Part shown: in pieces, positions 1-64,000 of the stretch
How the letters are laid out: the number at the start of each line of letters is the position of its first letter
Numbering within the stretch: the stretch's first letter is position 1
Assembly (NCBI RefSeq): GCF_003569045.1
Contig: NZ_BFCB01000002.1
Coordinates: 248,001 to 312,000, forward strand
Length of the DNA: 64,000 nucleotides
Direction of reading: 5' to 3'
From: Aggregatilinea lenta
GTDB lineage: Bacteria; Chloroflexota; Anaerolineae; Aggregatilineales; Aggregatilineaceae
Position numbers and translations under genes: made by a program
Notes under the pieces: generated by a model
What the model saw: the letters and a program-made list of their open reading frames with translations, nothing else
Told to the model about the DNA's origin: nothing
The model's database searches: none

Positions 1-20
1 CAGGTGAAAGGGCTTGTGTA

Positions 21-833
21 GTGTCCAAATCCCCAGATAGGAGCGCGACGGTGACGAAAGCGTTGGCTGTGCTAGAAATAGTCGCCAACGCACCGCGCGG
101 TCTCCAGCTGTCCGAAGTATCCGCTGAACTCGGCTTTGATCGCAGCACAACCTATCGCCTTCTCAACACTCTGATAGCTGCTGGTTATATCGTGCGCGAC
201 GGTTCGAAGCGCTACAACTTGAGCTACCGGTTGGTCACCCTCAGCCGCCATCTCCTGGCGGATAACGAACGCTCACGTGCGAGCCGCGAGATCATGGAGT
301 GGATCGCCCATGAAACCGGCGAGACGATCCACCTGTCTGCCCTGGACGGCATGGAAGAAGTTCTCATCCAGAGAGTCAAGGGGACTCAATTCCTCATCGT
401 CGATTTTCAGATCGGAGAGCGTTTCAGCCTTCACTGCACATCGGTTGGCAAAGTCCTCCTGGCCTATCAGGATGAGCGCTTAATTGAGCAGGTGATTGCG
501 GCAGGCCTGCCCCAAATGGCCTCGAACACCATCACGGATCCGGATCATTTGCGCCAGGAGCTGCGTCATATTCGGAGCACGGGGTATGCCATTGATGATC
601 ACGAGTTGGCCGATCACATGCGCTGCATCTCCGTGCCCGTGTTTGAGGCCGATGGCCGGGTGATGGTCGGGTTGAGCATCTCAGGGCCAGATACACGCTT
701 GTCCCTCGAAAAACTTGAGGAGTACAAGGTTCCGCTCTCCGAGGGTGCTCGTGAGTTATCGGAACGGCTGGGAGGCGCACCGAACTCCACCGCCACCTCC
801 TTCATGAACTTGGATAGGAATGGTCACTCATAG
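21..833 (+). CDS. IclR-family transcriptional regulator
   Basis: A 270-residue IclR-type regulator. Residues about 10-60 form a winged helix-turn-helix (LSEVSAELGFDRSTTYRLL is the recognition region). The remainder matches the IclR effector-binding domain, with the typical TSVGKVLLAY segment and a C-terminal VGLSISGP stretch. Translation is placed at a GTG preceded by AAAGGG eight bases upstream. The frame stays open to the window edge, so an earlier start cannot be excluded. It precedes an aldehyde dehydrogenase and a sugar importer on the same strand, so it probably controls them in response to a sugar or sugar acid. The ligand cannot be read from the sequence. Confidence 0.9.
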   Translation: MSKSPDRSATVTKALAVLEIVANAPRGLQLSEVSAELGFDRSTTYRLLNTLIAAGYIVRDGSKRYNLSYRLVTLSRHLLADNERSRASREIMEWIAHETGETIHLSALDGMEEVLIQRVKGTQFLIVDFQIGERFSLHCTSVGKVLLAYQDERLIEQVIAAGLPQMASNTITDPDHLRQELRHIRSTGYAIDDHELADHMRCISVPVFEADGRVMVGLSISGPDTRLSLEKLEEYKVPLSEGARELSERLGGAPNSTATSFMNLDRNGHS

Positions 834-898
834 GTGGTGGAGGGTAGCCGCGCACGACCTTCAATCGAGCAGCGCCCCTTCTAAAGGAGAGGTACCTG

Positions 899-2353
899 AT
901 GAAAATGCTGATTGACAGTGCATGGCTTGAGTCCTCGAGCGGTGAGTGGGCCGAAGTCTGCAATCCCGCCGATGGAACCTATATCGACCGCGTGCCAAGC
1001 GCCACGTTGGAAGATGCGGCGCGTATGGTTCAAGCCGCTCAGTCCGGTAAGCGCCGGATGGCCGCTTTGCCCGCGCATGAACGAGCGGCGATTCTGATCC
1101 GCACCGCCACCCTGATTGAGGACCAGATCGACACGTTGGGTGAATTGCTCGCGCGCGAAAACGGCAAACCGATCATGCAAACGCGCGACGAAGTTCGTGT
1201 GGCAGCGCGCATCTTCCGCAGCTTCGGTGAAGAAGCAAAACGCCTCTTTGGCCGTGTCATCCCGATGGATGCGGTTCCAGGCAACGAGCGCCATGTCGCC
1301 ATGACCATCCGGCAGCCACTCGGCGTCGTCGCAGCGATCATTCCGTTCAACTACCCGGTTGAACTGTTCGCACACAAGGCCGCAGCCGGGCTTGCGGCGG
1401 GAAATGCCGTTGTCACCAAACCGCCACTGGAATGCCCGCTAACCCTACTGAAGGTGGCCGAGATCATGGAGGCTGCCGGCCTGCCCCGCGCTGCGCACCA
1501 GGTGATCACCGGAGACGGCGTGATGCTGGGCGAGTTCCTGGCATCACATCCCGACATTCAATTGGTGACAGTGACCGGCAGCACGGCCACCGGCAAGCGG
1601 GTTTCCGAGCTGGCTGCGAAAAACCTGAAACACGTGCATCTCGAGCTGGGTGGAAACGACGCGCAAATCATATGCGCCGACGCCGATCTTGATGTGGCTG
1701 CCGAAGCGGTCGTATTAGGGCGCCTGGCGCGGGGCAACGGGCAGATCTGCTGTGCCGTGAAACGCATTTTCGTCGAGGCCCCGGTATACGATCGGTTTGC
1801 AGAACTACTCAACGACAAAGCGCGGCGGCTCAAAGTTGGGAACCAGCTCGAAGAAGATACGGACGTTGGGCCGCTGATCCACAGCATCGCCGCCGAACGG
1901 GTCGAAACAGCCATCCGCCAGGCTGAGGCTGAGGGTGCGAAAGTGCTGACCGGCGGGCATCGTCGCGGCAACTTCATCGAGCCAACCGTTATCAGCAATG
2001 TACCACTTGGCTCGAATCTGCTGCATGAAGAAGTCTTCGGTCCGGTTGCGCCGATTGTTCCCTTCACCAACATCACGGAAGCGGTGGAGCTGGCAAACAA
2101 CAGCCAGTTTGGGTTGCAAGCCGCGATCTTCACCAACGATATATCACGCGCGTTCGATATCGCCTACCGTCTCGAAGTCGGCGGCGTGATCGTCAACTGG
2201 TCAACCGCTGTCCGCGTTGAGACGCTGGCCTTTGGCGGTGTCAAACAGAGCGGCCACGGTCGGGAAGCCATCCACGATACCTTGCTGGAGATGACACACC
2301 AGAAGTCGATCTTGTTCTTCAATGCCCTGTCCCAACCACCAGCGGAGATGTGA
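899..2353 (+). CDS. NAD(P)-dependent aldehyde dehydrogenase
   Basis: A 484-residue ALDH superfamily enzyme of normal length that oxidises an aldehyde to its acid. The general base Glu249 lies in LELGG and the catalytic Cys284 in GQICC, followed by Cys285. The NAD-binding IIPFNYP region (about 149-155) and the late EEVFGPV motif are present. A strong ribosome site (AAAGGAGAGG) precedes the ATG. The stop lies four bases before the ABC ATPase start, so the two are probably co-transcribed. In this context the substrate is likely a sugar-derived aldehyde such as lactaldehyde, glycolaldehyde or a semialdehyde. That is inference, since subfamily assignment needs a phylogeny. Confidence 0.9.
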   Translation: MKMLIDSAWLESSSGEWAEVCNPADGTYIDRVPSATLEDAARMVQAAQSGKRRMAALPAHERAAILIRTATLIEDQIDTLGELLARENGKPIMQTRDEVRVAARIFRSFGEEAKRLFGRVIPMDAVPGNERHVAMTIRQPLGVVAAIIPFNYPVELFAHKAAAGLAAGNAVVTKPPLECPLTLLKVAEIMEAAGLPRAAHQVITGDGVMLGEFLASHPDIQLVTVTGSTATGKRVSELAAKNLKHVHLELGGNDAQIICADADLDVAAEAVVLGRLARGNGQICCAVKRIFVEAPVYDRFAELLNDKARRLKVGNQLEEDTDVGPLIHSIAAERVETAIRQAEAEGAKVLTGGHRRGNFIEPTVISNVPLGSNLLHEEVFGPVAPIVPFTNITEAVELANNSQFGLQAAIFTNDISRAFDIAYRLEVGGVIVNWSTAVRVETLAFGGVKQSGHGREAIHDTLLEMTHQKSILFFNALSQPPAEM

Positions 2354-2357
2354 CCTC

Positions 2358-3917
2358 ATGACCAGCGCTCCCATGCTGGAAATGCGACGAATCAGCAAGC
2401 GCTACGGTAATACACAGGCGCTTGACCAAGTGAGTTTTTCCGCCGTCGCCGGGGAAGTCCATGCGATCTCAGGCGAAAACGGGGCGGGAAAGTCAACCCT
2501 GATGAAAGTCCTGTCAGGGGCAGTGCAGTGCGACAGCGGAGAGATCCTTCTGGCCGGCAAACCCGTCACGATTAGCTCTCCGCACGATGCCCACGAACTG
2601 AGCATCCATACCGTCTACCAGGAGTTCAGTCTCGTCGGCCACTTATCTGTTAGTGAAAACATCATGATGGGGCGCATGCCGCACGCGCCGCGGACAGGTC
2701 TAATCGACTGGCCGCAGACTCACCACCACGCACGCGCGGTGTTGGCCGAAATTGGCTTTGACAGCTTCGACGTCAAGCAAAAAGTGTCGCGGCTGAGCGT
2801 GCCACACCAGCAAATGGTCGAGCTAGCGAAGGCGATTGTCGAGAAGCCGCGCATCCTGATCCTGGACGAACCATCGGCGGTCTTGTCACAAAACGACTTG
2901 AGCTTGCTCATGGATTTGATCCGCCGCTTGCGCGATGAAGGCCTCCTGGTGCTGTATATCTCGCACCGGCTGGACGAGGTGTTTACGATTGCGGATCGAA
3001 TCACCGTGCTCAAAGATGGCGTGCTGGTGGATACCCTCAGCAGCGCGCAGGCGACCGAAGATCAACTCATCACTTTGATGGTGGGCCGCACGCTTGACGA
3101 AATCTACCCGGAGCGCGCGCCGTCCGAACAGCCCGACCTCCTGACCGTGCATAGCCTGACACGCGAGCCAAGCCTGCACGATATCAGCTTCTCGGTACGA
3201 CGTGGCGAGATTGTCGGAATGTTCGGGCTGGTCGGCAGCGGACGTAGCGAGCTAGCGCACTGCCTCTTCGGTGCAGAGCCAATTGACCAGGGAGCGCTTC
3301 TGCTAAACGGCGCACCTTTCGCCCCCAAATCGCCGCGCCATGCGGTGGAAGCGGGAGTCGCTCTGCTGACGGAAGATCGCAAGAAAACCGGTCTGGTTTT
3401 GACCACGACCGTTCGTGACAACGCCAGCCTGGCTGCGTTCTCAAAAATGAGTCGGGCGGGTCTGATCGATCGCCAGGAACAAGAGCGGCTCGTCAAAGGA
3501 AAGATCGACGAGCTAAAGATTCAGCCAACCGAGATCGACAAGCTTGTTCACCAACTAAGCGGCGGCAACCAGCAGAAGGTCGTCTTCGCCAAGTGGATGC
3601 TGGTTAACGCCAATCTGATCATCCTCGACGAGCCGACGCGCGGAATCGATGTCGCGACCAAGGTCGAAATCTACCAGATCATGCATCGCCTGACGCAATC
3701 AGGGATCGGCTTTCTGTTGATTTCATCGGAAATGCTCGAAATCCTCGGGATGAGTGACCGAATCCTGGTGATGCGGCAGGGACGCCTAGTGGGTGAACTG
3801 AATCGAGCGGACGCGACGGAAGAGAAGCTGCTTGCTCTGGCAATGGTTGGGCGGCAGGAACACTCTAAGATAAATGGAGTCCAGGAGCAGCATGGAAATC
3901 TCCTCGAAGACCGATGA
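2358..3917 (+). CDS. Sugar ABC transporter ATP-binding protein (RbsA/XylG type, two ATPase domains)
   Basis: This is the energising subunit of a CUT2-type sugar importer, about 519 residues with two fused nucleotide-binding domains. Domain 1 has Walker A GENGAGKST (about 38-46), the LSVPHQQ variant signature (about 145) and Walker B ILILDEPSA (about 166-174). Domain 2 has a degenerate Walker A (GSGRSEL, no GKS/T), an intact LSGGNQQ signature (about 400) and Walker B LIILDEPTRG. This asymmetry is normal for RbsA-like proteins. The ATG at 2358 is preferred because GGAG lies upstream; an earlier in-frame ATG at 2322 falls inside the aldehyde dehydrogenase gene. The 3' end overlaps the permease start. 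Confidence 0.95.
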   Translation: MTSAPMLEMRRISKRYGNTQALDQVSFSAVAGEVHAISGENGAGKSTLMKVLSGAVQCDSGEILLAGKPVTISSPHDAHELSIHTVYQEFSLVGHLSVSENIMMGRMPHAPRTGLIDWPQTHHHARAVLAEIGFDSFDVKQKVSRLSVPHQQMVELAKAIVEKPRILILDEPSAVLSQNDLSLLMDLIRRLRDEGLLVLYISHRLDEVFTIADRITVLKDGVLVDTLSSAQATEDQLITLMVGRTLDEIYPERAPSEQPDLLTVHSLTREPSLHDISFSVRRGEIVGMFGLVGSGRSELAHCLFGAEPIDQGALLLNGAPFAPKSPRHAVEAGVALLTEDRKKTGLVLTTTVRDNASLAAFSKMSRAGLIDRQEQERLVKGKIDELKIQPTEIDKLVHQLSGGNQQKVVFAKWMLVNANLIILDEPTRGIDVATKVEIYQIMHRLTQSGIGFLLISSEMLEILGMSDRILVMRQGRLVGELNRADATEEKLLALAMVGRQEHSKINGVQEQHGNLLEDR

Positions 3918-4911
3918 TGTCAAGGTAGAACACCGCTCTAGCCTCCGGGAGACGGTGGTCGAGAGTGGGCGCGCTTTTACCAGGCGTATCCGGTGGATCG
4001 ATATTGGGTTCATCGTGCTATTTGTCGTTCTGCTTATCTACACGGCGCTCACCTCCGAGAATTTCTTCACTGAACGCAACATCAGCAATATCCTGCGGCA
4101 GAACGTACCCAATGGTCTGATCAGCCTGGGAATGCTGTTTGTAATTCTCACGGGCGGGATTGATCTATCGGTTGGGTCAGTAGTGGCGCTGGCTGCTATC
4201 CTGACGGCAGGACTCCAGGCCGACACCTCTATCCCGGTCGCGATCGCTGTAGCGTTAGGTGCGAGCGCCGCTTGTGGCCTCTTTAACGGGATTATGGTGG
4301 CGCGCTTCAAATTAGAGCCGTTTATCGTGACCCTGGCCACGATGGGCGCGATCCGTGGTGGTGTTTTCGTCATTTCCGATACACCGCAAATGCCCGCCGA
4401 TCCGGCTTTTCGACGCATCCTTGGCGGGTTTGTAGGTGGCGGAGGATGGCTCGATTCGCTCGCTGTAGCGGCAGTGATTATGCTGGCATGCTTCCCCCTC
4501 GCCTGGATCTTCCTCAACCGTACTACGACTGGTCGGGCGGTCGTTGCGATTGGCGGCAATAAAGAGGCTGTCCGTCTGGCCGGTATCAACGTCGAGAGCA
4601 AGATTATCCTGGTCTATGTCCTGTCGGCGTTCCTCTCAGGGATGGCTGGCATCCTGCTGGCAGCTCGACTGGGCATCTCGCAGCCGAGCCTGGGCAGCGC
4701 CTACGAATTGGACGCCATTGCCGCAGTGGTTATCGGTGGTGGGGTAATGGGCGGCGGTGGAGGCGGGGCGCTGGGCACGCTCGGCGGCGTCTTCACGCTC
4801 GGACTGATTAACAACCTGCTCAACCTACAGAACGTGCAGTCGTACTACCAGCAGATCGTCAAAGGCGCAATCATTCTGTTCGCTGTGCTGGCGCGTCGCA
4901 AGCAAAGGTGA
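3892..4911 (+). CDS. Sugar ABC transporter permease (RbsC type)
   Basis: Inner-membrane permease of about 339 residues with many hydrophobic helices and the hallmark GGIDLSVGSVVAL segment of the RbsC/XylH/AraH group. Start chosen at the second ATG, which has AGGAG at good spacing; an ATG six codons earlier (3874) is possible. The reading frame overlaps the ATPase gene by about 26 bases, indicating coupled translation. It pairs with the upstream ATPase and the downstream binding protein to make a complete CUT2 importer. The transported sugar is unknown. Confidence 0.94.
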   Translation: MEISSKTDDVKVEHRSSLRETVVESGRAFTRRIRWIDIGFIVLFVVLLIYTALTSENFFTERNISNILRQNVPNGLISLGMLFVILTGGIDLSVGSVVALAAILTAGLQADTSIPVAIAVALGASAACGLFNGIMVARFKLEPFIVTLATMGAIRGGVFVISDTPQMPADPAFRRILGGFVGGGGWLDSLAVAAVIMLACFPLAWIFLNRTTTGRAVVAIGGNKEAVRLAGINVESKIILVYVLSAFLSGMAGILLAARLGISQPSLGSAYELDAIAAVVIGGGVMGGGGGGALGTLGGVFTLGLINNLLNLQNVQSYYQQIVKGAIILFAVLARRKQR

Positions 4912-5026
4912 CTACCCCGCACTTCGCGGCTGGAGAAAGGAGACGCTTCATACGAGCCGATACGTGGTGACACGTTCGCCCGCACTTTTAGACTGAGAAT
5001 GTTTTACCTTTTGGAGGTAAGAGTCG

Positions 5027-5986
5027 ATGAATCCCAAAAAACTGTTGTCGCTCCTGATCATGGTCACGGTGCTGCTGGCAGTGGCAGTGCCGATGCAAGT
5101 GATCGCGCAAGATGATAACACCCTGCGCATCGGAATGGTCAATCTGACCCAATCCGCCCCCTACTTCATCGGCATGTCGCGTGCGGTTGAAGAGGAAGCC
5201 GCCGTCTACGAGAATATCGAGCTGATCATTACTGACGCAAACGGAGACATCGCCAAGCTGACGTCCGATGTCGAAGACGTGCTAGCGCAGGATGTCGACG
5301 GCATCATCATCAGCGCCGGCTGGATCGAGGCGGCCCCCGCCGCGTTGGATGCGATTCAGCAGGCCGGTGTCCCGGTCGTGCTGGTCGACCGCTTGCTGAA
5401 AGATGGCGAGTACACAAGCTGGATTGGCCCGGATAACTTCACCATCGGTGTCCAGGATGGCGAGTACATCGTCGAGCGCCTGGGAGGCGAGGGCCTGCTG
5501 GTCGTCCTGCGGGGTGGTCCCGCGGATAACACCATCGGTCTCGACCGGACGAACGGCGTGCTGTCAATCGTTGAAGCGTCGAACATCGAAGTCGTTATGG
5601 CCCCCGACTTCGGAAACTGGAGCGAAGACGGCGGCTTCACCCTGATGGAAGACATGCTCGCCCAACATGACCAGATTGATGCAGTCTTCTGCGAGAACGA
5701 CTCGATGTGCCTCGGCGCACAGAAAGCGATTGAGGACGCGGGCCGCAGCGACGAGATGTTCCTGGTCGGTGTCGACGGACAGAAGGAAGCGTTGGTAGCG
5801 ATCATGGAAGGCACCAACTATGCCGCCACCGGGCTGAACAACTCTGATCAGATCGGGCGCGCCGCGTTCCACCGACTGATGGCGATCCTGGCGGGTGCGA
5901 CAGCCCCGAAGGATACCGCTTTCCCATCGCCACGCATCACCATTGACAACGTCATCAAGTACTATAATCCCGACAGCGTTTTCTAG
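5027..5986 (+). CDS. Sugar ABC transporter substrate-binding protein (RbsB-like)
   Basis: A 319-residue periplasmic-binding-protein family 4 member. A Sec signal peptide covers about residues 1-27 (KK, then a long hydrophobic run, cleavage near VIA-QDD). It lacks a lipobox Cys, so it appears released or anchored another way. The mature part shows the RbsB-type pattern, with a repeated DGIIISAG-like strand, FCENDSMCLGA and FLVGVDGQ. A strong GGAGGT ribosome site precedes the ATG. It sits 115 bases behind the permease, a gap that could allow separate expression, and is followed by a hairpin that probably ends the operon. Confidence 0.93.
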   Translation: MNPKKLLSLLIMVTVLLAVAVPMQVIAQDDNTLRIGMVNLTQSAPYFIGMSRAVEEEAAVYENIELIITDANGDIAKLTSDVEDVLAQDVDGIIISAGWIEAAPAALDAIQQAGVPVVLVDRLLKDGEYTSWIGPDNFTIGVQDGEYIVERLGGEGLLVVLRGGPADNTIGLDRTNGVLSIVEASNIEVVMAPDFGNWSEDGGFTLMEDMLAQHDQIDAVFCENDSMCLGAQKAIEDAGRSDEMFLVGVDGQKEALVAIMEGTNYAATGLNNSDQIGRAAFHRLMAILAGATAPKDTAFPSPRITIDNVIKYYNPDSVF

Positions 5987-6011
5987 ACATCTCCGGATAA
6001 CTCAGGTAAAC

Positions 6012-6043
6012 AGCAGGGCGGATGTTCCACTCTCCGCCCTGCT
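6012..6043 (+). terminator. Hairpin terminator after the sugar importer operon
   Basis: A perfect 11-bp stem (AGCAGGGCGGA / TCCGCCCTGCT) with a 10-base loop lies 26 bases past the binding-protein stop. It is followed by CTATTT rather than a clean U run, so termination may be partial. Confidence 0.7.
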
Positions 6044-6586
6044 CTATTTGCGCCCTGCGGAGGGGATTTCAACGTCTTTTTCATCGTCCGTCGTCCCACT
6101 TACGGCGATCACGTCCAACACAAAGTGCCATATAGATAGCATTATACGAAACTACATCTATCCTTGACTTCTTGCCTTCAGGTCAAACGAACTCCCGCAA
6201 CCTTATCGAACTTGCAGAGTTTGTCCGGCAATGCCATTTCTCTTTGGGAAGGCAGATTCTTTGCGTAGACTAATTTTTTAACCTTACGATCTTATGAATA
6301 ATATCTCTGTCTTCTCAACAATCCAGTATGTGACCAGAACTAAATTTACGGAAGCGAGTGGGTGTGCAATAATCGGACGTGCTCTCAGGACCTGCTTCTC
6401 TTTTTCGTCTACGTAGTAGTTTATCAACAGGACCGTCTTTTGAGGGAAAATGCTGCTCGCTCCAGCTTAATATTGCGAGGAATTCTACTCGATTTCAACG
6501 GGATTGACTTAGCCATGCAGCTTAGTTACACTTTATTTATTAGTTTTTGATCGACATCTTTTTATAATATCTTTACAATAGTTTTG

Positions 6587-6616
6587 ATCAGATAGGAATC
6601 ACACGATTCATCTGAT
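6587..6616. repeat. Imperfect inverted repeat in the AT-rich leader
   Basis: ATCAGAT-AG-GAATC, a four-base ACAC loop, then GATTC-ATCTGAT. This gives a 12-bp stem with a two-base bulge. A TATAAT word follows at 6628. It could be a regulator site or a leader RNA hairpin; there is no T tract, so it is not an obvious terminator. Confidence 0.4.
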
Positions 6617-6947
6617 TCAAGGTTGACTATAATTTGTTGCCCGGCATACATTACACACATCTTACCGACTTCGCTGCCTTATAGTCTCCTCTCACCCTGA
6701 TTCCGAAAACACCTAGCTTCTGCAGATGGTTGCCTATCTACAGCAGGACAAAAGGCAAACCTGTATCTGGTCGGCATTCCAGTGGGGTTCATATCTCTTT
6801 TCTGGGTGCGTGTATTCTGGCACATTTGTAGTCAGCAGAAGTTCTTCAATTAGTGTTTAACCCGATAAACTCGGGACCTTCGTTGACGATTAGTACGCTA
6901 ACAAAGGGAATCCAGCTTAGGGACAACTTTCTTCAAGGGCAAACAAT

Positions 6948-8018
6948 ATGCGGCTGTTGTGTGTAGGTGATGTTGCCATTGCCGGTGACGATCTGCCCAA
7001 AATGGACTTACTCTTACCCACGAACGAACTCAAACGCGATTACCTACGCGTCTTGTTCAATTGGGAACTTCCCATGGGCCGCAGCGTTAATCCTCTTCCT
7101 CGAACCAGCGGCCCAAGAATTATCGGAAATTCAGCCGGAGCAATTGCCATCAAGCGGTGGCCACAAGGTTTCGCTGCGTTGGCAAACAACCATATTCTTG
7201 ATGCTGAGGTTGCAGGTCTGCTTGAGACGCAGACCACTTTAAAAGAGACGGGATTTATTCCTTTTGGTGCAGGCTTTTCTCAAACCGCTATTCAAGAGCC
7301 AACTGTTTGGAATGGCCCAGAGGGGCGATTGGGAATTCTGAACTGGGTATTTCCGGAAACGCATCCCGAATGGGGGGTAATTCCAGGTCCGAATTGCTGG
7401 CCAGGAATTGATGCCGGGAGCCAGGCCATCAGGGAACTGAAAAAAACGGTCGATTGGATCCTCGTCGCACCCCATTGGGGCGACGAGGATTTTGCTTATC
7501 CAACCCTGACGGAACGCACTATAGCGCGAGCTCTGATCGAAGCGGGCGCAGATCTGATCATTGGTCATCATCCCCACGTAGTGCGGGGAATGGAGATGAT
7601 CAACGGAAAGCCTGTCTATTACTCGCTCGGCAATTTCTATTTTTCGAAAATCCAAGATCAACAGGGAAACAGGATCTTTAAGCCAGTAGCTCGAAACCGG
7701 GAAGCGCTGGTCATAAGCGTGACGCTAAAACGAGGGCAGCGGCCCGAACTAGAAGCTCTATCGTACTGGCAGGGTTCCAATGGAACATCGCCTGATCGAT
7801 GGGCGCGCGCAGTTTCACGAATGAAACGAGTCTCGCGTCCCCTAGCGAAGCTCTCGGGACCTGAATATACAGATTGGTATGTAAAACGCCGCGCACGATT
7901 TGATCGATGGGAGTACCGACTGCATTTCTCACTGCAGCAGAAGGGATGGAAGGGAGTTCTTCAGTACCCGTTGGTGTTGCTGGAAAGGCACCACAGCCGT
8001 ATATCGGCTAACAACTAA
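6948..8018 (+). CDS. CapA-family (PGA_cap) metallophosphoesterase-like protein
   Basis: A 356-residue CapA/PgsA-like protein, a metallophosphoesterase fold linked to poly-gamma-glutamate and capsule production. Family motifs are in order: GDV (Asp8), NWE (39-41, where relatives have NLE), LANNHI (Asn80, Asn81, His82), HWGDE (His176), GHHPHVVRG (His207, His208, His210) and SLGNF (about 226-230). No signal peptide or membrane anchor is visible, unlike the classic membrane-bound CapA. It opens a tightly spaced plus-strand operon with enolase-like, histidine phosphatase and ATP-grasp genes, so a role in processing a phosphorylated or amide-linked polymer precursor is plausible. A second CapA homologue lies at 25027-26061. 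Confidence 0.88.
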   Translation: MRLLCVGDVAIAGDDLPKMDLLLPTNELKRDYLRVLFNWELPMGRSVNPLPRTSGPRIIGNSAGAIAIKRWPQGFAALANNHILDAEVAGLLETQTTLKETGFIPFGAGFSQTAIQEPTVWNGPEGRLGILNWVFPETHPEWGVIPGPNCWPGIDAGSQAIRELKKTVDWILVAPHWGDEDFAYPTLTERTIARALIEAGADLIIGHHPHVVRGMEMINGKPVYYSLGNFYFSKIQDQQGNRIFKPVARNREALVISVTLKRGQRPELEALSYWQGSNGTSPDRWARAVSRMKRVSRPLAKLSGPEYTDWYVKRRARFDRWEYRLHFSLQQKGWKGVLQYPLVLLERHHSRISANN

Positions 8019-8057
8019 ACGCCTAGATTATCGATCAGCACTATGCGGGGGGATTCA

Positions 8058-9242
8058 ATGGCAGGTATTCAATCTATCTCATATCGAAAAGTGTTTAACT
8101 CACATGTCAATTCCACCACTGAATTCGTGGTGAAATTGAACGATGGATCCACGGGTAGAGCCGCACCGTCCCAGGGCGAGACGATCAGCATTTACGAAGC
8201 TCGAAAAGTGAGCATCAGCCCTGAAACAATCATCCAGGATATCGGCAAAGATGGACTGCTGGGCCAAGATCTCACTCAGGCCGATTTTGATAACTACTTA
8301 CAGCAGAGGATCCCGTCCTTTGGCAGAAACAATGCGTTCAGTTTGTCCGAAGCGTTCTTCGATGCGTCTCAGAAAACCCATTCTCCCTTCGAGTTACTTG
8401 GCAGGGACACGACCAGACTAAAAGCCCCACGGCTGTGCCTGAATATCCTTAATGGTGGATGGCATGCTTATACTAACCCGGTTCTCAGCGATTTTTCGGA
8501 ATTCATGCTCGTTGCGAAGAATCATAATATCGACGAGGTCGTTGATGAACATAACGCTATTCAACGGCGAGTACGCGAAAAACAGCTTGACCAGACTAAG
8601 ACAGTCGTCTCCGGCAACCCGGTCAACTGCTTTGCCACTCGCGATAACCGCGAAGTGCTCGATTTCTTAGTAGATGTCGTAGCTGAATTGGGCCTTGGGG
8701 AAAAATATGAACTAATGATTGATGCTTCTGCAGGGGATTTGTGGAACGGCGAAGGGTATTGTCTAGGTATCACCGATGGTAAAACGCGGTCCAGGGATGA
8801 ATTTATAGCCTACTGGATGGACCTAATCGAGCACTATGGTTTGCGCTTCCTGGAGGATCCATTCCATGAGAAAGACTTCACCAGTTGGCAGAGCCTGACG
8901 ACTACGCAAGACATAAGCTATGTCATTGGGGACAACCTGTATTCCTCCAGCGAAGAGCGCATTCTCGAAGGAGCTGAAAAAAAGTACGCGAACGGCGCGG
9001 TGATCAAGCCCAATCAGGCGGGCACCGTTACCGCTGTGAGGTGTGCCCTGGAAGCGGCTCACCACACCGGCCAGATTGCCATCACATCGCATCGCTCCAT
9101 CAGCACGGAGTCCACCTTCCTGTCACTGCTCACCTGTATGTTCGACGCGCAGTTCATTAAGATCGGCCCTCTACTGACAGACTATTCTTCGGTCGTACGC
9201 TTAAACGAGATCATCAGACTTACGGAGGAGTCATGCCAGTAG
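8058..9242 (+). CDS. Enolase superfamily protein, divergent, missing the GDEGG motif
   Basis: A 394-residue protein that aligns by eye with enolase along its whole length. The start at 8058 is favoured by GGGGGA upstream and by matching the enolase N-terminus; an ATG five codons earlier exists. Enolase residues retained: a PSQGETISIYEAR loop (37-49), His136 in NGGWH, Glu148 in SEFM, metal ligands Asp222, Glu266 (LEDPF) and Asp292 (GDN), Lys317 (IKPNQ), His345-Arg-Ser, and Lys368. The segment expected to read VGDEGG, which carries the catalytic acid Glu211 of yeast enolase, reads VSGNPVN (184-190) instead. The reaction may therefore differ from 2-phosphoglycerate dehydration. It overlaps the next gene and is unlikely to be the glycolytic enolase. 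Confidence 0.85.
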   Translation: MAGIQSISYRKVFNSHVNSTTEFVVKLNDGSTGRAAPSQGETISIYEARKVSISPETIIQDIGKDGLLGQDLTQADFDNYLQQRIPSFGRNNAFSLSEAFFDASQKTHSPFELLGRDTTRLKAPRLCLNILNGGWHAYTNPVLSDFSEFMLVAKNHNIDEVVDEHNAIQRRVREKQLDQTKTVVSGNPVNCFATRDNREVLDFLVDVVAELGLGEKYELMIDASAGDLWNGEGYCLGITDGKTRSRDEFIAYWMDLIEHYGLRFLEDPFHEKDFTSWQSLTTTQDISYVIGDNLYSSSEERILEGAEKKYANGAVIKPNQAGTVTAVRCALEAAHHTGQIAITSHRSISTESTFLSLLTCMFDAQFIKIGPLLTDYSSVVRLNEIIRLTEESCQ

Positions 9243-9862
9243 AGACGCTCATCTATACCATCCGTCACGGCCATACCAGCTACAACGCAGAAAAACGCTA
9301 CGCGGGCAGCATTGACATTTCTCTAAGTGAAAAGGGTATCGCGGACTGCCAGGATGCAGCTCAATTACTGGCCGGGTATCCCTTTGATGTTGTGGTAACT
9401 TCTACCCTGAAACGATCGATTGAAACTGCACGCTTACTCGTGCCCGAGTGCCCTACCGTCATCCCGAATGCATTGTGTAACGAGAGGAATTTTGGAATAA
9501 TGGAGGGGCACACGTGGGAGGAGATACTCACATACGATCCGCCGATTCTGATGATCAACGTCGGGAATGATTTGCATACGGTTAATCCCAGCGGCGGTGA
9601 GCCATTTGAAGACGTGTGGCAGCGAGCCAAGACATTTCAACAGTTTCTGTTCGAAAACTATGAAGGGAAGAACATCCTGGTCATTTCGCATGGCGTCTTT
9701 CTGCAACTGTTCCACGGGCTTCTTCGCGGTCGCAACTGCATCGAGTCGCTGGCAAGTTATCCATCGAATTTGGAGTTATACCGCTTCCATTTTTGCGATA
9801 ACCACCTGATGGGCGAAAAAGTGGTGAGGCTGTGCGACAAGGATATCGACATCCGATTTTAG
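9233..9862 (+). CDS. Histidine phosphatase / phosphoglycerate-mutase-like protein
   Basis: A 209-residue histidine phosphatase superfamily member. It has the phosphate-accepting RHG motif (Arg11, His12), Arg61 in a TLKRSIETA segment, NFGIMEG (about 86-92) and the second catalytic His153 in ISHG. It could act as a mutase or as a phosphatase; the sequence does not decide. The ATG follows a GGAGGAG site and lies inside the end of the enolase-like gene (10-base overlap), so the two are translationally coupled. Pairing a phosphoglycerate-mutase-like enzyme with an enolase-like enzyme suggests work on a phosphoglycerate-like three-carbon compound. Confidence 0.9.
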   Translation: MPVETLIYTIRHGHTSYNAEKRYAGSIDISLSEKGIADCQDAAQLLAGYPFDVVVTSTLKRSIETARLLVPECPTVIPNALCNERNFGIMEGHTWEEILTYDPPILMINVGNDLHTVNPSGGEPFEDVWQRAKTFQQFLFENYEGKNILVISHGVFLQLFHGLLRGRNCIESLASYPSNLELYRFHFCDNHLMGEKVVRLCDKDIDIRF

Positions 9863-9896
9863 CAGCCGCTTACCACAGCAGCCTGGAGAGCTCACC

Positions 9897-11144
9897 ATGT
9901 TTCGCGGTTCGCTGACAGAGAGCAAAGTCTTTAAGAAATATTCAAGGACACTTTTATACCTTAGGACGCGGCAGCATTTTCCGATGGCGAGCATGCATTT
10001 TAGAGATGACCGGGATCACCTGCCTGAAGCCGAAAAAGTGCTGGTTGATTGGCCTGCTGCGATCAAAAAGCCTCGTGTCGCATTGATGCGCGATTATGAT
10101 CCCTATCCCCGCTGGACGAAGTTCTGCCGTTTCCTGGAGAATAATTCAATCCCTTACGAATTCTACGATCTGCAAACCCACGATTGGCTTGAAAAGGCCA
10201 AGGATTTTGACATTTTCATCGGTATTCTCTCAAGCGAGTTTTACCACTTGCAGGAGATGCGAAAGAAATACTTTATTCTAGAAAAGTATCTCGGGAAAAG
10301 TTGTTTCCCATCCTTCGAGCATATTCTGATCTACGAAGATAAAACCCTTGAAGCATTTATTTCCCACATCGTAGACGGCCCGTTTGCGCCGACACACATT
10401 TTCTATGATGAAAACGATGCCCTCCAGGCCATTCAGACCCTGCCATTCCCAATAGTGAGTAAGATCGTTCCGGGATCCGGCTCGGGAGGCGTTGAATGGG
10501 TCCGTGACCAGAAACAGGCTGCTCGAATTATCAAGCACGCCTTTTCGAGAAAAGGCCGGGCGACGTATGCGCCGTATTTTCGGCAGAAAAACTACGTCTA
10601 TTTCCAAGAATTTGTTCCGAACGATGGTTACGATATTCGAGTCATTTTGGTGAATAACTGGGCCTTCGGCTATTACCGGAAGGTGTTGAAAGGCGACTTT
10701 CGCGCTTCTGGGATGAACCTGGTGGAAAAACGCGCGCTGCCAGAGGAAGCTATCCGAACCGCGTGGGAACTCAATAGAAGTGTTAACAGCCCGCTACTGG
10801 TAGTCGATATGGTGCACGGGCTAGACGATCGCTACTATGTGATTGAATATTCTCCCATCTGCCAGATGGAAACGCCAGAGCAGCTCCACGTTAATGGCGT
10901 ACCAGGCACTTATATCATCGAAGAAGACAAAAGCATCCATTTTCGGGAAGGGAAATATTGGGTACATGAGCTGGCACTCCGTGAGTTTTTCTTGAGAAAC
11001 TATTTACCCAAAACTCAAAGAAATCTCTTGACATATGAGACTGGCTTGCAGCCTGCAGAACAATATCAGCAGCACGATCATGGTTACTCAGCTACTGGCG
11101 CAGCACCAACTCCTGGCCGACACACCAGGGAGTCTCAACCATAA
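9897..11144 (+). CDS. ATP-grasp ligase-like protein
   Basis: A 415-residue protein resembling RimK-type ATP-grasp enzymes, which join a carboxylate (through an acyl phosphate) to an amine. Visible parts are a glycine-rich loop after Lys189 (VPGSGSGGVEWV), an adenine-binding YFQEFV strand with Glu238, DIRV (246-249), and a late metal-binding region with Asp304 and Glu317. The usual E-x-N motif reads EYS, so the Asn is replaced. Residues about 385-415 look unstructured. GGAGAG precedes the ATG. Its place behind the enolase-like and phosphatase genes suggests it attaches a small acid or amino acid to a polymer precursor, but the substrate is unknown. Confidence 0.78.
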   Translation: MFRGSLTESKVFKKYSRTLLYLRTRQHFPMASMHFRDDRDHLPEAEKVLVDWPAAIKKPRVALMRDYDPYPRWTKFCRFLENNSIPYEFYDLQTHDWLEKAKDFDIFIGILSSEFYHLQEMRKKYFILEKYLGKSCFPSFEHILIYEDKTLEAFISHIVDGPFAPTHIFYDENDALQAIQTLPFPIVSKIVPGSGSGGVEWVRDQKQAARIIKHAFSRKGRATYAPYFRQKNYVYFQEFVPNDGYDIRVILVNNWAFGYYRKVLKGDFRASGMNLVEKRALPEEAIRTAWELNRSVNSPLLVVDMVHGLDDRYYVIEYSPICQMETPEQLHVNGVPGTYIIEEDKSIHFREGKYWVHELALREFFLRNYLPKTQRNLLTYETGLQPAEQYQQHDHGYSATGAAPTPGRHTRESQP

Positions 11145-11167
11145 AAGTTTATATCAGTGAGGCATTT

Positions 11168-12292
11168 ATGACACCCCAGTTGCGAATCCTCCTCATCATT
11201 GACACGCTGAGAGGTGGGGGGGCACAGCGCCAACTCATCAGTCTTGCGCTTGGGCTGCAAGCGCGAGGTCACTATGTTGAATTCTTTTACTACTGGCCCG
11301 ACAATTTTTTCGCTTCCGAGTTGGAGAAGGCGCAGATACCAGTCCACCTGCACATCAAGTCGAAGCGATACACGCTCGAAGTGATACAGAATCTGCGGCG
11401 AGTGATGCAGCAGGGACATTTTGATGCGGTGTTATCATTTCTGGATGGGCCGAATGCATACACCATCCTCGCGGCTCACAGCCTGAAAAACAGGCCCCGC
11501 GTGATTGTCTCGGAACGTTTTTACGATCCACCGGAAGGCGTTAACTGGCGACAGAGTCTGCCACGCGCCCTGTATCGTCTGGCAGATCATGTCACGACAA
11601 ATTCATACCACCAGCGTGAAACACTGGAACGCAAACTCCCCTGGCTTAAAGGTCGGATATCAACCATTTACAACGGGGTGGATCTTTCCGTGTTTCATCC
11701 CCGTGATCAGGCGCTACCCGCTGATCCCCTGCGTTTACTGGTTGTCGCTACTGTAACTCCCTACAAAAATGGTCTGTGTCTGATCCAGGCGCTCGATATT
11801 TTGGCAAAGTCCTACCAGTTGTTTCCCTGTGTGAACTGGGTAGGCGAGCATGTGATGGCCGCGGAATGGGGCAGCTACAGCCAGCAGATGCAACAGGCTA
11901 TCGCGGACTATCACCTGGAAAGCCAATGGACCTGGTTATATAAGCGGAATGACATTCCAGACCTCATGCGCATGCATCACGCGCTGGTGCACCCCTCCTA
12001 TGGTGAGGGCCTGCCTAACGTTGTATGTGAAGCGCTAGCCTCCGGGCTACCCGTGATCGTCAGCGATACGCTTGATCATCCCCGACTTGTCCAGCACGGG
12101 ATCACCGGATACCTGTTCGATTGGCGTGATCCACAAGATTTAGCCCGATGGATCAAGACGTTCTATGACTTGCCGGTCGAACAAGTTGCGGCTATGAGTG
12201 GCAACGCCAGAGCCTTCGCGGAAGACTATCTGGCACTGGCAGTCTTTGCGGAGCACTATGAGCGACTCTTTATGGCTCGGATGGAAAACTAG
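11168..12292 (+). CDS. Glycosyltransferase family 4 (GT-B fold)
   Basis: A 374-residue retaining glycosyltransferase. The N-terminal domain begins with a hydrophobic strand and a GGGGAQRQL acceptor-site loop. The C-terminal nucleotide-sugar domain starts around NGVDLSVFHP, continues with VVATVTPYKNG, and carries the E-x7-E motif in YGEGLPNVVCEALASG (about residues 277-292). It should transfer a sugar from an NDP-sugar to a lipid-linked oligosaccharide at the cytoplasmic face. It sits 23 bases after the ATP-grasp gene in the same operon. Sugar specificity cannot be inferred. Confidence 0.92.
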   Translation: MTPQLRILLIIDTLRGGGAQRQLISLALGLQARGHYVEFFYYWPDNFFASELEKAQIPVHLHIKSKRYTLEVIQNLRRVMQQGHFDAVLSFLDGPNAYTILAAHSLKNRPRVIVSERFYDPPEGVNWRQSLPRALYRLADHVTTNSYHQRETLERKLPWLKGRISTIYNGVDLSVFHPRDQALPADPLRLLVVATVTPYKNGLCLIQALDILAKSYQLFPCVNWVGEHVMAAEWGSYSQQMQQAIADYHLESQWTWLYKRNDIPDLMRMHHALVHPSYGEGLPNVVCEALASGLPVIVSDTLDHPRLVQHGITGYLFDWRDPQDLARWIKTFYDLPVEQVAAMSGNARAFAEDYLALAVFAEHYERLFMARMEN

Positions 12293-12301
12293 GATAAAGC
12301 C

Positions 12302-13345
12302 ATGAAAATTATTTTGTTGGGCGTATATCCACCTCCTATTGGCGGTGTCTCGATACACCTCCAGCGACTTTCAGAATACTTGTTGGAACATGGGCATTCG
12401 GTCGAAGTGCTGGACTATCCTGGTACGGATGGAGAGATAAAACCCGACTACGTCTTCCGATTGCCCCGTCACCTCTTGGGCAAAGCCTGGTATATCATGC
12501 GGTATGCGAGACAACAGCCATCCAACGCAGTGGTCCATTTTCACGCAGCCGCGATGGATCGCTTTCGTTGGATCGCACCGTTTATGTTCTTGGTTTTTCG
12601 GAAGCAACCCAAGTTTCTTACAATACATAGCGGACTTCTCACCGGCACTTTGAAATATCGCCTGGCGAGGGCACATATTCGCTTCGTTCTGAACCGCTGT
12701 CGTCATGTCATTCCCGTCACCGATGAGCTTGGTAAATACCTGCTGGAGCTGGGCCTTTCGCCAGAGCGCATGACCGTCATTCCGGCATATATTGGAAAAA
12801 TCCCAGAGGCGGACAACCTTCCTGCTGAATTGGCGCAGCTGAAAAAAACGCATAAGCTGGTGGTGACATCCGGATTTCTGATGGCTCCCTACAACTTCGA
12901 TGTCCTGATAGATGTCATACCACATCTTGACTGCATGAAATTCCATTTTATCTTTGTCTTCTATGGAGCTACAGATCCAGCCTACGAAGCCACAATCCTG
13001 CGAAGTCTAAAGCAACTTAACAACGTTACGATACTTCACAATCAACCAGCCGATGTTTTCCTGAGCGTCCTGCACGCTTCTGATGTCTACGTGCGGACAA
13101 CAGTTATGGACGGCGATGCAATTACTATTCGTGAAGCGCTCGATTTCAATACAACAGTGTTTGCTACCGATAGCGTTAAACGTCCCGAAGCCTGCCGTCT
13201 TTTCAAATACAATGATCCCTCATCTCTGTGTGAGCTGTTTACCGACTTGCCTGAAGCAAGTCCTGACGACAAACACGTCAGTGCGTCCGCCTGTAACGTG
13301 CAGCGGCTGCTTGGCATCTACGAAGCCGCTCTCTCACTTTCATAG
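12302..13345 (+). CDS. Glycosyltransferase, GT4-like
   Basis: A 347-residue GT-B type glycosyltransferase starting MKIILLGVYPPPIGGVSIHL, a typical acceptor-domain N-terminus with a GG loop. The donor domain has the late MDGDAITIREAL motif, where Asp replaces the first Glu of the common E-x7-E signature. It begins nine bases after the previous glycosyltransferase gene and has an AGGA ribosome site. It probably adds another residue to the repeat unit; donor and acceptor are unknown. Confidence 0.85.
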   Translation: MKIILLGVYPPPIGGVSIHLQRLSEYLLEHGHSVEVLDYPGTDGEIKPDYVFRLPRHLLGKAWYIMRYARQQPSNAVVHFHAAAMDRFRWIAPFMFLVFRKQPKFLTIHSGLLTGTLKYRLARAHIRFVLNRCRHVIPVTDELGKYLLELGLSPERMTVIPAYIGKIPEADNLPAELAQLKKTHKLVVTSGFLMAPYNFDVLIDVIPHLDCMKFHFIFVFYGATDPAYEATILRSLKQLNNVTILHNQPADVFLSVLHASDVYVRTTVMDGDAITIREALDFNTTVFATDSVKRPEACRLFKYNDPSSLCELFTDLPEASPDDKHVSASACNVQRLLGIYEAALSLS

Positions 13346-13396
13346 ACATTAGATCATCCACATGCCTTACCTCAAATGCACGGGAATGAGGAGAAG

Positions 13397-14011
13397 ATGG
13401 CCAATCTCGACTATCTCCAGTTTGATACACCGTGGAAACTTCTCAATGAATTACAGCGTCTCGCGCTGCTACCCCTCGTACGCTACACATTTATGTCTGC
13501 GCAAATTGCTTGGGGAACTGGCTGGAAAATTTACGGTATACCTATCATTCAACGATGCCGGTACAGCACGATTGTGTTTGGAGCCAACCTCCAACTGCGA
13601 TCAACTGCGCGCAGTAATCCTTTGGGTCCGAATCGTCCTGTGATCATATGTACGCTCCGAAGAGGAGCCAATCTGATCATTGGGGACAGTTTTGGTATGT
13701 CGGGCGGCTCGATTGTGGCGCAAACCGGAATTCATATTGGCCAGCGAGTTGCAGTTGGGGCCAATACGATTATCTGCGACACGGATTTCCATCCTCTTTT
13801 TCCGGAGATGCGCCGGACTGTCAGCGATCAAGGGGAGGCCGCTCCAATTGAAATTGAGGATGATGTCTTTGTCGGCATGCAGTGCTTGATCTTAAAAGGT
13901 GTCACGATAGGATGCGGCAGCGTTATCGGAGCCGGAAGCGTCGTAACCAAAAGCCTCCCGCCCAGAGTTATTGCAGCCGGAAATCCGGCGCGGGTGATTC
14001 GGGAAATATAG
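13397..14011 (+). CDS. Hexapeptide-repeat (left-handed beta-helix) acyltransferase
   Basis: About 204 residues; the C-terminal two thirds carry isoleucine-patch hexapeptide repeats (for example GANTIICDTDFH, IEDDVFVGMQCLILKG, VIGAGSVVTKSLP and the ending AGNPARVI). This matches O-acetyltransferases of the LacA/WcaF/CysE class that acetylate sugars. The start at 13397 has GAGGAG close upstream; an in-frame ATG at 13376 is the alternative. Position between glycosyltransferases and a deacetylase suggests it decorates the exopolysaccharide repeat unit. Confidence 0.87.
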   Translation: MANLDYLQFDTPWKLLNELQRLALLPLVRYTFMSAQIAWGTGWKIYGIPIIQRCRYSTIVFGANLQLRSTARSNPLGPNRPVIICTLRRGANLIIGDSFGMSGGSIVAQTGIHIGQRVAVGANTIICDTDFHPLFPEMRRTVSDQGEAAPIEIEDDVFVGMQCLILKGVTIGCGSVIGAGSVVTKSLPPRVIAAGNPARVIREI

Positions 14012-14037
14012 CTAGAAAGCGCCTTAGGGATATAGCG

Positions 14038-15057
14038 ATGAAAAGATCACGACTAGCCCCCACTCTGTTATTCAAAGTTGGTGGAGCGCGGGTGCTGGAT
14101 TGGGCGTGGGGACCGAACAGGCTGACTGTCCTGGCCTATCACCGCGTAAACTACATTGACACGCCCGATTGCTTAGGCTTGCGATATACGGTGAGCGCAT
14201 CCCCCGAAGAGTTCGCCCAGCAAATGGAATATGTCGTGCAGCACTTCAACGTGATCGATATTGCGGCCCTGCAACACTATGTTGTCGACGAGGTGCCGCT
14301 GCCACCTCGTCCATTGCTCATCACATTTGATGATGGTTACCTGGATAACTACGAGCATGCCTACCCCATCTTAAAGAAACACGGTCTCCCAGCGGTGATT
14401 TTTTTGATCACGCAGTTCATCGGTTCAGAAAACTGGCCCTGGTGGGATGAAATCGCCTACTGCTTTGCGCACACCAAGTGTACTCACACCGATCTACCCC
14501 TTCTCGGCGAACTGTCTTTAGCCTCGTCACAAGAACGCGATGCGATGTTGGTGGTCCTGTTGGAGCGTTTAAAAGCCATACCCGATGCGGAAAAACAGGC
14601 CGTCCTGCGCATTATACATGAGCGCCTCGACGTCGAACGACCTACACAGCGGCTCTTTGTGGATTGGGACCAGGCGCGGGAACTGGTCGCCCACGGGATC
14701 GACTGTCAGTCGCATACGGCGTCACATCCCATTTTGACGCGCGTGCCCAAGGCGGACCTGTCGTACCAATTGGTTGACGCGCGAGTGCAGCTTGAGGCGG
14801 AGCTGGGCACCCCAATTTATGCTTTTGCCTATCCGAACGGCGGACCGCTGGACTATAATGAAACGGTACTGGAAGCTCTGCGTGAAGCAGACTATACTCT
14901 GGCTTTTACCTTAACTCGCGGACCTATCCCCGCCTGCCAAATCCGGAAGCGCCCGCTGTTAATTCCCCGCGTGAACATCAGTTTCCTGGATAATTTCCCG
15001 ACCTTTGCCATGAAGGCGACGGGGTTGGGTGGGATTGCCAATCGGTTACGTCTGTAA
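14038..15057 (+). CDS. Polysaccharide deacetylase (NodB homology domain)
   Basis: About 339 residues, carbohydrate esterase family 4. Motif 1 is TFDDG, supplying the base and a metal-binding Asp; motif 2 is SHTASH, supplying the two His metal ligands; a FAYPNGG motif follows. The N-terminus carries the LAYHRVN strand common to this group. No clear signal peptide is seen. The ATG at 14038 has AGGGA upstream; the frame is open further 5' but that region overlaps the acyltransferase gene in another frame. It probably removes N- or O-acetyl groups from the polymer or a lipid-linked intermediate, and is the last gene of the plus-strand arm. Confidence 0.92.
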   Translation: MKRSRLAPTLLFKVGGARVLDWAWGPNRLTVLAYHRVNYIDTPDCLGLRYTVSASPEEFAQQMEYVVQHFNVIDIAALQHYVVDEVPLPPRPLLITFDDGYLDNYEHAYPILKKHGLPAVIFLITQFIGSENWPWWDEIAYCFAHTKCTHTDLPLLGELSLASSQERDAMLVVLLERLKAIPDAEKQAVLRIIHERLDVERPTQRLFVDWDQARELVAHGIDCQSHTASHPILTRVPKADLSYQLVDARVQLEAELGTPIYAFAYPNGGPLDYNETVLEALREADYTLAFTLTRGPIPACQIRKRPLLIPRVNISFLDNFPTFAMKATGLGGIANRLRL

Positions 15058-15311
15058 CACCTCAAGACCCTGAACGAGGCTTGTAGGTGCTATAAAGTCA
15101 ATCTGAAGGTGATTCTTCGCTCAACCGGATCGTCGATAGTCGTGGTGTGAACCTCCAAGTCACTCGCGTCATTTGCCAGGAACGTCGCCCTGCCCTATCC
15201 CCACATCAGCGGTGGGAATTTGTTTCGCGTTCTTCGCGTATACTTTTTGTCCGTTCCCCTGCTCTCAGTCTTCGAAGCATCGAAAGCCGATCTGACCCAA
15301 GCAACGCCTCG

Positions 15312-17222
15312 CTACGCCAGAACTGCCTGCCGTTCTTCGGGCACGATTTCATCTACAAGGACAAGCTCCTGTAGCTGGCTCAACACATCCTGACCGGGAA
15401 GGGGTTCTGCGGTTACTAAGTAGTGCACTCGCTCGAAAAAGTTCGCTGGCTGCTGTCCATAGCAATGGCTGACAAGCTGCACAATATCTGGGTGCAGCGT
15501 TGGTCGTAGCCCTTCTTCGGGGGAACACAACTCCTCGTGTAGTTTCTCCCCAGGCCGGACGCCGGTGAAGGTAATCGGAATGTCGATGTACGGTCGCAAA
15601 CCGCGCATCCGGATCATCCGCTCGGCCAGATCGACGATTCGTACCTCCTCTCCCATTTTCAGCATGAACAGATCATCCCCGCTGGTCATGCAAGCAGCCT
15701 GGATAACCAGGCTCACTGCTTCGGGGATGCTCATGAAATAACGCATCATCTCCTTATCGGTAATGGTGACGGGGCCGCCTGCGTCAATCTGGCGATTGAA
15801 GATCGGAACGACGCTGCCGCGACTGCCCAGGACGTTGCCAAAGCGCACAGCCGTAAACCGCGTCGCATCCTCTCCATTCGAGAACGCACGCATCAGGAGT
15901 TCGCAGACACGCTTGCTGGCCCCCATCACGCACGACGGATTGACCGCCTTGTCAGTCGAGATCAGGACAAAGCGCTTCACGCCGTAGTCTCGTGCTAACT
16001 CCGCGCTGTTTAGCGTCCCGCCGATATTGACCCGAATAGCTTCCTGGGGATAGAACTCCAGCATGGGCACGTGCTTGTAGGCAGCCGCATGGAAGGCCAC
16101 TTGAGGCCGGTATTGTCGGAAGATCCGTTCCAGGGCTTCGCGGTCGGTGATATCAACCAGCGCCAGAACAAGACTGTTGTCCTGATCCTTAGGCGCCAAC
16201 TCGGTATATAGATCGTGTAGCCCGCTCTCGTTGTTGTCCAGCATGATCAGCCGGACAGGCTCATACCTCAGAATCTGCCGACACAGCTCGGACCCGATCG
16301 ACCCTGCAGCCCCGGTGACCAGGACGACCTTGTTCAAAATAGGTGTCGCGTCCACGCCGGGATACCAGCGCACGGACTGGCGACCCAGTAGGTCTTCAGC
16401 GCGCACGTCGCGCAACAGCGGTGCGTTATTGTTGCTATTGATCGCCGCCAGCACGTCCGGCACGATCTTGATACGGGCATCCGTACTCTCACAGAACTCC
16501 AGAATGCTCCTGAAATCAGGTCCCGAAATATTGTGGATCGCGACGGTGATTAGATCGATTTTGAGCCGCTCTGCAAGGCGCGTAATGTCGTACCGTGTAC
16601 CAAGCACCCGGCAGCCTTCAATGTACAATTTCTGCTTGGCCGGATCGTCATCGACAAAGCCGACAACCCTGCATCGTTCCCCTCGCGCGCGGTGTTTGAG
16701 CCGCCAGGCGGTCACCTGACCCGCATCTCCCGCTCCTACAATCAAGACGCGGATCTCCGATTGTGGAAACTCCCGATTCCAGATGGCGCGCCACCGCCAG
16801 TCGAAACCGCTTAGCAGACGAGAGCGGTATCGAACGGCTACAAATCCGGCGAAGGCGAGAGCATGACCGACAAAGACGACGCTGAGGGGAATGGGGCGAG
16901 GACGCAGCACGAAGTCAACTGCACCGAGAATCAGCCCGGATAGCCCAGCCGCTTTGACAAGCACGATAACGTCATGGCCGCTGGTACACGACCAGATCCG
17001 GTGATACGCACCACTGAGATAGAGCGCCGTCGTAGTGCAGAGAATCGCGCCGGTGAGAAACTCGACCGTACGCTCCACACTGAGCGGTGTTGTCAGGGCG
17101 CGAACAGTATACGTCAGCAGATAGGCCGCCGTAAGAATAATGACGTCAAGTGCCAAAAGTAGCGCTTTGGGGAAGAAAGTCCCCGGAATATGCCTGAACG
17201 CTAACCGCTGTGATGAACCCAT
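15312..17222 (-). CDS. NDP-sugar 4,6-dehydratase, membrane-anchored (WbpM/PglF/CapD type)
   Basis: A 636-residue long-form dehydratase/epimerase. The N-terminal ~120 residues hold about four transmembrane helices, then a first Rossmann-like region (VGAGDAGQ), then the catalytic SDR domain with VTGAAGSIGSE (about 301-311), HAAAYKHVP and STDKAVNP. In the SDR Y-x3-K site the Tyr is Met (VMGASKR, about 432), a known feature of the WbpM/PglF group. Expected reaction: UDP-GlcNAc to the 4-keto-6-deoxy sugar. It is the third gene of a minus-strand operon after an aminotransferase and a phosphoglycosyl transferase. Confidence 0.92.
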   Translation of the reverse strand: MGSSQRLAFRHIPGTFFPKALLLALDVIILTAAYLLTYTVRALTTPLSVERTVEFLTGAILCTTTALYLSGAYHRIWSCTSGHDVIVLVKAAGLSGLILGAVDFVLRPRPIPLSVVFVGHALAFAGFVAVRYRSRLLSGFDWRWRAIWNREFPQSEIRVLIVGAGDAGQVTAWRLKHRARGERCRVVGFVDDDPAKQKLYIEGCRVLGTRYDITRLAERLKIDLITVAIHNISGPDFRSILEFCESTDARIKIVPDVLAAINSNNNAPLLRDVRAEDLLGRQSVRWYPGVDATPILNKVVLVTGAAGSIGSELCRQILRYEPVRLIMLDNNESGLHDLYTELAPKDQDNSLVLALVDITDREALERIFRQYRPQVAFHAAAYKHVPMLEFYPQEAIRVNIGGTLNSAELARDYGVKRFVLISTDKAVNPSCVMGASKRVCELLMRAFSNGEDATRFTAVRFGNVLGSRGSVVPIFNRQIDAGGPVTITDKEMMRYFMSIPEAVSLVIQAACMTSGDDLFMLKMGEEVRIVDLAERMIRMRGLRPYIDIPITFTGVRPGEKLHEELCSPEEGLRPTLHPDIVQLVSHCYGQQPANFFERVHYLVTAEPLPGQDVLSQLQELVLVDEIVPEERQAVLA

Positions 17223-17293
17223 AGAACCCCCAGCCCGCCGTTTTGTGGAGATATGTCGTACGAGTTGTAGATGTGGACTTCAGTTCATCAAGC

Positions 17294-17893
17294 TCAAGCT
17301 GGCTTACGCTGCGCCAGGGCGACCAGCGTCGCCATCAGTATCCTCAGGTCCAACATAAGCGATCTATCCCGAACGTACGTCAGATCCATCTGCAACTTCT
17401 TGGGCAGAAGGTCATGGACGTATTGAGTTTCCCAATCATCTGCAGCCAGCAGGGCTTCTTCATGTCGGTACCGGATAGACGCAAGGCTTGTAATGCCCGG
17501 GCGTACCGTTAGAACGGCTCTCTCCTGCGGCGTATAAAGCGCAACGTATCGCGGATCTTCTGGACGTGGCCCCACTAGGCTCATGTCGCCACGCAGCACG
17601 TTGAACAACTGGGGTAACTCATCCAGTTTGGTCTGGCGCAGAAACCGGCCAACTGACGTGATGCGAGAATCGCCGGCCCCTGTAACGCCAGGTCCGGCGC
17701 GGTCGGCGTCCAGAACCATCGACCGGAATTTGTACACGGTGAAAGGCCGCCCATCGCGACCAACGCGCTGTGCCCGGTAGAGAATGGGTCCCGGCGACGT
17801 TACATAGATCAGAATCGCAAGCACGGGCATCAGCGGCAATATGAGCAGCAGTCCTAAGGCACTTCCCACTAGATCTACGCTTCGCTTTAGCAT
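17294..17893 (-). CDS. Undecaprenyl-phosphate sugar-1-phosphate transferase (PglC/WcaJ C-domain type)
   Basis: A 199-residue monotopic phosphoglycosyl transferase. It has an N-terminal hydrophobic hairpin (about 8-32), the conserved RVGRDGRPFTVYKFRSM region (43-59), the Asp91-Glu92 catalytic dyad in TKLDELPQL, and GDMSLVGPRP. It is the short form without the WcaJ N-terminal membrane domain. Expected role: start repeat-unit assembly by moving a sugar phosphate to undecaprenyl phosphate. Its start overlaps the end of the aminotransferase gene by seven bases, so the two are translationally coupled. Confidence 0.94.
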   Translation of the reverse strand: MLKRSVDLVGSALGLLLILPLMPVLAILIYVTSPGPILYRAQRVGRDGRPFTVYKFRSMVLDADRAGPGVTGAGDSRITSVGRFLRQTKLDELPQLFNVLRGDMSLVGPRPEDPRYVALYTPQERAVLTVRPGITSLASIRYRHEEALLAADDWETQYVHDLLPKKLQMDLTYVRDRSLMLDLRILMATLVALAQRKPA

Positions 17894-19053
17894 CGGTATT
17901 GTTCCACGATATCTTGCACAGCGTCGATGACGTAATCCACATCCTCTTCGGTCAGCGCAGGATGTAGAGGCAGCGACACCAGGCGTTGGTATTCCTGATA
18001 AGCGATTGGGAAATCAAGCGGCATCCAACCATACTTATCCCGATAGTAGGGATGCAGATGGATCGGAATGAAATGGACACTCGTGCCGATACAACGTAGC
18101 TTCATCTCCTCGATGAACTGGTTTCGTTGGATGCGCAACCGGTCTGTGTTCAGGCGCAGCACGTAGAGATGCCAGGCGGAACTGCAATAGGGACGTTCCG
18201 TCGGCACCTCCAATTCCGGCATATTTGAAAAGGCCTCGTGATAGCGAGCCACCACCTGCTGGCGCCGTAGCTGCATCTTCTGCAGACGCGCCAATTGGAC
18301 GAGGCCCATCGCAGCCTGGATGTCGGTCAGGTTGTATTTGAATCCAGGAACCACCACTTCGTAATACCAGGAGCCATTTTCCCCGTAGCGCCGCCATGCA
18401 TCGCGACTCATTCCATGCAGGCTATAGGTTCGCGCCTTCTCGATCAATTCGGAGCGCCCCGTCAGCATGCCGCCTTCCGCGGTGGTTAGATTTTTCGTCG
18501 CATAGAAACTGAAGCTGGTCAGATCCCCGATGGTGCCTACGGTCTCACCACAGTACGACGCTGGCAGCGCGTGGGCCGCGTCCTCGATGACGAAGAGTTT
18601 ATGGGCCGCCGCGAGGTCAAGGATTGGATACATCTCCGCAGGATGCCCCGCGTAATGCACCGGCAGAATGGCTTTAGTGCGATCCGTAATCGAATCGGCA
18701 ACGGCAAGAGGGTCAATCAGAAGTGTATCCGGTTCTACGTCCGCCAAAACGACCCGCGCGCCAACATGTTCAATCACGTTGGCCGACGCAGCAAACGTCA
18801 TTGGCGTTGTAATGACTTCGTCGCCAGGACCTATGCCGAGGGTTATCAACGCCAAATGGAGTCCTGCTGTGCAGGAATTCAGGGCAAGCGCGCTTTCGGC
18901 CCCCAGAAAAGTTGCAAACTGCTGTTCAAAGGATTTAGTTTGGGGACCCGTCGTGATCCAGCATGAACGTAAGGTGTTTATAACTGCGCAGACCTCCTCC
19001 TCTGTGAGCGCCGGAGAAGCGAATGGAAGGAATGTTTGCCGTCGGACGAGCAT
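17887..19053 (-). CDS. DegT/DnrJ/EryC1-family sugar aminotransferase
   Basis: About 388 residues, PLP-dependent. The PLP-binding Lys187 lies in YATKNLTTAEGG and the cofactor-binding Asp158 in IEDAAHAL. An ATG at 19053 has GGAAGGAT seven bases upstream; a TTG seven codons earlier is less likely. With the dehydratase it should make a 4-amino-4,6-dideoxy sugar (PglE-like chemistry), which the adjacent phosphoglycosyl transferase could load on the lipid carrier. It is the first gene of the minus-strand trio. Confidence 0.93.
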   Translation of the reverse strand: MLVRRQTFLPFASPALTEEEVCAVINTLRSCWITTGPQTKSFEQQFATFLGAESALALNSCTAGLHLALITLGIGPGDEVITTPMTFAASANVIEHVGARVVLADVEPDTLLIDPLAVADSITDRTKAILPVHYAGHPAEMYPILDLAAAHKLFVIEDAAHALPASYCGETVGTIGDLTSFSFYATKNLTTAEGGMLTGRSELIEKARTYSLHGMSRDAWRRYGENGSWYYEVVVPGFKYNLTDIQAAMGLVQLARLQKMQLRRQQVVARYHEAFSNMPELEVPTERPYCSSAWHLYVLRLNTDRLRIQRNQFIEEMKLRCIGTSVHFIPIHLHPYYRDKYGWMPLDFPIAYQEYQRLVSLPLHPALTEEDVDYVIDAVQDIVEQYRC

Positions 19054-20049
19054 TTCTTTGATCCTTCCGTGCAATGTCGCAGATTATGTACCGCCTGCGC
19101 CCATCATCGCCGCACCCTGTGGGGCGATCGCCAGAAACCGGGTCACTCACTCGATCAGGTGAGGGCCCTGGCATAAGGCTTCCCGACTCTTGGGTGGCTA
19201 AGAATGATGAACACACTTTCAGTAACGGAACAGGTCCTTGCGACTGTGATGCACGCGACCAGGAGAGATGTGAGGGAGGAGTGGGGGTGGGCGGCTTGCG
19301 CACGGCCTGCAAGGGTTTTTTATAGCCCGAAATCTACGCAATATTTCAATCTACATTCACTGGAGAGAGAGCAGCTCATCTCTCCACGCTATATCGCCCC
19401 CTCTCAGCAGACATAAGGTCAAATTTTGCAGAAACTAAGAACACCTAGTAACGAAAGATCTATTTCACACCTTGTACACAGGATAGCAATCTATCCTAAA
19501 TATCACATTACAATACCTTACTGAATCCTTACAGTAGTAACAGTTTGAATTATAGAAGCAAAGATATTAATAAAGGATGGTCATGGCACCGGTATTCTCA
19601 GAAAATTATTATGATAAATATATAAAAATAATTGTTTATACAGTCCTATAGCCAACCACGTTTGGAATATGGTAGAGTATTAGGAACGATAGATTAGCTG
19701 CTCTGGACAGCAAACAGCCAGCCTAGCGGCGCGGGGAACCGAAAATCGATGCCTTAGTAGAAAGCGGGAAGCCCCGTGGCCTTGCAGCATTCGGCAATGA
19801 AAGATAGAAGGAATAGCGTTGTCTATCCCTGTTCTGGAAATCGAGCATTCTCGCGCCGCGCATGTCTCCTGACGAACCGGCCTCGTCATACCAATCAGTG
19901 CGAGACCAACCTGCCCATCTACCCGGCCTTGCTCGGCTGGCTTGTTCTCCTCTTCCCTGGCCCCAGGAATCCGACATGGACCAGTCCGGCCAAGCTCGCC
20001 GCGCCCATTATGTCATCGCAATCGTGAATCGATGAGCAGGAGATACCCA
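19054..20049. other. Intergenic region between divergent genes, with an AT-rich core
   Basis: About 1 kb between the start of the aminotransferase operon (minus strand) and the DUF4091 gene (plus strand). The stretch near 19,430-19,680 is strongly AT-rich; the parts on either side have ordinary composition. No convincing gene or RNA element is recognised. It should hold the two divergent promoters. Confidence 0.5.
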
Positions 20050-21684
20050 ATGCTGCGTTTTTTCTGCCGTTGCCTTTGCCTATTGCTTGGACTGTTAGCC
20101 TTGGGCGAGCCGTCGGATGCATACGGTCTAAAGCATGCTTCAGTAGAGCCTGTCGTCTGGACCGTCGACGCGATGGAACGCATCAGGCCAAACGATCTTC
20201 CAGGGGAGACGAACGCGATTACGCTGCACGCCGCACGCGGTGAGTACGAGGCCTTTCAGATTGGAGTACATGCTTCGGAAGGCAACCTGACCGGTGTTTC
20301 CTTGATCGTGTCCGATCTGGTTAGCGCAGACGGCACACGCATCCCGTCTTCCTCCATCACCCTATACCGTGAACACTACGTCTATGTCGAGCAGGCCAGC
20401 CCTACCTGAGGATGCGCTGAGCGCTCACAGGGTGTGGGCTGGTATCCCGATGCATTGATTCCTTTCCTTGATCCACAAACAGGCTTGGCGCCGGCTGGGG
20501 CTGCACTGCAGGCTATACCGGTGGATGTTCCAGCGGGACAGAATCAACCCTTCTGGGTGGATCTGTTTGTCCCACGCGATACGCCCTCGGGAACCTATCA
20601 TGGCGCGTTCGTCGTCATCAGTGACCAGGGGACCGCGAGTGGCGAGTTCACGTTGGAAGTCTGGGACTTCGAACTGCCGCTCAAGCCCTCGCTCAATTCC
20701 GCGTTCGGAATCGAAAAACGTGATACGCTGCCCAATCTGATTGAGCTGCTCAAGCACAAGGTGATGCCGATAGATGTCGAGCCTTCCGACGAACGTGAGC
20801 TTATCGACAACTGGGGTTTGACCTCGACTAACCTGGGGTTCTGGAGCGGCGCTTACTATTCTCACTGCACCATCGAGTCTACAGCTCCGCCTACTGCCGA
20901 GGTGCAAGCGCGCGCCGCCCAGCACCAGCCGGATTTGCTGTTGTACAATTACACCGCTGACGAGATCGACGAGTGCCTGCCGGGTATCCTCCCGTACATC
21001 CAAGACTGGGGCCAACAGCTTCATGCTGCCGGAATCCCCCAGCTTATCACGATGACACCCGCTGCCGAACTGCTCGACGATGGCACCGGAACGGGGCGTT
21101 CGCTGGTTGATTTGTGGGTGATGTTGCCCAAAATGGTGGATGAAGCGCCAGGGCAGGTCGCAGCGGCCCTGGCGAAGGGCGATCAGGTATGGTTCTACAC
21201 AGCGCTGGTTCAGGACGATTATTCGCCTAAGTGGTTGATCGACTTTGCGCCGATCAACTACCGAATTCCGGCGCTAATCAACCAGAGTCTCGGCTTAACA
21301 GGCACCCTCTACTGGAGCGTGGATCACTGGAGCGATGATCCCTGGAACGATGTGCAAACGTTTTCTATTGACGGATCTTCCTATCCGGGTGAAGGCATGC
21401 TGGTGTATCCGGGCGAGCCGTTGGGGATGAGCACTTTTGTGCCGTCAGTACGCCTGAAGTGGATTCGTGAAGGCGTAGAGGACTACGAATATGTGCAGCA
21501 GCTCAAGAACCTGGGATATGGAGCGGAAGCGCTGGCGATCATTCAGCCCATAGCCGCTGACTGGACCCACTGGACTCTGGAGGCTACGGAACTCGAAGCA
21601 GTCCGGCTGGAACTAGGGGAATACCTGGAGGCGGTAACACAGACTGCGGGAACACCGTATCATGAAGCACCGAATCTACCCTAA
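20050..21684 (+). pseudogene. DUF4091 (GH123-like) secreted protein, interrupted by an in-frame TGA
   Basis: One reading frame encodes a signal peptide (CRCLCLLLGLLALG) and the N-terminal domain up to VYVEQASPT, meets TGA at 20407-20409, and continues in the same frame with GCAERSQGVGWYPDALIPF through to 21684. The two halves look like one DUF4091 protein, a family related to glycoside hydrolase 123. The WYPDAL segment and the late EGVEDYEY motif (about 21470-21490) support this. A CGA-to-TGA change (Arg to stop) would explain the break. Alternatives are a sequencing error, stop readthrough or, less likely, recoding. Start chosen at 20050 behind AGGAGA. The second half could restart at GTG 20434, but no good ribosome site is seen. 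Confidence 0.75.
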
Positions 21685-21725
21685 CGGCATCCATTCTAGC
21701 AGCCAGGAGAGCACTGTCGTAGCAT

Positions 21726-22181
21726 ATGCCCGGAACCGATCAGTCAGCTTCCCAACGGAAGAGAAACTCGCGAGACCGAGGACTTAAGATTGCGCCAAAC
21801 GGGCCGGGCACCGAATGGGTGTTGGTGGGCGTGTGGACAGTGGTCCTCTGCTTTTTCCTGCTCTGGCCCAGCAAGGGGACTCTGGTCGATGATGTCTCAG
21901 AGGTTTTCGGCGGCGCCGAAAGAACAGACGCCGTGGGTCACGCCGTCTTGGCTTTCTTCGAAACGGCTTTCCTGTTCAACCTTATGCGCTACCGCATGAC
22001 CCGGTTGAGAGCCTTGCTGATCGCCGTTGGCTCCTGCCTGATCCTGGACCTGGCTCTCGAAGTCGCCCAGATCTGGATCCCGGCGCGAGGCTTTACGTTG
22101 CTAGACCTAAGCGCCAACTGGATCGGCACAGGGTTGTTTGTGCTAATTGCATGTCCGATCCTTTACAGAAAAACGCATTGA
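21726..22181 (+). CDS. VanZ-like membrane protein
   Basis: A 151-residue protein with about four transmembrane helices after a basic, polar N-terminus (about 1-30). The VanZ-family signature EVAQIWIPARGFTLLDLSAN is present near 119-138, as is a conserved GHAVLAFF earlier. VanZ-family proteins often sit in polysaccharide loci, but their biochemical role is not established. It lies 41 bases after the DUF4091 gene and converges with the polymerase gene. Confidence 0.82.
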   Translation: MPGTDQSASQRKRNSRDRGLKIAPNGPGTEWVLVGVWTVVLCFFLLWPSKGTLVDDVSEVFGGAERTDAVGHAVLAFFETAFLFNLMRYRMTRLRALLIAVGSCLILDLALEVAQIWIPARGFTLLDLSANWIGTGLFVLIACPILYRKTH

Positions 22182-22316
22182 CCGCGCAGAGCCAGATTCA
22201 CGATCTGACACTGCGCCACCGTTTCCCAGAGAGCCGATCCCTGATAACACCCCAAGCTTCGGGCCATCGTGACCTGACCTACTGACTCGTATAGGCCCAG
22301 ACTTCCCCAACCAGGC

Positions 22317-23600
22317 TCACGAGCTACTGCTGCGTACTGTCTCACTTATCCGCCGCCGCAGGATCTGGCAATGCGCTGTTAACTGGGCAAACATGGTCCA
22401 ATAGAGTTTTTCTTCGAGAGAAACCATGGCGAAATCCCACATCAAAAAGAGCGCGATCAAGGTAAAAGCCCAGGCCATATCGCCGACGGTTGCGCGGTGC
22501 GCAAGAAATGCACCGGCATACTTGATCGCGATGAGAGCATAAAAACTGTAGAAGATCAGCAGGCCAACCACCCCGTTGTTCACCAGGATTTCGAGATAGT
22601 TGCTATGAGAATAGGTGACAATGCCGAAGTCACGCTCATAAATAGCAGTGAACTGCTTTGCGCCATGCCCGATGATGGGGGATTGTTCCCAATGTTCCAA
22701 AGAATAATCGAACAAGTTTTCGCGCACTAAAAACGATGGCTCATCCCGGTAGCCCAGCAGGCGATCGCCAAAAGGGGAATTTGCGATCAGCCAGCTGATG
22801 GCAATATAGGCGACGACGATTCCGAGCAGAAACAAGATGATCTGTCCGGGATGGCGTCGTCCGTTGAGGATCAGCATGATTCCCCAATAAAAGCCAAAGA
22901 TCAGTACGACGCCAATCATTCCTTTGCGTGAGCCGGAGAAAAAGAAAATTTGCTGCACGGCCAGAATGATGAAGCCTATCAAAAACCATCGGACAAGGAG
23001 TGGGCTGAACCGGTACAGATAAAGGCTGGCGAGTATGCCAAGGCCGAGCGCCACCGCATACAGATTCGCATTGGAGAGCAGGCTCGCGATGCGGGTGTCC
23101 GTAGTTTGGGACAGACTCATGTTGTTGGACTTGACTGCGTTAAAGATCGCCCAGACCAGGCCGGCCAGCAGCCCGACGATAGCCGGGATAATGCTGCCGT
23201 AGAACACCATGACGTTGACCGATATGATCCAGAACACGATCAGTTGAGCCAGCGTCTTGATGGTCATCAAGGACCAGGCCGGACCGTTCGCCCAGAAGAG
23301 ACTGGCGACACACCACAATAGAAAAACCACCAGGGGGCCGACTTCAGTGGGTAGGTAGATCGTTCGCTTCCGGGCAAGAAGAAATTCGACGAGGAATACA
23401 TACGTCAGAGCCAGCCCCGCCAGCCTTGAGTATTGCGCCGACTGCTCAGACACTTGCGACCACGCAATGATCGTGAACACGTAAACCGCCAGCATGATGC
23501 TGGATACAGTAAACGGGCGACCAATATGGCCGCGGGACGTGTGCTGTCTCGCCGCTATCGGCGATGGCGCCAGTCTACTGAGAGAGAGCTGAATGCCCAT
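22317..23600 (-). CDS. O-antigen ligase/polymerase-like protein (Wzy/WaaL family)
   Basis: A 427-residue polytopic membrane protein with about 10-11 helices. The large external loop has the Wzy_C pattern: HWEQSPIIGHGAKQF and, a little later, YSHSNYLEILVNNGVVGLL. This His- and Gly-rich block is typical of O-antigen ligases and polymerases. It ends a minus-strand operon containing Wzc, Wzx, CapA-like and PaaK-like genes, which favours a polymerase role (Wzy) for repeat units flipped by the co-encoded flippase. Confidence 0.88.
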   Translation of the reverse strand: MGIQLSLSRLAPSPIAARQHTSRGHIGRPFTVSSIMLAVYVFTIIAWSQVSEQSAQYSRLAGLALTYVFLVEFLLARKRTIYLPTEVGPLVVFLLWCVASLFWANGPAWSLMTIKTLAQLIVFWIISVNVMVFYGSIIPAIVGLLAGLVWAIFNAVKSNNMSLSQTTDTRIASLLSNANLYAVALGLGILASLYLYRFSPLLVRWFLIGFIILAVQQIFFFSGSRKGMIGVVLIFGFYWGIMLILNGRRHPGQIILFLLGIVVAYIAISWLIANSPFGDRLLGYRDEPSFLVRENLFDYSLEHWEQSPIIGHGAKQFTAIYERDFGIVTYSHSNYLEILVNNGVVGLLIFYSFYALIAIKYAGAFLAHRATVGDMAWAFTLIALFLMWDFAMVSLEEKLYWTMFAQLTAHCQILRRRISETVRSSSS

Positions 23601-23660
23601 TTATGAAGTCCTGACCTTCATGGAATCAACTAACCTACAAGACGTTGCCCAAAGGGGCGT

Positions 23661-25025
23661 TTACGGTCGCTCCACATTGGAGATCACATATTGCATCTTC
23701 CCTGACTTATTAGGCAGCAGGTCATCCACGTAGTCGAACTCGATGCGGCAGTCCTCCCCCATTCCCGCCTGGAGCAGCTTCCTGATCTCGGCTGTCTCCG
23801 CTGCTGGAAGCTCCTCGCTGACCACCAGCTCGATTCGGAGTAAGTCGTAATCTTCCTGTACGATCCGGACCTTGTCGATGCATTCTGAGTAGTTCAGGCC
23901 ACCCACCGCGCATCTGAAAAACGCGGGCGGCACGCGGGTGCCATCACGTCTGAAAATGATATCCCCGAAGTGGCCGCTGAGATCGCGCAGTGTCAGCGTT
24001 GATAGGACGGGTGTTTCAGTGAGACTGTGTGCGGTAGCGTCGTCGCCGATCTGATAGCGAATGAGCGGCATGGCGTAGTTGTCCAGGCCGGTCACGATGA
24101 TCCTGCCTTCCTGGCCCATCGCGCAGTGCTCGAACTGGTCGTCGAGCAGTTCGAGCACGTGGGTATACGTGCTCACCTCAAGCGCTTCATGGGACGGGAG
24201 ATCGAAGGCCATGTTCGCCATTTCGCGCGAGCCGTAGCGGTTGAAGACCTCGGAGTGAAAGCTTTGTTCGATTTCCGGACGCATCGCAGGCAGCAAAGTC
24301 CCAGCGGACGTGATGACTCCTTTCATGGGCGGCACGTCGATGCGGTGCTTCGAGATAAACCGCGCCAAATCATAGGCCGATTCGACGTACGCGATCAGCA
24401 GCGACGGGCGCCTCGTGCGGAGCATCTCCGCATAACGCAGCATATCATCCTGTGTCATGCCAAACGAGTTCAACACGTGGTAGTTGCGCACAAAGCTCAT
24501 GAGGCGGGCGCGCCAGCCGACCGATCCTTGAAGCACGTCGTGCGGCGACCCCCACAACTTAAACACGCGCTCGCCCAGGCAAACCCCTAGCAGTTCATAG
24601 TGGTAGTATTCGCTCGCCAGCCCCATACTACCGAACTCCATATCCTGGATGCAGCGTAGAGGGACCCCCGTCGTCCCCCCCGTCGCATTGTAGTACCAGC
24701 GCCGATGTGCCAGGTCGTCGCTCGTCAACTGCTCGAAGTTGTCTCTGACCATGCGCTTGGTCAGGATGGGGATGTCGGAAAAGCGGGACAGGTCAATCGT
24801 GCTATCTGATCTGGCAACCCCCACATCCGAGAGCACAGCACGATAATACGGCACGTGAATCGCCGCGTGCTTCAGCAGGCGCACCAGCTTTTCCTCCTGG
24901 ATAGCGGCGCGTTCGGCCTGAGGCAGGGCATAATAGCGATGAAAAGTCGCCACTTTGTCATGAATATTCATGCGCTTGACATAGCGATCAAAGGTACGAA
25001 TGACTGGAGCACGCCAGGATGTCAT
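23661..25025 (-). CDS. PaaK-like adenylate-forming enzyme (phenylacetate-CoA ligase family)
   Basis: A 454-residue member of the PaaK/CapK branch of adenylate-forming enzymes. The ATP-binding loop reads YNATGGTTGVP (about 111-121), a later segment has FNRYGSREM, and RYQIGDDA corresponds to the conserved Asp region. The C-terminal AMP-binding subdomain is present. Members in capsule loci are thought to activate an acid for transfer to the polymer, but the substrates are largely unknown. It starts one base after the CapA stop, so the two are probably translated together. It may supply an activated acyl or aminoacyl group. Confidence 0.85.
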   Translation of the reverse strand: MTSWRAPVIRTFDRYVKRMNIHDKVATFHRYYALPQAERAAIQEEKLVRLLKHAAIHVPYYRAVLSDVGVARSDSTIDLSRFSDIPILTKRMVRDNFEQLTSDDLAHRRWYYNATGGTTGVPLRCIQDMEFGSMGLASEYYHYELLGVCLGERVFKLWGSPHDVLQGSVGWRARLMSFVRNYHVLNSFGMTQDDMLRYAEMLRTRRPSLLIAYVESAYDLARFISKHRIDVPPMKGVITSAGTLLPAMRPEIEQSFHSEVFNRYGSREMANMAFDLPSHEALEVSTYTHVLELLDDQFEHCAMGQEGRIIVTGLDNYAMPLIRYQIGDDATAHSLTETPVLSTLTLRDLSGHFGDIIFRRDGTRVPPAFFRCAVGGLNYSECIDKVRIVQEDYDLLRIELVVSEELPAAETAEIRKLLQAGMGEDCRIEFDYVDDLLPNKSGKMQYVISNVERP

Positions 25026-25026
25026 T

Positions 25027-26061
25027 TTAGCTTCTCCTCACCCGCAGAAGAATCTGGAACGCACTGGCCAGATGTCGCGGTCTTAAACGAGCTGGATTAC
25101 GGACATAGTCCGGCGCTATCGATAATAATGTGTGGAGGGGAATGTGCAGCCTGAAGTGCACGGGGTAAAGCTTTGACGCAACATTGATGCTGTCAAGCGC
25201 ACGCTTGAAGGGTCGTTCGAACACGACCTGATCGTCAAAATAGAACTGTTTGGTGCGACTGGTCAGATCCGCCGGGTTCCAGATCAGCCCCCACGACACA
25301 CGATTCCAATATCTCTTCCGCAGGGAAAATGTGAAGTCGGAAGGGGTTCGATCACCGGTCATGTGCACCAGCACATCGTCGTGCGACATGAGAAGATTGC
25401 CCAGACCGTAGGCGATGGTCTTCCCCTGGTAGATCTCGATAGGCTGCGGGGCATGAGCATGGTGGCCAATAATTGCGTCGGCCCCCTTCTCGATGATCTG
25501 GTGTGCCGTTTTTACGTCCTGGGGCGTGGGGAGCAGGATGTCTTCCTGGCCCCAGTGCAGGCAGACGACCACCCGAGCGGCCTCCTGTTCACGCGCGCGG
25601 CGTATATCGTGTGCAATGCGATCCACGTCGATGTCACACACGCCGTCATGATCCTGCCCGGCAAAGATCGGATGTGTCGACCGGCATACGTAACCCAGTA
25701 GCGCGATCCGATAATCACCAACCGTGATAATAGCCGGATTGTTGTACCCGTTGCTCTCATTTCCGGCGCCGAAAAAAGGGATCTTTAGCGCGCGAAGTTC
25801 GGCCAGCGTGTCCTCAAGTGCTTCGTCACCGTAATCCGCAATGTGGTTGTTGGCAAGGCATACGGCAGCTGGTTTGCGGCCAAAACAAGTCAGAATCCGG
25901 TTTTGCTCCATACGCAGCGGAATCTTGTCAGGCGCGGGCGCGCCCCGGCGCGAAATTGGCCCTTCGAGGTTGAAGACAAAGGGGTACTGCTCGACGGCGT
26001 CACGCGCCGTCTCCTGATGGATACTGTACCAATCGCCTAAGAACAGCAGAGCGTTGTGCAT
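25027..26061 (-). CDS. CapA-family (PGA_cap) protein, second copy
   Basis: A 344-residue CapA homologue with all motifs: GD (Asp10), NLE (31-33), LANNHI (Asn71, Asn72, His73), HWGQE (His169), GHHAH (His200, His201, His203) and GLGN (219-222). No signal peptide or anchor is visible. It differs widely from the 6948-8018 protein, so it is not a recent duplicate. Placement between Wzx and the PaaK-like gene ties it to polymer assembly. A hydrolase or phosphoesterase role on an amide- or phosphate-containing decoration is possible. Confidence 0.9.
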   Translation of the reverse strand: MHNALLFLGDWYSIHQETARDAVEQYPFVFNLEGPISRRGAPAPDKIPLRMEQNRILTCFGRKPAAVCLANNHIADYGDEALEDTLAELRALKIPFFGAGNESNGYNNPAIITVGDYRIALLGYVCRSTHPIFAGQDHDGVCDIDVDRIAHDIRRAREQEAARVVVCLHWGQEDILLPTPQDVKTAHQIIEKGADAIIGHHAHAPQPIEIYQGKTIAYGLGNLLMSHDDVLVHMTGDRTPSDFTFSLRKRYWNRVSWGLIWNPADLTSRTKQFYFDDQVVFERPFKRALDSINVASKLYPVHFRLHIPLHTLLSIAPDYVRNPARLRPRHLASAFQILLRVRRS

Positions 26062-26101
26062 TTACGGCCCTTTGTCTTCAAAGGATATATGCCGTCACCT
26101 C

Positions 26102-27454
26102 TTATGGCACGGCAGCGCTCAGCACCGCTTCGCCCCGGCTCGTCATGCGGATGGTGTAATAGGCGAGAAGGTTGACGCTCAGAGCATATACGGCCATCAC
26201 GATCACCATCGCCACGGCGATGCTTTCGATGGACCTGAAGGTCGTGATCATCAAGTAGCCCAAAGTCCACATCAGGATCAGCATGGCAGACGTCAGAATG
26301 TTATAGTGCAGCATCCGGTTGAGAGTCGGGAACACGGACCGGCTGGTTTGCAGACACAAGAAATATCCCGAAACCATCATCAACTGGGCCGCCCGGATAC
26401 CGGGTACATACTGCGGCAAGAAGGTGCGGATAAACGGACCAACCAGGATCAAGAGCACACCCACTGGGATCACGAGGAAGATAGCGTTAAAGAGAACCGG
26501 CAGAAAAGTGATTCGCCACAGCGAATCGGCTTGAGACGTCTGCCCATATCGGAAGCTCATGCGTGCAAAGATGACCTGCCGCAGGGAAATGGGCATGGTG
26601 ACAATGGCCGTCTGGGCGGACAGCGCCAGCGCATAATAGCCAACCTCAGTTTTTCCCAAAACGGCCACGATGAGGGTCCGATCAGCAACGAAGACCAGAC
26701 CCCAAGTGTAGGTCTCATACAACATTTTGAGACCCAAATGGGTCAGCCGCTTGAAGATGTCCCAATCCCAGATGAGGCGCCAAGGGACGGGTCTCCAGAT
26801 ATAGCGCAAAACGATGCTCATGGCCGCGATGGAGGCATAGCGAACGAAAAGGCCAACCCAGCCGAACGCCGCTACGATGGCAATGCTGATCACGAGATAA
26901 ATTGTCTCGCACAGTTGGATCTTGCCCAACTGCATGAACTCTTCGCCGCCCCGGTAGAGATCGTTGAGACACATGACGATCGGATCAAGAAAGACCGGAA
27001 GGGTAAACAACGCGAGAGCCGCGATTGTCTTTTGGTCTGCCTGGGTTAGCCACGAATAGAGAAGTAAAGCAGCCACCACGAGAAGGCTAATTGTCGCCCA
27101 AATCAGACTGCTACTGAGACCCACCCACGCGGTGCGCAGCGCTTCGTCATCGGCGCTTTTCCCACGGTGTAGAGCATACTCACGAGCGAGTGCCGATGGG
27201 ATGCCCAATGAAAAAATGAGCAGGTAGGTCTCTAGAATAGAGATGCTGTGCCAGGTACCCAGATATTCGGGTAAGACGAAATGAGCGACGATGAGGGCGG
27301 TAATCATTTGCGTGACTGACTTGATCCCGCTCGACAGGATGAACAGGACGGGGCCGCGCGTCTCACTATCCCGTAGTTGGCTGACCAGCGACAGGAGAGG
27401 CGTTCGGAGAGCGCTCAACGATAGTCGGAAAGCGAACGGCCTGATGACGTACAC
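26102..27454 (-). CDS. Oligosaccharide flippase (Wzx/MATE-like)
   Basis: A 450-residue hydrophobic protein with about 12-14 predicted membrane helices and the polysaccharide-synthase pattern (for example SGIKSVTQMI near the N-terminus and YALALSAQTAI in the middle). Expected role: move the lipid-linked repeat unit to the outer face of the membrane. It lies 40 bases upstream of the CapA-like gene and 167 bases downstream of the Wzc-like gene. Confidence 0.88.
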   Translation of the reverse strand: MYVIRPFAFRLSLSALRTPLLSLVSQLRDSETRGPVLFILSSGIKSVTQMITALIVAHFVLPEYLGTWHSISILETYLLIFSLGIPSALAREYALHRGKSADDEALRTAWVGLSSSLIWATISLLVVAALLLYSWLTQADQKTIAALALFTLPVFLDPIVMCLNDLYRGGEEFMQLGKIQLCETIYLVISIAIVAAFGWVGLFVRYASIAAMSIVLRYIWRPVPWRLIWDWDIFKRLTHLGLKMLYETYTWGLVFVADRTLIVAVLGKTEVGYYALALSAQTAIVTMPISLRQVIFARMSFRYGQTSQADSLWRITFLPVLFNAIFLVIPVGVLLILVGPFIRTFLPQYVPGIRAAQLMMVSGYFLCLQTSRSVFPTLNRMLHYNILTSAMLILMWTLGYLMITTFRSIESIAVAMVIVMAVYALSVNLLAYYTIRMTSRGEAVLSAAVP

Positions 27455-27621
27455 ATTACCCCCACTTTGACGTAAGCGACCGCTACAAGCGTCGACGCCT
27501 GGATGCGCGCATCTCGTTCAAAACGACAGGAAATCGCCTCCGGTTACCCGCCCAAACCGGGGTATATAAGCATTCGCCGTCCCTACAGAGTTAAGTGTAT
27601 CAGCGCGATCATGCCCCACTG

Positions 27622-29238
27622 CTATGTCGTACTGCGGTGGTAGTAAAGATTATCTTTGGATTTGGCCGCATTAAGAATCACACCCAACACGCGAGCACCC
27701 ACAACGTCGAGTTGTTCTTTGGCTACGACCGCCTTGCCACTCCGGGTCCGCCGTGCGTGGATCACCAGGAGAACGGGCAGGTCGCCGTTCATTGCCAGGG
27801 TTGGTCCATCCGCTACGGACAAAACAGGCGGAGTATCGAATAGAACCATATCGATGTCTGGCATAGACCTGAATCGATCGATCCACCGACGCATTGCATC
27901 CGACCCTAGCAACTCCACAGGATTCATGCATGACGGGCCGCTGGTAATCACTCGCAAGCCTGGCACGCGCGTCCCCTGAATAAGGCCATCAAGCTCGGGA
28001 ACCGTGCTTGGCTGCAGGTCGCTGTCTTCCTGTATTTCGGGGGACAGCTTCGTAGCGAGATTGGACAGCCCCATCGTATTTTTGAGTCCAAAAACGCGAT
28101 GAAGTGTGGGCTGGCGCAGGTCTGCATCGATCAGTAACACCCGAAGCCCGGCAAGGGCCATTGCCACGGCCAAGTTGGCTGACGTAACCGTCTTACCCTC
28201 ACCCATATCCGGGCTTGTGATGATATATGCCGCACGCTTGGAGGATTTGTTGGGTAGGAAGAGAAGGTTCGTCCGCAGAGTGCGATATGCTTCGGTGGCT
28301 GCCGCATTTGGATCGTGATACGTGATCAACCGCGCTGCGTAACTGGCACGCCGGCGACCGAAATGCGAGATAGTCGCCAGCACAGGTAGCGTCAATAGCT
28401 GCGCCGCTGCCGTGGAAGAGCGAATCGTGTCATCGAAGTATTCGAGGAGCAGGGCCAGCACAATCGCAACGGCGATGCCCAGCACTGCTCCGGCCATGGT
28501 GATGGGAATCAGCCCAATTCCAACCGGCTCGGTGGAGGGCAGCGCCCGCGCAACCACTTCAAGCGAGTTGCTGCGCTGCTGAAACTCGTTAATCGTCACG
28601 GAGAATGTGGCAATCGTGCTTGATTTCTCGTTGATGATAGCGGCGAGGGTATATCGCTGTTCACGGAGTTGGCGGATCTCGTCGGGATTAGTAGCACTCA
28701 GCCAAGCGCGATCCAACGCGGCCAGTTCGTCGCGTGCCTGCTGAAGTTCTGCGCTCAGGCGCACGATTTCGGCCTCTGCCAGGTCGAACTGCGCCTGCTG
28801 GTCCTCGGTGAGATAGCTGGGGCTGGCGATCACAAGTTGGTGCGCAATCTCATTCGCGATGTCTGCCGCCAGCACCGGATCGGTATACGTTACTTCGACC
28901 ACGACGAGCGGCGTGTCGGAAATCACACTCGCGGCGACGTGTTTCCGAAGCTCGGTCGCGGTTTCTGGAAAATTACTGGCCTCGATGGCAGCGTCGAGCA
29001 CCTCGTGGGTCGTGGCCAGGATAGCGTAGGTTGGCGCCAGATCGGTGCCGGTGCGGACAATCGCATCATCCGGGTTGGGGATTTCGATAGCCGTGCCGAC
29101 CGCCATAGTGACACTGGCTTCGTACTTATCTGACTGATTGCTGCGCCACGCAAACGCTGCGCCCCCCGCGAGCACCCCTCCAATCAGTATCAGGTAAATC
29201 CATCTTCGAAATAACTGGACAACCGTTACCAGCTCCAT
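27622..29238 (-). CDS. Polysaccharide copolymerase with BY-kinase domain (Wzc-like)
   Basis: About 538 residues. The N-terminal Wzz domain has two membrane segments (about 13-32 and 240-260) around an extracytoplasmic region. The C-terminal bacterial tyrosine kinase has Walker A MGEGKTVTSAN (about 341-351), Walker A' LLIDADLRQP and Walker B VLFDTPP. The tail is short and ends NLYYHRSTT, so only two tyrosines form the possible autophosphorylation cluster. Start set at the ATG behind GGAAGG; a GTG five codons earlier is possible. It controls chain length and export. No Wza-like outer-membrane exporter and no partner phosphatase are seen in the window. First gene of the minus-strand export operon. 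Confidence 0.92.
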   Translation of the reverse strand: MELVTVVQLFRRWIYLILIGGVLAGGAAFAWRSNQSDKYEASVTMAVGTAIEIPNPDDAIVRTGTDLAPTYAILATTHEVLDAAIEASNFPETATELRKHVAASVISDTPLVVVEVTYTDPVLAADIANEIAHQLVIASPSYLTEDQQAQFDLAEAEIVRLSAELQQARDELAALDRAWLSATNPDEIRQLREQRYTLAAIINEKSSTIATFSVTINEFQQRSNSLEVVARALPSTEPVGIGLIPITMAGAVLGIAVAIVLALLLEYFDDTIRSSTAAAQLLTLPVLATISHFGRRRASYAARLITYHDPNAAATEAYRTLRTNLLFLPNKSSKRAAYIITSPDMGEGKTVTSANLAVAMALAGLRVLLIDADLRQPTLHRVFGLKNTMGLSNLATKLSPEIQEDSDLQPSTVPELDGLIQGTRVPGLRVITSGPSCMNPVELLGSDAMRRWIDRFRSMPDIDMVLFDTPPVLSVADGPTLAMNGDLPVLLVIHARRTRSGKAVVAKEQLDVVGARVLGVILNAAKSKDNLYYHRSTT

Positions 29239-30030
29239 AGGAGACCTTCCCACATGAACAATAACCCGCTAGGTCAACTGCCCTCCCATTGGATCTCTGT
29301 GGCGAACGAGGGAAAACCAGCGCCCCTTCCCTCCGTGGATGCCGAGGAAGGCAAAGTGAGTAGTGCAGAAACGCACCATAAGCGCTTCGGGATGAAGCGA
29401 GCCTTTCTGATTCGTGACAACCGCCTGGGTACGCTGCATCCTCAATGCAGCCGACAGGTAGCATTCCCTTTCCCGCACCGCAAGAGCGAAGGAGCAGATG
29501 ACAATGGTCGAATAATGGAATCGGCAACAACAGTTGCAGCCCCCTGAGGACCGAACAGACTTCCAAAAATACTTTCACTCAACCGGGAGGGCTGCAATGA
29601 GGGGAAAAAGTCCGGCAACGTTATTTAAGACAGTTTAATCGGTATGGAAATTCATCTTTATAAATTATCTTCTTATTGTATCAGAAAATTTCTAGACAAA
29701 GAATTTCCATTACAAATTATTTACTGTATTTGTTATAATATTACAAGCTGTATTTACATGAATTAGATATCACTATTTATAACAAACTTTTTCAGTAAGC
29801 TTTTTCCGTGGAGAATACCACTACACTTATGTTGGCCTAATCTGTCTTTCACACCCACAAAAATATACAACGTACGTTTCGAAACTTGGTGTATGATAGT
29901 ATGTGTTGGCTTACCACTCCATTCCCCCGGCACGTGCCACCGGCTGCCGAGACATCTCTGACACCGCCAGCAATAAACAGCAGCGTTCTATTACAGGTTC
30001 AACACAGGTATTAGTGGGGACTGATGTTAT
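29239..30030. other. Divergent intergenic region with an AT-rich core
   Basis: About 790 bases between the Wzc-like operon (minus) and a glycosyltransferase (plus). The segment 29,630-29,900 is very AT-rich; no gene or RNA family is recognised. It should contain divergent promoters. The palindromes at 29869-29885 are the only notable motifs. Confidence 0.5.
29869..29885. promoter_or_regulatory. Overlapping palindromes, possible regulator site
   Basis: AACGTACGTT (29869-29878) overlaps GTTTCGAAAC (29876-29885), both perfect 10-bp palindromes, about 145 bases upstream of the plus-strand glycosyltransferase and inside the divergent AT-rich region. This could be an operator; nothing identifies the regulator. 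Confidence 0.3.
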
Positions 30031-31266
30031 ATGCGGGTCCTCGTGGTATCTCCACATTACAAGCCGGAAGAAGTGGCGGCTGCGGCTACGTTTGTCCAGG
30101 AGATAGCGGTAGATCTCACCGCGATGGGACATGACGTCTCGGTCCTCACCGCTTTTCCCAATTACCCAACGGGAAAGATTTTTGAGCCTTACCGGGGTAA
30201 GGTTTTCCAGCGCGAAAATTACAGTGGCATCCCCCTGACACGCGTATGGATTTATGCGACGGCCAGCAAGCGCTTTTGGCCTCGTCTGCTCAACTTCGGC
30301 AGCTTCTCGGTGACCGCCCTGCTCGGGGGCCTGGTTACGCGTCCTCGTCCGGATGCACTCTACGTCATGATGCCCCCTTTGACGCTGGGCATAACTGGCG
30401 TTTTGCTAGGCATTGCCAGACGAGCGCGCGTGGTGATCAACGTACAGGATATCCACCCCTATGCGGCGGTCGCGACAGGCGTACTGAAAAACAAGCGCGC
30501 TATTCGTTTCTTCGAATGGCTGGAGAAGTGGATCTATCGCCACGTCGATCATATCGTCGTCATCTCACGCGGCTTCCGAGACAACCTGATCGAGAAAGGT
30601 ACACCGCCCGACAAAATCTCGGTCGTTTCGAATTGGGCCGACCCGGACTTCATCACGCCAGGGCCAAGAGAGAACAGCTTCCGGCAGCAGCTCGGCGCAG
30701 ACGGCAGGTTTACCCTGGTGTATTCGGGCGGGCTGACGCATAACTCAAATCTCGAGCCGGTGCTGGGCGCTGCCGATCTGCTACGCGACGAACCGTTTGA
30801 GTTTGTCATCGTCGGCGACGGCGTTCGCAAAGCAGATTTGCAGGTGATGGCCGCCGAAAAACACCTCGATAATGTCCGGTTTTTGCCCTTCCAACCGCTT
30901 GAGCGGTTTCCAGACGTGCTGCGCGCCGCCGACATGAATCTCGTAACGCTCAGCGCCCAGGCTGCTCTCGTATCGGTGCCATCCAAGATTTTCAAGCAAA
31001 TGGCGGCTGGCCGGCCCATTTTAGCCATTACCGCGCACGACACGGAGATCGAACGGTTGGTGTCCGACGCCAATTGTGGGCTTACTGTGGAGCCGGACGA
31101 TCCTTCCGGCCTGGCGGAAGCTCTTCGCTGGGCAGCCGATCATCCCGAGGAATGCGCACGCCAGGGCGTCCAGGCGCGGCAGTACTTTGAGCAATATCAC
31201 AGCCGCGCCCTCTGCGTGAAGCAGCTTGAGGCGATCCTTCAGCAAACAATCGCCCATTCGCATTAG
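30031..31266 (+). CDS. Glycosyltransferase family 4 (WbuB/WcaI-like)
   Basis: A 411-residue GT-B glycosyltransferase. The N-terminus (VVSPHYKPEEVAAAATFVQE), the HDVSVLTAFPNYPTGKI segment and the central NVQDIHPYAAV resemble WbuB/WcaI-type enzymes that add a sugar to an amino-sugar acceptor. The donor domain contains VYSGGLTHNSNLEP and a KQMAAGRPILA segment in place of the common E-x7-E region. It lies across the divergent promoter region from the Wzc operon. Specificity is unknown. Confidence 0.9.
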   Translation: MRVLVVSPHYKPEEVAAAATFVQEIAVDLTAMGHDVSVLTAFPNYPTGKIFEPYRGKVFQRENYSGIPLTRVWIYATASKRFWPRLLNFGSFSVTALLGGLVTRPRPDALYVMMPPLTLGITGVLLGIARRARVVINVQDIHPYAAVATGVLKNKRAIRFFEWLEKWIYRHVDHIVVISRGFRDNLIEKGTPPDKISVVSNWADPDFITPGPRENSFRQQLGADGRFTLVYSGGLTHNSNLEPVLGAADLLRDEPFEFVIVGDGVRKADLQVMAAEKHLDNVRFLPFQPLERFPDVLRAADMNLVTLSAQAALVSVPSKIFKQMAAGRPILAITAHDTEIERLVSDANCGLTVEPDDPSGLAEALRWAADHPEECARQGVQARQYFEQYHSRALCVKQLEAILQQTIAHSH

Positions 31267-31392
31267 ATACATTTGGGATCTGGAGATAAGGAGGCCTACA
31301 GGCTCGGTATGACACATCGTGCAGCCGGGTAAAGATTTTGGCTTTTAGATAAAGACTATTTTGCGATTTCAATAATGCGGGGGGAGATTTAA

Positions 31393-32367
31393 ATGAACGC
31401 AGAGATACTTGCTGAGTGGTTTCGGGCACAGGGACACCGCGTGGTGCGCACGGAAAGCAGTTACTGGTGCGACCAGGGGTTTCGCGTCTACCAAGCTTTT
31501 CCTTATCACTGGGTGATTACGCCTTCCGAACGCGAATTATCGCGGTTCATGCTTCGGGCCGGGGCAATTGGCGCGCGCTACTCGACGCCGCTCGACACGC
31601 CACAAGGGTCGGTCAGCTATCACTGCATTTACGATGGAGGATGCTACGATCTGGTCGATCTGCCACGTCGGGCGCGGGGGGCCGTCCGCAAGGGCCTGCG
31701 GAACGCATCGGTTGAGCAGATTTCGCTGGAGACCCTGGCAGACGAGGGGTGGCGACTGCGGCTTGAGACGATGCAGCGCCAGGAACGGGTGAATTCCGAA
31801 AAAGAAAGCGCATGGAAGCGCATGTGCCTGGCCGCACGCGATTTGCCGGGCTTTGAAGCCTGGGGCTGCTTCTGTCGCGGGCAGTTGGCGGCGGCGTTGC
31901 TGGCGGTCACATGCGACGATTGTTACACCCTGCTCTGCCAGCAAAGCGCAACCGAGCACCTTAACTCCGGCGTCAATAACGTGCTAGCCTACGTCGTCAC
32001 GCATGAAGCGGCGAATCGGGATGGAATATGCCAAGTTTTTTATGGGCTTGAATCGTTGAATGCGTCCCAAGAGGTGGACGTCTTCAAGGCACGGATGGGC
32101 TACTGTACCAAACTGCTGCGCCAACGGGTAGTCTTTCATCCCGGCTTAAAGCCATTCGTCGATCTATTAGGTCAGGGTGTAGTGACTCAACTGACCAAGC
32201 GCTATCCCAATAACACCACCTTCTCGCGGATCAACGGAATGCTGCGCTTCTACGAGAACGGCAAGCTGCCAATGGAACAGCAGTCTTATCCACCGGTCGT
32301 GGCGGACAAGCTGGCGGAACGTGAACCCGAAATGGATGAGGTAGAAGCCGTCGCTGAACCTGCGTAA
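31393..32367 (+). CDS. FemAB/GNAT-fold protein (acetyltransferase-like)
   Basis: A 324-residue protein whose middle (about 90-245) resembles the GNAT/FemAB fold of the Acetyltransf_6 type: RRARGAVRKGLRNAS, then GCFCRGQLAAALLAVTCDD, then GVNNVLAYVVTHEA. Such proteins transfer acyl or aminoacyl groups and are common in polysaccharide loci. A GGGGGGAG ribosome site precedes the ATG. It is followed by a small Cys-rich protein, and the pair may act together. The family call is by pattern; no catalytic residue can be named. Confidence 0.7.
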   Translation: MNAEILAEWFRAQGHRVVRTESSYWCDQGFRVYQAFPYHWVITPSERELSRFMLRAGAIGARYSTPLDTPQGSVSYHCIYDGGCYDLVDLPRRARGAVRKGLRNASVEQISLETLADEGWRLRLETMQRQERVNSEKESAWKRMCLAARDLPGFEAWGCFCRGQLAAALLAVTCDDCYTLLCQQSATEHLNSGVNNVLAYVVTHEAANRDGICQVFYGLESLNASQEVDVFKARMGYCTKLLRQRVVFHPGLKPFVDLLGQGVVTQLTKRYPNNTTFSRINGMLRFYENGKLPMEQQSYPPVVADKLAEREPEMDEVEAVAEPA

Positions 32368-32486
32368 GCTTCTGGTCCGAGTAGTGTCAGCGAAGCGGTT
32401 TTGCGCATAGGGTAGGGTTGGAAGCAGTGAGGAGATATGGTTCAGGGCAGGATACCGGCAGTTCGACGAGTCTAAAGGAGACAGGG

Positions 32487-33020
32487 ATGGAACCGTCAAA
32501 GTGTCAGATCTTCTGCATGAATTCGATGTCGGATGGCCTTGCCAGAGACTTGCACCGATCGCCCTATATGGACTTTCGAATCTGGCTGGCCCGGCAGTTG
32601 GGACCGAACCGGAAACGTGCTATCAAAAAACGCATCGCGTACTGGTTGACTTTCGTGTCCACTCTCTTCGGCAAGCGTCAGGCAAGCGAACCGCTTGTAG
32701 GCTCCGACCTCGCGGCCCCACACTTTGCTCCGGGTGATCGGGTGCGCGTGCGATCACGAGAGCAAATTCAGGCCACGCTCGGGCTGTTCGGCGACTGCAA
32801 AGGGCTGGTCATCATGCCCGAAATGTGGCGCTACTGTGACACCGAGCAGCGCATTTTTAAGCTCGTTGGGCGCTACGTAGACGAGCGCGAGCTGCGGGTC
32901 CGCAAAGCGACAGGTATCGTGCTGCTGGAAGGGCTGATGTGCGAAGGAACCCAGGTGTTCCCGTGTGACCGGTCATGTTTCTTCTTCTGGCGTGAAGAGT
33001 GGCTTACGAAAATCGAATAG
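32487..33020 (+). CDS. Small uncharacterised protein with SH3-like segment and conserved-looking Cys cluster
   Basis: I do not recognise a named family. 177 residues from the ATG behind AAAGGAG; in-frame codons further upstream lack a ribosome site. Residues 1-75 are basic with a hydrophobic stretch (about 48-61). Residues 79-90 read HFAPGDRVRVRS, like the first strand of an SH3 barrel. The C-terminal part has Cys104, Cys117, Cys152, Cys160 and Cys164, and ends in an aromatic FFFWREEWL block (165-173). The Cys spacing could bind a metal or form disulfides. It lies 119 bases after the FemAB/GNAT-like gene at the end of the exopolysaccharide locus. A role in polymer modification is only inferred from position. 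Confidence 0.7.
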   Translation: MEPSKCQIFCMNSMSDGLARDLHRSPYMDFRIWLARQLGPNRKRAIKKRIAYWLTFVSTLFGKRQASEPLVGSDLAAPHFAPGDRVRVRSREQIQATLGLFGDCKGLVIMPEMWRYCDTEQRIFKLVGRYVDERELRVRKATGIVLLEGLMCEGTQVFPCDRSCFFFWREEWLTKIE

Positions 33021-33100
33021 TACCTGCCCTCAGACCCGTTTTCCCATTTCAGGGCAGCACGTGATAGGATTCTCGATATTCTGCTAGACGATAGGGATCG

Positions 33101-33634
33101 ATGAGGATGAATCCCGGACTGGTGGCACAACTGCTGAATGTCCCTGGCCGCACCCTCCACCGTTGGACCGAATTCTACGCCGATTTTCTTCTTTCAGACG
33201 CCACGCCGCCCAAGGGACAGCCCAGAGTCTTTTCCGAGCATGATGTGCGCGTCATGAAGTATGTCTCCGACCAGCGTTCGGCGGGCCAGCCTCATAATTC
33301 GATCAAACGGGCGCTGCACAGCGCCTCGAATAATCACTGGGAAGCCCTGCCCGCGCTTCCAGCCGACTGGCAGTGTGACGACCACAATTTGACGGTTCCA
33401 GCCAGCTTGGTGGAGAGGCTGAAGGAACAGCAGATTATCCAGGAGGCGTTGATCGAAGAGCAGCGCCAGTTGCTGCAAATGGCCGGCGCAGCCTTGAAGC
33501 TGAGCCATGAGCAGCGAGCGGCGAGCGAGCAGCGGGCGCGTTTTCATTTTTCGCGACATCGGCTCGTGCTTGCGCTTTTGACGGTATGGATCATCGTGTA
33601 CTGGGTAGTTGTGTTGAGTATTCTCTTAACTTAA
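33101..33634 (+). CDS. MerR-like HTH protein with coiled coil and C-terminal membrane anchor
   Basis: 177 residues. Residues about 5-75 look like a MerR-type winged helix (VAQLLNVPGRTLHRWTEFY, then RVFSEHDVRVMKYV). Residues about 103-147 are a Gln/Glu-rich probable coiled coil. Residues about 154-176 form one hydrophobic helix ending the protein (LVLALLTVWIIVYWVVVLSI). This suggests a tail-anchored DNA-binding protein held at the membrane, unusual for MerR proteins. Start at ATG 33101 or 33107. It lies between the exopolysaccharide locus and the giant Calx-beta gene and shares a bidirectional terminator with the latter. Target genes are unknown. Confidence 0.75.
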   Translation: MRMNPGLVAQLLNVPGRTLHRWTEFYADFLLSDATPPKGQPRVFSEHDVRVMKYVSDQRSAGQPHNSIKRALHSASNNHWEALPALPADWQCDDHNLTVPASLVERLKEQQIIQEALIEEQRQLLQMAGAALKLSHEQRAASEQRARFHFSRHRLVLALLTVWIIVYWVVVLSILLT

Positions 33635-33821
33635 GACGCTCCGCATGGCGTATAACCGAAGTCAGCAGCACAAAGTCCAGTATTGGGCGTCCTGGGAACT
33701 GCGACGACCACCGCTCCACTTCTACCATTGTATCAAGCCTTATTGACAAGCAGCTTATGGGTGAAGACGTTGAGGGGTGTGGGGTGTGCCGGCTCGTATG
33801 TGAAGTGTCACCTAGCTGATG

Positions 33822-33862
33822 AAAAAACGCCTGCCGGTTGGTTTCTCTGGCAGGCGTTTTTT
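33822..33862. terminator. Bidirectional intrinsic terminator
   Basis: A perfect 14-bp inverted repeat (AAAAAACGCCTGCC / GGCAGGCGTTTTTT) with a 13-base loop. The T run on either strand makes it an efficient terminator both for the MerR-like gene (plus) and for the giant Calx-beta gene (minus), which converge here. Confidence 0.95.
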
Positions 33863-33878
33863 ATCAGGAAGCGGAAAC

Positions 33879-36800
33879 TTACGGGCCGCACGTGCCCTGC
33901 GGCGTCACGTAATTCGCGCTGACCCAGCCCCTCAGCCCCTCATAATCCACGTAAAACCAGTTGTCCATGCGCTCGAAGGCAGTCAGGGTCACGTTGTACG
34001 GAAGCATACGGATCACGGCGCTGGTCTCGCCCGGCTGTTCGCGCAGATTGAGGATATAGCGCGTCGTCACCATGCACCCCGTGAGCGAAGTCGTGAAGCC
34101 CGAATTCGCGGGGATAGCGTTGGTCATGCTGGCTGTGCCGTTCACCAACACCACCGTACCAGCGTTTGGCACGATTGCGCAGGTATAGCCATCTCGCACC
34201 ACAACAGGCAGTTCGACTACCGTACGCGGCGCGGCGGTTGCATCGAGGTAGAGGAACGCGCCCTCTCCCTGCAAGCATACGGAAATCGAATTGTTGAAGA
34301 ATTGGGTCGAAGTGCCGTCCTGATACAGTGCGAATACGTCGACAGCCTGAAGTACGCCGCGTCCAAGCACATCAGGTTTGCCGACTTCGGCGGATTGGCG
34401 CACGAAGACAGAATTATCGACCAGCACGCGGCAGAAGACGCCGCCGTCAGTCACTGTACCCTGCGGCACATTGGCGCGAATGATCTCATTGGTCGAACCG
34501 TCGAAGTCGGTGCAGAGCGGCACCGGCTGCCACACCGCAATCGACACAGTCGCCGTACCAGTGCCACCGAAATCGTTGGCGGCAGTGTAACGGAAGCTGT
34601 CCATCCCAACGAAGTCCGTAGCAGGCGTGTAAACGATCTGCCCGTCTACCATGATCGCCTGTCCATGCGAGGGCTGACTCATGCCGGCAATGTGCAGCGG
34701 GTTGCCGTCCGGATCGCTGTCATTCGCGAGCACATTCAGCGTCAGTGACGTATTCATGCGCATACCGGCCCCATCATCATTTGCAATGATCGTGCCGTCT
34801 TTCAGCACAACGGAGATCGTTACAGTAGCGCTGCCGCTGTTTGTCGTGCCATCACTGGCGTGATAGGTAAAGGTATCCGTGCCAAGAAAACCGGGATTGG
34901 GCGCATACTCAAAGGAGCCATCCGGGTTGAAGCTCGCCAAAACACCACTGCCCGGATTGGTCTCTAATACTGCCTGTAAGGGACTGCCGTTTCCGCCCGC
35001 ATCGCCGTCTAGAACACCGTTCGCTGCATCCACCGTCAGGCTTTGTCCCTTACCGGTGGAGTAAGTATCGTTATCGGCGTTAACCGGGCCATCATTGTCC
35101 CTGTTGGTCGCATTGAGATCGCTAACAGCCATTCCATTGTATACGGGATCGCCGCTCACAGCGGCGGCACTGGTGATCGTATAGGTAATGCTCCCATCGA
35201 TCACGAGGTCATCCTGCCCGTGCACTGTGATGGTCTGCGGAATGTTCCAGTCAGCATCAGTGAATACGACGGTCACCGCGTTTTGTTGTGTGATACCATC
35301 GGTGCTGAGCAGTCCTTCAGCCGTAGTATCGCTGGTGAATGTCACGCTCACCTGAGCAATAGGCTGGCTGGTCAGGGCAACCGTAAAGGTGGCTGTACCG
35401 CCTGCTTCCGTTGTGTCACCACTGAGAGCCGAAACCGCAACCCCCGCAATATCGTCATTTGTGATGGACCCCTGGCCCTGTCCATCAGACACGCTGGTGA
35501 CCAGACCCGTCACATTCGTAACGTTCACGGTAAAAGTTTCATCCAATTCAGTGATCATATCGCTGCTGACGGAAACACTGAACGTGTAGGTAGATGCCCC
35601 AGCGCCGATGGTTTGCCCGACCAGGGCCTGCGCCACGTAGTCGCTGCCAGCAGTGGCGGAGCCGTCAGCGGTAGCAATATCGAAGGTTACACCGCCCGGT
35701 CCTGCCGGATTGGTCAGGCTGACAATGAACGCAAACGTCGTAGATCCGCTGTTGCCCTCAGCCAGAGTCACGTCACTGATGCTGAGCGTAGTGGCATCAT
35801 CATTGGTGATCGTACCCTGACCCTGCCCGTCACCCAGGCTGGCTGCAAGCCCGCCTACATTCGTGACGTTCACAAAGAAGGCTTCATCATTCTCGACGCT
35901 CGTATCGCCGTTGACGGTGACGTTGAACGTGTAGGTATCGGACCCGGCGGCGATGGTCTCCCCGGCCAGAGCCTGCGCCACGTAGTCACTGCCTGCCGTG
36001 GCGGTTCCGTCAGCGGTGGCGATATCGAATGTCACGCCGCCCGGCCCCGCCGGATTCGTCAGGCTGACCGTGAACGCGAAGGTCGTAGTCCCGGCGCTGC
36101 CCTCATTCGCCGTCACATCGCTGACGTTGAGCGTGGTGGTATCGTCATTGGATATCGTGCCCTGACCCTGCCCGTCACCCAGGCTGGCTGCAAGCCCGCC
36201 TACATTCGTGACGTTCACAAAGAAGGCTTCATCATTCTCGACGCTCGTATCGCCGTTGACGGCGACGTTGAACGTGTAGGTATCGGCTCCAGCAGCGATG
36301 GTCTGCCCGGTCAGGGCCTGCGCCACGTAGTCGCTGCCCGCCGTGGCGGTTCCATCGGCGGTGGCGATATCGAATGTCACGCCGCCCGGCCCCGCCGGAT
36401 TCGTCAGGCTGACCGTGAACGCGAAGGTCGTAGTCCCGGCGTTGCCCTCATTCGCCGTCACATCGCTGACGTTGAGCGTAGTGGTATCGTCATTGGATAT
36501 CGTGCCCTGTCCCTGGTCATCACCTGGGCTGGACCCGATCCCGCTCACATTCGTGACGTTCACCACGAAGGTCTCATTGTCTTCAACGGTCATATCGCCG
36601 TTGGCGGTGACGTTGAACGTATAGGTATCGGACCCGGCGGCGATGGTCTGCCCGGTCAGGGCCTGCGCTACGTAGTCGCTGCCCGCCGTGGCGGTTCCGT
36701 CGGCGGTGGCGATATCGAATGTCACGCCACCCGGTCCTGCCGGATTCGTCAGGCTGACCGTGAACGCGAAGGTCGTGGTCCCGGCGTTGCCCTCATTCGC

Positions 36801-39800
36801 AGTCACATCGCTGATGTTGAGCGTAGTGGTATCGTCATTGGTGATTGCGGCCTCACCCTGCCCATCAACAATAACAGCCCCCGTCGCATTCGTGACATTC
36901 ACCACGAAGGTTTCATTGTTCTCGATGACCGTATCGCCGTTGACGGTGACATTGAAGGCATAGGTAATATCTCCAGCCGGAATCGTCTGGCCGGTCAGAG
37001 CCTGCGCCACGTAGTCACTGCCAGCCGCCGCCGTGCCATCGGCAGTGGCGACGTCGAACGTCACACCGCCCGGTCCTGCCGGACTCGTCAGGCTGACCGT
37101 GAACGCGAAGGTCGTGGTCCCGCTGTCGCCCTCATTCGCTGTCACTGTGTCGATATTCAGGCTCGGGAGATCGTCATTGCCGATCGTCCCCTGCCCCTGG
37201 TCATCACCCGGAGTAGCTCCGATCCCGCTCACATTCGTGACATTCACGAAGAAGGTTTCGTCCGGTTCGCCCACCGTATCACCGTTGACGGTGACGTCAA
37301 ATGTATAGGTGTCGGACCCAGCGGCGATGGTCTGCCCGATCAGGCTCTGCGCCACGTAGTCGCTGCCAGCAGCAGCCGTGCCATCAGCGGTGGCAATGTC
37401 GAACGTCACACCGCCCGGCCCCGCCGGATTCGTTAGACTGACCGTAAAGGCAAAGTTTGTGGGCCCGCTGTCACCCTCATTCAGAGTCACATCGCCGATA
37501 TTGAGCGTGGTGGAATCGTCATTGGTAATCGTACCCTGTCCCTGCCCATCGCCCAGACTGGCCGCAAACCCGCTCACGTTCGTGATGTTCACGACAAAAG
37601 TCTCGTTGCCTTCGATTACCGTATCGCCGTTGACGGTGACATTGAACGTGTAGGTATCAGACCCGGCAGCGATAGTTTGCCCGGTCAGGCTTTGAGTCAC
37701 ATAGTCGCTGCCAGCAGCAGCCGTGCCATCGGCGGTAGCGACGTCGAACATCACGCCGCCCGGTCCCGCCGGACTTGTCAAGCTGACGGTAAAGGCAAAG
37801 GTCGCAGGCCCACTGTCACCCTCATTCAGAGTCACATCGCCGATATTGAGCGTGGTGGAATCGTCATTAGTGATCGTGCCCTGTCCCTGTCCATCGACGA
37901 CAACAGCTCCCGTCACACTGCTGACATTCACCACAAAGGTTTCGTTATCTTCGACCGCCGTATCACCATTAACGGTGACGTTAAAGGTGTAGGTATCGAC
38001 CCCGGCGGCGATAGTCTGGCCCGTCAGATTCTGCGGTACGAAGTCATTATTGAGAGCAGTTGCAGTTCCATCGGCAATGCCAATGTCAAACATCACACCG
38101 CCCGGCCTTGCCGGGATCGACAGATTGACCGTGAACGCAAAGGTCGTTGTCCCGCTGTCGCCCTCATTCAGAACAACATCACTCACGATGAGATCCGGAT
38201 CGTCATCGTTCGTTATGATGCCCTGGCCTTGCCCATCACCCAGGCTGACCGCAAGCCCACTCACGTTCGTGACGTTCACGACGAAGGTTTCATCGAGTTC
38301 GCCCGTCGTGTCGCCATTGACCGCGACGTTAAAGGCGTAGGTATCGAACCCAGCGGGGATAGTCTGCCCGGTCAGGCTCTGCGCCACATAGTCGCTGCCC
38401 GCAGTCGCCGTGCCATCGGCGGTGGCAATGTCTAATATCACACCGCCCGGCCCTGCCGGATTCGTCAGGCTGACTGTGAAGGCAAAGGTCGTGGTTCCAC
38501 TACTGCCCTCAGCCAGACTCACATCGCTGATATTGAGCGTGGCGGCATCGTCATTAGTGATCGTGCCCTGTCCCTGCCCATCCCAAATGATAGCTCCCAC
38601 CACGTTGGTCACGTTCACAACGAACGTTTCATTGTCTTCGATCGTCGTATCGCCGTTGACGGTGACGTCAAATGTATAGGTGTCATTCCCGGCGGCGATG
38701 GTCTGCCCGGTCAGGCTCTGCGCCACATAGTCGCTGCCCGCAGCGGCGGTTCCATCGGCGGTGACGATGTCAAACGTCACGCCGCCCGCAGCCACCGCAT
38801 ATGACAGATCGACTGTGAACGTAAATGTCGTCGTTCCAGCATTCCCCTCGTTCGCAGTCACATCGCTTACCGTCAGCAATGGGGCGTCATCATTGGTGAT
38901 CGTGCCCTGCCCCTGCCCATCGCCCAAACCGGCCCCAAGTCCGCTCACATTCGTGACGTTCACGAAGAAGGTTTCGTTCAGTTCGTCTGCCGTATCACCG
39001 TTGACGGTAACGTCAAATGTATAGGTGTCGGACCCAGCAGAAATCGTCTGGCCGGTCAGAGCCTGCGCCACATAATCGCCATCCATGGCGGTCGCCGTGC
39101 CGTCAGCAGTAGCGATATCGAACGTCACGCCGCCCGGCCCTGCCGGATTGGTCAGGCTGACCGTGAAGGAGAACGTCGTGGTTCCGCTGTTCCCCTCATC
39201 CACACTCACATCACCGATGTTAAGCGTGGTGGTATCGTCATTGGTGAGCGTGCCCTGCCCCTGGTCATCACCCAGAGAAGCCCCGATCCCGCTCACATTC
39301 GTGACATTCACCATGAAAGTCTCGGCGTCTTCGATGGCCGTATCGCCGTTGACGGTAACGACAAAGGTATATGTGTCATCCCCAGCATCGATGGTCTGCC
39401 CGGTCAGGCTTTGCGCCACGTAATCGCTGTCGGCAGTGGTTGCCGTCCCGTCGGCGGTGGCGATATCGAATGTCACACCGCCCGGCCCTGCCGGATTGGT
39501 CAGACTGACCGTGAAGGAGAAAGTCGTGGTTCCGCTGTTCCCCTCATCCAGAGTCGCATCGCTGATATTAAGCGTGGCGGTATCGTCATTGGTCAGCGTG
39601 ACCTGCCCCTGGTTATCGAAGGCAATCGCGCCCACCATGTTCGTGACATTCACGAAGAAGGTTTCATTGTTTTCGACCGTCGTATCGCCGTTGACGGTGA
39701 CGTTGAACGTATAGGTGCTGTCTCCGGCGGGGATAGTCTGCCCGATCAGACTTTGGGCCACATAGTCGCTGCCCGCAGCGGCGGTGCCGTCGGCGGTAGC

Positions 39801-41093
39801 GATGTCAAACGTCGCACCACCCGACTCTGCCGGGATCGACAGGCTAACAGTGACAGCTACGATTGTAGTCCCACTGTCGCCCTCGTTCGCAGTTACATCG
39901 CTCACGGTAATGGCTGGAAGATCATCATTGATGATCGTTCCCTGACCCTGCCCATCGCTTATGCTGGCCCCAACTCCGCTCAGGTTGGTAACGTTAACCA
40001 GGAAGGTTTCATCCGGCTCACCCGTCGTATCACCATTGACGGTGACGGTGAAGGTGTAGGTAGTAGCGCCCTCAATGAGGGTTTGCCCGGTCAGGCTCTG
40101 TGTCACATAGTCGCTATCGGCGGCAGTGGCAGTGCCATCAGCAGTAGCGATGTTGAATGACACACCGCCCGGCCCTGCCGGATTGGTCAAACTGACCGTG
40201 AAAGAGAGGGTCGTAGTTCCGCTGTTTCCCTCCGCCACACTCGCATCACTGACGCTAAGCGCGGTGGTATCGTCATTAGATAGCGTGCCCTGCCCCTGAC
40301 CATCGGTGACAGTCGCTCCTGACACGTTCGTGATATTAACGAAGAAAGTTTCGTTATTTTCGATTACCGTATCACCGTTGACGGTAACATTGAAGGTGTA
40401 AGTAGACGACCCAGTGGGAATAGTCTGGCCGGTCAGGCTGCGCGCCACGTAGTCACTGCCAGCAGTGGCGGTTCCGTCAGCGGTGGCAACGTTAAAAGTT
40501 ACGTCTGCTTCCGCCGTCAAAGACAAGCTCACCGTGAAGGCGAAGGTCTTTGTTCCGCTGTCGCCTTCGGTCACCGTCACATTGTTGACAGAAATCTGGG
40601 GCATTACCGGAGCGATCGTGATCGAAAAACCACCGACAGCCCCGGGAGCCCACGACGTGGTGACCAACGTATAATTTACACCCGCTGTGAGATAGTGAGT
40701 TATGGTCGGGTACTGGTTAAGGCCTCCGACCGCATGAAGCGCATTGGTTAATGGACTGCTCGGATTGAAGGCCCCTCCGTAGAGAATAGTTGAGGAGCCA
40801 CATACGCCGTTATCCAGACGGCAAAGACTGCCGGAGATCTGAATGTTATACGTTCGGCTTTCGCTGACCGTAAACACCTGCGAACTATAGTACCAATCTG
40901 AAGTGCCAACAGTCCTTGTCGGTGGGTTTCCGAGATCGGGGGGATCAAAGGTTGCACCGCCTGTCAAGGCCCCCGACCAACTGTCAGGGCCCGCATAAAC
41001 GGGTTGGGCGGGTAAGACCAGGAGCAGTACCGTGCTCGACAGGAAGAAGACTGACAGAAACCGTAAGCTAGCCAGCCTAATGTTTTTCATCAA
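33879..41093 (-). CDS. Giant secreted protein with 15 Calx-beta repeats, cadherin-like domains and a C-terminal SH3b domain
   Basis: 2404 residues. A Sec signal peptide (about 1-34, ending VYA-GPD) is followed by an N-terminal domain (35-163) resembling bacterial pre-peptidase C-terminal/surface domains. Fifteen tandem Calx-beta repeats of about 115 residues follow (about 165-1880), each opening like NISDVTANEG and ending GQGTITNDD, with many Asp residues fit for calcium. Then come one divergent repeat (SGDTTEAGGTATF), two Ig/cadherin-like domains ending in TFTYHASD and SFRYTAAND, a Cys-containing region, and a final SH3b-like domain (TRYILNLREQPG to GWVSANYVTP). It is probably a calcium-stiffened surface protein or adhesin. 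No LPXTG, sorting or autotransporter signal is visible. The SH3b domain may hold it to the cell wall. Confidence 0.93.
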   Translation of the reverse strand: MMKNIRLASLRFLSVFFLSSTVLLLVLPAQPVYAGPDSWSGALTGGATFDPPDLGNPPTRTVGTSDWYYSSQVFTVSESRTYNIQISGSLCRLDNGVCGSSTILYGGAFNPSSPLTNALHAVGGLNQYPTITHYLTAGVNYTLVTTSWAPGAVGGFSITIAPVMPQISVNNVTVTEGDSGTKTFAFTVSLSLTAEADVTFNVATADGTATAGSDYVARSLTGQTIPTGSSTYTFNVTVNGDTVIENNETFFVNITNVSGATVTDGQGQGTLSNDDTTALSVSDASVAEGNSGTTTLSFTVSLTNPAGPGGVSFNIATADGTATAADSDYVTQSLTGQTLIEGATTYTFTVTVNGDTTGEPDETFLVNVTNLSGVGASISDGQGQGTIINDDLPAITVSDVTANEGDSGTTIVAVTVSLSIPAESGGATFDIATADGTAAAGSDYVAQSLIGQTIPAGDSTYTFNVTVNGDTTVENNETFFVNVTNMVGAIAFDNQGQVTLTNDDTATLNISDATLDEGNSGTTTFSFTVSLTNPAGPGGVTFDIATADGTATTADSDYVAQSLTGQTIDAGDDTYTFVVTVNGDTAIEDAETFMVNVTNVSGIGASLGDDQGQGTLTNDDTTTLNIGDVSVDEGNSGTTTFSFTVSLTNPAGPGGVTFDIATADGTATAMDGDYVAQALTGQTISAGSDTYTFDVTVNGDTADELNETFFVNVTNVSGLGAGLGDGQGQGTITNDDAPLLTVSDVTANEGNAGTTTFTFTVDLSYAVAAGGVTFDIVTADGTAAAGSDYVAQSLTGQTIAAGNDTYTFDVTVNGDTTIEDNETFVVNVTNVVGAIIWDGQGQGTITNDDAATLNISDVSLAEGSSGTTTFAFTVSLTNPAGPGGVILDIATADGTATAGSDYVAQSLTGQTIPAGFDTYAFNVAVNGDTTGELDETFVVNVTNVSGLAVSLGDGQGQGIITNDDDPDLIVSDVVLNEGDSGTTTFAFTVNLSIPARPGGVMFDIGIADGTATALNNDFVPQNLTGQTIAAGVDTYTFNVTVNGDTAVEDNETFVVNVSSVTGAVVVDGQGQGTITNDDSTTLNIGDVTLNEGDSGPATFAFTVSLTSPAGPGGVMFDVATADGTAAAGSDYVTQSLTGQTIAAGSDTYTFNVTVNGDTVIEGNETFVVNITNVSGFAASLGDGQGQGTITNDDSTTLNIGDVTLNEGDSGPTNFAFTVSLTNPAGPGGVTFDIATADGTAAAGSDYVAQSLIGQTIAAGSDTYTFDVTVNGDTVGEPDETFFVNVTNVSGIGATPGDDQGQGTIGNDDLPSLNIDTVTANEGDSGTTTFAFTVSLTSPAGPGGVTFDVATADGTAAAGSDYVAQALTGQTIPAGDITYAFNVTVNGDTVIENNETFVVNVTNATGAVIVDGQGEAAITNDDTTTLNISDVTANEGNAGTTTFAFTVSLTNPAGPGGVTFDIATADGTATAGSDYVAQALTGQTIAAGSDTYTFNVTANGDMTVEDNETFVVNVTNVSGIGSSPGDDQGQGTISNDDTTTLNVSDVTANEGNAGTTTFAFTVSLTNPAGPGGVTFDIATADGTATAGSDYVAQALTGQTIAAGADTYTFNVAVNGDTSVENDEAFFVNVTNVGGLAASLGDGQGQGTISNDDTTTLNVSDVTANEGSAGTTTFAFTVSLTNPAGPGGVTFDIATADGTATAGSDYVAQALAGETIAAGSDTYTFNVTVNGDTSVENDEAFFVNVTNVGGLAASLGDGQGQGTITNDDATTLSISDVTLAEGNSGSTTFAFIVSLTNPAGPGGVTFDIATADGSATAGSDYVAQALVGQTIGAGASTYTFSVSVSSDMITELDETFTVNVTNVTGLVTSVSDGQGQGSITNDDIAGVAVSALSGDTTEAGGTATFTVALTSQPIAQVSVTFTSDTTAEGLLSTDGITQQNAVTVVFTDADWNIPQTITVHGQDDLVIDGSITYTITSAAAVSGDPVYNGMAVSDLNATNRDNDGPVNADNDTYSTGKGQSLTVDAANGVLDGDAGGNGSPLQAVLETNPGSGVLASFNPDGSFEYAPNPGFLGTDTFTYHASDGTTNSGSATVTISVVLKDGTIIANDDGAGMRMNTSLTLNVLANDSDPDGNPLHIAGMSQPSHGQAIMVDGQIVYTPATDFVGMDSFRYTAANDFGGTGTATVSIAVWQPVPLCTDFDGSTNEIIRANVPQGTVTDGGVFCRVLVDNSVFVRQSAEVGKPDVLGRGVLQAVDVFALYQDGTSTQFFNNSISVCLQGEGAFLYLDATAAPRTVVELPVVVRDGYTCAIVPNAGTVVLVNGTASMTNAIPANSGFTTSLTGCMVTTRYILNLREQPGETSAVIRMLPYNVTLTAFERMDNWFYVDYEGLRGWVSANYVTPQGTCGP
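35450..40605. repeat. Tandem ~345-bp coding repeats (15 copies)
   Basis: The Calx-beta repeats appear as DNA repeats with a period of about 342-348 bases. Copies near 35,815-35,925 and 36,165-36,275 are identical over about 90 bases or more, whereas copies towards 39-40.5 kb are more diverged. The pattern points to recent expansion or gene conversion at the 35.5-37 kb side. Confidence 0.9.
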
Positions 41094-41519
41094 TCCCCCT
41101 GGATCGTAAAGCTATACAAAAGCAATTTCCCTGATCATGATCTTTGCAGTGGGGATCGTAGAAAGGGAGTGGTCTGCAGAGCCAAGAATGATCTTGGCCA
41201 AGTATACTCCGTCGATAAATTTCTCGCATAAATAGAAACGGTTACAATCAGGTAATTACGTGTTCAAAAACCAGGTAGTCTCCCTAAACTCTGTTGGTAG
41301 GTGTTGGCACAAGGGTCAAGACCTCTCGAATGGACCAGATATGGTCAGTCAGTTCGGCGGCCATCGCTGGGCCACTTGAGGGGAAAAACCGGGGCGGATG
41401 AGTTAAATGACCCCACAGGGATACGGGATGACGATTTTCGTAAGCAGACATTTGCGCCGCCTGGACTTAAGGCGGCGCAAAAATCGCACGAATGGAGCTT
41501 GTCGAGCAGTGTGATAAAA
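41094..41519. other. Intergenic region between two minus-strand genes
   Basis: 426 bases between the end of the sugar-binding protein gene and the start of the giant Calx-beta gene. It holds the hairpin at 41451-41481. The promoter of the giant gene should lie in the AT-richer 41,110-41,280 part, but no clear -35/-10 pair was found. Confidence 0.5.
41451..41481 (-). terminator. Hairpin after the GH36-linked ABC importer operon
   Basis: TTTGCGCCGCC, nine-base loop, GGCGGCGCAAA: a perfect 11-bp stem about 40 bases past the stop of the binding-protein gene. No long U run follows on the minus strand, so it may act with Rho or protect the mRNA end. Confidence 0.6.
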
Positions 41520-42851
41520 TTACTCGAAGAGGGCGTTGACCTCTTCGTTGGCCGCTTTGAGTTCCGTCTCAGCATCAACTTCACCAAGAGCGATCCGATC
41601 CATCGCTTCTTGCATGATTACAGTGATTTCACCACCGTAATCGGTGATGGGGAACAAGAAGGTCCCGCCCTCTTCCGCCGCCTGCGAGGTGAAGGCACTC
41701 ACGTCAACACCGATATCCGCGCGGACCTGCAGCGAAAGATCGGCTGCTTCGGGGATGGCGGGGAAGACCACACCAGACTGCCCCACGATGTTCTGGCAAT
41801 CTGCCGAGGCGAGGAATTTCACCCATTGCCAGGCTTCTTCCTGGTGCTCGCTGCCAACCCAAATCGAGTCGGCCAGCCCGTTGAACATGCTTTTGCGCCC
41901 TTCGGGGCCAATGGGCAGACGACCGAAACCGACCGGGAATTCGCTGCCCAGGTAGCTGCCGATCATCCACGAGCCATCCGTGGTAAGCGCCGCTTTACCT
42001 GCCTGGAACAGCGCAAAATACCCTAAGCCTGCCATGTCTTCATAGGGGGCGGCGTAGCCCTTTTCCAACCATAGATCAGCTATCCACTGAATGGCCTGGG
42101 CAAAACGCGGATCGTCGTAGTAATACTCGTTGCCCCACAGACCGTTGTTGTAGGTCCAGCCGGTCGAAGCCGTAAAGACGCTGAACGAGGTTTGGCCGTA
42201 ACCGGCAGCGGTGGGCCAGTCTGTGGTGAAGCCGTACTGGACGACGTTGTCCTTATCGAAATCCGGGCTGAGGCCGTTGTTACCGTTGGCGTCCAGCGTC
42301 AACTGGGCCACGACCTGCTCGAATGTGCCGCCATCTTCCGGGTTCCAGGTCCACTCGTCCATGACGGCGGGATCAATTCCTGCCGCTTCGAGCATATCGG
42401 CATTGTAAACGACACCAACGGTGTCCCAGTCTTTGGGCAGACCATAGCGGGCCCCATCTTTGACCCACAGATCGGCCAGACCAGGATAGTAGATGTCGGT
42501 CGGGACGCCGTCGCGTTCCACGAGGGGCTGAATATCGACGAGCTGTTCGAGCGCGACAAACTCAGGATATTTCGCCAGGTGGTTCGTGAACACGTCCGGC
42601 GCATCACCCGTGACAAAGCCGGACTGGATAGCCGACCAGTAGTCACTCCAACCGAGCTGTTCGATCTCGACGGTGATGCCAGGATTGCTTTCCATAAACT
42701 GGTTCGCGCATTCCGTATAGGCCGGAAGCTGGTTGTTATCCCAGAGCGCGTAACGAATGGTCACATCCTGGCGGGCACTGGCCAGGCCTGTAACTGGTAG
42801 TGCTATTGCCAGTATCAGGGTAATCAAGATTGCGGAACGCAGGAATTTCAT
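41520..42851 (-). CDS. Sugar ABC transporter substrate-binding protein (family 1, MalE-like)
   Basis: A 443-residue extracellular solute-binding protein family 1 member. The signal peptide covers about 1-25 (KFLRSAILITLILAIALPV). The mature part starts VTIRYALWDNNQ and shows family traits such as NPGITVEIEQLGWSDYW and TDGSWMIGSYLG. AAAGGAGC precedes the ATG. It is the last gene of a minus-strand LacI-permease-permease-binding protein set, and the neighbouring alpha-galactosidase suggests it binds alpha-galactosides such as melibiose or raffinose. It has no lipobox. Confidence 0.94.
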   Translation of the reverse strand: MKFLRSAILITLILAIALPVTGLASARQDVTIRYALWDNNQLPAYTECANQFMESNPGITVEIEQLGWSDYWSAIQSGFVTGDAPDVFTNHLAKYPEFVALEQLVDIQPLVERDGVPTDIYYPGLADLWVKDGARYGLPKDWDTVGVVYNADMLEAAGIDPAVMDEWTWNPEDGGTFEQVVAQLTLDANGNNGLSPDFDKDNVVQYGFTTDWPTAAGYGQTSFSVFTASTGWTYNNGLWGNEYYYDDPRFAQAIQWIADLWLEKGYAAPYEDMAGLGYFALFQAGKAALTTDGSWMIGSYLGSEFPVGFGRLPIGPEGRKSMFNGLADSIWVGSEHQEEAWQWVKFLASADCQNIVGQSGVVFPAIPEAADLSLQVRADIGVDVSAFTSQAAEEGGTFLFPITDYGGEITVIMQEAMDRIALGEVDAETELKAANEEVNALFE

Positions 42852-42916
42852 GGTACTGCTCCTTTTGCAAAATAAGTTGACACGGTACTCGACTCGACAA
42901 GCTCTGCTCGAACGAT

Positions 42917-43852
42917 TTATTTGAAGCCTGAGAACTGGATGGAATCCACGACTTTACGACCGAAGAATAGGAAAATGACGATGGCGGGCACAATCGAAAC
43001 GGCGGTTCCGGCCATCAACCCGGCCCAGTCGGGCGAACCTTGAGGTGTTTGTTCACGAAAGATACCCAGCGCGACGGTCAGCACGCGCACATTCTCATCA
43101 CGCCCCACGAGCAGGGGCCACAGGTATTCGTTCCAACTTCCGATGAACGTCAGGATTGCCAGCGTCAGGATCGGTCCTTTAACCAACGGCAGCGCGATCC
43201 GCCAGAAGAGGCCGATCCGGGTTGCGCCGTCAATGATGGCGGCTTCTTCAAGGTCTTTGTTCAAGCCCAGGAAAAACTGGCGCATGAAGAACACCGCGAA
43301 CGGCGTCATCAAAAAGGTGGGCGCGATAATGCCCTGGTACGTGCCGATCCATCCCAACTGCCGGATGAACACAAAGTTCGGGATGAACAGCACAATGCTG
43401 GGGATCATGAGACCGGTCAGGTAGATGAAAAAGATCGTGTCCCTCAGGGGGAACTTGATCCGCGCGAACGCATACGCCGCCATCGAGCTAAACACCGTTT
43501 GTCCCAACGTGATCGCGCTCGACACGATGAACGAGTTCCGCAGAAACACCCAGAAATCAAGGGTGGCGGTGGACATATAAGAGGTTACGACACCCTCACC
43601 TACCAAATCACTGGTATCGATCAGGCCCAGGACGCGCTCGAAATTCTGCGTCGTCGGGTTGACCGGCAGGAGACTTGACGTATGGCTGAACACGAATGTA
43701 GGACTGGTCAGCGCCGTGCGGAGCACCCACCAAAGCGGGAACAACGTGATAAACAGCAGGGCCAGCAGGACCAGATAAGCCAGCATTTTTCCGCCGCGTG
43801 CCCGTACTTGTTTGGACATCTGAATGCTCACAATTTGCTGTGTGGTGGTCAT
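42917..43852 (-). CDS. Sugar ABC transporter permease (MalG-like)
   Basis: A 311-residue CUT1 inner-membrane permease with about six helices. The ATPase-contacting EAA loop reads LEEAAIIDGATRIGLFWRIALP. The N-terminal ~25 residues are polar and basic, so an internal Met could be the real start, but the first ATG has a GGGGGATG-like site. Partner of the adjacent MalF-like gene (16-base gap). No dedicated ATPase is encoded nearby, so a shared MsmK-type ATPase elsewhere would be needed. Confidence 0.94.
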   Translation of the reverse strand: MTTTQQIVSIQMSKQVRARGGKMLAYLVLLALLFITLFPLWWVLRTALTSPTFVFSHTSSLLPVNPTTQNFERVLGLIDTSDLVGEGVVTSYMSTATLDFWVFLRNSFIVSSAITLGQTVFSSMAAYAFARIKFPLRDTIFFIYLTGLMIPSIVLFIPNFVFIRQLGWIGTYQGIIAPTFLMTPFAVFFMRQFFLGLNKDLEEAAIIDGATRIGLFWRIALPLVKGPILTLAILTFIGSWNEYLWPLLVGRDENVRVLTVALGIFREQTPQGSPDWAGLMAGTAVSIVPAIVIFLFFGRKVVDSIQFSGFK

Positions 43853-43868
43853 GACAGCATCCCCCGGT

Positions 43869-44819
43869 CTACTGGTAATCCGCCAGGTCCGATTCGCCGG
43901 AGCGCAGCAGGCGCATCTGGACGATCGTGACAGTGATCAGAATGGCGAACAGTACCACCGAGGCCGCCGTTGCTATGCCCATCTTGATCCGGCGCTCGAA
44001 AACCTGTTGGAAGATGTAATAGATGATGACCTGGGTCGAGCCGGCGGGGCCGCCACTGGTGGTCACCGCGACGGTATCAAAAACCTGAAACGAACCAATT
44101 ACCGAGGTCACCAGGACGAACACCAATACCGGGCGCAGCAGCGGCAGCGTAATTTTGCGGAACTGCGTCAGATCGCCTGCGCCGTCAATCGAGGCGGCTT
44201 CATAGAGCGATTTGGGGATCGTTTTCAGGCCGGCGAAAATGAGGATTGAGGTGTAACCCGCGTGCCGCCAGATGTTGATCGCGGCAATGGATTGGATGGC
44301 CTGAGCAGGCGATCCTATAAAGGGCTGCTTGCCGATGCCCACCAGCTTCAGAAATTCGTTCATCAGGCCAATCGAAGGATCGAGAATCCACATCCACAAC
44401 AGTGCAACAACGACATTCGGCATCAGCCAGGGCAAGATCATAATGCCGCGCATGATAGAGGATACAGGGGTGCTGAACCGCTCCAGCATCACGGCCATGA
44501 AAACGGCGAGGACTGTTTGCACCGGGATGTTCCATACTACGTAGAGCACAGTCACCCGCAGCGAGCTCCAAAACCGTTCGTCAGCGACCAGGGTCTGGTA
44601 ATTATCCAGGCCCACGTACTTCGCATCCGAGAGCAGGTTCCAGTCTAAAAAACTGATGTAAACAGCGCGCAGGGCAGGGTAGGCGAAGAAGATGGCAAAG
44701 CCGATCAGGCTGGGAAGAATAAACAGGTAGCCAATGACGGCCTCGTTGTCAGCGAGCCGGTTCAGCAGCTTGAAGAGAACTGACCTTTTAGGCTTACCGC
44801 GCGTCTGACCAGCAACCAT
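43869..44819 (-). CDS. Sugar ABC transporter permease (MalF-like)
   Basis: A 316-residue CUT1 permease with about six helices and the EAA loop LYEAASIDGAGDLTQFRKITLP. The first ~25 residues are a basic cytoplasmic tail. An AAAGGA ribosome site lies upstream. It forms the heterodimeric channel with the MalG-like protein for the sugar-binding protein encoded downstream. Confidence 0.94.
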   Translation of the reverse strand: MVAGQTRGKPKRSVLFKLLNRLADNEAVIGYLFILPSLIGFAIFFAYPALRAVYISFLDWNLLSDAKYVGLDNYQTLVADERFWSSLRVTVLYVVWNIPVQTVLAVFMAVMLERFSTPVSSIMRGIMILPWLMPNVVVALLWMWILDPSIGLMNEFLKLVGIGKQPFIGSPAQAIQSIAAINIWRHAGYTSILIFAGLKTIPKSLYEAASIDGAGDLTQFRKITLPLLRPVLVFVLVTSVIGSFQVFDTVAVTTSGGPAGSTQVIIYYIFQQVFERRIKMGIATAASVVLFAILITVTIVQMRLLRSGESDLADYQ

Positions 44820-44868
44820 GAACGTGCATCCTTTTCAAAACCTAATTAATAACCCAGGGTGATACCGG

Positions 44869-45933
44869 TCAAACTCCCTCAAGGTCTTGGGCTTGCCGAA
44901 CCAGATGTGCCCCGCAGGACTTGCGGACTACGAGCCGGGTGGGTAATTGTAAATTTGTAACGGCGGGTTCGACATCGTTGAGCAGACTAATCAGCATGTC
45001 TCCGGCGCGTTGGCCGATTTCGCGCTGCGATTCGTGAATAGTCGTGAGTGACGGCGTAGTGAAGGCCGCCAGACGATCATCGTCGAATCCGACGACCGCA
45101 ATATCTTCGGGCACGCGCAGCCCTGCCTCCTGAATGGCCGCCAACGCAGCAATCGCCATCGTATCATTCATCCCGAAGACTGCCGTTGGCAGTGGCTTAG
45201 ACCGCAAAAGATCGCGCATAGCCTCGTAGCCACTGAGCGGCTCAAACGCACCAAAACGCACCAGGGACGAATCCGGTGAAATGCCCGCAACAGACAAGGT
45301 TTCGTAGTACGTGTTCAGGCGATCCGTCGAGTGTTCGACCACCCCTTCGGGCGCGTAACTGATGCAGGCAATCCGTTGATGTCCCAACCCGATCAAATGA
45401 TTGATCATCGTTTGTACGCCGGTCAGATTGTCTGAACTGACTGAATAATGAATGTATTCCGACATACTGCCGAAAATAACGATCGGGATACCCTGGTTAA
45501 TAAGTTCTGCAGAGATAAACTCGCTGCCCAGGGTGGACTGCACCACCATTCCCGCGACTTCATGGCCGTGCAGCAGGTTAAGAATCGACTTGTACTGCCG
45601 CTTATCGTTCACACGTTCGACCAGCAAACGAAATCCGTATTGCTGAATCACCGATCCGAAACCGGTCATAATGTTAGGAAGCCAGGAGTCGATGAAAATC
45701 TGCTCGTGTGGGTGGAACAGCGCCATTCCGATATTATTGCTGCGCCCCCGGACCAGGGATCGGGCTACGATGTTGGGCGTATAGCCCAGGTCATGCGCGA
45801 TCTTCTGGACGCGCTGCTGGGTTTCTTCGCTGATGTTCGCCCGCGCGACGTTGTTCAGGACATACGATACCGTTGCCTGCGAAACGCCAGCAGCTTTGGC
45901 GACATCCTTGCTGGTAACTCTTTTGCGGTTCAC
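44869..45933 (-). CDS. LacI-family transcriptional regulator
   Basis: 354 residues. The N-terminal LacI HTH (about 5-55) reads TSKDVAKAAGVSQATVSYVLN followed by the hinge region NIVARSL. The effector domain is of the periplasmic-binding-protein type. Translation appears to start at GTG 45933 with only a weak ribosome site. The gene lies between the importer genes it probably controls and the divergent alpha-galactosidase, next to a perfect palindromic operator, so it likely represses both directions until an alpha-galactoside or galactose binds. Confidence 0.94.
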   Translation of the reverse strand: MNRKRVTSKDVAKAAGVSQATVSYVLNNVARANISEETQQRVQKIAHDLGYTPNIVARSLVRGRSNNIGMALFHPHEQIFIDSWLPNIMTGFGSVIQQYGFRLLVERVNDKRQYKSILNLLHGHEVAGMVVQSTLGSEFISAELINQGIPIVIFGSMSEYIHYSVSSDNLTGVQTMINHLIGLGHQRIACISYAPEGVVEHSTDRLNTYYETLSVAGISPDSSLVRFGAFEPLSGYEAMRDLLRSKPLPTAVFGMNDTMAIAALAAIQEAGLRVPEDIAVVGFDDDRLAAFTTPSLTTIHESQREIGQRAGDMLISLLNDVEPAVTNLQLPTRLVVRKSCGAHLVRQAQDLEGV

Positions 45934-45947
45934 TTCACAAAATCCAC

Positions 45948-45976
45948 TTTACTTATACGTATAAGTTAAGTATAGT
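45948..45976 (+). promoter_or_regulatory. Candidate promoter of the alpha-galactosidase gene
   Basis: TTTACT (45948-45953), a 17-base spacer and TATAGT (45971-45976) are correctly spaced for a sigma-70-type promoter reading toward the gene starting at 46021. The LacI-type palindrome fills the spacer, which fits steric repression. Confidence 0.6.
45951..45966. promoter_or_regulatory. LacI-type operator
   Basis: ACTTATACGTATAAGT is a perfect 16-bp palindrome with the central CG typical of LacI/GalR operators. It lies 18 bases upstream of the LacI gene and between the -35 and -10 words of the divergent GH36 gene. Confidence 0.8.
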
Positions 45977-46020
45977 AGGACTGTGTTGTAGTTGTCAAGC
46001 ATTGTCAAAGGATTTGTGAG

Positions 46021-48129
46021 ATGCCTATTCATGCCTGTGAAAACAGTTGGATTCTTGAAACCCAACACACAGCGTATGTCTTCGGCGTGCATACCACCGG
46101 GCTGCTGGCGCATCGCTATTGGGGGGCAAAGCTGCCTTATCCCGGTGACTATCCCGGCGACCTGATCGAAGATAGGCTGGTTACCTCTTCGTACGTTTTG
46201 AAGGAGATTCCATTTAACGGCCTGGGTAACCTCGTGCCGCAGGAATATCCAACCGGCGCGGGGACTGAATACGTTGAACCATGCCTGAAGGTGTCATTCG
46301 CGGATGGCGTACGCGATCTCCGGCTCAAATTTGAACGTGCTGAAGTCGCTGACCCTGAACTCAGGATTCATTTGCGCGACGCGACCTATCCGTTGAGCGT
46401 GATCCTGCATTACCGCGTGTGGGAAGCGTTTGACCTGATCGAACGATGGGCCGTGATCGAGAACGCGGGCGATGCTCCAGTCGCATTGGAGCGCGTCCTA
46501 TCGGCGCAGTGGCATCTGCCTATCGGGGGACACTACCATCTGAACCACCTCAACGGGCGGTGGGCTAACGAGTTCCAACTGCGGCGCGAACCGTTGGTGC
46601 AGGGGGTGAAAGTCCTGGAAAGCCGCCGCATCACGACCAGCCATCACCATAATCCCTGGTTCGGCATCGACCGGGGAAGCGCCGACGAGGAACGCGGCGA
46701 CGTGTGGTTCGGCGTGCTGGCGTGGAGCGGCAACTGGAAAATGGCCGCCGAAGTCACCGACTTTTCCTCCACGCGCGTGAGTATCGGCCTTAACGACTGG
46801 GATTTCCGCTGGTCACTGGAGCCGGAGCAGTCGTTCACGACGCCCAGCAGTATCGCCGGATACACGGAGCAGGGGTTCGGCGCGGCCAGCCGTCACCTGC
46901 ACGATTTCATCCGGGAAACCGTCGTGCCGCACGGCGACGCTCTGCACAAGGTCCTGTTCAACTCGTGGGAAACGACGCTCTTCGATGTTGCCGAATCCTC
47001 CCAGGCTCAGTTTGCCGAGATTGCTGCCGCGATGGGAATTGAGCTGTTCGTAATGGATGACGGTTGGTTTCACGGGCGCAAAGACGATTACGCCGGGTTG
47101 GGTGACTGGTGGCCGGATGCGGCCAAATTCCCCAACGGCCTCGGACCGTTGATCGAACGTGTCAACCAGCTTGGCATGGATTTCGGACTCTGGATTGAAC
47201 CGGAGATGGTCAACCCGGACAGCGAGCTTTACCGCCAGCATCCCGACTGGGTGATTCACTTCCCGACCCGCTCGCGTACCGAAGGCCGTCACCAGCTCAT
47301 TCTGAATCTAGCAAAACCAGACGTTCAGGACTATCTCATCGAGAAAATCGATATACTGCTGTCTGAAAGTAACATCACGTTTATCAAGTGGGACATGAAC
47401 CGGAACGTCAGCGAACCCGGCTGGCCGGATGCGCCGGGCGAGCCACGCGAGCTTTGGGTGCGCTACGTCCAGGGTGTGTATCGTGTTTGGGAGACGCTGC
47501 GCCAGCGGCATCCGCACGTGACCTGGCAAAGCTGCTCCGGCGGCGGCGGGCGCGCCGACCTGGGAATTCTGCGCTTTGCGGATCAGGTCTGGGTGAGCGA
47601 CAACACTATCCCCACCTCCCGATTGGCGATTCAGGGGGGCTTTTCACAGGTTTTCCCAGCGTCCACGATGGAAGCCTGGGTGACAGACATGGGCGAAGAA
47701 TTCTTGCCGCTCGAATTTCGCTTTCATTCCAGCATGTGCGGAGTGTTAGGCGTTGGGGCCAACCTGCGCCAATGGGGAGAAAAAGAGATCGCCGAGGCGA
47801 AAACGTGGATCGCGCTCTATAAAGAAATCCGTCCAATCATTCAACAAGGTGATTTGTATCGGCTTGGCTCGCCGTTTACGGACGAGTTTATCGGGGTGCA
47901 GTACGTGAGCAAGGATCAGACGTCTGGTGTTTTGTTTGCGTTTCTGTTGCACCGGCTGGACCCGGCAGCGCCTCTAATTTTGTATCCCAGGGGTCTTGTA
48001 CCGGATCGCCTCTACACCATCGAGGGGTATTCCGGTGCGCGTTCCGGCGCAGCCTGGATGAAAACCGGCGTGGTGGTTCAGCTCCCTAATTTCGGCAGCA
48101 CTGTTCGCCGAATTTGGAGCGAAAAATAG
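46021..48129 (+). CDS. Alpha-galactosidase, glycoside hydrolase family 36
   Basis: A 702-residue GH36 enzyme, the usual length. An N-terminal beta-sandwich (about 1-320) precedes the TIM barrel. Visible motifs are MDDGWF (about 345-350), GLWIEPEMVNPDS, the nucleophile Asp458 in KWDMNR, the substrate-binding SCSGGGGRAD and the acid/base Asp527 in WVSDNT. No signal peptide is seen, so it acts in the cytoplasm on imported alpha-galactosides, releasing galactose. AAAGGA precedes the ATG. It is divergent from the LacI/ABC importer set and shares its operator. Confidence 0.96.
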   Translation: MPIHACENSWILETQHTAYVFGVHTTGLLAHRYWGAKLPYPGDYPGDLIEDRLVTSSYVLKEIPFNGLGNLVPQEYPTGAGTEYVEPCLKVSFADGVRDLRLKFERAEVADPELRIHLRDATYPLSVILHYRVWEAFDLIERWAVIENAGDAPVALERVLSAQWHLPIGGHYHLNHLNGRWANEFQLRREPLVQGVKVLESRRITTSHHHNPWFGIDRGSADEERGDVWFGVLAWSGNWKMAAEVTDFSSTRVSIGLNDWDFRWSLEPEQSFTTPSSIAGYTEQGFGAASRHLHDFIRETVVPHGDALHKVLFNSWETTLFDVAESSQAQFAEIAAAMGIELFVMDDGWFHGRKDDYAGLGDWWPDAAKFPNGLGPLIERVNQLGMDFGLWIEPEMVNPDSELYRQHPDWVIHFPTRSRTEGRHQLILNLAKPDVQDYLIEKIDILLSESNITFIKWDMNRNVSEPGWPDAPGEPRELWVRYVQGVYRVWETLRQRHPHVTWQSCSGGGGRADLGILRFADQVWVSDNTIPTSRLAIQGGFSQVFPASTMEAWVTDMGEEFLPLEFRFHSSMCGVLGVGANLRQWGEKEIAEAKTWIALYKEIRPIIQQGDLYRLGSPFTDEFIGVQYVSKDQTSGVLFAFLLHRLDPAAPLILYPRGLVPDRLYTIEGYSGARSGAAWMKTGVVVQLPNFGSTVRRIWSEK

Positions 48130-48623
48130 TGTGGGGTGCTTGCGAGAGCTCGTTGTCTCAAAATATTCATGCACTCCAGAGTTGAGGCGAGAAACAGCCC
48201 GATCTAGCTTGTAAAATGGAGCGTTTGATTTACCTGTGATGGTTACTTAACGTATCCGGCGTGTTTTTCCCTCAAGCAACTCTGCAGTAGTCATGATGGA
48301 GACCCCCGTACGGCATGCGTGTGAACCCGACACCCATTCACGCGCCGAAAGCGAATGCTTTCATGGAACGCTGGATTCGATCTGTACGCGACGAGTGCCT
48401 GGACAAGGTACCGCAGGTCCTCATCAGGACCTTGAACAACGAATTCCTGTTCCAAAGAGGATCCATGGAAACTTTGGACCCGTGCGGTGTCGCTCGGTGT
48501 TGGGTGGGATCATCCACGACCACTACCGCGACGCCGTGTGAGGGAAGAAATCGACTATTGCCTGATTTTTCGGGATAACGCCCCCACAATGGTCCCTACG
48601 ATGCGCGACTCAATTACAGTACC
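48130..48623. other. Intergenic region with transposase debris
   Basis: 494 bases between the GH36 gene and the minus-strand alcohol dehydrogenase. It contains a transposase remnant near 48,300-48,440 and no other recognisable gene. No intact inverted repeats were found. Confidence 0.5.
48300..48440 (+). pseudogene. Transposase fragment (integrase core, DDE type)
   Basis: The frame encodes TPIHAPKANAFMERWIRSVR and then DECLDKV, the C-terminal catalytic block of rve-type transposases (the Glu in the ERW segment is the last acid of the DDE triad). After DKV the match is lost and the following codons show no family pattern. Everything N-terminal to this block is missing, so it is a dead relic. 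Confidence 0.75.
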
Positions 48624-49667
48624 TTAGAAACGGTCCATGACCTGGATACCGGTCGTCCCAAAGGTGGTCATGCTTGATAAAATCTCCGGCACGTCACTCA
48701 GGGCCACCCGTTTCGTCAGCAGCCGAGAGGGATCAAGAACGCCATGTTCAATCAGGCGCAGCATCTCAGGATAGGCGTGGGCCTGTAAGCCATGACTGCC
48801 GTAGATTTCCAGTTCCCACCCGATGACGCGTCCCATAGGTATTGACGGATCGGCATCATCGCCGGCCAATAACCCCATTTGGACATGGCGTCCCCGGCGG
48901 CGTAATCCCAAAATCGAGTTGCGGGCCGTCGTGGCGCTGCCTAAAGCATCCAGCGACACATGCGCGCCGCCGCGAGTCAAGTCCTGAATCGCCCGGGCAA
49001 CATCTGGCACGTCACGCGCGTCAATGGCATAAGCCGCGCCAAGCGATTTGGCCAGATCAAGGGCTTCAGCCTTGACGTCAACCGCGATCAATTGAGCACC
49101 TAGAGAGGCGGCAATTATGATCGCGGAGAGTCCGACCCCACCGCAGCCGTGTACGGCTACCCATTCGCCCGGTCTGACGCGTCCCTGGACAATCACCCCC
49201 CGAAAGGCCGTCGCGAAGCGGCAGCCCAGGCTCGCCACACTGGCATAATCAAGCTCCTCCGGGATCTGCACCAGATTTGTATCCGCATAAGGCAGCGCCA
49301 CATACTCTGCGAAGGACCCCCAACCCGTAAACCCCGGTTGATACTGATGCGCGCAAACCTGATGATCGCCTTTCGAGCAGTTCTCGCACCGACCGCAGCC
49401 CAGCACAAAGGGCACGGTAACCCGACTGCCTACCTTCCAACGCCGAACATCTTTCCCCACCGCAACGACCTCGCCCGCCAGTTCATGACCGGGGATATGA
49501 GGAAGCACCTTGATATCCGCATCGTGCCCCTGCCATCCATGCCAATCACTGCGACAAATGCCATTGGCTCGTACGGCAATGACAACGCCATCAGGCGATG
49601 GACTGGGATCAGGTACTGTTTCTACGGTAAGAGGCCCGCGAAAAGCTTCATATACAACCGCTCGCAT
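48624..49667 (-). CDS. Zinc-dependent alcohol dehydrogenase (MDR family)
   Basis: A 347-residue medium-chain dehydrogenase. Catalytic zinc ligands are Cys38 (GICRSDWH) and His61-Glu62 (GHE). Structural zinc cysteines are Cys91, Cys94, Cys97 and Cys105. The Rossmann motif GCGGVGLS is near 174-181. It oxidises or reduces an alcohol or sugar with NAD(P). It is the third gene of a minus-strand operon with a second dehydrogenase and an IlvD-type dehydratase, so a sugar or polyol substrate is possible. Confidence 0.93.
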   Translation of the reverse strand: MRAVVYEAFRGPLTVETVPDPSPSPDGVVIAVRANGICRSDWHGWQGHDADIKVLPHIPGHELAGEVVAVGKDVRRWKVGSRVTVPFVLGCGRCENCSKGDHQVCAHQYQPGFTGWGSFAEYVALPYADTNLVQIPEELDYASVASLGCRFATAFRGVIVQGRVRPGEWVAVHGCGGVGLSAIIIAASLGAQLIAVDVKAEALDLAKSLGAAYAIDARDVPDVARAIQDLTRGGAHVSLDALGSATTARNSILGLRRRGRHVQMGLLAGDDADPSIPMGRVIGWELEIYGSHGLQAHAYPEMLRLIEHGVLDPSRLLTKRVALSDVPEILSSMTTFGTTGIQVMDRF

Positions 49668-49698
49668 TATGTTTTTTACCTTTCAGTCCGCTATTCAT

Positions 49699-51390
49699 CT
49701 AAAGACTCGTTATCGCACCATCGTCGGCTTGTTGGACTAAACGCGCATACTTTGCCAGCACCCCCGATGGATAATTCGGCTGCGGCGCGATCCATGCCGC
49801 CCGACGCTGTGCCAATTCAATGTCATCAACCAGTAAGCTGATCCGCCGTTGGCTGACATCAACCTCGATTTCGTCGTCTTCCTCGATCAAGGCGAGGGGA
49901 CCACCAATCATCGCTTCGGGCGCGACGTGCCCGATCATCAGGCCGCGTGTGCCGCCAGAGAAGCGCCCATCGGTGATGAGAATCACATCCGGTCCAAGCC
50001 CTTGTCCCACCAGCGCGGCGGTTGTCTGGAGCATTTCGCGCATTCCCGGGCCGCCAACGGGTCCTTCATAACGAATAATCACCACGTCACCCTTTTTAAT
50101 TTCGCGGTTTTGCACGGCCTCAAACGCGGATTCTTCGCTGTCAAATACCCGTGCCGGACCACGATGGTATTGTGCTTCATCACCTTTCAGCTTGACAACG
50201 GCTCCACGCGGGGCCAGATTGCCTTTCAATATGACCAGACCACCCGAATCCTTGATCGGATTATCCAACGGTCGCACGACCTGCTGACCGGGCGTCTCCT
50301 GGGCGGTGGCGACAGCTTCGGCGAGCGTCTGTCCGGTGACGGTCAGCGTATTGCCATTGAGGTATCCACCCGCCAACATCCGTTGGGCGAGCAACGCAAC
50401 GCCACCAGCTCTGTACAAATCGAGCGCCACATATTTTCCAGTGGGGCGCATATCCGCGATGATAGGCGTGCGCTTGCTGATCGATTCGATCTCGTCAATC
50501 GTGAAATCGATACCGGCTTCGCGTGCGAACGCCAGCGTGTGCAGCACGGCATTTGTGCTTCCTCCCGTCGCCGCTGCTGATGCAATGCCATTTTCGAGCG
50601 CCGTTTTGGTAATAACCTTGGATGGGCGTATATCGTTCTCAATCACCCGGAGCATCAACTCGCCGGCTCGTTCCGCGACCTCGAGCTTAGCCTCGTCCTC
50701 GGCGGGAACATCCGCCATACCCATCGGGCAGATGCCGATGATCTGCGCGATGGTCGCCATCGTGTTGGCGGTGAACTGGCCGCCGCACGCTCCTGGCCCT
50801 GGACACGCTGCATTTTCAATCGCGTACAGCTCTTCCTCGGTGATCTGCCCGGTCTGGTATTTGCCGATAGCCTCATAGACCGATACGATATCGATGGGTT
50901 CGCCCTGGTAACTACCGGGATAGATGGTTCCGCCGTACAGCATCATCGACGGAATATCCAGCCGCAGCAGCGCCATGATCGCGCCGGGAATAGTTTTGTC
51001 GCAGGCCGAAAGAGCAATCACGCCGTCGAAATAATTGGCGCGCGCCACCAGTTCGATACCATCTGCGATTATCTCGCGGCTGACCAGGGATGCTTTCATC
51101 CCCTGAGTTCCCATGGTGATCCCGTCGCTGATACTGATCGAATTGAACTCTAGCGGCGTTCCGCCCGCTCGCTTGATGCCTTCCTTGATTTTTGCTGAAA
51201 GAAGCCGCAGATGAATATTGCACGGCCCGATCTCTGTCCAGGTGTTGGCGACAGCGATGAGGGGTTTGGAGAGGTCCTCATCGGTCAAGCCGATAGCTTT
51301 GAGCATTGCGCGCGCGCCTGCGCGGTCACTGCCGGCTAACAACGTGCGACTGTTGGCATTTAAGGCATAAGTTTGATCTGCAACTGCCAT
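49699..51390 (-). CDS. ilvD: Dihydroxy-acid dehydratase (IlvD/Edd family)
   Basis: A 563-residue IlvD-family dehydratase. Cluster cysteines are Cys57 (GPCN), Cys130 (ACDKTIPG) and Cys202 (GACGG), the set expected for a [2Fe-2S] dihydroxy-acid dehydratase. [19 protein letters not shown] is characteristic. The textbook role is in branched-chain amino acid synthesis, but here it lies between two sugar/polyol-type dehydrogenases with a lactonase nearby. A sugar-acid dehydratase role is a reasonable alternative. AGGAGA precedes the ATG. No other ilv or leu gene is present. Confidence 0.88.
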
Positions 51391-51451
51391 TGATTAATTC
51401 TCCTGGTGTAACCTACCTGCCCGGTTTGAATGAAGCTCTTTCTGCATGCTG

Positions 51452-52513
51452 TCAATCATTGGGCTTTACAAGAATTTTGAGCGTGTCCAGCGGGTGATTC
51501 TTCAGATGAAGCAAGCCATCTTCTATAAGCCGATCAAGCGGAATGCGATGTGTGATCAGTTTTTCAGCATCAATGCGCCCTTCAGCCAGCAATTGCAGCG
51601 CTGTATAGAAGTCTTCATCATACACATGACTCATAGAGCCAATCACTTCTTTTTCAGTGACTACAACATTGAAAAAATTGATCGTTGATTTATGACCTGG
51701 AATACCAAGAAGTACTATACGGCCTGCTTTCCGCGCGGCGTCAATCGTCATGGGCGTGACTTCAGGCACGCCACAGGCTTCTAAGACGACATCTGGCCCG
51801 ATCCGAGTCAATTTCCGCAACTCGTCGACTGCATCGGTGGTTCGGGGATCAATAACCCCAGTAGCGCCGAGCTGCATGGCAAGCTCACGGCGTCGGGCAA
51901 CCGGCTCGACGACATAGACGGCACTCGCGCCAGCACTCAGGGCAATTTGAAGACAAAACAACCCAATGGTTCCTCCGCCAAATATGGCCGCAGTCTCACC
52001 GATTCGGAGACGACTCTTGCGGACAGCGCGTACCGCAACGGACAGCGGCTCAGCAAGAGCTGCATATTCTGGAGACAGCGATTCGGGGAGCTCAATGCAC
52101 ATCGAAATGGGGACTTTGCAGTATTCAGCCAATCCACCGTGACCCATCAACCCCAAGAGCGCCAGGTTATCACACAAAGTAAGTTCATGCCGTTTGCAGT
52201 AATAACATTCGCCGCAGGGGATGAGCGTGTCAGGGGCCAAATACGTTCCGGGTTTGAAGGGTACGTCTCGCCCAACCTCGACCACTTCACCGGCGAATTC
52301 ATGACCTAAGATCAACGGGGCTTGCTGGCCAGTTAGAGGGTTCGGCTTATCTACTGGAATGAAGATGGGCCCGCTAACGAATTCTTCAAGGTCGGTTCCA
52401 CAAATGCCACAACTCGTAACTTTCAGGATTACTTCGCCAGGACCGGGCGGGCCAGGATCAGGTACCGTTTCAATCCGAATGTCGTTACGTGCATGCCACA
52501 TTGCCGCTTTCAT
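51452..52513 (-). CDS. Zinc-dependent dehydrogenase (butanediol/sorbitol dehydrogenase-like)
   Basis: A 353-residue MDR enzyme. The catalytic zinc site is Cys38 (GICGTD) and His71-Glu72 (GHE). Structural zinc cysteines are Cys100, Cys103, Cys106 and Cys114. The insert SGPIFIPVDKPNPLTGQQAP matches the (R,R)-butanediol dehydrogenase subgroup, though many sugar and polyol dehydrogenases look alike. It has an excellent GAGGAGG ribosome site and is the first gene of the three-gene minus-strand operon. Confidence 0.92.
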   Translation of the reverse strand: MKAAMWHARNDIRIETVPDPGPPGPGEVILKVTSCGICGTDLEEFVSGPIFIPVDKPNPLTGQQAPLILGHEFAGEVVEVGRDVPFKPGTYLAPDTLIPCGECYYCKRHELTLCDNLALLGLMGHGGLAEYCKVPISMCIELPESLSPEYAALAEPLSVAVRAVRKSRLRIGETAAIFGGGTIGLFCLQIALSAGASAVYVVEPVARRRELAMQLGATGVIDPRTTDAVDELRKLTRIGPDVVLEACGVPEVTPMTIDAARKAGRIVLLGIPGHKSTINFFNVVVTEKEVIGSMSHVYDEDFYTALQLLAEGRIDAEKLITHRIPLDRLIEDGLLHLKNHPLDTLKILVKPND

Positions 52514-52983
52514 ATCTGCCTCCTCAATATAAATCCCCAGTATTTCGTGTCACACAAGCAGCCCAACGGAACAACAGATGTGCATCTCAGCAAAAGCATA
52601 TCTGAGGATGATGCATCTACTTAGGCTTCGCCATGAAATACATTACCTCATCCCCCACAACCCCTTCCCTTGGGGAAGGGGAGCAGAAAACCCGGTTTGG
52701 GGCAGTTATTTACTTGGGACAGCCTTAACTGCGAAGAAATGGCAACGAGAGTAGACTAAGAAGCCAGTAGAACGAATTGATGACGGCTCTGCAGAATGAG
52801 CTATGTTGGCAGATATGCAGAAGCTGCATGTAATCATCGGCAACTCAAAGGAAAGATAGCACAGCTCATCGGCGAGAGCAAGACGCAGCAAACCAGACTG
52901 AGATTGGTAGGCTGCGCCGGCTTGCACGATCTGGAATCGCGCTAAATCGTTCCATTTATGTGGCGGACAAAGGAGAGCATTCG
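52514..52983. other. Divergent intergenic region with a small GC-rich palindrome
   Basis: 470 bases between the dehydrogenase operon (minus) and the SMP-30 gene (plus). Apart from the 9-bp-stem palindrome at 52661-52681 no gene or RNA feature was seen. It should carry both promoters. Confidence 0.5.
52661..52681. repeat. Palindromic element, possible dispersed repeat
   Basis: CCCCTTCCC-TTG-GGGAAGGGG, a 9-bp stem with a three-base loop, flanked by CCCCCACAA and GAGCAGAAAACCC. Short C/G-rich palindromes of this kind often recur between genes in bacterial genomes. Only one copy is visible here. Confidence 0.45.
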
Positions 52984-53883
52984 ATGGCAGGACACGTTGA
53001 ACTGGCCTTGGACGCGCAGGCTGTACTTGGCGAAGGGCCATTGTGGGATGAACGAGAAAAATGTTTATACTGGGTTGATATTGTGAGCCAGGCTCTTCAT
53101 GTCTACAACCCTGCCTCAGGGGAAAACAAAACATCCCATGTTGGGCAAATGGTCAGCACGGTTGTTCTTAGCGAGACTGGCAGTGTATTACTCGCCGTAC
53201 AGAATGGTCTTGCATGGTTTGATCTGGTCTCAGGAAAACTTGATATCATCGTTGATCCCGAATCCGACAAGCCAGGCAACCGTTTCAATGACGGGAAATG
53301 CGATCCAGGGGGTCGGTTTTGGGCCGGAACGATGGATGTGTCCGCCTCCCTACCCCGTAAAGGCAGTTTATACCGTCTTGATCCCGACATGAGCGTTCAC
53401 ACCATGCTGACCGATATCTCCATATCGAATGGTATTGTGTGGACAGCCGATCACAAGACGATGTATTTCAACGATTCGATCCCCGGTACGGTGACCGCGT
53501 TCGATTTCGACAACGCGACGGGCGACATCAGCAATCCTCGCATCGTGATTCAGGTTCCTGAAAACATGGGGATGCCGGATGGCATGGCCATTGACAGTGA
53601 GGGGATGCTGTGGATAGCGCATTTCTACGGCGGGGCTGTGCATCGTTGGAATCCAGACACGGGCAAAGTGCTTGAAACCATCAAACTGCCCGCCTCCAAC
53701 CCGACCGCGTGTGCCTTTGCCGGGGATAATCTGGACGAATTGTATATCACGACCGCGCGCGATTCATTGAGCGCTGAACAACTCAAACAAGAGCCACATT
53801 CAGGTGGCTTGTTCCACGTGAAGACGGGAGTCGTCGGCACGGTTACCCACCGCTTTAAGGGCCAGCAAGCCAGTCGATCATAA
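52984..53883 (+). CDS. SMP-30/gluconolactonase-family protein
   Basis: A 299-residue six-bladed beta-propeller lactonase. Metal and active-site features are Glu17 (GEGPLW), NDGKCDPGGRFWAGTMD (about 105) and PDGMAIDSEG (about 200). Such enzymes open sugar lactones to sugar acids using a divalent metal. Start set at the ATG behind AAAGGAGAG; an in-frame GTG lies eight codons earlier. It is followed by an aminotransferase and faces the dehydrogenase-dehydratase operon, which fits an oxidative sugar pathway (sugar, lactone, acid, 2-keto-3-deoxy acid). Confidence 0.92.
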   Translation: MAGHVELALDAQAVLGEGPLWDEREKCLYWVDIVSQALHVYNPASGENKTSHVGQMVSTVVLSETGSVLLAVQNGLAWFDLVSGKLDIIVDPESDKPGNRFNDGKCDPGGRFWAGTMDVSASLPRKGSLYRLDPDMSVHTMLTDISISNGIVWTADHKTMYFNDSIPGTVTAFDFDNATGDISNPRIVIQVPENMGMPDGMAIDSEGMLWIAHFYGGAVHRWNPDTGKVLETIKLPASNPTACAFAGDNLDELYITTARDSLSAEQLKQEPHSGGLFHVKTGVVGTVTHRFKGQQASRS

Positions 53884-53930
53884 ATATCGCTATTTTGTAC
53901 GTTGCAGTCATTTCTTAGGAGTCTACCCCC

Positions 53931-55034
53931 TTGACAAACAAACTTATGATCCCCGGTCCGGTGATGCTTGAAGATGACGTTTTGTTCCAGATGGGGCAGC
54001 AGGTGCAGCCACATTACGGCCCTCAATGGACGGCGATTTTCAATGAAACGATTGATTTGCTCAAACTGGTTTTTGAAACGAAGGGCGATGTTCACATTCT
54101 TGTCGGCTCGGGGACTGCCGGGGTAGACGCGTCTATTGCCAGCCTGACAGCACCGGGCGAGACCATTGTGGTAGGTGTCAATGGACACTTTGGACACCGG
54201 TTGGTCGAGATAGGCCAGGCCTACGGGCTGAATGTAATTTCCGTGGAAGCTCCACTTGGGAAACCACTCAAAGCGGCTGATTTTGATAGGGCGCTCACCC
54301 AACACGCTAACGCAGCCGCCGTCGCCGTCGTTCATTTGGAAACTTCGACGACGGTGTTGAATCCTGTCGAAGACATTGCCAACGTATCCCGCCGTCATGA
54401 TGTGCCGGTGATTGTCGATGCGGTCTCTTCGTTGGGGGGTGTTCCCCTGGCGATGGATGACTGGGGTATTGATCTCTGCGCGAGCGCCTCGCAGAAATGC
54501 CTGGGAGCACCGGCTGGTCTTGCGCAAGTCGCCATCAGTCAAAGAGCCTGGGACATTATGGCATCAAAGCCTCAAAGAAATCACGGGTGGTATCTCAACC
54601 TGCAAGTCTGGCAACAACACGCCATAAAATGGAGTGATTGGCACCCCTACCCAATAACGATGCCCACTAACACCGTGCTTGCCCTCAGAACAAGCCTCCA
54701 AAGCTTGTTAGCAGAGGGCGTCACAAATCGTATACAACACTATTCAGACCTGGCGAACCGCCTCCGCAGTGGAATTCGAGATCTTGGTCTGAGGCTTTTT
54801 GCTTCCGAAGATTGTCTGGCGCCGGTTCTGACGGGAGTGATCAGTCCAGACGGGATCCCTAGCAGCGACATTGTAGGTTATTTGCTCAATGAACACGGTA
54901 TTAAGATTTCTGGCGGATTCGGAGATGAGATGAAGGAACGTATCTTCCGTGTGGGCCATATGGGGCCAACGCTCACCGAGTCAGATATTGATGCTGTTCT
55001 GAATGGTGTGGAAGCGTTTCTGAAGAGTAAATGA
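53931..55034 (+). CDS. Class V aminotransferase (serine-pyruvate / alanine-glyoxylate type)
   Basis: 367 residues, fold-type I PLP enzyme. The N-terminus reads MIPGPVMLEDDV as in alanine-glyoxylate transaminases. Asp163 (VDAVSSLGG) holds the cofactor ring and Lys189 (SASQKCLGAPAGL) forms the Schiff base. Translation seems to begin at TTG 53931, with AGGAG nine bases upstream; ATG 53946 is an alternative but has poorer spacing. It follows the SMP-30 gene by 47 bases. The substrate may be glyoxylate or pyruvate with an amino acid; its link to sugar oxidation is unclear. Confidence 0.9.
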   Translation: MTNKLMIPGPVMLEDDVLFQMGQQVQPHYGPQWTAIFNETIDLLKLVFETKGDVHILVGSGTAGVDASIASLTAPGETIVVGVNGHFGHRLVEIGQAYGLNVISVEAPLGKPLKAADFDRALTQHANAAAVAVVHLETSTTVLNPVEDIANVSRRHDVPVIVDAVSSLGGVPLAMDDWGIDLCASASQKCLGAPAGLAQVAISQRAWDIMASKPQRNHGWYLNLQVWQQHAIKWSDWHPYPITMPTNTVLALRTSLQSLLAEGVTNRIQHYSDLANRLRSGIRDLGLRLFASEDCLAPVLTGVISPDGIPSSDIVGYLLNEHGIKISGGFGDEMKERIFRVGHMGPTLTESDIDAVLNGVEAFLKSK

Positions 55035-55145
55035 GTGGTCGATACCCGATACGCGTTGGCAAAACAGGCACATGGTAGCGACCTGCCCCCCAAAACCTGA
55101 TCCAGTTTGTATGTTTTAGGATTGGACAACTAAGGAGGCAGGGAA

Positions 55146-55421
55146 ATGCCACGTAAGCGTTACGCATCCGACGAGATCATCCACAAGTTACGCGAGGCTG
55201 AGGTGTTGCTCAGCCAGGGTCAGACGGTGCAAGAAGCGGTCCGTCAACTCGGGATTGCCGAGCAGACGTACTACCGCTGGCGCAAAGATTATGGTGGGCT
55301 GGACAAAAGCCAGGCAGCACGACTGAAAGAGCTGGAACGCGAGCATCTCAGGCTGAAACAGCTGGTGGCGGAGCTATCGCTGGACAAGTCGATTTTGGAG
55401 GAAGCGCTGTCAAAAAAGTAG
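55146..55421 (+). CDS. IS3-family transposase OrfA
   Basis: A 91-residue OrfA. It has an HTH (LREAEVLLSQGQTVQEAVRQ, then LGIAEQTYYRWRKDYGG) followed by a leucine-zipper-like helix (LKELEREHLRLKQLVAELSLD) used for dimerisation. GGAGG precedes the ATG. The frame is intact, but its partner orfB is broken. Confidence 0.93.
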   Translation: MPRKRYASDEIIHKLREAEVLLSQGQTVQEAVRQLGIAEQTYYRWRKDYGGLDKSQAARLKELEREHLRLKQLVAELSLDKSILEEALSKK

Positions 55422-55931
55422 TCAGCCCGGCCAGGCGGCGCGAGGTCGTGGCGCACGTTCAGCAGCAGTTGGGCGTATCGGAGCGGCGTGCCATTGCGCA
55501 TCCTGAACATCATCGACGAATATACGCGCGAATGCCTCGCCGTGTGCGTGGAACGACACTTATCTCACCGGGAGGTGCTGGAGGAACTGATCTGGCTGTT
55601 ATGCGCGCGTGGGCTGCCTGCCTATATCCGCTCTGACAACGGCCCGGAGTTCACCGCTGAGCGCGTCCGCGACTGTCTGTCACGCCTCAACGTGGGGCCG
55701 CTGTTCATCGAGAAGGGCAGCCCCTGGGAGAACGGCTACCTCGAGAGCTTCAATGGCAAGATGCGCGATGAACTATCTTTGCCCACCTTTCACCTGCTCT
55801 CAGCGGTTTCTGGAAAGACGACAGTTTTTGGATTTTATCTGAATTGGTGGACAGAAGATATGTCCAATAAACTCGGACAAATCCCGTTTGTCGTGCTGCG
55901 CAACCTGGGCACGAACCAGTTTGTTGAGTAG
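55405..55931 (+). pseudogene. IS3-family transposase OrfB, deleted and frameshifted
   Basis: The N-terminal piece (VAHVQQQLGVSERRA, frame of 55448) is joined directly to the catalytic core (RILNIIDEYTREC, frame of 55488). The HTH_21 region and the first catalytic Asp are lost. Later core motifs remain (RSDNGPEF with the second Asp; GSPWENGYLESFNGK with the Glu). Codons after about 55,785 are unrelated to transposase. The deletion is judged at about 90 codons from family knowledge. Confidence 0.85.
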
Positions 55932-56021
55932 GCTGCGCCACAGGTTTGTGGTGCTAAAACCCACCCAACCATCACCCGTACAACGATACAGCAACCTTTT
56001 TTTTTACTGAGGAGCATTCTG

Positions 56022-57170
56022 ATGCGTTTCCGTACCGCCTTGATCGTGACCTTGATGCTGTTGACACTGCTGTCCGGCTTGACCGCCACCGCCCAGGACG
56101 GACCGCAGGCGTTCCCGCCGGATGTTGTCGCAGAGATACAAGCGGAAATGGACGATCTGACCGCGGGCGGACTCCCGCCCGGCATGGTCGTGTGGATCGA
56201 CGCCCCGGAGTACCAGTTCGCGGGGGCCAGTGGTTTCGCGGATCTCATGCACGGTATCCCGATGCCGCCGGAGGGTGCGTTTCGGATTGGCAGCATCACC
56301 AAGATGTTCACCGCGACGGTGATTGTCCAGCTTGCGGAGGATGGCGTGCTGACCCTGGACGATCCGTTGGCGCTGTGGCTGCCGGAGGTAGTCGATCAAC
56401 TGCCCTATGGTGACCGGATCACGCTGCGCCACCTGCTGACGCACACGTCCGGTGTGTTCAACATTGTCGAACACGACGCTTACTGGGCTGATATCTTCGC
56501 TGAGGCAGACATCGATGAAGATGCAGGGAGCGTGACACTGGACTGCGTCCAACGGGATCCCCACGACACGCTCGCCCGCTACGTCTATGGGAAAGATGCC
56601 AACTTTGAGCCGGGGGCACGGTGGAGCTATAGCAACACCAACTACACGCTGCTCGGTATGGTGATCGAAGCGGCGACGGCTATGCCGCTCGCAGAGGCGT
56701 ATCGCACGCACATCTATGAACCGCTGGGCATGGAGTCAACGTTCCTGGATTGCTACGAAGACCCGGTGATTGATGTGGTGCACGGCTATACAGGTTTTGG
56801 GGACACCATGTCCGATGTCACTGAACTGCATGAATCGGTCGGATGGTCGGCGGGCGGCCTGGTCTCTACCGCACCGGACCTGATCGCCTTCGCGCGCGGG
56901 TTGTTCGGTGGGACACTGTTTGACGATCCGGAGTCGCTGGTCGCGATGACGACGCCCGCCCCCGGCAGTTCCTACGGCCTGGGCATCACGGTCCAGGCGG
57001 ACTATATGGGGCATGCAGGCTATATTGCCGGTTTTCGAACGCTGCTCAATTATGCGCCCGCGTTCGATACGGTCGTGGTGATGCTCTACAACAACGATGC
57101 CGCCGATCCCGAACTGAGCCAGGCGGATGTGCTGAATCTGGCGCTCCCGTTGCTGCGCGCGGAGGATTGA
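56022..57170 (+). CDS. Secreted serine hydrolase, beta-lactamase/class C family
   Basis: 382 residues with a Sec signal peptide (about 1-24). The serine-hydrolase triad motifs are S-x-x-K at Ser91-Lys94 (SITK), Y-x-N at Tyr203-Asn205 (YSN) and H-x-G at His331-Gly333 (HAG). Such proteins are esterases, D-amino peptidases or penicillin-binding-like enzymes. Nothing here shows beta-lactam resistance. TGAGGAGC precedes the ATG. It stands alone between the decayed IS and the histidine kinase. Confidence 0.92.
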   Translation: MRFRTALIVTLMLLTLLSGLTATAQDGPQAFPPDVVAEIQAEMDDLTAGGLPPGMVVWIDAPEYQFAGASGFADLMHGIPMPPEGAFRIGSITKMFTATVIVQLAEDGVLTLDDPLALWLPEVVDQLPYGDRITLRHLLTHTSGVFNIVEHDAYWADIFAEADIDEDAGSVTLDCVQRDPHDTLARYVYGKDANFEPGARWSYSNTNYTLLGMVIEAATAMPLAEAYRTHIYEPLGMESTFLDCYEDPVIDVVHGYTGFGDTMSDVTELHESVGWSAGGLVSTAPDLIAFARGLFGGTLFDDPESLVAMTTPAPGSSYGLGITVQADYMGHAGYIAGFRTLLNYAPAFDTVVVMLYNNDAADPELSQADVLNLALPLLRAED

Positions 57171-57367
57171 GCCTCTGCGCAAAGACGTTGACATAGGGAT
57201 TGGGACGGAACCAAACTGGATTTTCCCTGAACTGAGGGCGAGAGAAAATGCCCAACCAACTCAGGCAAAATCCAGTGCTTGATATACCAGTTGCACGGAG
57301 TTTTGGGAGTACACACTATATAATCTGGCTACTGCTGGTGAGGCAAAACCAATGATTTGAGGTTTTC

Positions 57368-58969
57368 GTGTTTGACGTAACTAACTTCAGCTTGAAGGAT
57401 ATGACCCAGTGCGGCCTGGCACTGCGCGACATGGGTAACAATGCGAGCAGTATGGAAGAGACCACCAACCGCATTGTGCATTACCTCAACAATCATCTGA
57501 CCGATGCCACTGGGGAAAAAGTCTGTGCGCTTACGCGCTTTTTCATTACCATGCCTTACCATGAACTCGATAATGATAACCAACACCACGCGCAAAAACT
57601 GCTGGGTGGTGTGCCGGATAATGCGCACCTACGCTGCCAAACCCTGCTAGCGACGGTGGGAATGGAACCGGCCTGGAATGATCGCCACCAATCGAACTAC
57701 TACAAAAACCTGCCCCTGACCCCAGAAATCCTCAATGCCAATCCGATGTACGTCCAGTTTGCCGAGTCATTTGGTGTCGTGATGGATTATTCCGTTACGC
57801 CTGATCCGGAACTGATTGCTGAGCTAGAGCAGACCAGCTACAACGTTTTTCATGTGTTGGATGCACGAAACAGTGAGTACGTCCCAGATCAAATAGACTT
57901 TGTCAAGCCCTATGGCATACGGTCAGTGTTTGGTTTTTTCGGAATGCTGCCCAGCAGCCAAGTATTTTCTGTAGTTATTTTCACGCGCGCTGTCGTTCCG
58001 CGTGACATCGTGAACTACTTAAAGCCGTTGGCTTTCAACATCAAACTGGCCATCCTGCCATTTGATGAAGTTGCGGTCTTCTCAAACTCTGTGGCGGCCT
58101 CGAATGTTCATCAGAGCAATATATTGGCTCAACTTCGTTCGGAAGCCGGTAGTCTACGGCAGTTGGTGAATGTACAAGAGCAGGTTGTTGTCGAGCAATC
58201 AGAACGTATCCAGACAGTGATGGACGAACTGCGCCAACAAGCCGATCAACTTGCCGCGATCAACAGTGATCTGGAAAACGAGATTCGTGAGAATGAAGCC
58301 CTGCGCCAGCAAGCTGCTGAGATGGCAATCCTTGAAGAACGCAATCGGCTCGCCCGCGATCTACACGACTCGGTGACACAGTCGCTTTACAGTCTCACGC
58401 TGTTTGCCGAAGCCAGTCAACGCTTAGTTCACGGGGGCGACGTGGAACGCGCCAGTGGCTACCTGACACAGGTTGGGGAAACGGCGCAGCAAGCATTGAA
58501 AGAGATGCGTTTGCTCGTGTACGAACTGCGGCCCCTGGCTTTGGAAGAAGGAGGATTGGTTAGTGCATTGCAGCAGCGACTCGACGCGGTGGAAGGACGT
58601 GCCGGAGTTGAAGCACAGTTGTTGGTAAATGACGTTGTCGAACTTCCGGCAGCAGTGGAAGAGGAGTTGTATCGTATTGCACAGGAAGCTTTGAACAACA
58701 TCCTGAAGCACGCCAACGCACGCTCTGTCACCGTTCGCATTGAGATGGACGCGGATCGGGTACAATTGACAATTGAAGATGATGGCTGTGGTTTTGATCC
58801 AAAGTCAACCGCGTCCGGTGGAGGTATGGGGTTGGTCAGTATCCGTGAGCGGTGTGAAGGACTGGGTGCGTCTTTGACAATTAAGTCCACTGACGGGATG
58901 GGTACAATACTCCAGATCACGCTCGATTGCAGCGAGAACTGTTCGAAAGGATTATTTCATTTTGACTGA
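57368..58969 (+). CDS. NarL-type sensor histidine kinase with an unrecognised N-terminal sensor domain
   Basis: 533 residues from a GTG with TGAGG upstream. Residues 1-245 form a soluble domain I do not recognise. It has no membrane helix, so sensing should be cytoplasmic. A coiled coil (about 252-320) leads to the HisKA_3 box with His333 (RDLHDSVTQSLYS), then an N box (EALNNILKHANA), DDGCGFDP and GGGMGLVSIRER for ATP binding. The stop overlaps the response regulator start by eight bases, so the two are translated together and form one two-component pair. Confidence 0.92.
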   Translation: MFDVTNFSLKDMTQCGLALRDMGNNASSMEETTNRIVHYLNNHLTDATGEKVCALTRFFITMPYHELDNDNQHHAQKLLGGVPDNAHLRCQTLLATVGMEPAWNDRHQSNYYKNLPLTPEILNANPMYVQFAESFGVVMDYSVTPDPELIAELEQTSYNVFHVLDARNSEYVPDQIDFVKPYGIRSVFGFFGMLPSSQVFSVVIFTRAVVPRDIVNYLKPLAFNIKLAILPFDEVAVFSNSVAASNVHQSNILAQLRSEAGSLRQLVNVQEQVVVEQSERIQTVMDELRQQADQLAAINSDLENEIRENEALRQQAAEMAILEERNRLARDLHDSVTQSLYSLTLFAEASQRLVHGGDVERASGYLTQVGETAQQALKEMRLLVYELRPLALEEGGLVSALQQRLDAVEGRAGVEAQLLVNDVVELPAAVEEELYRIAQEALNNILKHANARSVTVRIEMDADRVQLTIEDDGCGFDPKSTASGGGMGLVSIRERCEGLGASLTIKSTDGMGTILQITLDCSENCSKGLFHFD

Positions 58970-59621
58970 TGAAACCATAAGCATCTTGATCGCTGATGAC
59001 CATGCCGTTGTGCGCCAGGGTTTACGCGCCCTGATCGACACGGAACCAGGGATGATACTGGTGGGCGAAGCACAGGACGGTATCGAGGCCGTGCTGAAAG
59101 CTCGCGCGCTGCACCCTGACGTCATTCTGCTGGACATGGTCATGCCGCGTCAGGGTGGATTGGAAACGATCAAGCAGATCAAAGTTGAATGGCCCGATAC
59201 GCGCATTCTTGTGCTAACCAGTTTTGCCGAAGATGAAAAGGTATTTCCGGCGATCAAGGCGGGGGCATTGGGCTACATCCTCAAGGACTCCTCGCCAGGT
59301 CAGTTGCTACAGGCGATCCGCGACGTATACCGCGGTGAGTCATCGCTGCATCCGACCATCGCTCGCAAGCTCATTTTGGAACTGAACCAGGAACCGGAAC
59401 AACCACTCACGGAAGACCCTCTAACCGAACGTGAGGTCGACGTTTTGCAGCAACTCGCGCAGGGATTATCCAACCAACAGATTGCCGAAAACCTCGTCCT
59501 CAGTGAGCGCACAGTACGCGCCCATGTCAGTCACATCCTCGACAAGCTCCACATTGCCAACCGCACCCAGGCTGCGCTGTATGCGCTGCGTAAGGGCATT
59601 AGCAACCTGGAAGCTGATTAG
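58962..59621 (+). CDS. NarL/LuxR-family response regulator
   Basis: 219 residues. The receiver domain has the acidic pair Asp12-Asp13 and phospho-acceptor Asp58 (VILLDMVMP); Lys lies in YILKDSSP. The C-terminal LuxR HTH is LTEREVDVLQQLAQGLSNQQ onwards. Initiation appears to be at TTG 58962, inside the end of the kinase gene; no ATG fits. A strong terminator follows at 59666. Target genes may include the downstream membrane genes, but this is a guess. Confidence 0.94.
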   Translation: MTDETISILIADDHAVVRQGLRALIDTEPGMILVGEAQDGIEAVLKARALHPDVILLDMVMPRQGGLETIKQIKVEWPDTRILVLTSFAEDEKVFPAIKAGALGYILKDSSPGQLLQAIRDVYRGESSLHPTIARKLILELNQEPEQPLTEDPLTEREVDVLQQLAQGLSNQQIAENLVLSERTVRAHVSHILDKLHIANRTQAALYALRKGISNLEAD

Positions 59622-59665
59622 CCACATAAGTCATTTGTCGTAGACAATTGGATAATTGACGCAAG

Positions 59666-59690
59666 AAAGCCACTCGAAGAGTGGTTTTTT
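59666..59690 (+). terminator. Intrinsic terminator after the two-component pair
   Basis: CCACTC-GAA-GAGTGG followed directly by TTTTTT, with A residues 5' extending the stem by a few weak pairs. Placed 45 bases after the response regulator stop. Confidence 0.9.
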
Positions 59691-59792
59691 GTTGCGATAA
59701 CGTCGCGTCGTTCCGCCGATTTGCCCGTGCTTGCTTCCTGCTATCCTTGAATCAGATCGTAAAAACACGAGAAAACAAGATTGAAGGTCCAG

Positions 59793-60143
59793 ATGAACGA
59801 GCCAGCGAAGGCACTGATTGCCATCAGATTAAGCGAACGACGCGCTGCCTTACAGGCGCTGCTGGAATCAATCGAGCGTATTGGCGCGGTCTACCAGGCC
59901 AATGATGTGCAGACCAGTCTTGAGCTGGTCAAAGTTCACCATCCCGCTCTAGTCTTGGCAGACTTCGAATTCTTTAGCGCGATCAGTATATACCTCACCT
60001 CAGCAGTTGTCGTGCTCGTTGAAAATCGGGAGGAACAAGAGCGCGCCCGTACTGCCGGTGCGGCACAGGTGATCGTTGAGGGAACTCCGGTGAGTCAACT
60101 GATAGCCATCATTGAGTCACTGCTAGAGGGGGAGTCTGAGTAG
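59793..60143 (+). CDS. Atypical stand-alone receiver-like protein
   Basis: About 116 residues, spaced and shaped like a response-regulator receiver: alternating strands and helices with Asp57 in LVLADFEFF at the phospho-acceptor place. The usual N-terminal acidic pair is missing (the first strand reads ALIAIRLSERR), and the late Lys is not obvious, so normal phosphorylation is doubtful. Start set at the ATG after GAAGGT; a TTG four codons earlier is possible. It lies behind the terminator of the kinase pair and ahead of two small membrane proteins. Confidence 0.7.
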   Translation: MNEPAKALIAIRLSERRAALQALLESIERIGAVYQANDVQTSLELVKVHHPALVLADFEFFSAISIYLTSAVVVLVENREEQERARTAGAAQVIVEGTPVSQLIAIIESLLEGESE

Positions 60144-60222
60144 GTCTGCGTGATACCAGGAGATAGCATCACGACCAGAATCAAAGCGTTTAACACAAAC
60201 CATGCTAAAAGAGGAAACCCTC

Positions 60223-60675
60223 ATGTCAGAGAGCACCACCAATCGCCAACAAATCAACGCGCCATTTCGTGTCAAAAGTGCCGGAGGGTCGCTGGTTGTC
60301 ATCGTGATGATTGGCGCGTACTACTTCGCCAATGTGTTTGAATTGCTAGCGAGTGAAGAAAACCTGCCAGACGGGGCACTGAGTCTGGCAATTACCGCCC
60401 TTATCCTGATGATCGTCGCCGAAGTCGTTCTGCAAATCGTGCTGTTCATTGGTGCGGGCAAGATCGAAGACCGGACAGAGCGTGGTGACGCAGTAAGTAC
60501 CCGGTCCGCAAGCAACGCCTACCTTGCGCTAAGCGCCGGTGTTCTGATTACATTCAGCGCGATGTTTGCCAGGCTCTCGCCCTTCGAGATGGGCAACCTG
60601 CTGCTCCTAGCCTTCCTGTTGGCGGAAATCGTCAAGTTTGGCTCACAAATCGTGTGCTATCGCCGCTCAGCATGA
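60223..60675 (+). CDS. Small membrane protein of unknown function
   Basis: About 150 residues with four hydrophobic helices (roughly 27-47, 57-80, 100-120 and 124-142) and a polar N-terminus. I do not recognise a family. GAGGAA sits six bases before the ATG; an ATG seven codons earlier is less well placed. It is followed 57 bases later by another membrane protein. Confidence 0.75.
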   Translation: MSESTTNRQQINAPFRVKSAGGSLVVIVMIGAYYFANVFELLASEENLPDGALSLAITALILMIVAEVVLQIVLFIGAGKIEDRTERGDAVSTRSASNAYLALSAGVLITFSAMFARLSPFEMGNLLLLAFLLAEIVKFGSQIVCYRRSA

Positions 60676-60732
60676 TCGCTCAGCGTCGTACTCATCCATT
60701 GACCGCATAACCATCAAACAAGGAAAACAATC

Positions 60733-61434
60733 ATGACTACCATAGCACAGGCATCACACAGCAACCTAACCAGCACAGACGCTCAGACGCCCAGCTTACA
60801 AAAAATGGGCGGACTCGCGGGGATCATCGCCGCCCTCACCTTCCTGTTCGGCTTCGCTCTGTTTGTGACGACGTTCGAACCGCTTATCGCTGACGATCTG
60901 ACCAGCGTCGAAACCGTCGAATTCTTGAAGGATAACCAGACCATTTTCTATGTGTGGAACCTGGTGATCTACGTGTTGTTCGGCGTCGTACAGGCCGTGC
61001 TGACCTTGGCACTGCACGCACGCCTCAAGACTATCGCCCCGGCTTTCGCTCAGATCGCCACCGCATTCGGATTAATCTGGTCCGGGCTGGTGATCGCGAG
61101 TGGTATGGTGGCCAATGTGGGCGCAGCTGCCGTGATCGATCTGTACGACACGGACCCGACCCAGGCAGGAACCGTCTGGGCCGCTATCGATGGCGTTTAC
61201 AAGGGTATGGGTGGTGGCAACGAAATCGTCGGCGGGTTGTGGGTGCTGCTGGTGAGCTGGGTCGCGCTGCGCGGTGCGCTACCGAAAGCGCTGAACTATG
61301 CCGGACTGCTGGTTGGTGCAGCGGGGATCGTCACGCTGGTGCCGCCGCTGGTTGACGTGGGCGCAATCTTCGGGCTGGGCATCATCGCCTGGTACATCTG
61401 GGCCGGTGTGGTAATGCTGAGAACCAAGGGATAA
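60733..61434 (+). CDS. Membrane protein, DUF4386-like
   Basis: 233 residues with a polar N-terminal ~25 and about six hydrophobic helices. Its layout (MGGLAGIIAALTFLFGFALF at the start of the core, a GLIWSGLVIASGMVAN helix) resembles DUF4386-type proteins, which have no known function. The gene at 63476-63994 is a clearer DUF4386 member. AAGGAAAAC precedes the ATG. Confidence 0.72.
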   Translation: MTTIAQASHSNLTSTDAQTPSLQKMGGLAGIIAALTFLFGFALFVTTFEPLIADDLTSVETVEFLKDNQTIFYVWNLVIYVLFGVVQAVLTLALHARLKTIAPAFAQIATAFGLIWSGLVIASGMVANVGAAAVIDLYDTDPTQAGTVWAAIDGVYKGMGGGNEIVGGLWVLLVSWVALRGALPKALNYAGLLVGAAGIVTLVPPLVDVGAIFGLGIIAWYIWAGVVMLRTKG

Positions 61435-61451
61435 CCCACAACAGCCAAAAG

Positions 61452-61484
61452 TGGCGGCGTGATGATACTTGGTTCGCGCCGCCA
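61452..61484. terminator. Weak hairpin in the convergent intergenic region
   Basis: TGGCGGCG ... CGCCGCCA, an 8-bp stem with a 17-base loop, 18 bases past the membrane-protein stop and before the convergent VOC gene. No T run, so its role as a terminator is uncertain. Confidence 0.45.
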
Positions 61485-61567
61485 TACTTCACATTCACAC
61501 ACCTTACCCCACCAAGAAAACGATTATGGCAACCTGAACAGTACCTACCACCCCCTCAGTTTATATG

Positions 61568-61960
61568 TCATGCATGAGATTCTTTTGTGGATAGCTCATT
61601 AAGCCGAATATAGTATCCATTCGGATCGATCACTCGAAAATCTCGGCTTCCCCAGGGTCGCTCAGCAAGGGTATCAGCGAGCGGCCAAGCGACATGGAGA
61701 ACATGGGCGTAGATAGCCTCAAGATCATCGACTTCAAGTACGATTTCGATTCCCAGTCCTGCACGTTCGTTACCGATTGGTTTCAGCGGATGATCGTCTG
61801 GCAACTGCGACTGAGCTTGCAGTGCTATTTGAATGTCACCTTTGCGCAAAACAGAGTAGCCATCCGGTTGGTAACTCACCACATCGAAGCCTAACACATG
61901 CGCATAGAAGTCTTTCGATTCCGGCACGGATTTGACGAATAATTCGAGACGTAGTCGCAT
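61568..61960 (-). CDS. VOC (glyoxalase/bleomycin-resistance fold) protein
   Basis: 130 residues with the paired beta-alpha-beta-beta-beta modules of the vicinal oxygen chelate fold: LELFVKSVPESKDFYAHVLG opens the first, and EIVLEVDDLEAIYAHV the second, ending with FRVIDPNGYYIRL. Usually a metal-dependent enzyme or binding protein; the substrate is unknown. It is 12 bases downstream of a second VOC gene, so the pair is probably co-transcribed. Confidence 0.88.
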   Translation of the reverse strand: MRLRLELFVKSVPESKDFYAHVLGFDVVSYQPDGYSVLRKGDIQIALQAQSQLPDDHPLKPIGNERAGLGIEIVLEVDDLEAIYAHVLHVAWPLADTLAERPWGSRDFRVIDPNGYYIRLNELSTKESHA

Positions 61961-61972
61961 GATTTCTCCCGT

Positions 61973-62368
61973 TTACGCTGATGTTGATGCGACTTGAAAC
62001 AACGTGATCTGCAAGCCATCGGGCGACTTGACACGCGCGTTCAAATCATCCCAGGGTGTCAGGACAGGTTCATGAATCAGTGTAGCGCCGTATTTCAGCG
62101 CATTCTCTACCGCAACATGAACATCCGGCACCTGAAATGCGAAACGAATCTGCCCTGGAACGCGCCACCCAACCTCGATCTGATCCACCGACGCGGCATG
62201 TTCCGTGTCAAGGATTTCGAGCACGCCCCGTCCAGCATACAAGATTTGCCCCCGGCCATTGTCAGTCCACATATCACCGGGATCTAACCCTAATCCGTCC
62301 CGATAAAAAGCGACAATTCGATCAAATTCCTCAGTTGTCAGAGCAACTCGTAGTTCGAAAACGGACAT
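61973..62368 (-). CDS. VOC (glyoxalase fold) protein
   Basis: About 131 residues; the opening ELRVALTTEEFDRIVAFYRD and the later IRFAFQVPDVHVAVENALK, ending VKSPDGLQITLFQV, mark the VOC fold. Start set at the ATG with GGGAGA upstream; a GTG two codons earlier is possible. Its low similarity to the adjacent VOC protein suggests they are not a recent duplication. Confidence 0.87.
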   Translation of the reverse strand: MSVFELRVALTTEEFDRIVAFYRDGLGLDPGDMWTDNGRGQILYAGRGVLEILDTEHAASVDQIEVGWRVPGQIRFAFQVPDVHVAVENALKYGATLIHEPVLTPWDDLNARVKSPDGLQITLFQVASTSA

Positions 62369-62415
62369 CGACACACTCTCCCTCTTACAAGACAGGCACA
62401 GACATTTCGGCTAAA

Positions 62416-63390
62416 TCAATCAAGTGTGATGACAACATTTCCCGTTTTCCGTCCGGTTTCAACATACCGGTGGGCCTCAGCAATTTCTGCCAATGGATAG
62501 GAGCGGTCAATGACAGGTTTGAACTTTCCCGCCTTGACGAGATCAAGCAGCAACGCCAGATAGCCTTGTTTTTCTTCGGTGGGTCGCAGTCCGGCAAACA
62601 CGAGCTGTGCCTTTTGGCGACCGAATTTTGACGTCCACAACATCTGGCGCAGGATAGTGGGCGACAGGACGGTGGTGAGATAGATGCCGCCTGGTTTCAG
62701 CACCCGTTTAGCACGTGAGAACGAGCTTTTGCCCACCGTGTCAAATACAACGTCGTATCGTTCTGTGGATTGAGTGAAATCTTCCTGCCTGTAATCAATC
62801 ACACGGTCAGCGCCCAGCGATTTGACCAGATCGACATTGGTGGTACCGCATACACCTGTGACATTTGCGCCAAAGTGTTTTGCGAGCTGGACCGCGCTCG
62901 ATCCGATACCCCCTGACGCGCCAATGATCAGAATCTTCTGACCCGGTTGGATATTTGCCGCACCCTGTATATTGGGGAGAGCAGTCATCGCGCCGGGGTG
63001 AATGGCAACCGCCTCAACATCGCTCAACTGGTCCGGGGTCAGCGCCATCGCGCTGTTTTCCGCCAGACTGATATATTCGGCATGAGCACCCACCTGCGGT
63101 GCGGCGGTCCCAAACACACGATCACCTACCCGAAATCGTGTAACAGCCTGCCCTACTGCTTCGATTTCCCCTGCAAACTCGCTGCCGGGGATTGTGTCCT
63201 TTGGTTTCATGATGCCCGTCGCCATCCGCGCCGAGAACACCTTGCCCCTGCGAAAGATGGTATCGGTTGTCTCAACCGTCGTCGCCTTGATCTTGATCAG
63301 CACTTCATTGTCCGCAGGGACTGGCTTTTCCACCTCGACAATCTGAAGGACATCAGGCGATCCGTACTTTGTATTTACGACTGCTTTCAT
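62416..63390 (-). CDS. Quinone-oxidoreductase-like MDR enzyme (zinc-free)
   Basis: 324 residues of the medium-chain dehydrogenase superfamily, without the structural zinc cysteines or the catalytic Cys/His pair of alcohol dehydrogenases. GSEFAGEIEAVG and the NADP-binding GASGGIGSSAVQLAKHFG mark the quinone reductase group. The true start is the ATG at 63390 behind AAAGGAAAG; the open frame runs 79 codons further upstream without family similarity. Probable role: NADPH-dependent reduction of quinones or enones. Confidence 0.92.
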   Translation of the reverse strand: MKAVVNTKYGSPDVLQIVEVEKPVPADNEVLIKIKATTVETTDTIFRRGKVFSARMATGIMKPKDTIPGSEFAGEIEAVGQAVTRFRVGDRVFGTAAPQVGAHAEYISLAENSAMALTPDQLSDVEAVAIHPGAMTALPNIQGAANIQPGQKILIIGASGGIGSSAVQLAKHFGANVTGVCGTTNVDLVKSLGADRVIDYRQEDFTQSTERYDVVFDTVGKSSFSRAKRVLKPGGIYLTTVLSPTILRQMLWTSKFGRQKAQLVFAGLRPTEEKQGYLALLLDLVKAGKFKPVIDRSYPLAEIAEAHRYVETGRKTGNVVITLD

Positions 63391-63475
63391 TTCTCTTTCC
63401 TTTCTAAGGTTCTGCAAGGCCCAGGCAACCCTACCTGAAGCCTCGCAGAAGTTATCGCCATGAGGCAACCCTGAA

Positions 63476-63994
63476 CTATGCGCTGATCCGCTCAGTTTGC
63501 GTGGTGGGAGCCGAAGCGTAGGTATCCTGCTGCTGGGTCTTGATTCCTTTCCACAGCAGCCACATGCACATCGACAGTTCAGCCAGCACCACCGGCCCGG
63601 AGAGCAGCATGTCCAACATGGATTCAACGTCGGCGTAGTTCGTCAACATGAAGTATGCGGCGGTATCGGCAACATAGATCACCGAGGCCATAATCATGCC
63701 GTAGCCCAAAATGCGTGGGAAAAGCTCCGACTTGACCAGCAGATAGCCAAGGATCAGGATGCTAAAGCCGAAGAAGACCAGCGCCAACCGGTAACCCGCC
63801 GCGTGCCCATCCAGGAACATCAGCGCCAGGGCGTTCGACTGGTCCGCGTTCAATGTGCCCAGATAGTCGGCCTCACCCAGCAGTTGCAGCGCGAAAAACA
63901 TATTCAACAGGTTAATGCCCAATGCGGCAGCCTGTCCCAGCCGGAAGAACGCCGCCATCAGCGCCAACGTATTGCTGACTGGTTTCAGCAGCAC
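63476..63994 (-). CDS. DUF4386 membrane protein, 5' end beyond the window
   Basis: The visible 172 residues have about five hydrophobic helices with the DUF4386 pattern (LLKPVSNTLALMAAFFRLGQAA at the start, then LALVFFGFSILILGYLLVKS and FPRILGYGMIMASVIYVADT). Family members carry one or two further helices before this point, so the gene almost certainly continues past the right edge. Function unknown. Confidence 0.85.
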   Translation of the reverse strand: MLLKPVSNTLALMAAFFRLGQAAALGINLLNMFFALQLLGEADYLGTLNADQSNALALMFLDGHAAGYRLALVFFGFSILILGYLLVKSELFPRILGYGMIMASVIYVADTAAYFMLTNYADVESMLDMLLSGPVVLAELSMCMWLLWKGIKTQQQDTYASAPTTQTERISA

Positions 63995-64000
63995 ATAGAA

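Follow-up and report, generated by a model that had tools for sequence, protein, structure and literature searches.

Capsule amidation in Campylobacter jejuni is the nearest worked-out parallel to the gene cassette described here, and it involves two PLP-dependent enzymes, Cj1436 and Cj1437. The unit comes from serine phosphate (Cj1436) or dihydroxyacetone phosphate (Cj1437), Cj1438 uses its C-terminal TupA-like ATP-grasp domain to amidate GlcA with (S)-serinol-P or ethanolamine-P, and the phosphate is taken off by Cj1435 (PMC11800379, PMC11800397). Neighbourhoods of the CA_C2195 type place an ATP-grasp aminoacyl ligase among glycosyltransferases, and modification of surface carbohydrates was proposed for them from neighbourhood alone; the main text of that report mentions no enolase and has sialic-acid-type genes instead (PMC4000134). 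Within the enolase superfamily, the enolase subgroup is presumed to be monofunctional (PMC7246345).

The locus considered here lies in the window, the whole 64,000-nucleotide stretch of Aggregatilinea lenta DNA that was analysed. Four consecutive genes at 6948-11144 were confirmed as open reading frames, all on the plus strand (Table 1), and they encode a CapA-family protein, a protein of the enolase subgroup (ENO2), a histidine phosphatase and an ATP-grasp ligase. ENO2 and the phosphatase overlap by 10 nt, the phosphatase ATG at 9233 having GGAGGAG a short way upstream and the ENO2 stop codon (TAG) occupying 9240-9242. A sequence-only reading had described four consecutive same-strand genes, two of them overlapping, and had named them CapA, enolase-like, phosphoglycerate-mutase-like and ATP-grasp; the reading frames and overlap bear this out, and the Pfam families agree with the identities. 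Its placing of the genes inside an exopolysaccharide locus also holds for the window, since they begin a run of eight closely packed plus-strand genes, the other four of which encode two GT4 glycosyltransferases, a hexapeptide acyltransferase and a polysaccharide deacetylase. A relative (44%) of the first glycosyltransferase adjoins an ATP-grasp gene at another locus (L052). On the opposite strand, the best NCBIfam model for the dehydratase-like protein is PseB, with a score under the cut-off. The sugar transferase would be the starter of a lipid-linked unit and the DegT/DnrJ aminotransferase could be a source of amino sugar.

Table 1. Genes of the window discussed in the text, with window coordinates and family matches.
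Feature	Coordinates	Strand	Family match
CapA/PGA_cap-family protein, 356 aa	6948..8018	+	PF09587, 4.5e-41, 141.5 bits (cut-off 27)
ENO2, enolase-subgroup protein, 399 aa (core gene)	8043..9242	+	PF00113, 6.6e-33, over cut-off
Histidine-phosphatase-superfamily protein, 209 aa (core gene)	9233..9862	+	PF00300, 9.3e-36
RimK/LysX/ArgX-like ATP-grasp ligase, 415 aa, E-x-S for E-x-N	9897..11144	+	PF08443, 1.7e-07
GT4 glycosyltransferase, same run	11168..12292	+	PF00534, 3.3e-23
GT4 glycosyltransferase	12302..13345	+	PF13439, 3.1e-16
Hexapeptide-repeat acyltransferase	13376..14011	+	PF14602/PF00132
Polysaccharide deacetylase (start codon uncertain, overlaps preceding ORF)	13882..15057	+	PF01522, 1.4e-23
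Membrane-type UDP-sugar 4,6-dehydratase-like protein, neighbouring convergent cluster	15312..17222	-	PF02719, 2.7e-109
Sugar transferase	17294..17893	-	PF02397, 5.6e-62
DegT/DnrJ sugar aminotransferase	17887..19074	-	PF01041, 2.1e-124

ENO2 adopts the enolase fold in its AlphaFold model (pLDDT 88.1, pTM 0.88), for which the top Foldseek matches are enolases (TM 0.83 by query length). In the alignment, the Mg2+ ligands D227, E271 and D297 are kept in every ENO2 row that covers them, and K322, H350-R351-S352, K373, H141 and E153 are likewise invariant (11 or 12 rows for each site). ENO2 therefore shares with enolase (EC 4.2.1.11) the fold, the Mg2+ ligands and equivalents of Lys345 (aligned with Lys322 of ENO2), Lys396 and His373-Arg374-Ser375 (yeast enolase numbering). 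It differs in its altered catalytic loops (catalytic loop 1 and the His159 loop in the alignment), in a score of 148.3 bits against the curated enolase model TIGR01060, where the cut-off is 300, and in an unrooted tree in which a 100/100 branch separates all 10 full-length ENO2 rows from 15 ordinary enolases. It also lacks an equivalent of Glu211 (yeast). All 15 ordinary enolases carry [VL]GDEGGFAP with this residue, whereas the corresponding stretch of ENO2 reads x-[VI]-[SN]-[GN]-N-x-V in all 12 covering rows and has neither Asp nor Glu at the site in any of them; the alignment here is ambiguous, Glu211 falling on G191 in one version and on P193 in another. Residues that are invariant only as new ones in ENO2 are E46, T47, Y143-T144-N145-P146 and N192 (12/12). 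ENO2 is probably a non-glycolytic member of the enolase subgroup: the protein is of the enolase type, as had been proposed, but with the Glu211 equivalent absent the step it catalyses is probably not that of ordinary enolase.

ENO2 was found in 12 genomes from several phyla, at the window locus and at L022, L023, L024, L025, L026, L027, L028, L029, L055, L062 and L063. None of 60 near relatives carries it, and in a class sample of 396 genomes it occurs in three (E<=1e-42), exactly the three that contain the phosphatase subfamily (E<=1e-35). An ordinary enolase was also found in 10 of the 12 ENO2 genomes, and the cassette may have spread by transfer between phyla. Directly 3' of ENO2 lies an intact phosphatase gene in 11 genomes and a remnant of one in the twelfth, an adjacency that exceeds chance. 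The histidine phosphatase superfamily is characterised by an RH motif with a second Arg, a Glu and a second His, all of which are found in the window protein; the residues R11, H12, R61, E84 and H153 are invariant in the eight aligned phosphatases (of 11 intact copies). Its top models are CobC and the PspA type, and all models score under their cut-offs, among them every listed mutase model (dPGM TIGR01258, 51.3 against 81.7 bits). The best solved relative is an entry named 'phosphatase'. The sequence-only reading had left the choice between mutase and phosphatase, and these matches favour a phosphatase.

At seven of the 12 loci the gene after the phosphatase belongs to an ATP-dependent ligase family. 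It is a RimK-like ATP-grasp gene in the window, L024 and L029, a TupA-like ATP-grasp gene in L026 and L028 (by Pfam) and L055 (73% identity to L028), and an asparagine-synthase-like gene in L023, a weak match of 24.5 bits against a cut-off of 21. The position is thus filled by exchangeable families; the ATP-grasp ligase that had been proposed is present in the window and at other loci, but other families take its place. Six of these seven loci have an intact phosphatase, whose reading frame the ligase overlaps in four, with gaps of 34 and 127 nt in the other two. An ATP-grasp gene is directly downstream of the pair at six loci in total, and the L022 genome carries a RimK-like gene elsewhere, in an exopolysaccharide locus that also has relatives of other window genes. 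The outcome named as refuting the sequence-only reading, enolase-like relatives never found with ATP-grasp or CapA genes, was thus not observed. In the class sample, only one of the two non-self ENO2 genomes contains a RimK-like ligase. No recognised ligase adjoins the pair at L022, L025, L062 and L063, and a search for RimK-like relatives alone found none at 1e-6 in the genomes of the last three. Searches of Pfam, NCBIfam and the PDB sequences gave no family for the neighbours at L027. Exopolysaccharide-type neighbours were found at four loci only (window, L024, L029 and L055). At L026 and L028 the polysaccharide proteins of the window have no match near the three genes, and therefore the ligase partners the pair rather than merely belonging to an exopolysaccharide locus.

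The window ligase resembles RimK, LysX and ArgX in its ATP-grasp core and in its top profile and fold matches. It exceeds the PF08443 cut-off (31.5 against 21 bits), the profile of its family matches ArgX (3vpb) at 1.1e-10, and ArgX is the best Foldseek match (2.1e-13) of a low-confidence model (pLDDT 55.8). It differs in its length of 415 aa, in E-x-S and in scoring far below the NCBIfam RimK family cut-offs (TIGR00768, 41.7 against 143.4 bits). ATP-grasp proteins usually have a Mg-binding E-x-N; in the window ligase the core is indicated by the profile and, on the weak model, by fold, and the Ser for Asn that had been noticed is a genuine trait of the subfamily, in which the Glu is kept and six aligned relatives have E-x-S (five) or E-x-A (one); members are 38-52% identical to one another. 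Subfamily genes also occur without ENO2, beside CapA in G365 (L053) and with neither in G410 (L054), and therefore the ligase may have a substrate of its own, with ENO2 and the phosphatase perhaps optional.

CapA adjoins ENO2 in only two of the 12 genomes, its orthologues being found beside ENO2 in L024 and beside the ATP-grasp gene without ENO2 in L053. It is an accessory outside the cassette core, and its inclusion in the original set is not sustained. CapBCA is the poly-gamma-glutamate capsule system; the window shares with it a CapA-family protein adjoining an amide-forming ligase, but the ligase is of the ATP-grasp type and CapB and CapC families had no match among the window ORFs scanned (part of all ORFs).

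Compared with C. jejuni HS:2 and HS:19, the cassette would have in common a small phosphorylated C2 or C3 unit, a ligase of the TupA-like type acting on a surface polysaccharide, and a dedicated phosphatase. The TupA-like ligase is shared by L026, L028 (Geothrix) and L055 only, the window ligase being RimK-like. The C. jejuni phosphatase is of the HAD type, whereas a histidine phosphatase and an enolase-subgroup protein are found here, and the C. jejuni-type combination of amino-alcohol-phosphate enzyme, HAD phosphatase and TupA-like ligase was not found.

The reading that we prefer, with a probability of about 0.48, is that the ENO2-phosphatase core makes a three-carbon block from the 2-phosphoglycerate/phosphoenolpyruvate pool, and that an ATP-dependent ligase encoded next to this core attaches it to a surface-glycan sugar. 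We infer three reactions, together with their substrate and acceptor. With Mg2+, ENO2 would bind a phospho-acid resembling 2-phosphoglycerate or PEP, and Lys322 would form the aci-carboxylate, as in enolase. This intermediate would be used differently, since ENO2 has lost the acid that expels the C3 hydroxyl and has rebuilt loops above that site; a C3 substituent other than hydroxide could be added or removed, or C2 could be inverted. The phosphatase would remove the phosphate, before or after ligation, and the ligase would form an amide or ester via a carboxylate, either of the enolase product or of a uronic acid in the polymer. In the window, the ligase would be the RimK-like ATP-grasp protein and the glycan the exopolysaccharide of the glycosyltransferases downstream. 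The shared pathway of the sequence-only reading survives in large part, in a fixed ENO2-phosphatase pair with a ligase often third, but four of the 12 loci are without a recognised adjacent ligase. A more specific version, rather unlikely as it stands, is that ENO2, as a widespread family with a rebuilt C3 pocket, adds to PEP a nucleophile other than water (e.g., ammonia, sulfite or a thiol), and that the resulting 3-substituted 2-phospholactate becomes a new surface-polysaccharide decoration via the phosphatase and the interchangeable ligase. ComA/ComB, a phosphosulfolactate synthase and phosphatase, likewise add a nucleophile to PEP and then remove the 2-phosphate; the likeness would be one of logic, and the folds are not known to be related.

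Among the alternatives, an ENO2-phosphatase pair devoted to salvage or metabolite repair, with the ligase adjacent by accident, is unlikely. The four loci without a recognised adjacent ligase and the eight that showed no exopolysaccharide-type neighbours speak for it, and pairing with a phosphatase alone is compatible with metabolite repair. It does not account well for a next gene drawn from three distant ligase families at seven loci, overlapping the phosphatase in four of the six intact cases, and the patchy spread (0/60 and 3/396) is unlike that of a housekeeping function.

Somewhat less probable is a C2 epimerase that takes the C2 proton from 2-phospho-D-glycerate and gives it back on the opposite face, yielding 2-phospho-L-glycerate, from which the phosphatase would release L-glycerate and the ligase form a glyceroyl amide on an amino sugar. 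With the hydroxyl-expelling acid lost and K322, E153 and the metal site kept, ENO2 could serve for proton transfer only, and DegT aminotransferase genes are found close to the window operon, in L055 and in L020, which shares a contig with L024; L053, which is without ENO2, has amino-sugar genes too. However, a base on the opposite face has no direct support, and the rebuilt loop with its invariant Y-T-N-P and E46 suggests a C3 site altered beyond mere loss. Ligase exchange is explained no better.

That ENO2 is a dedicated ordinary enolase, providing the polysaccharide pathway with PEP (or with glycerate, if the phosphatase acts too), is very unlikely: the fold and most catalytic residues are the same, but the missing Glu211 equivalent, the changed loops, the low curated-model score and the ordinary enolase already present in most of these genomes argue against it, and no pyruvyltransferase was found among the window ORFs scanned (part of all ORFs). 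A different reaction on a PEP-type substrate is known for one enolase homologue, the carboxyphosphonoenolpyruvate synthase of bialaphos biosynthesis, but it is extremely improbable that ENO2 resembles it in a phosphonate or phosphinate pathway, given that PEP mutase exceeds the TIGR02320 cut-off in none of nine searched of the 12 ENO2 genomes (a single weak match in G441, 117.3 against 319.55 bits), in a search that had no positive control since 14 control genomes also gave none; a literature search found no residue data of the synthase for comparison with ENO2.

On the preferred reading of a three-carbon block joined to a surface glycan, the cassette points to a decoration of polysaccharide (or another acceptor) that originates in lower glycolysis. 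In Geothrix rubra Red803 and Geothrix limicola Red804 the three-gene loci are compact enough for expression and assay. With the aci-carboxylate residues kept and the leaving-group acid lost, the ENO2 branch is a testable exception to the presumed monofunctional nature of the enolase subgroup.

The core of the cassette is a pair of genes, one encoding ENO2 (the enolase-subgroup protein of the window, with its relatives) and the other a phosphatase of the histidine-phosphatase superfamily. The phosphatase gene lies directly downstream of ENO2 in 11 of the 12 genomes found to carry the latter, with a 10 nt overlap in the window. In the twelfth, a Caldisericota MAG (locus L029), a remnant that is 60% identical over 35 residues and then broken by in-frame stops separates ENO2 from an ATP-grasp gene, both intact. 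ORFs with weak transposase matches are found further downstream of this remnant. All eight phosphatases aligned share the superfamily's catalytic residues without variation. Within the class sample, three of 396 genomes have the phosphatase subfamily (E ≤ 1e-35), and these are exactly the ones with ENO2. The chance that two ENO2 genomes would be the same two phosphatase genomes among 395 is 1 in 77,815, a naive figure that ignores relatedness and, like the other estimate below, leaves out the window's own genome.

Coordinates and matches of the features discussed (L-numbers are loci of relatives, each in its own coordinates)
Feature	Locus	Position	Strand	Match or remark
CapA	window	6948-8018	+	PF09587
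ENO2	window	8043-9242	+	PF00113; 399 aa
Histidine phosphatase	window	9233-9862	+	PF00300
RimK-like ATP-grasp, third gene	window	9897-11144	+	PF08443
Second CapA-family gene	window	25027-26061	-	in polysaccharide region
Long ORF	window	23661-25025	-	no Pfam match at E ≤ 0.01
Long ORF	window	31393-32367	+	no Pfam match at E ≤ 0.01
Long ORF	window	32418-33020	+	no Pfam match at E ≤ 0.01
Putative surface or secreted protein	window	33879-41093	-	2404 aa
Phosphatase remnant	L029	1294-1398		between ENO2 and ATP-grasp
RimK-like ATP-grasp, third gene	L024
RimK-like ATP-grasp, third gene	L029
TupA-like ATP-grasp, third gene	L026 (Geothrix)			PF14305, 2.7e-39
TupA-like ATP-grasp, third gene	L028 (Geothrix)			PF14305, 1.7e-40
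TupA-like ATP-grasp, third gene	L055 (genome G510)			73% identity to L028
Asparagine-synthase-like, third gene	L023	11945-13732		PF00733, 2.5e-05
Paralogue 1	L027	30-1274		flanks ENO2-phosphatase
Paralogue 2	L027	1296-2576		flanks ENO2-phosphatase
Paralogue 3	L027	4411-5655		flanks ENO2-phosphatase

The third gene, after the pair, is an exchangeable ligase: a member of an ATP-dependent ligase family follows in seven of the 12 ENO2 loci. The asparagine-synthase-like protein of L023 also weakly resembles lasso-peptide cyclases (NF033535, 5.4e-07, far below cut-off). The structure model of the window's ATP-grasp protein is weak and usable for fold only. Four loci (L022, L025, L062 and L063) have no recognised adjacent ligase. 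The genome of L022 carries a RimK-like gene in a separate exopolysaccharide (EPS) locus, L052, where it adjoins relatives of a GT4-family glycosyltransferase (44%) and an acyltransferase (54%) of the window. A PLP-fold enzyme is encoded 349 nt downstream in L025, the neighbour in L062 is a GNAT protein, and nothing was recognised among the neighbours in L063. The flank search took proteins of the window as queries, supplemented by a few others, with Pfam for selected neighbours, so some flanking ORFs are unnamed; in GC-rich loci, simple ORF calling gave wrong-strand ORFs, and gene positions were corrected, partly by tblastn. A fifth locus, L027 of a Nitrospirae MAG, has unclassified neighbours, three paralogues of which the first two are 50–58% identical to the third, with the motifs FFSGGID and NCGxCEKCxRTMLxL. 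Their SGGIDS motif resembles that of PP-loop ATPases, and they may be an undescribed PP-loop-type ligase family. As they matched nothing in Pfam (E ≤ 0.05), NCBIfam (E ≤ 0.01) or PDB sequences (E ≤ 10, chance-level rows only), their PP-loop identity is unproven and they are left out of the ligase count.

Alternatively, the pair may form a more broadly used small-molecule pathway, taken over by polysaccharide loci. Speaking against a dedicated role in glycan decoration are the five loci just described, EPS-type neighbours at only four of the 12 loci (window, L024, L029 and L055) and the separate occurrence of the genes in the class sample, where a RimK-like ligase is present without ENO2 in genomes G365 and G410 and ENO2 without a RimK-like ligase in G325. 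As regards the exchangeable ligase, its ORF overlaps an intact phosphatase gene in four of six loci and follows it after 34 nt in the window and 127 nt in L023; the chance of finding a RimK-like ligase (3/395) in one or both of two ENO2 genomes is about 0.015, relatedness being ignored.

CapA was rejected as part of the core, as it adjoins ENO2 in the window and L024 only. CapA and a RimK-like ATP-grasp gene are neighbours in L053 with no ENO2-phosphatase in between, and the ATP-grasp gene of L054 has neither CapA nor ENO2. CapA and ATP-grasp thus seem to form a separate unit, and in the window the ENO2-phosphatase pair is placed in this context, which gives the set of four genes.

ENO2 is a separate family from ordinary enolases. 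It is placed in the enolase subgroup because it scores 114.7 bits against Pfam Enolase_C vs 21.1 bits, under the cut-off, against MR_MLE_C. In an alignment with 15 ordinary enolases, every covering ENO2 row (11 or 12) retains the equivalents of yeast Asp246, Glu295 and Asp320 (Mg2+), together with those of Lys345, Lys396, His373-Arg374-Ser375, His159 and Glu168. The Glu211 equivalent is missing: all 15 ordinary enolases have [VL]GDEGGFAP at this stretch, and all 12 covering ENO2 rows have x-[VI]-[SN]-[GN]-N-x-V, with no acid. The position falls on G191 in one alignment and P193 in another; an acid 4 or 5 residues beyond, after a conserved Phe, is found in L024, L025 and L029 only and is not conserved. 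The Gln167 position is occupied by Ser (8), His (2) or Pro (2). In loop 1, SGASTG is replaced by xGETxS, where E46 and T47 do not vary, and three residues are inserted in the His159 loop, within a stretch containing an invariant Y-T-N-P. A 100/100 branch separates all 10 full-length ENO2 sequences from the ordinary enolases in a tree that is unrooted, with long branches and with the composition of L029 flagged as odd. The AlphaFold model (mean pLDDT 88.1, pTM 0.88; weaker at loop 46-55 and the ends) has enolases as its best structural matches. An ordinary duplicate enolase is unlikely, since ENO2 lacks the acid, branches separately and scores under the enolase cut-off.

A one-genome-per-species scan with two short peptide patterns, CLNILNGG and WHAYTNPV, returned 20 loci, comprising 10 ENO2 (L022-L030 and L038; 49–74% identity) and 10 ordinary-type enolases (27–29%). 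Members without these patterns are missed by such a scan, and G510 came only from a whole-genome search. With the window, the 12 ENO2 genomes comprise four Chloroflexota, two Geothrix, G510 from the Geothrix phylum sample, and one each from Latescibacteria, Nitrospirae, Caldisericota, Eisenbacteria and Krumholzibacteriota. In samples that include seed genomes by design, ENO2 was found in 3/396 genomes of the class, 3/247 of the Geothrix phylum, 1/245 of the phylum of the Nitrospirae MAG and 2/80 of the group with the Latescibacteria and Krumholzibacteriota MAGs. It was not found in any of 60 genomes from the window's family or order, where best matches reached at most 32% identity and eight genomes, some of them incomplete, gave no match. 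Ten of the 12 ENO2 genomes also carry an ordinary enolase (27% identity to ENO2 in A. lenta); none was seen in G439 (1.5 Mb) and G444 (2.0 Mb). Spread on viruses or plasmids was rejected: none of 19 pattern-matching IMG/VR stretches was confirmed as a relative, and all 336 matching plasmid records were below 60% identity, with the 15 listed of the 336 at 27–30%.

In the enolase mechanism, an acid expels the C3 hydroxyl after formation of the aci-carboxylate. As ENO2 keeps the residues for the aci-carboxylate but lacks this acid, its sequence suggests that it should be a poor enolase, one that would make the aci-carboxylate of a 2-phospho-acid. Given the adjacent phosphatase, a phosphorylated product would then be dephosphorylated, and the ATP-dependent ligase beside the pair would put the product into an amide or ester. 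The linking carboxylate may be that of the ENO2 product, which would then be joined to an amino sugar, or that of a uronic acid; DegT aminotransferase genes are found near the window operon, in L020 (same contig as L024) and in L055. A phosphonate pathway is unlikely, with no PEP mutase in the nine of 12 ENO2 genomes that were searched (a search without a positive control).

In the 6.2 Mb, five-contig genome of A. lenta, the four families that the sequence-only reading had recognised side by side on one strand are borne out by Pfam. Their genes, on the forward strand, are the first of eight closely spaced ones, the other four encoding two GT4 glycosyltransferases, a hexapeptide acyltransferase and a polysaccharide deacetylase. 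The convergent cluster next to them encodes a UDP-sugar 4,6-dehydratase-like protein, a sugar aminotransferase, an initiating sugar transferase, an O-antigen-ligase/Wzy-type protein, a flippase-type protein and a second CapA; a third CapA is on another contig. The first CapA weakly matches the lasso-peptide epimerase MslH model (7.5e-18, far below cut-off). Between 5900 and 15400, 10 promoter-like sites (9.4 in shuffles) and 5 terminator-like sites (8.7 in shuffles) were counted, so the scan is uninformative on transcripts. The three unmatched long ORFs lie in or beside the polysaccharide cluster. The 2404-aa ORF adjoining the region has 15 Calx-beta stretches along with bacterial Ig/cadherin-like domains and an SH3 domain; from its sequence, it is predicted to encode a very large protein that is secreted or exposed at the surface.

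The nearest worked-out parallel found is the amidation of the C. jejuni capsule. There, Cj1437 and Cj1436 give (S)-serinol-P and ethanolamine-P, respectively. The TupA-like ATP-grasp domain of Cj1438 attaches these to glucuronic acid of the growing chain, at the C6 carboxylate, after which the phosphate is taken off by the HAD phosphatase Cj1435 (PMC11800379, PMC11800397). By analogy, the phosphatase of the ENO2 cassette may work after the ligase. The enolase subgroup is presumed monofunctional (PMC7246345). Many enolase-superfamily paralogs are reported from the SAR202 group, the majority with annotations as sugar-acid dehydratases, RspA, mandelate racemase and dipeptide epimerase (PMC6946804); these belong to subgroups other than that of ENO2. 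No description of this gene set was found in the open-licence PMC literature searched, a scope outside which subscription papers mostly fall, nor in passages of PMC4000134, PMC13302981, PMC4431377 and the four sources just cited. The logic of such a decoration has been described before; the new element would be the enzyme making the unit.
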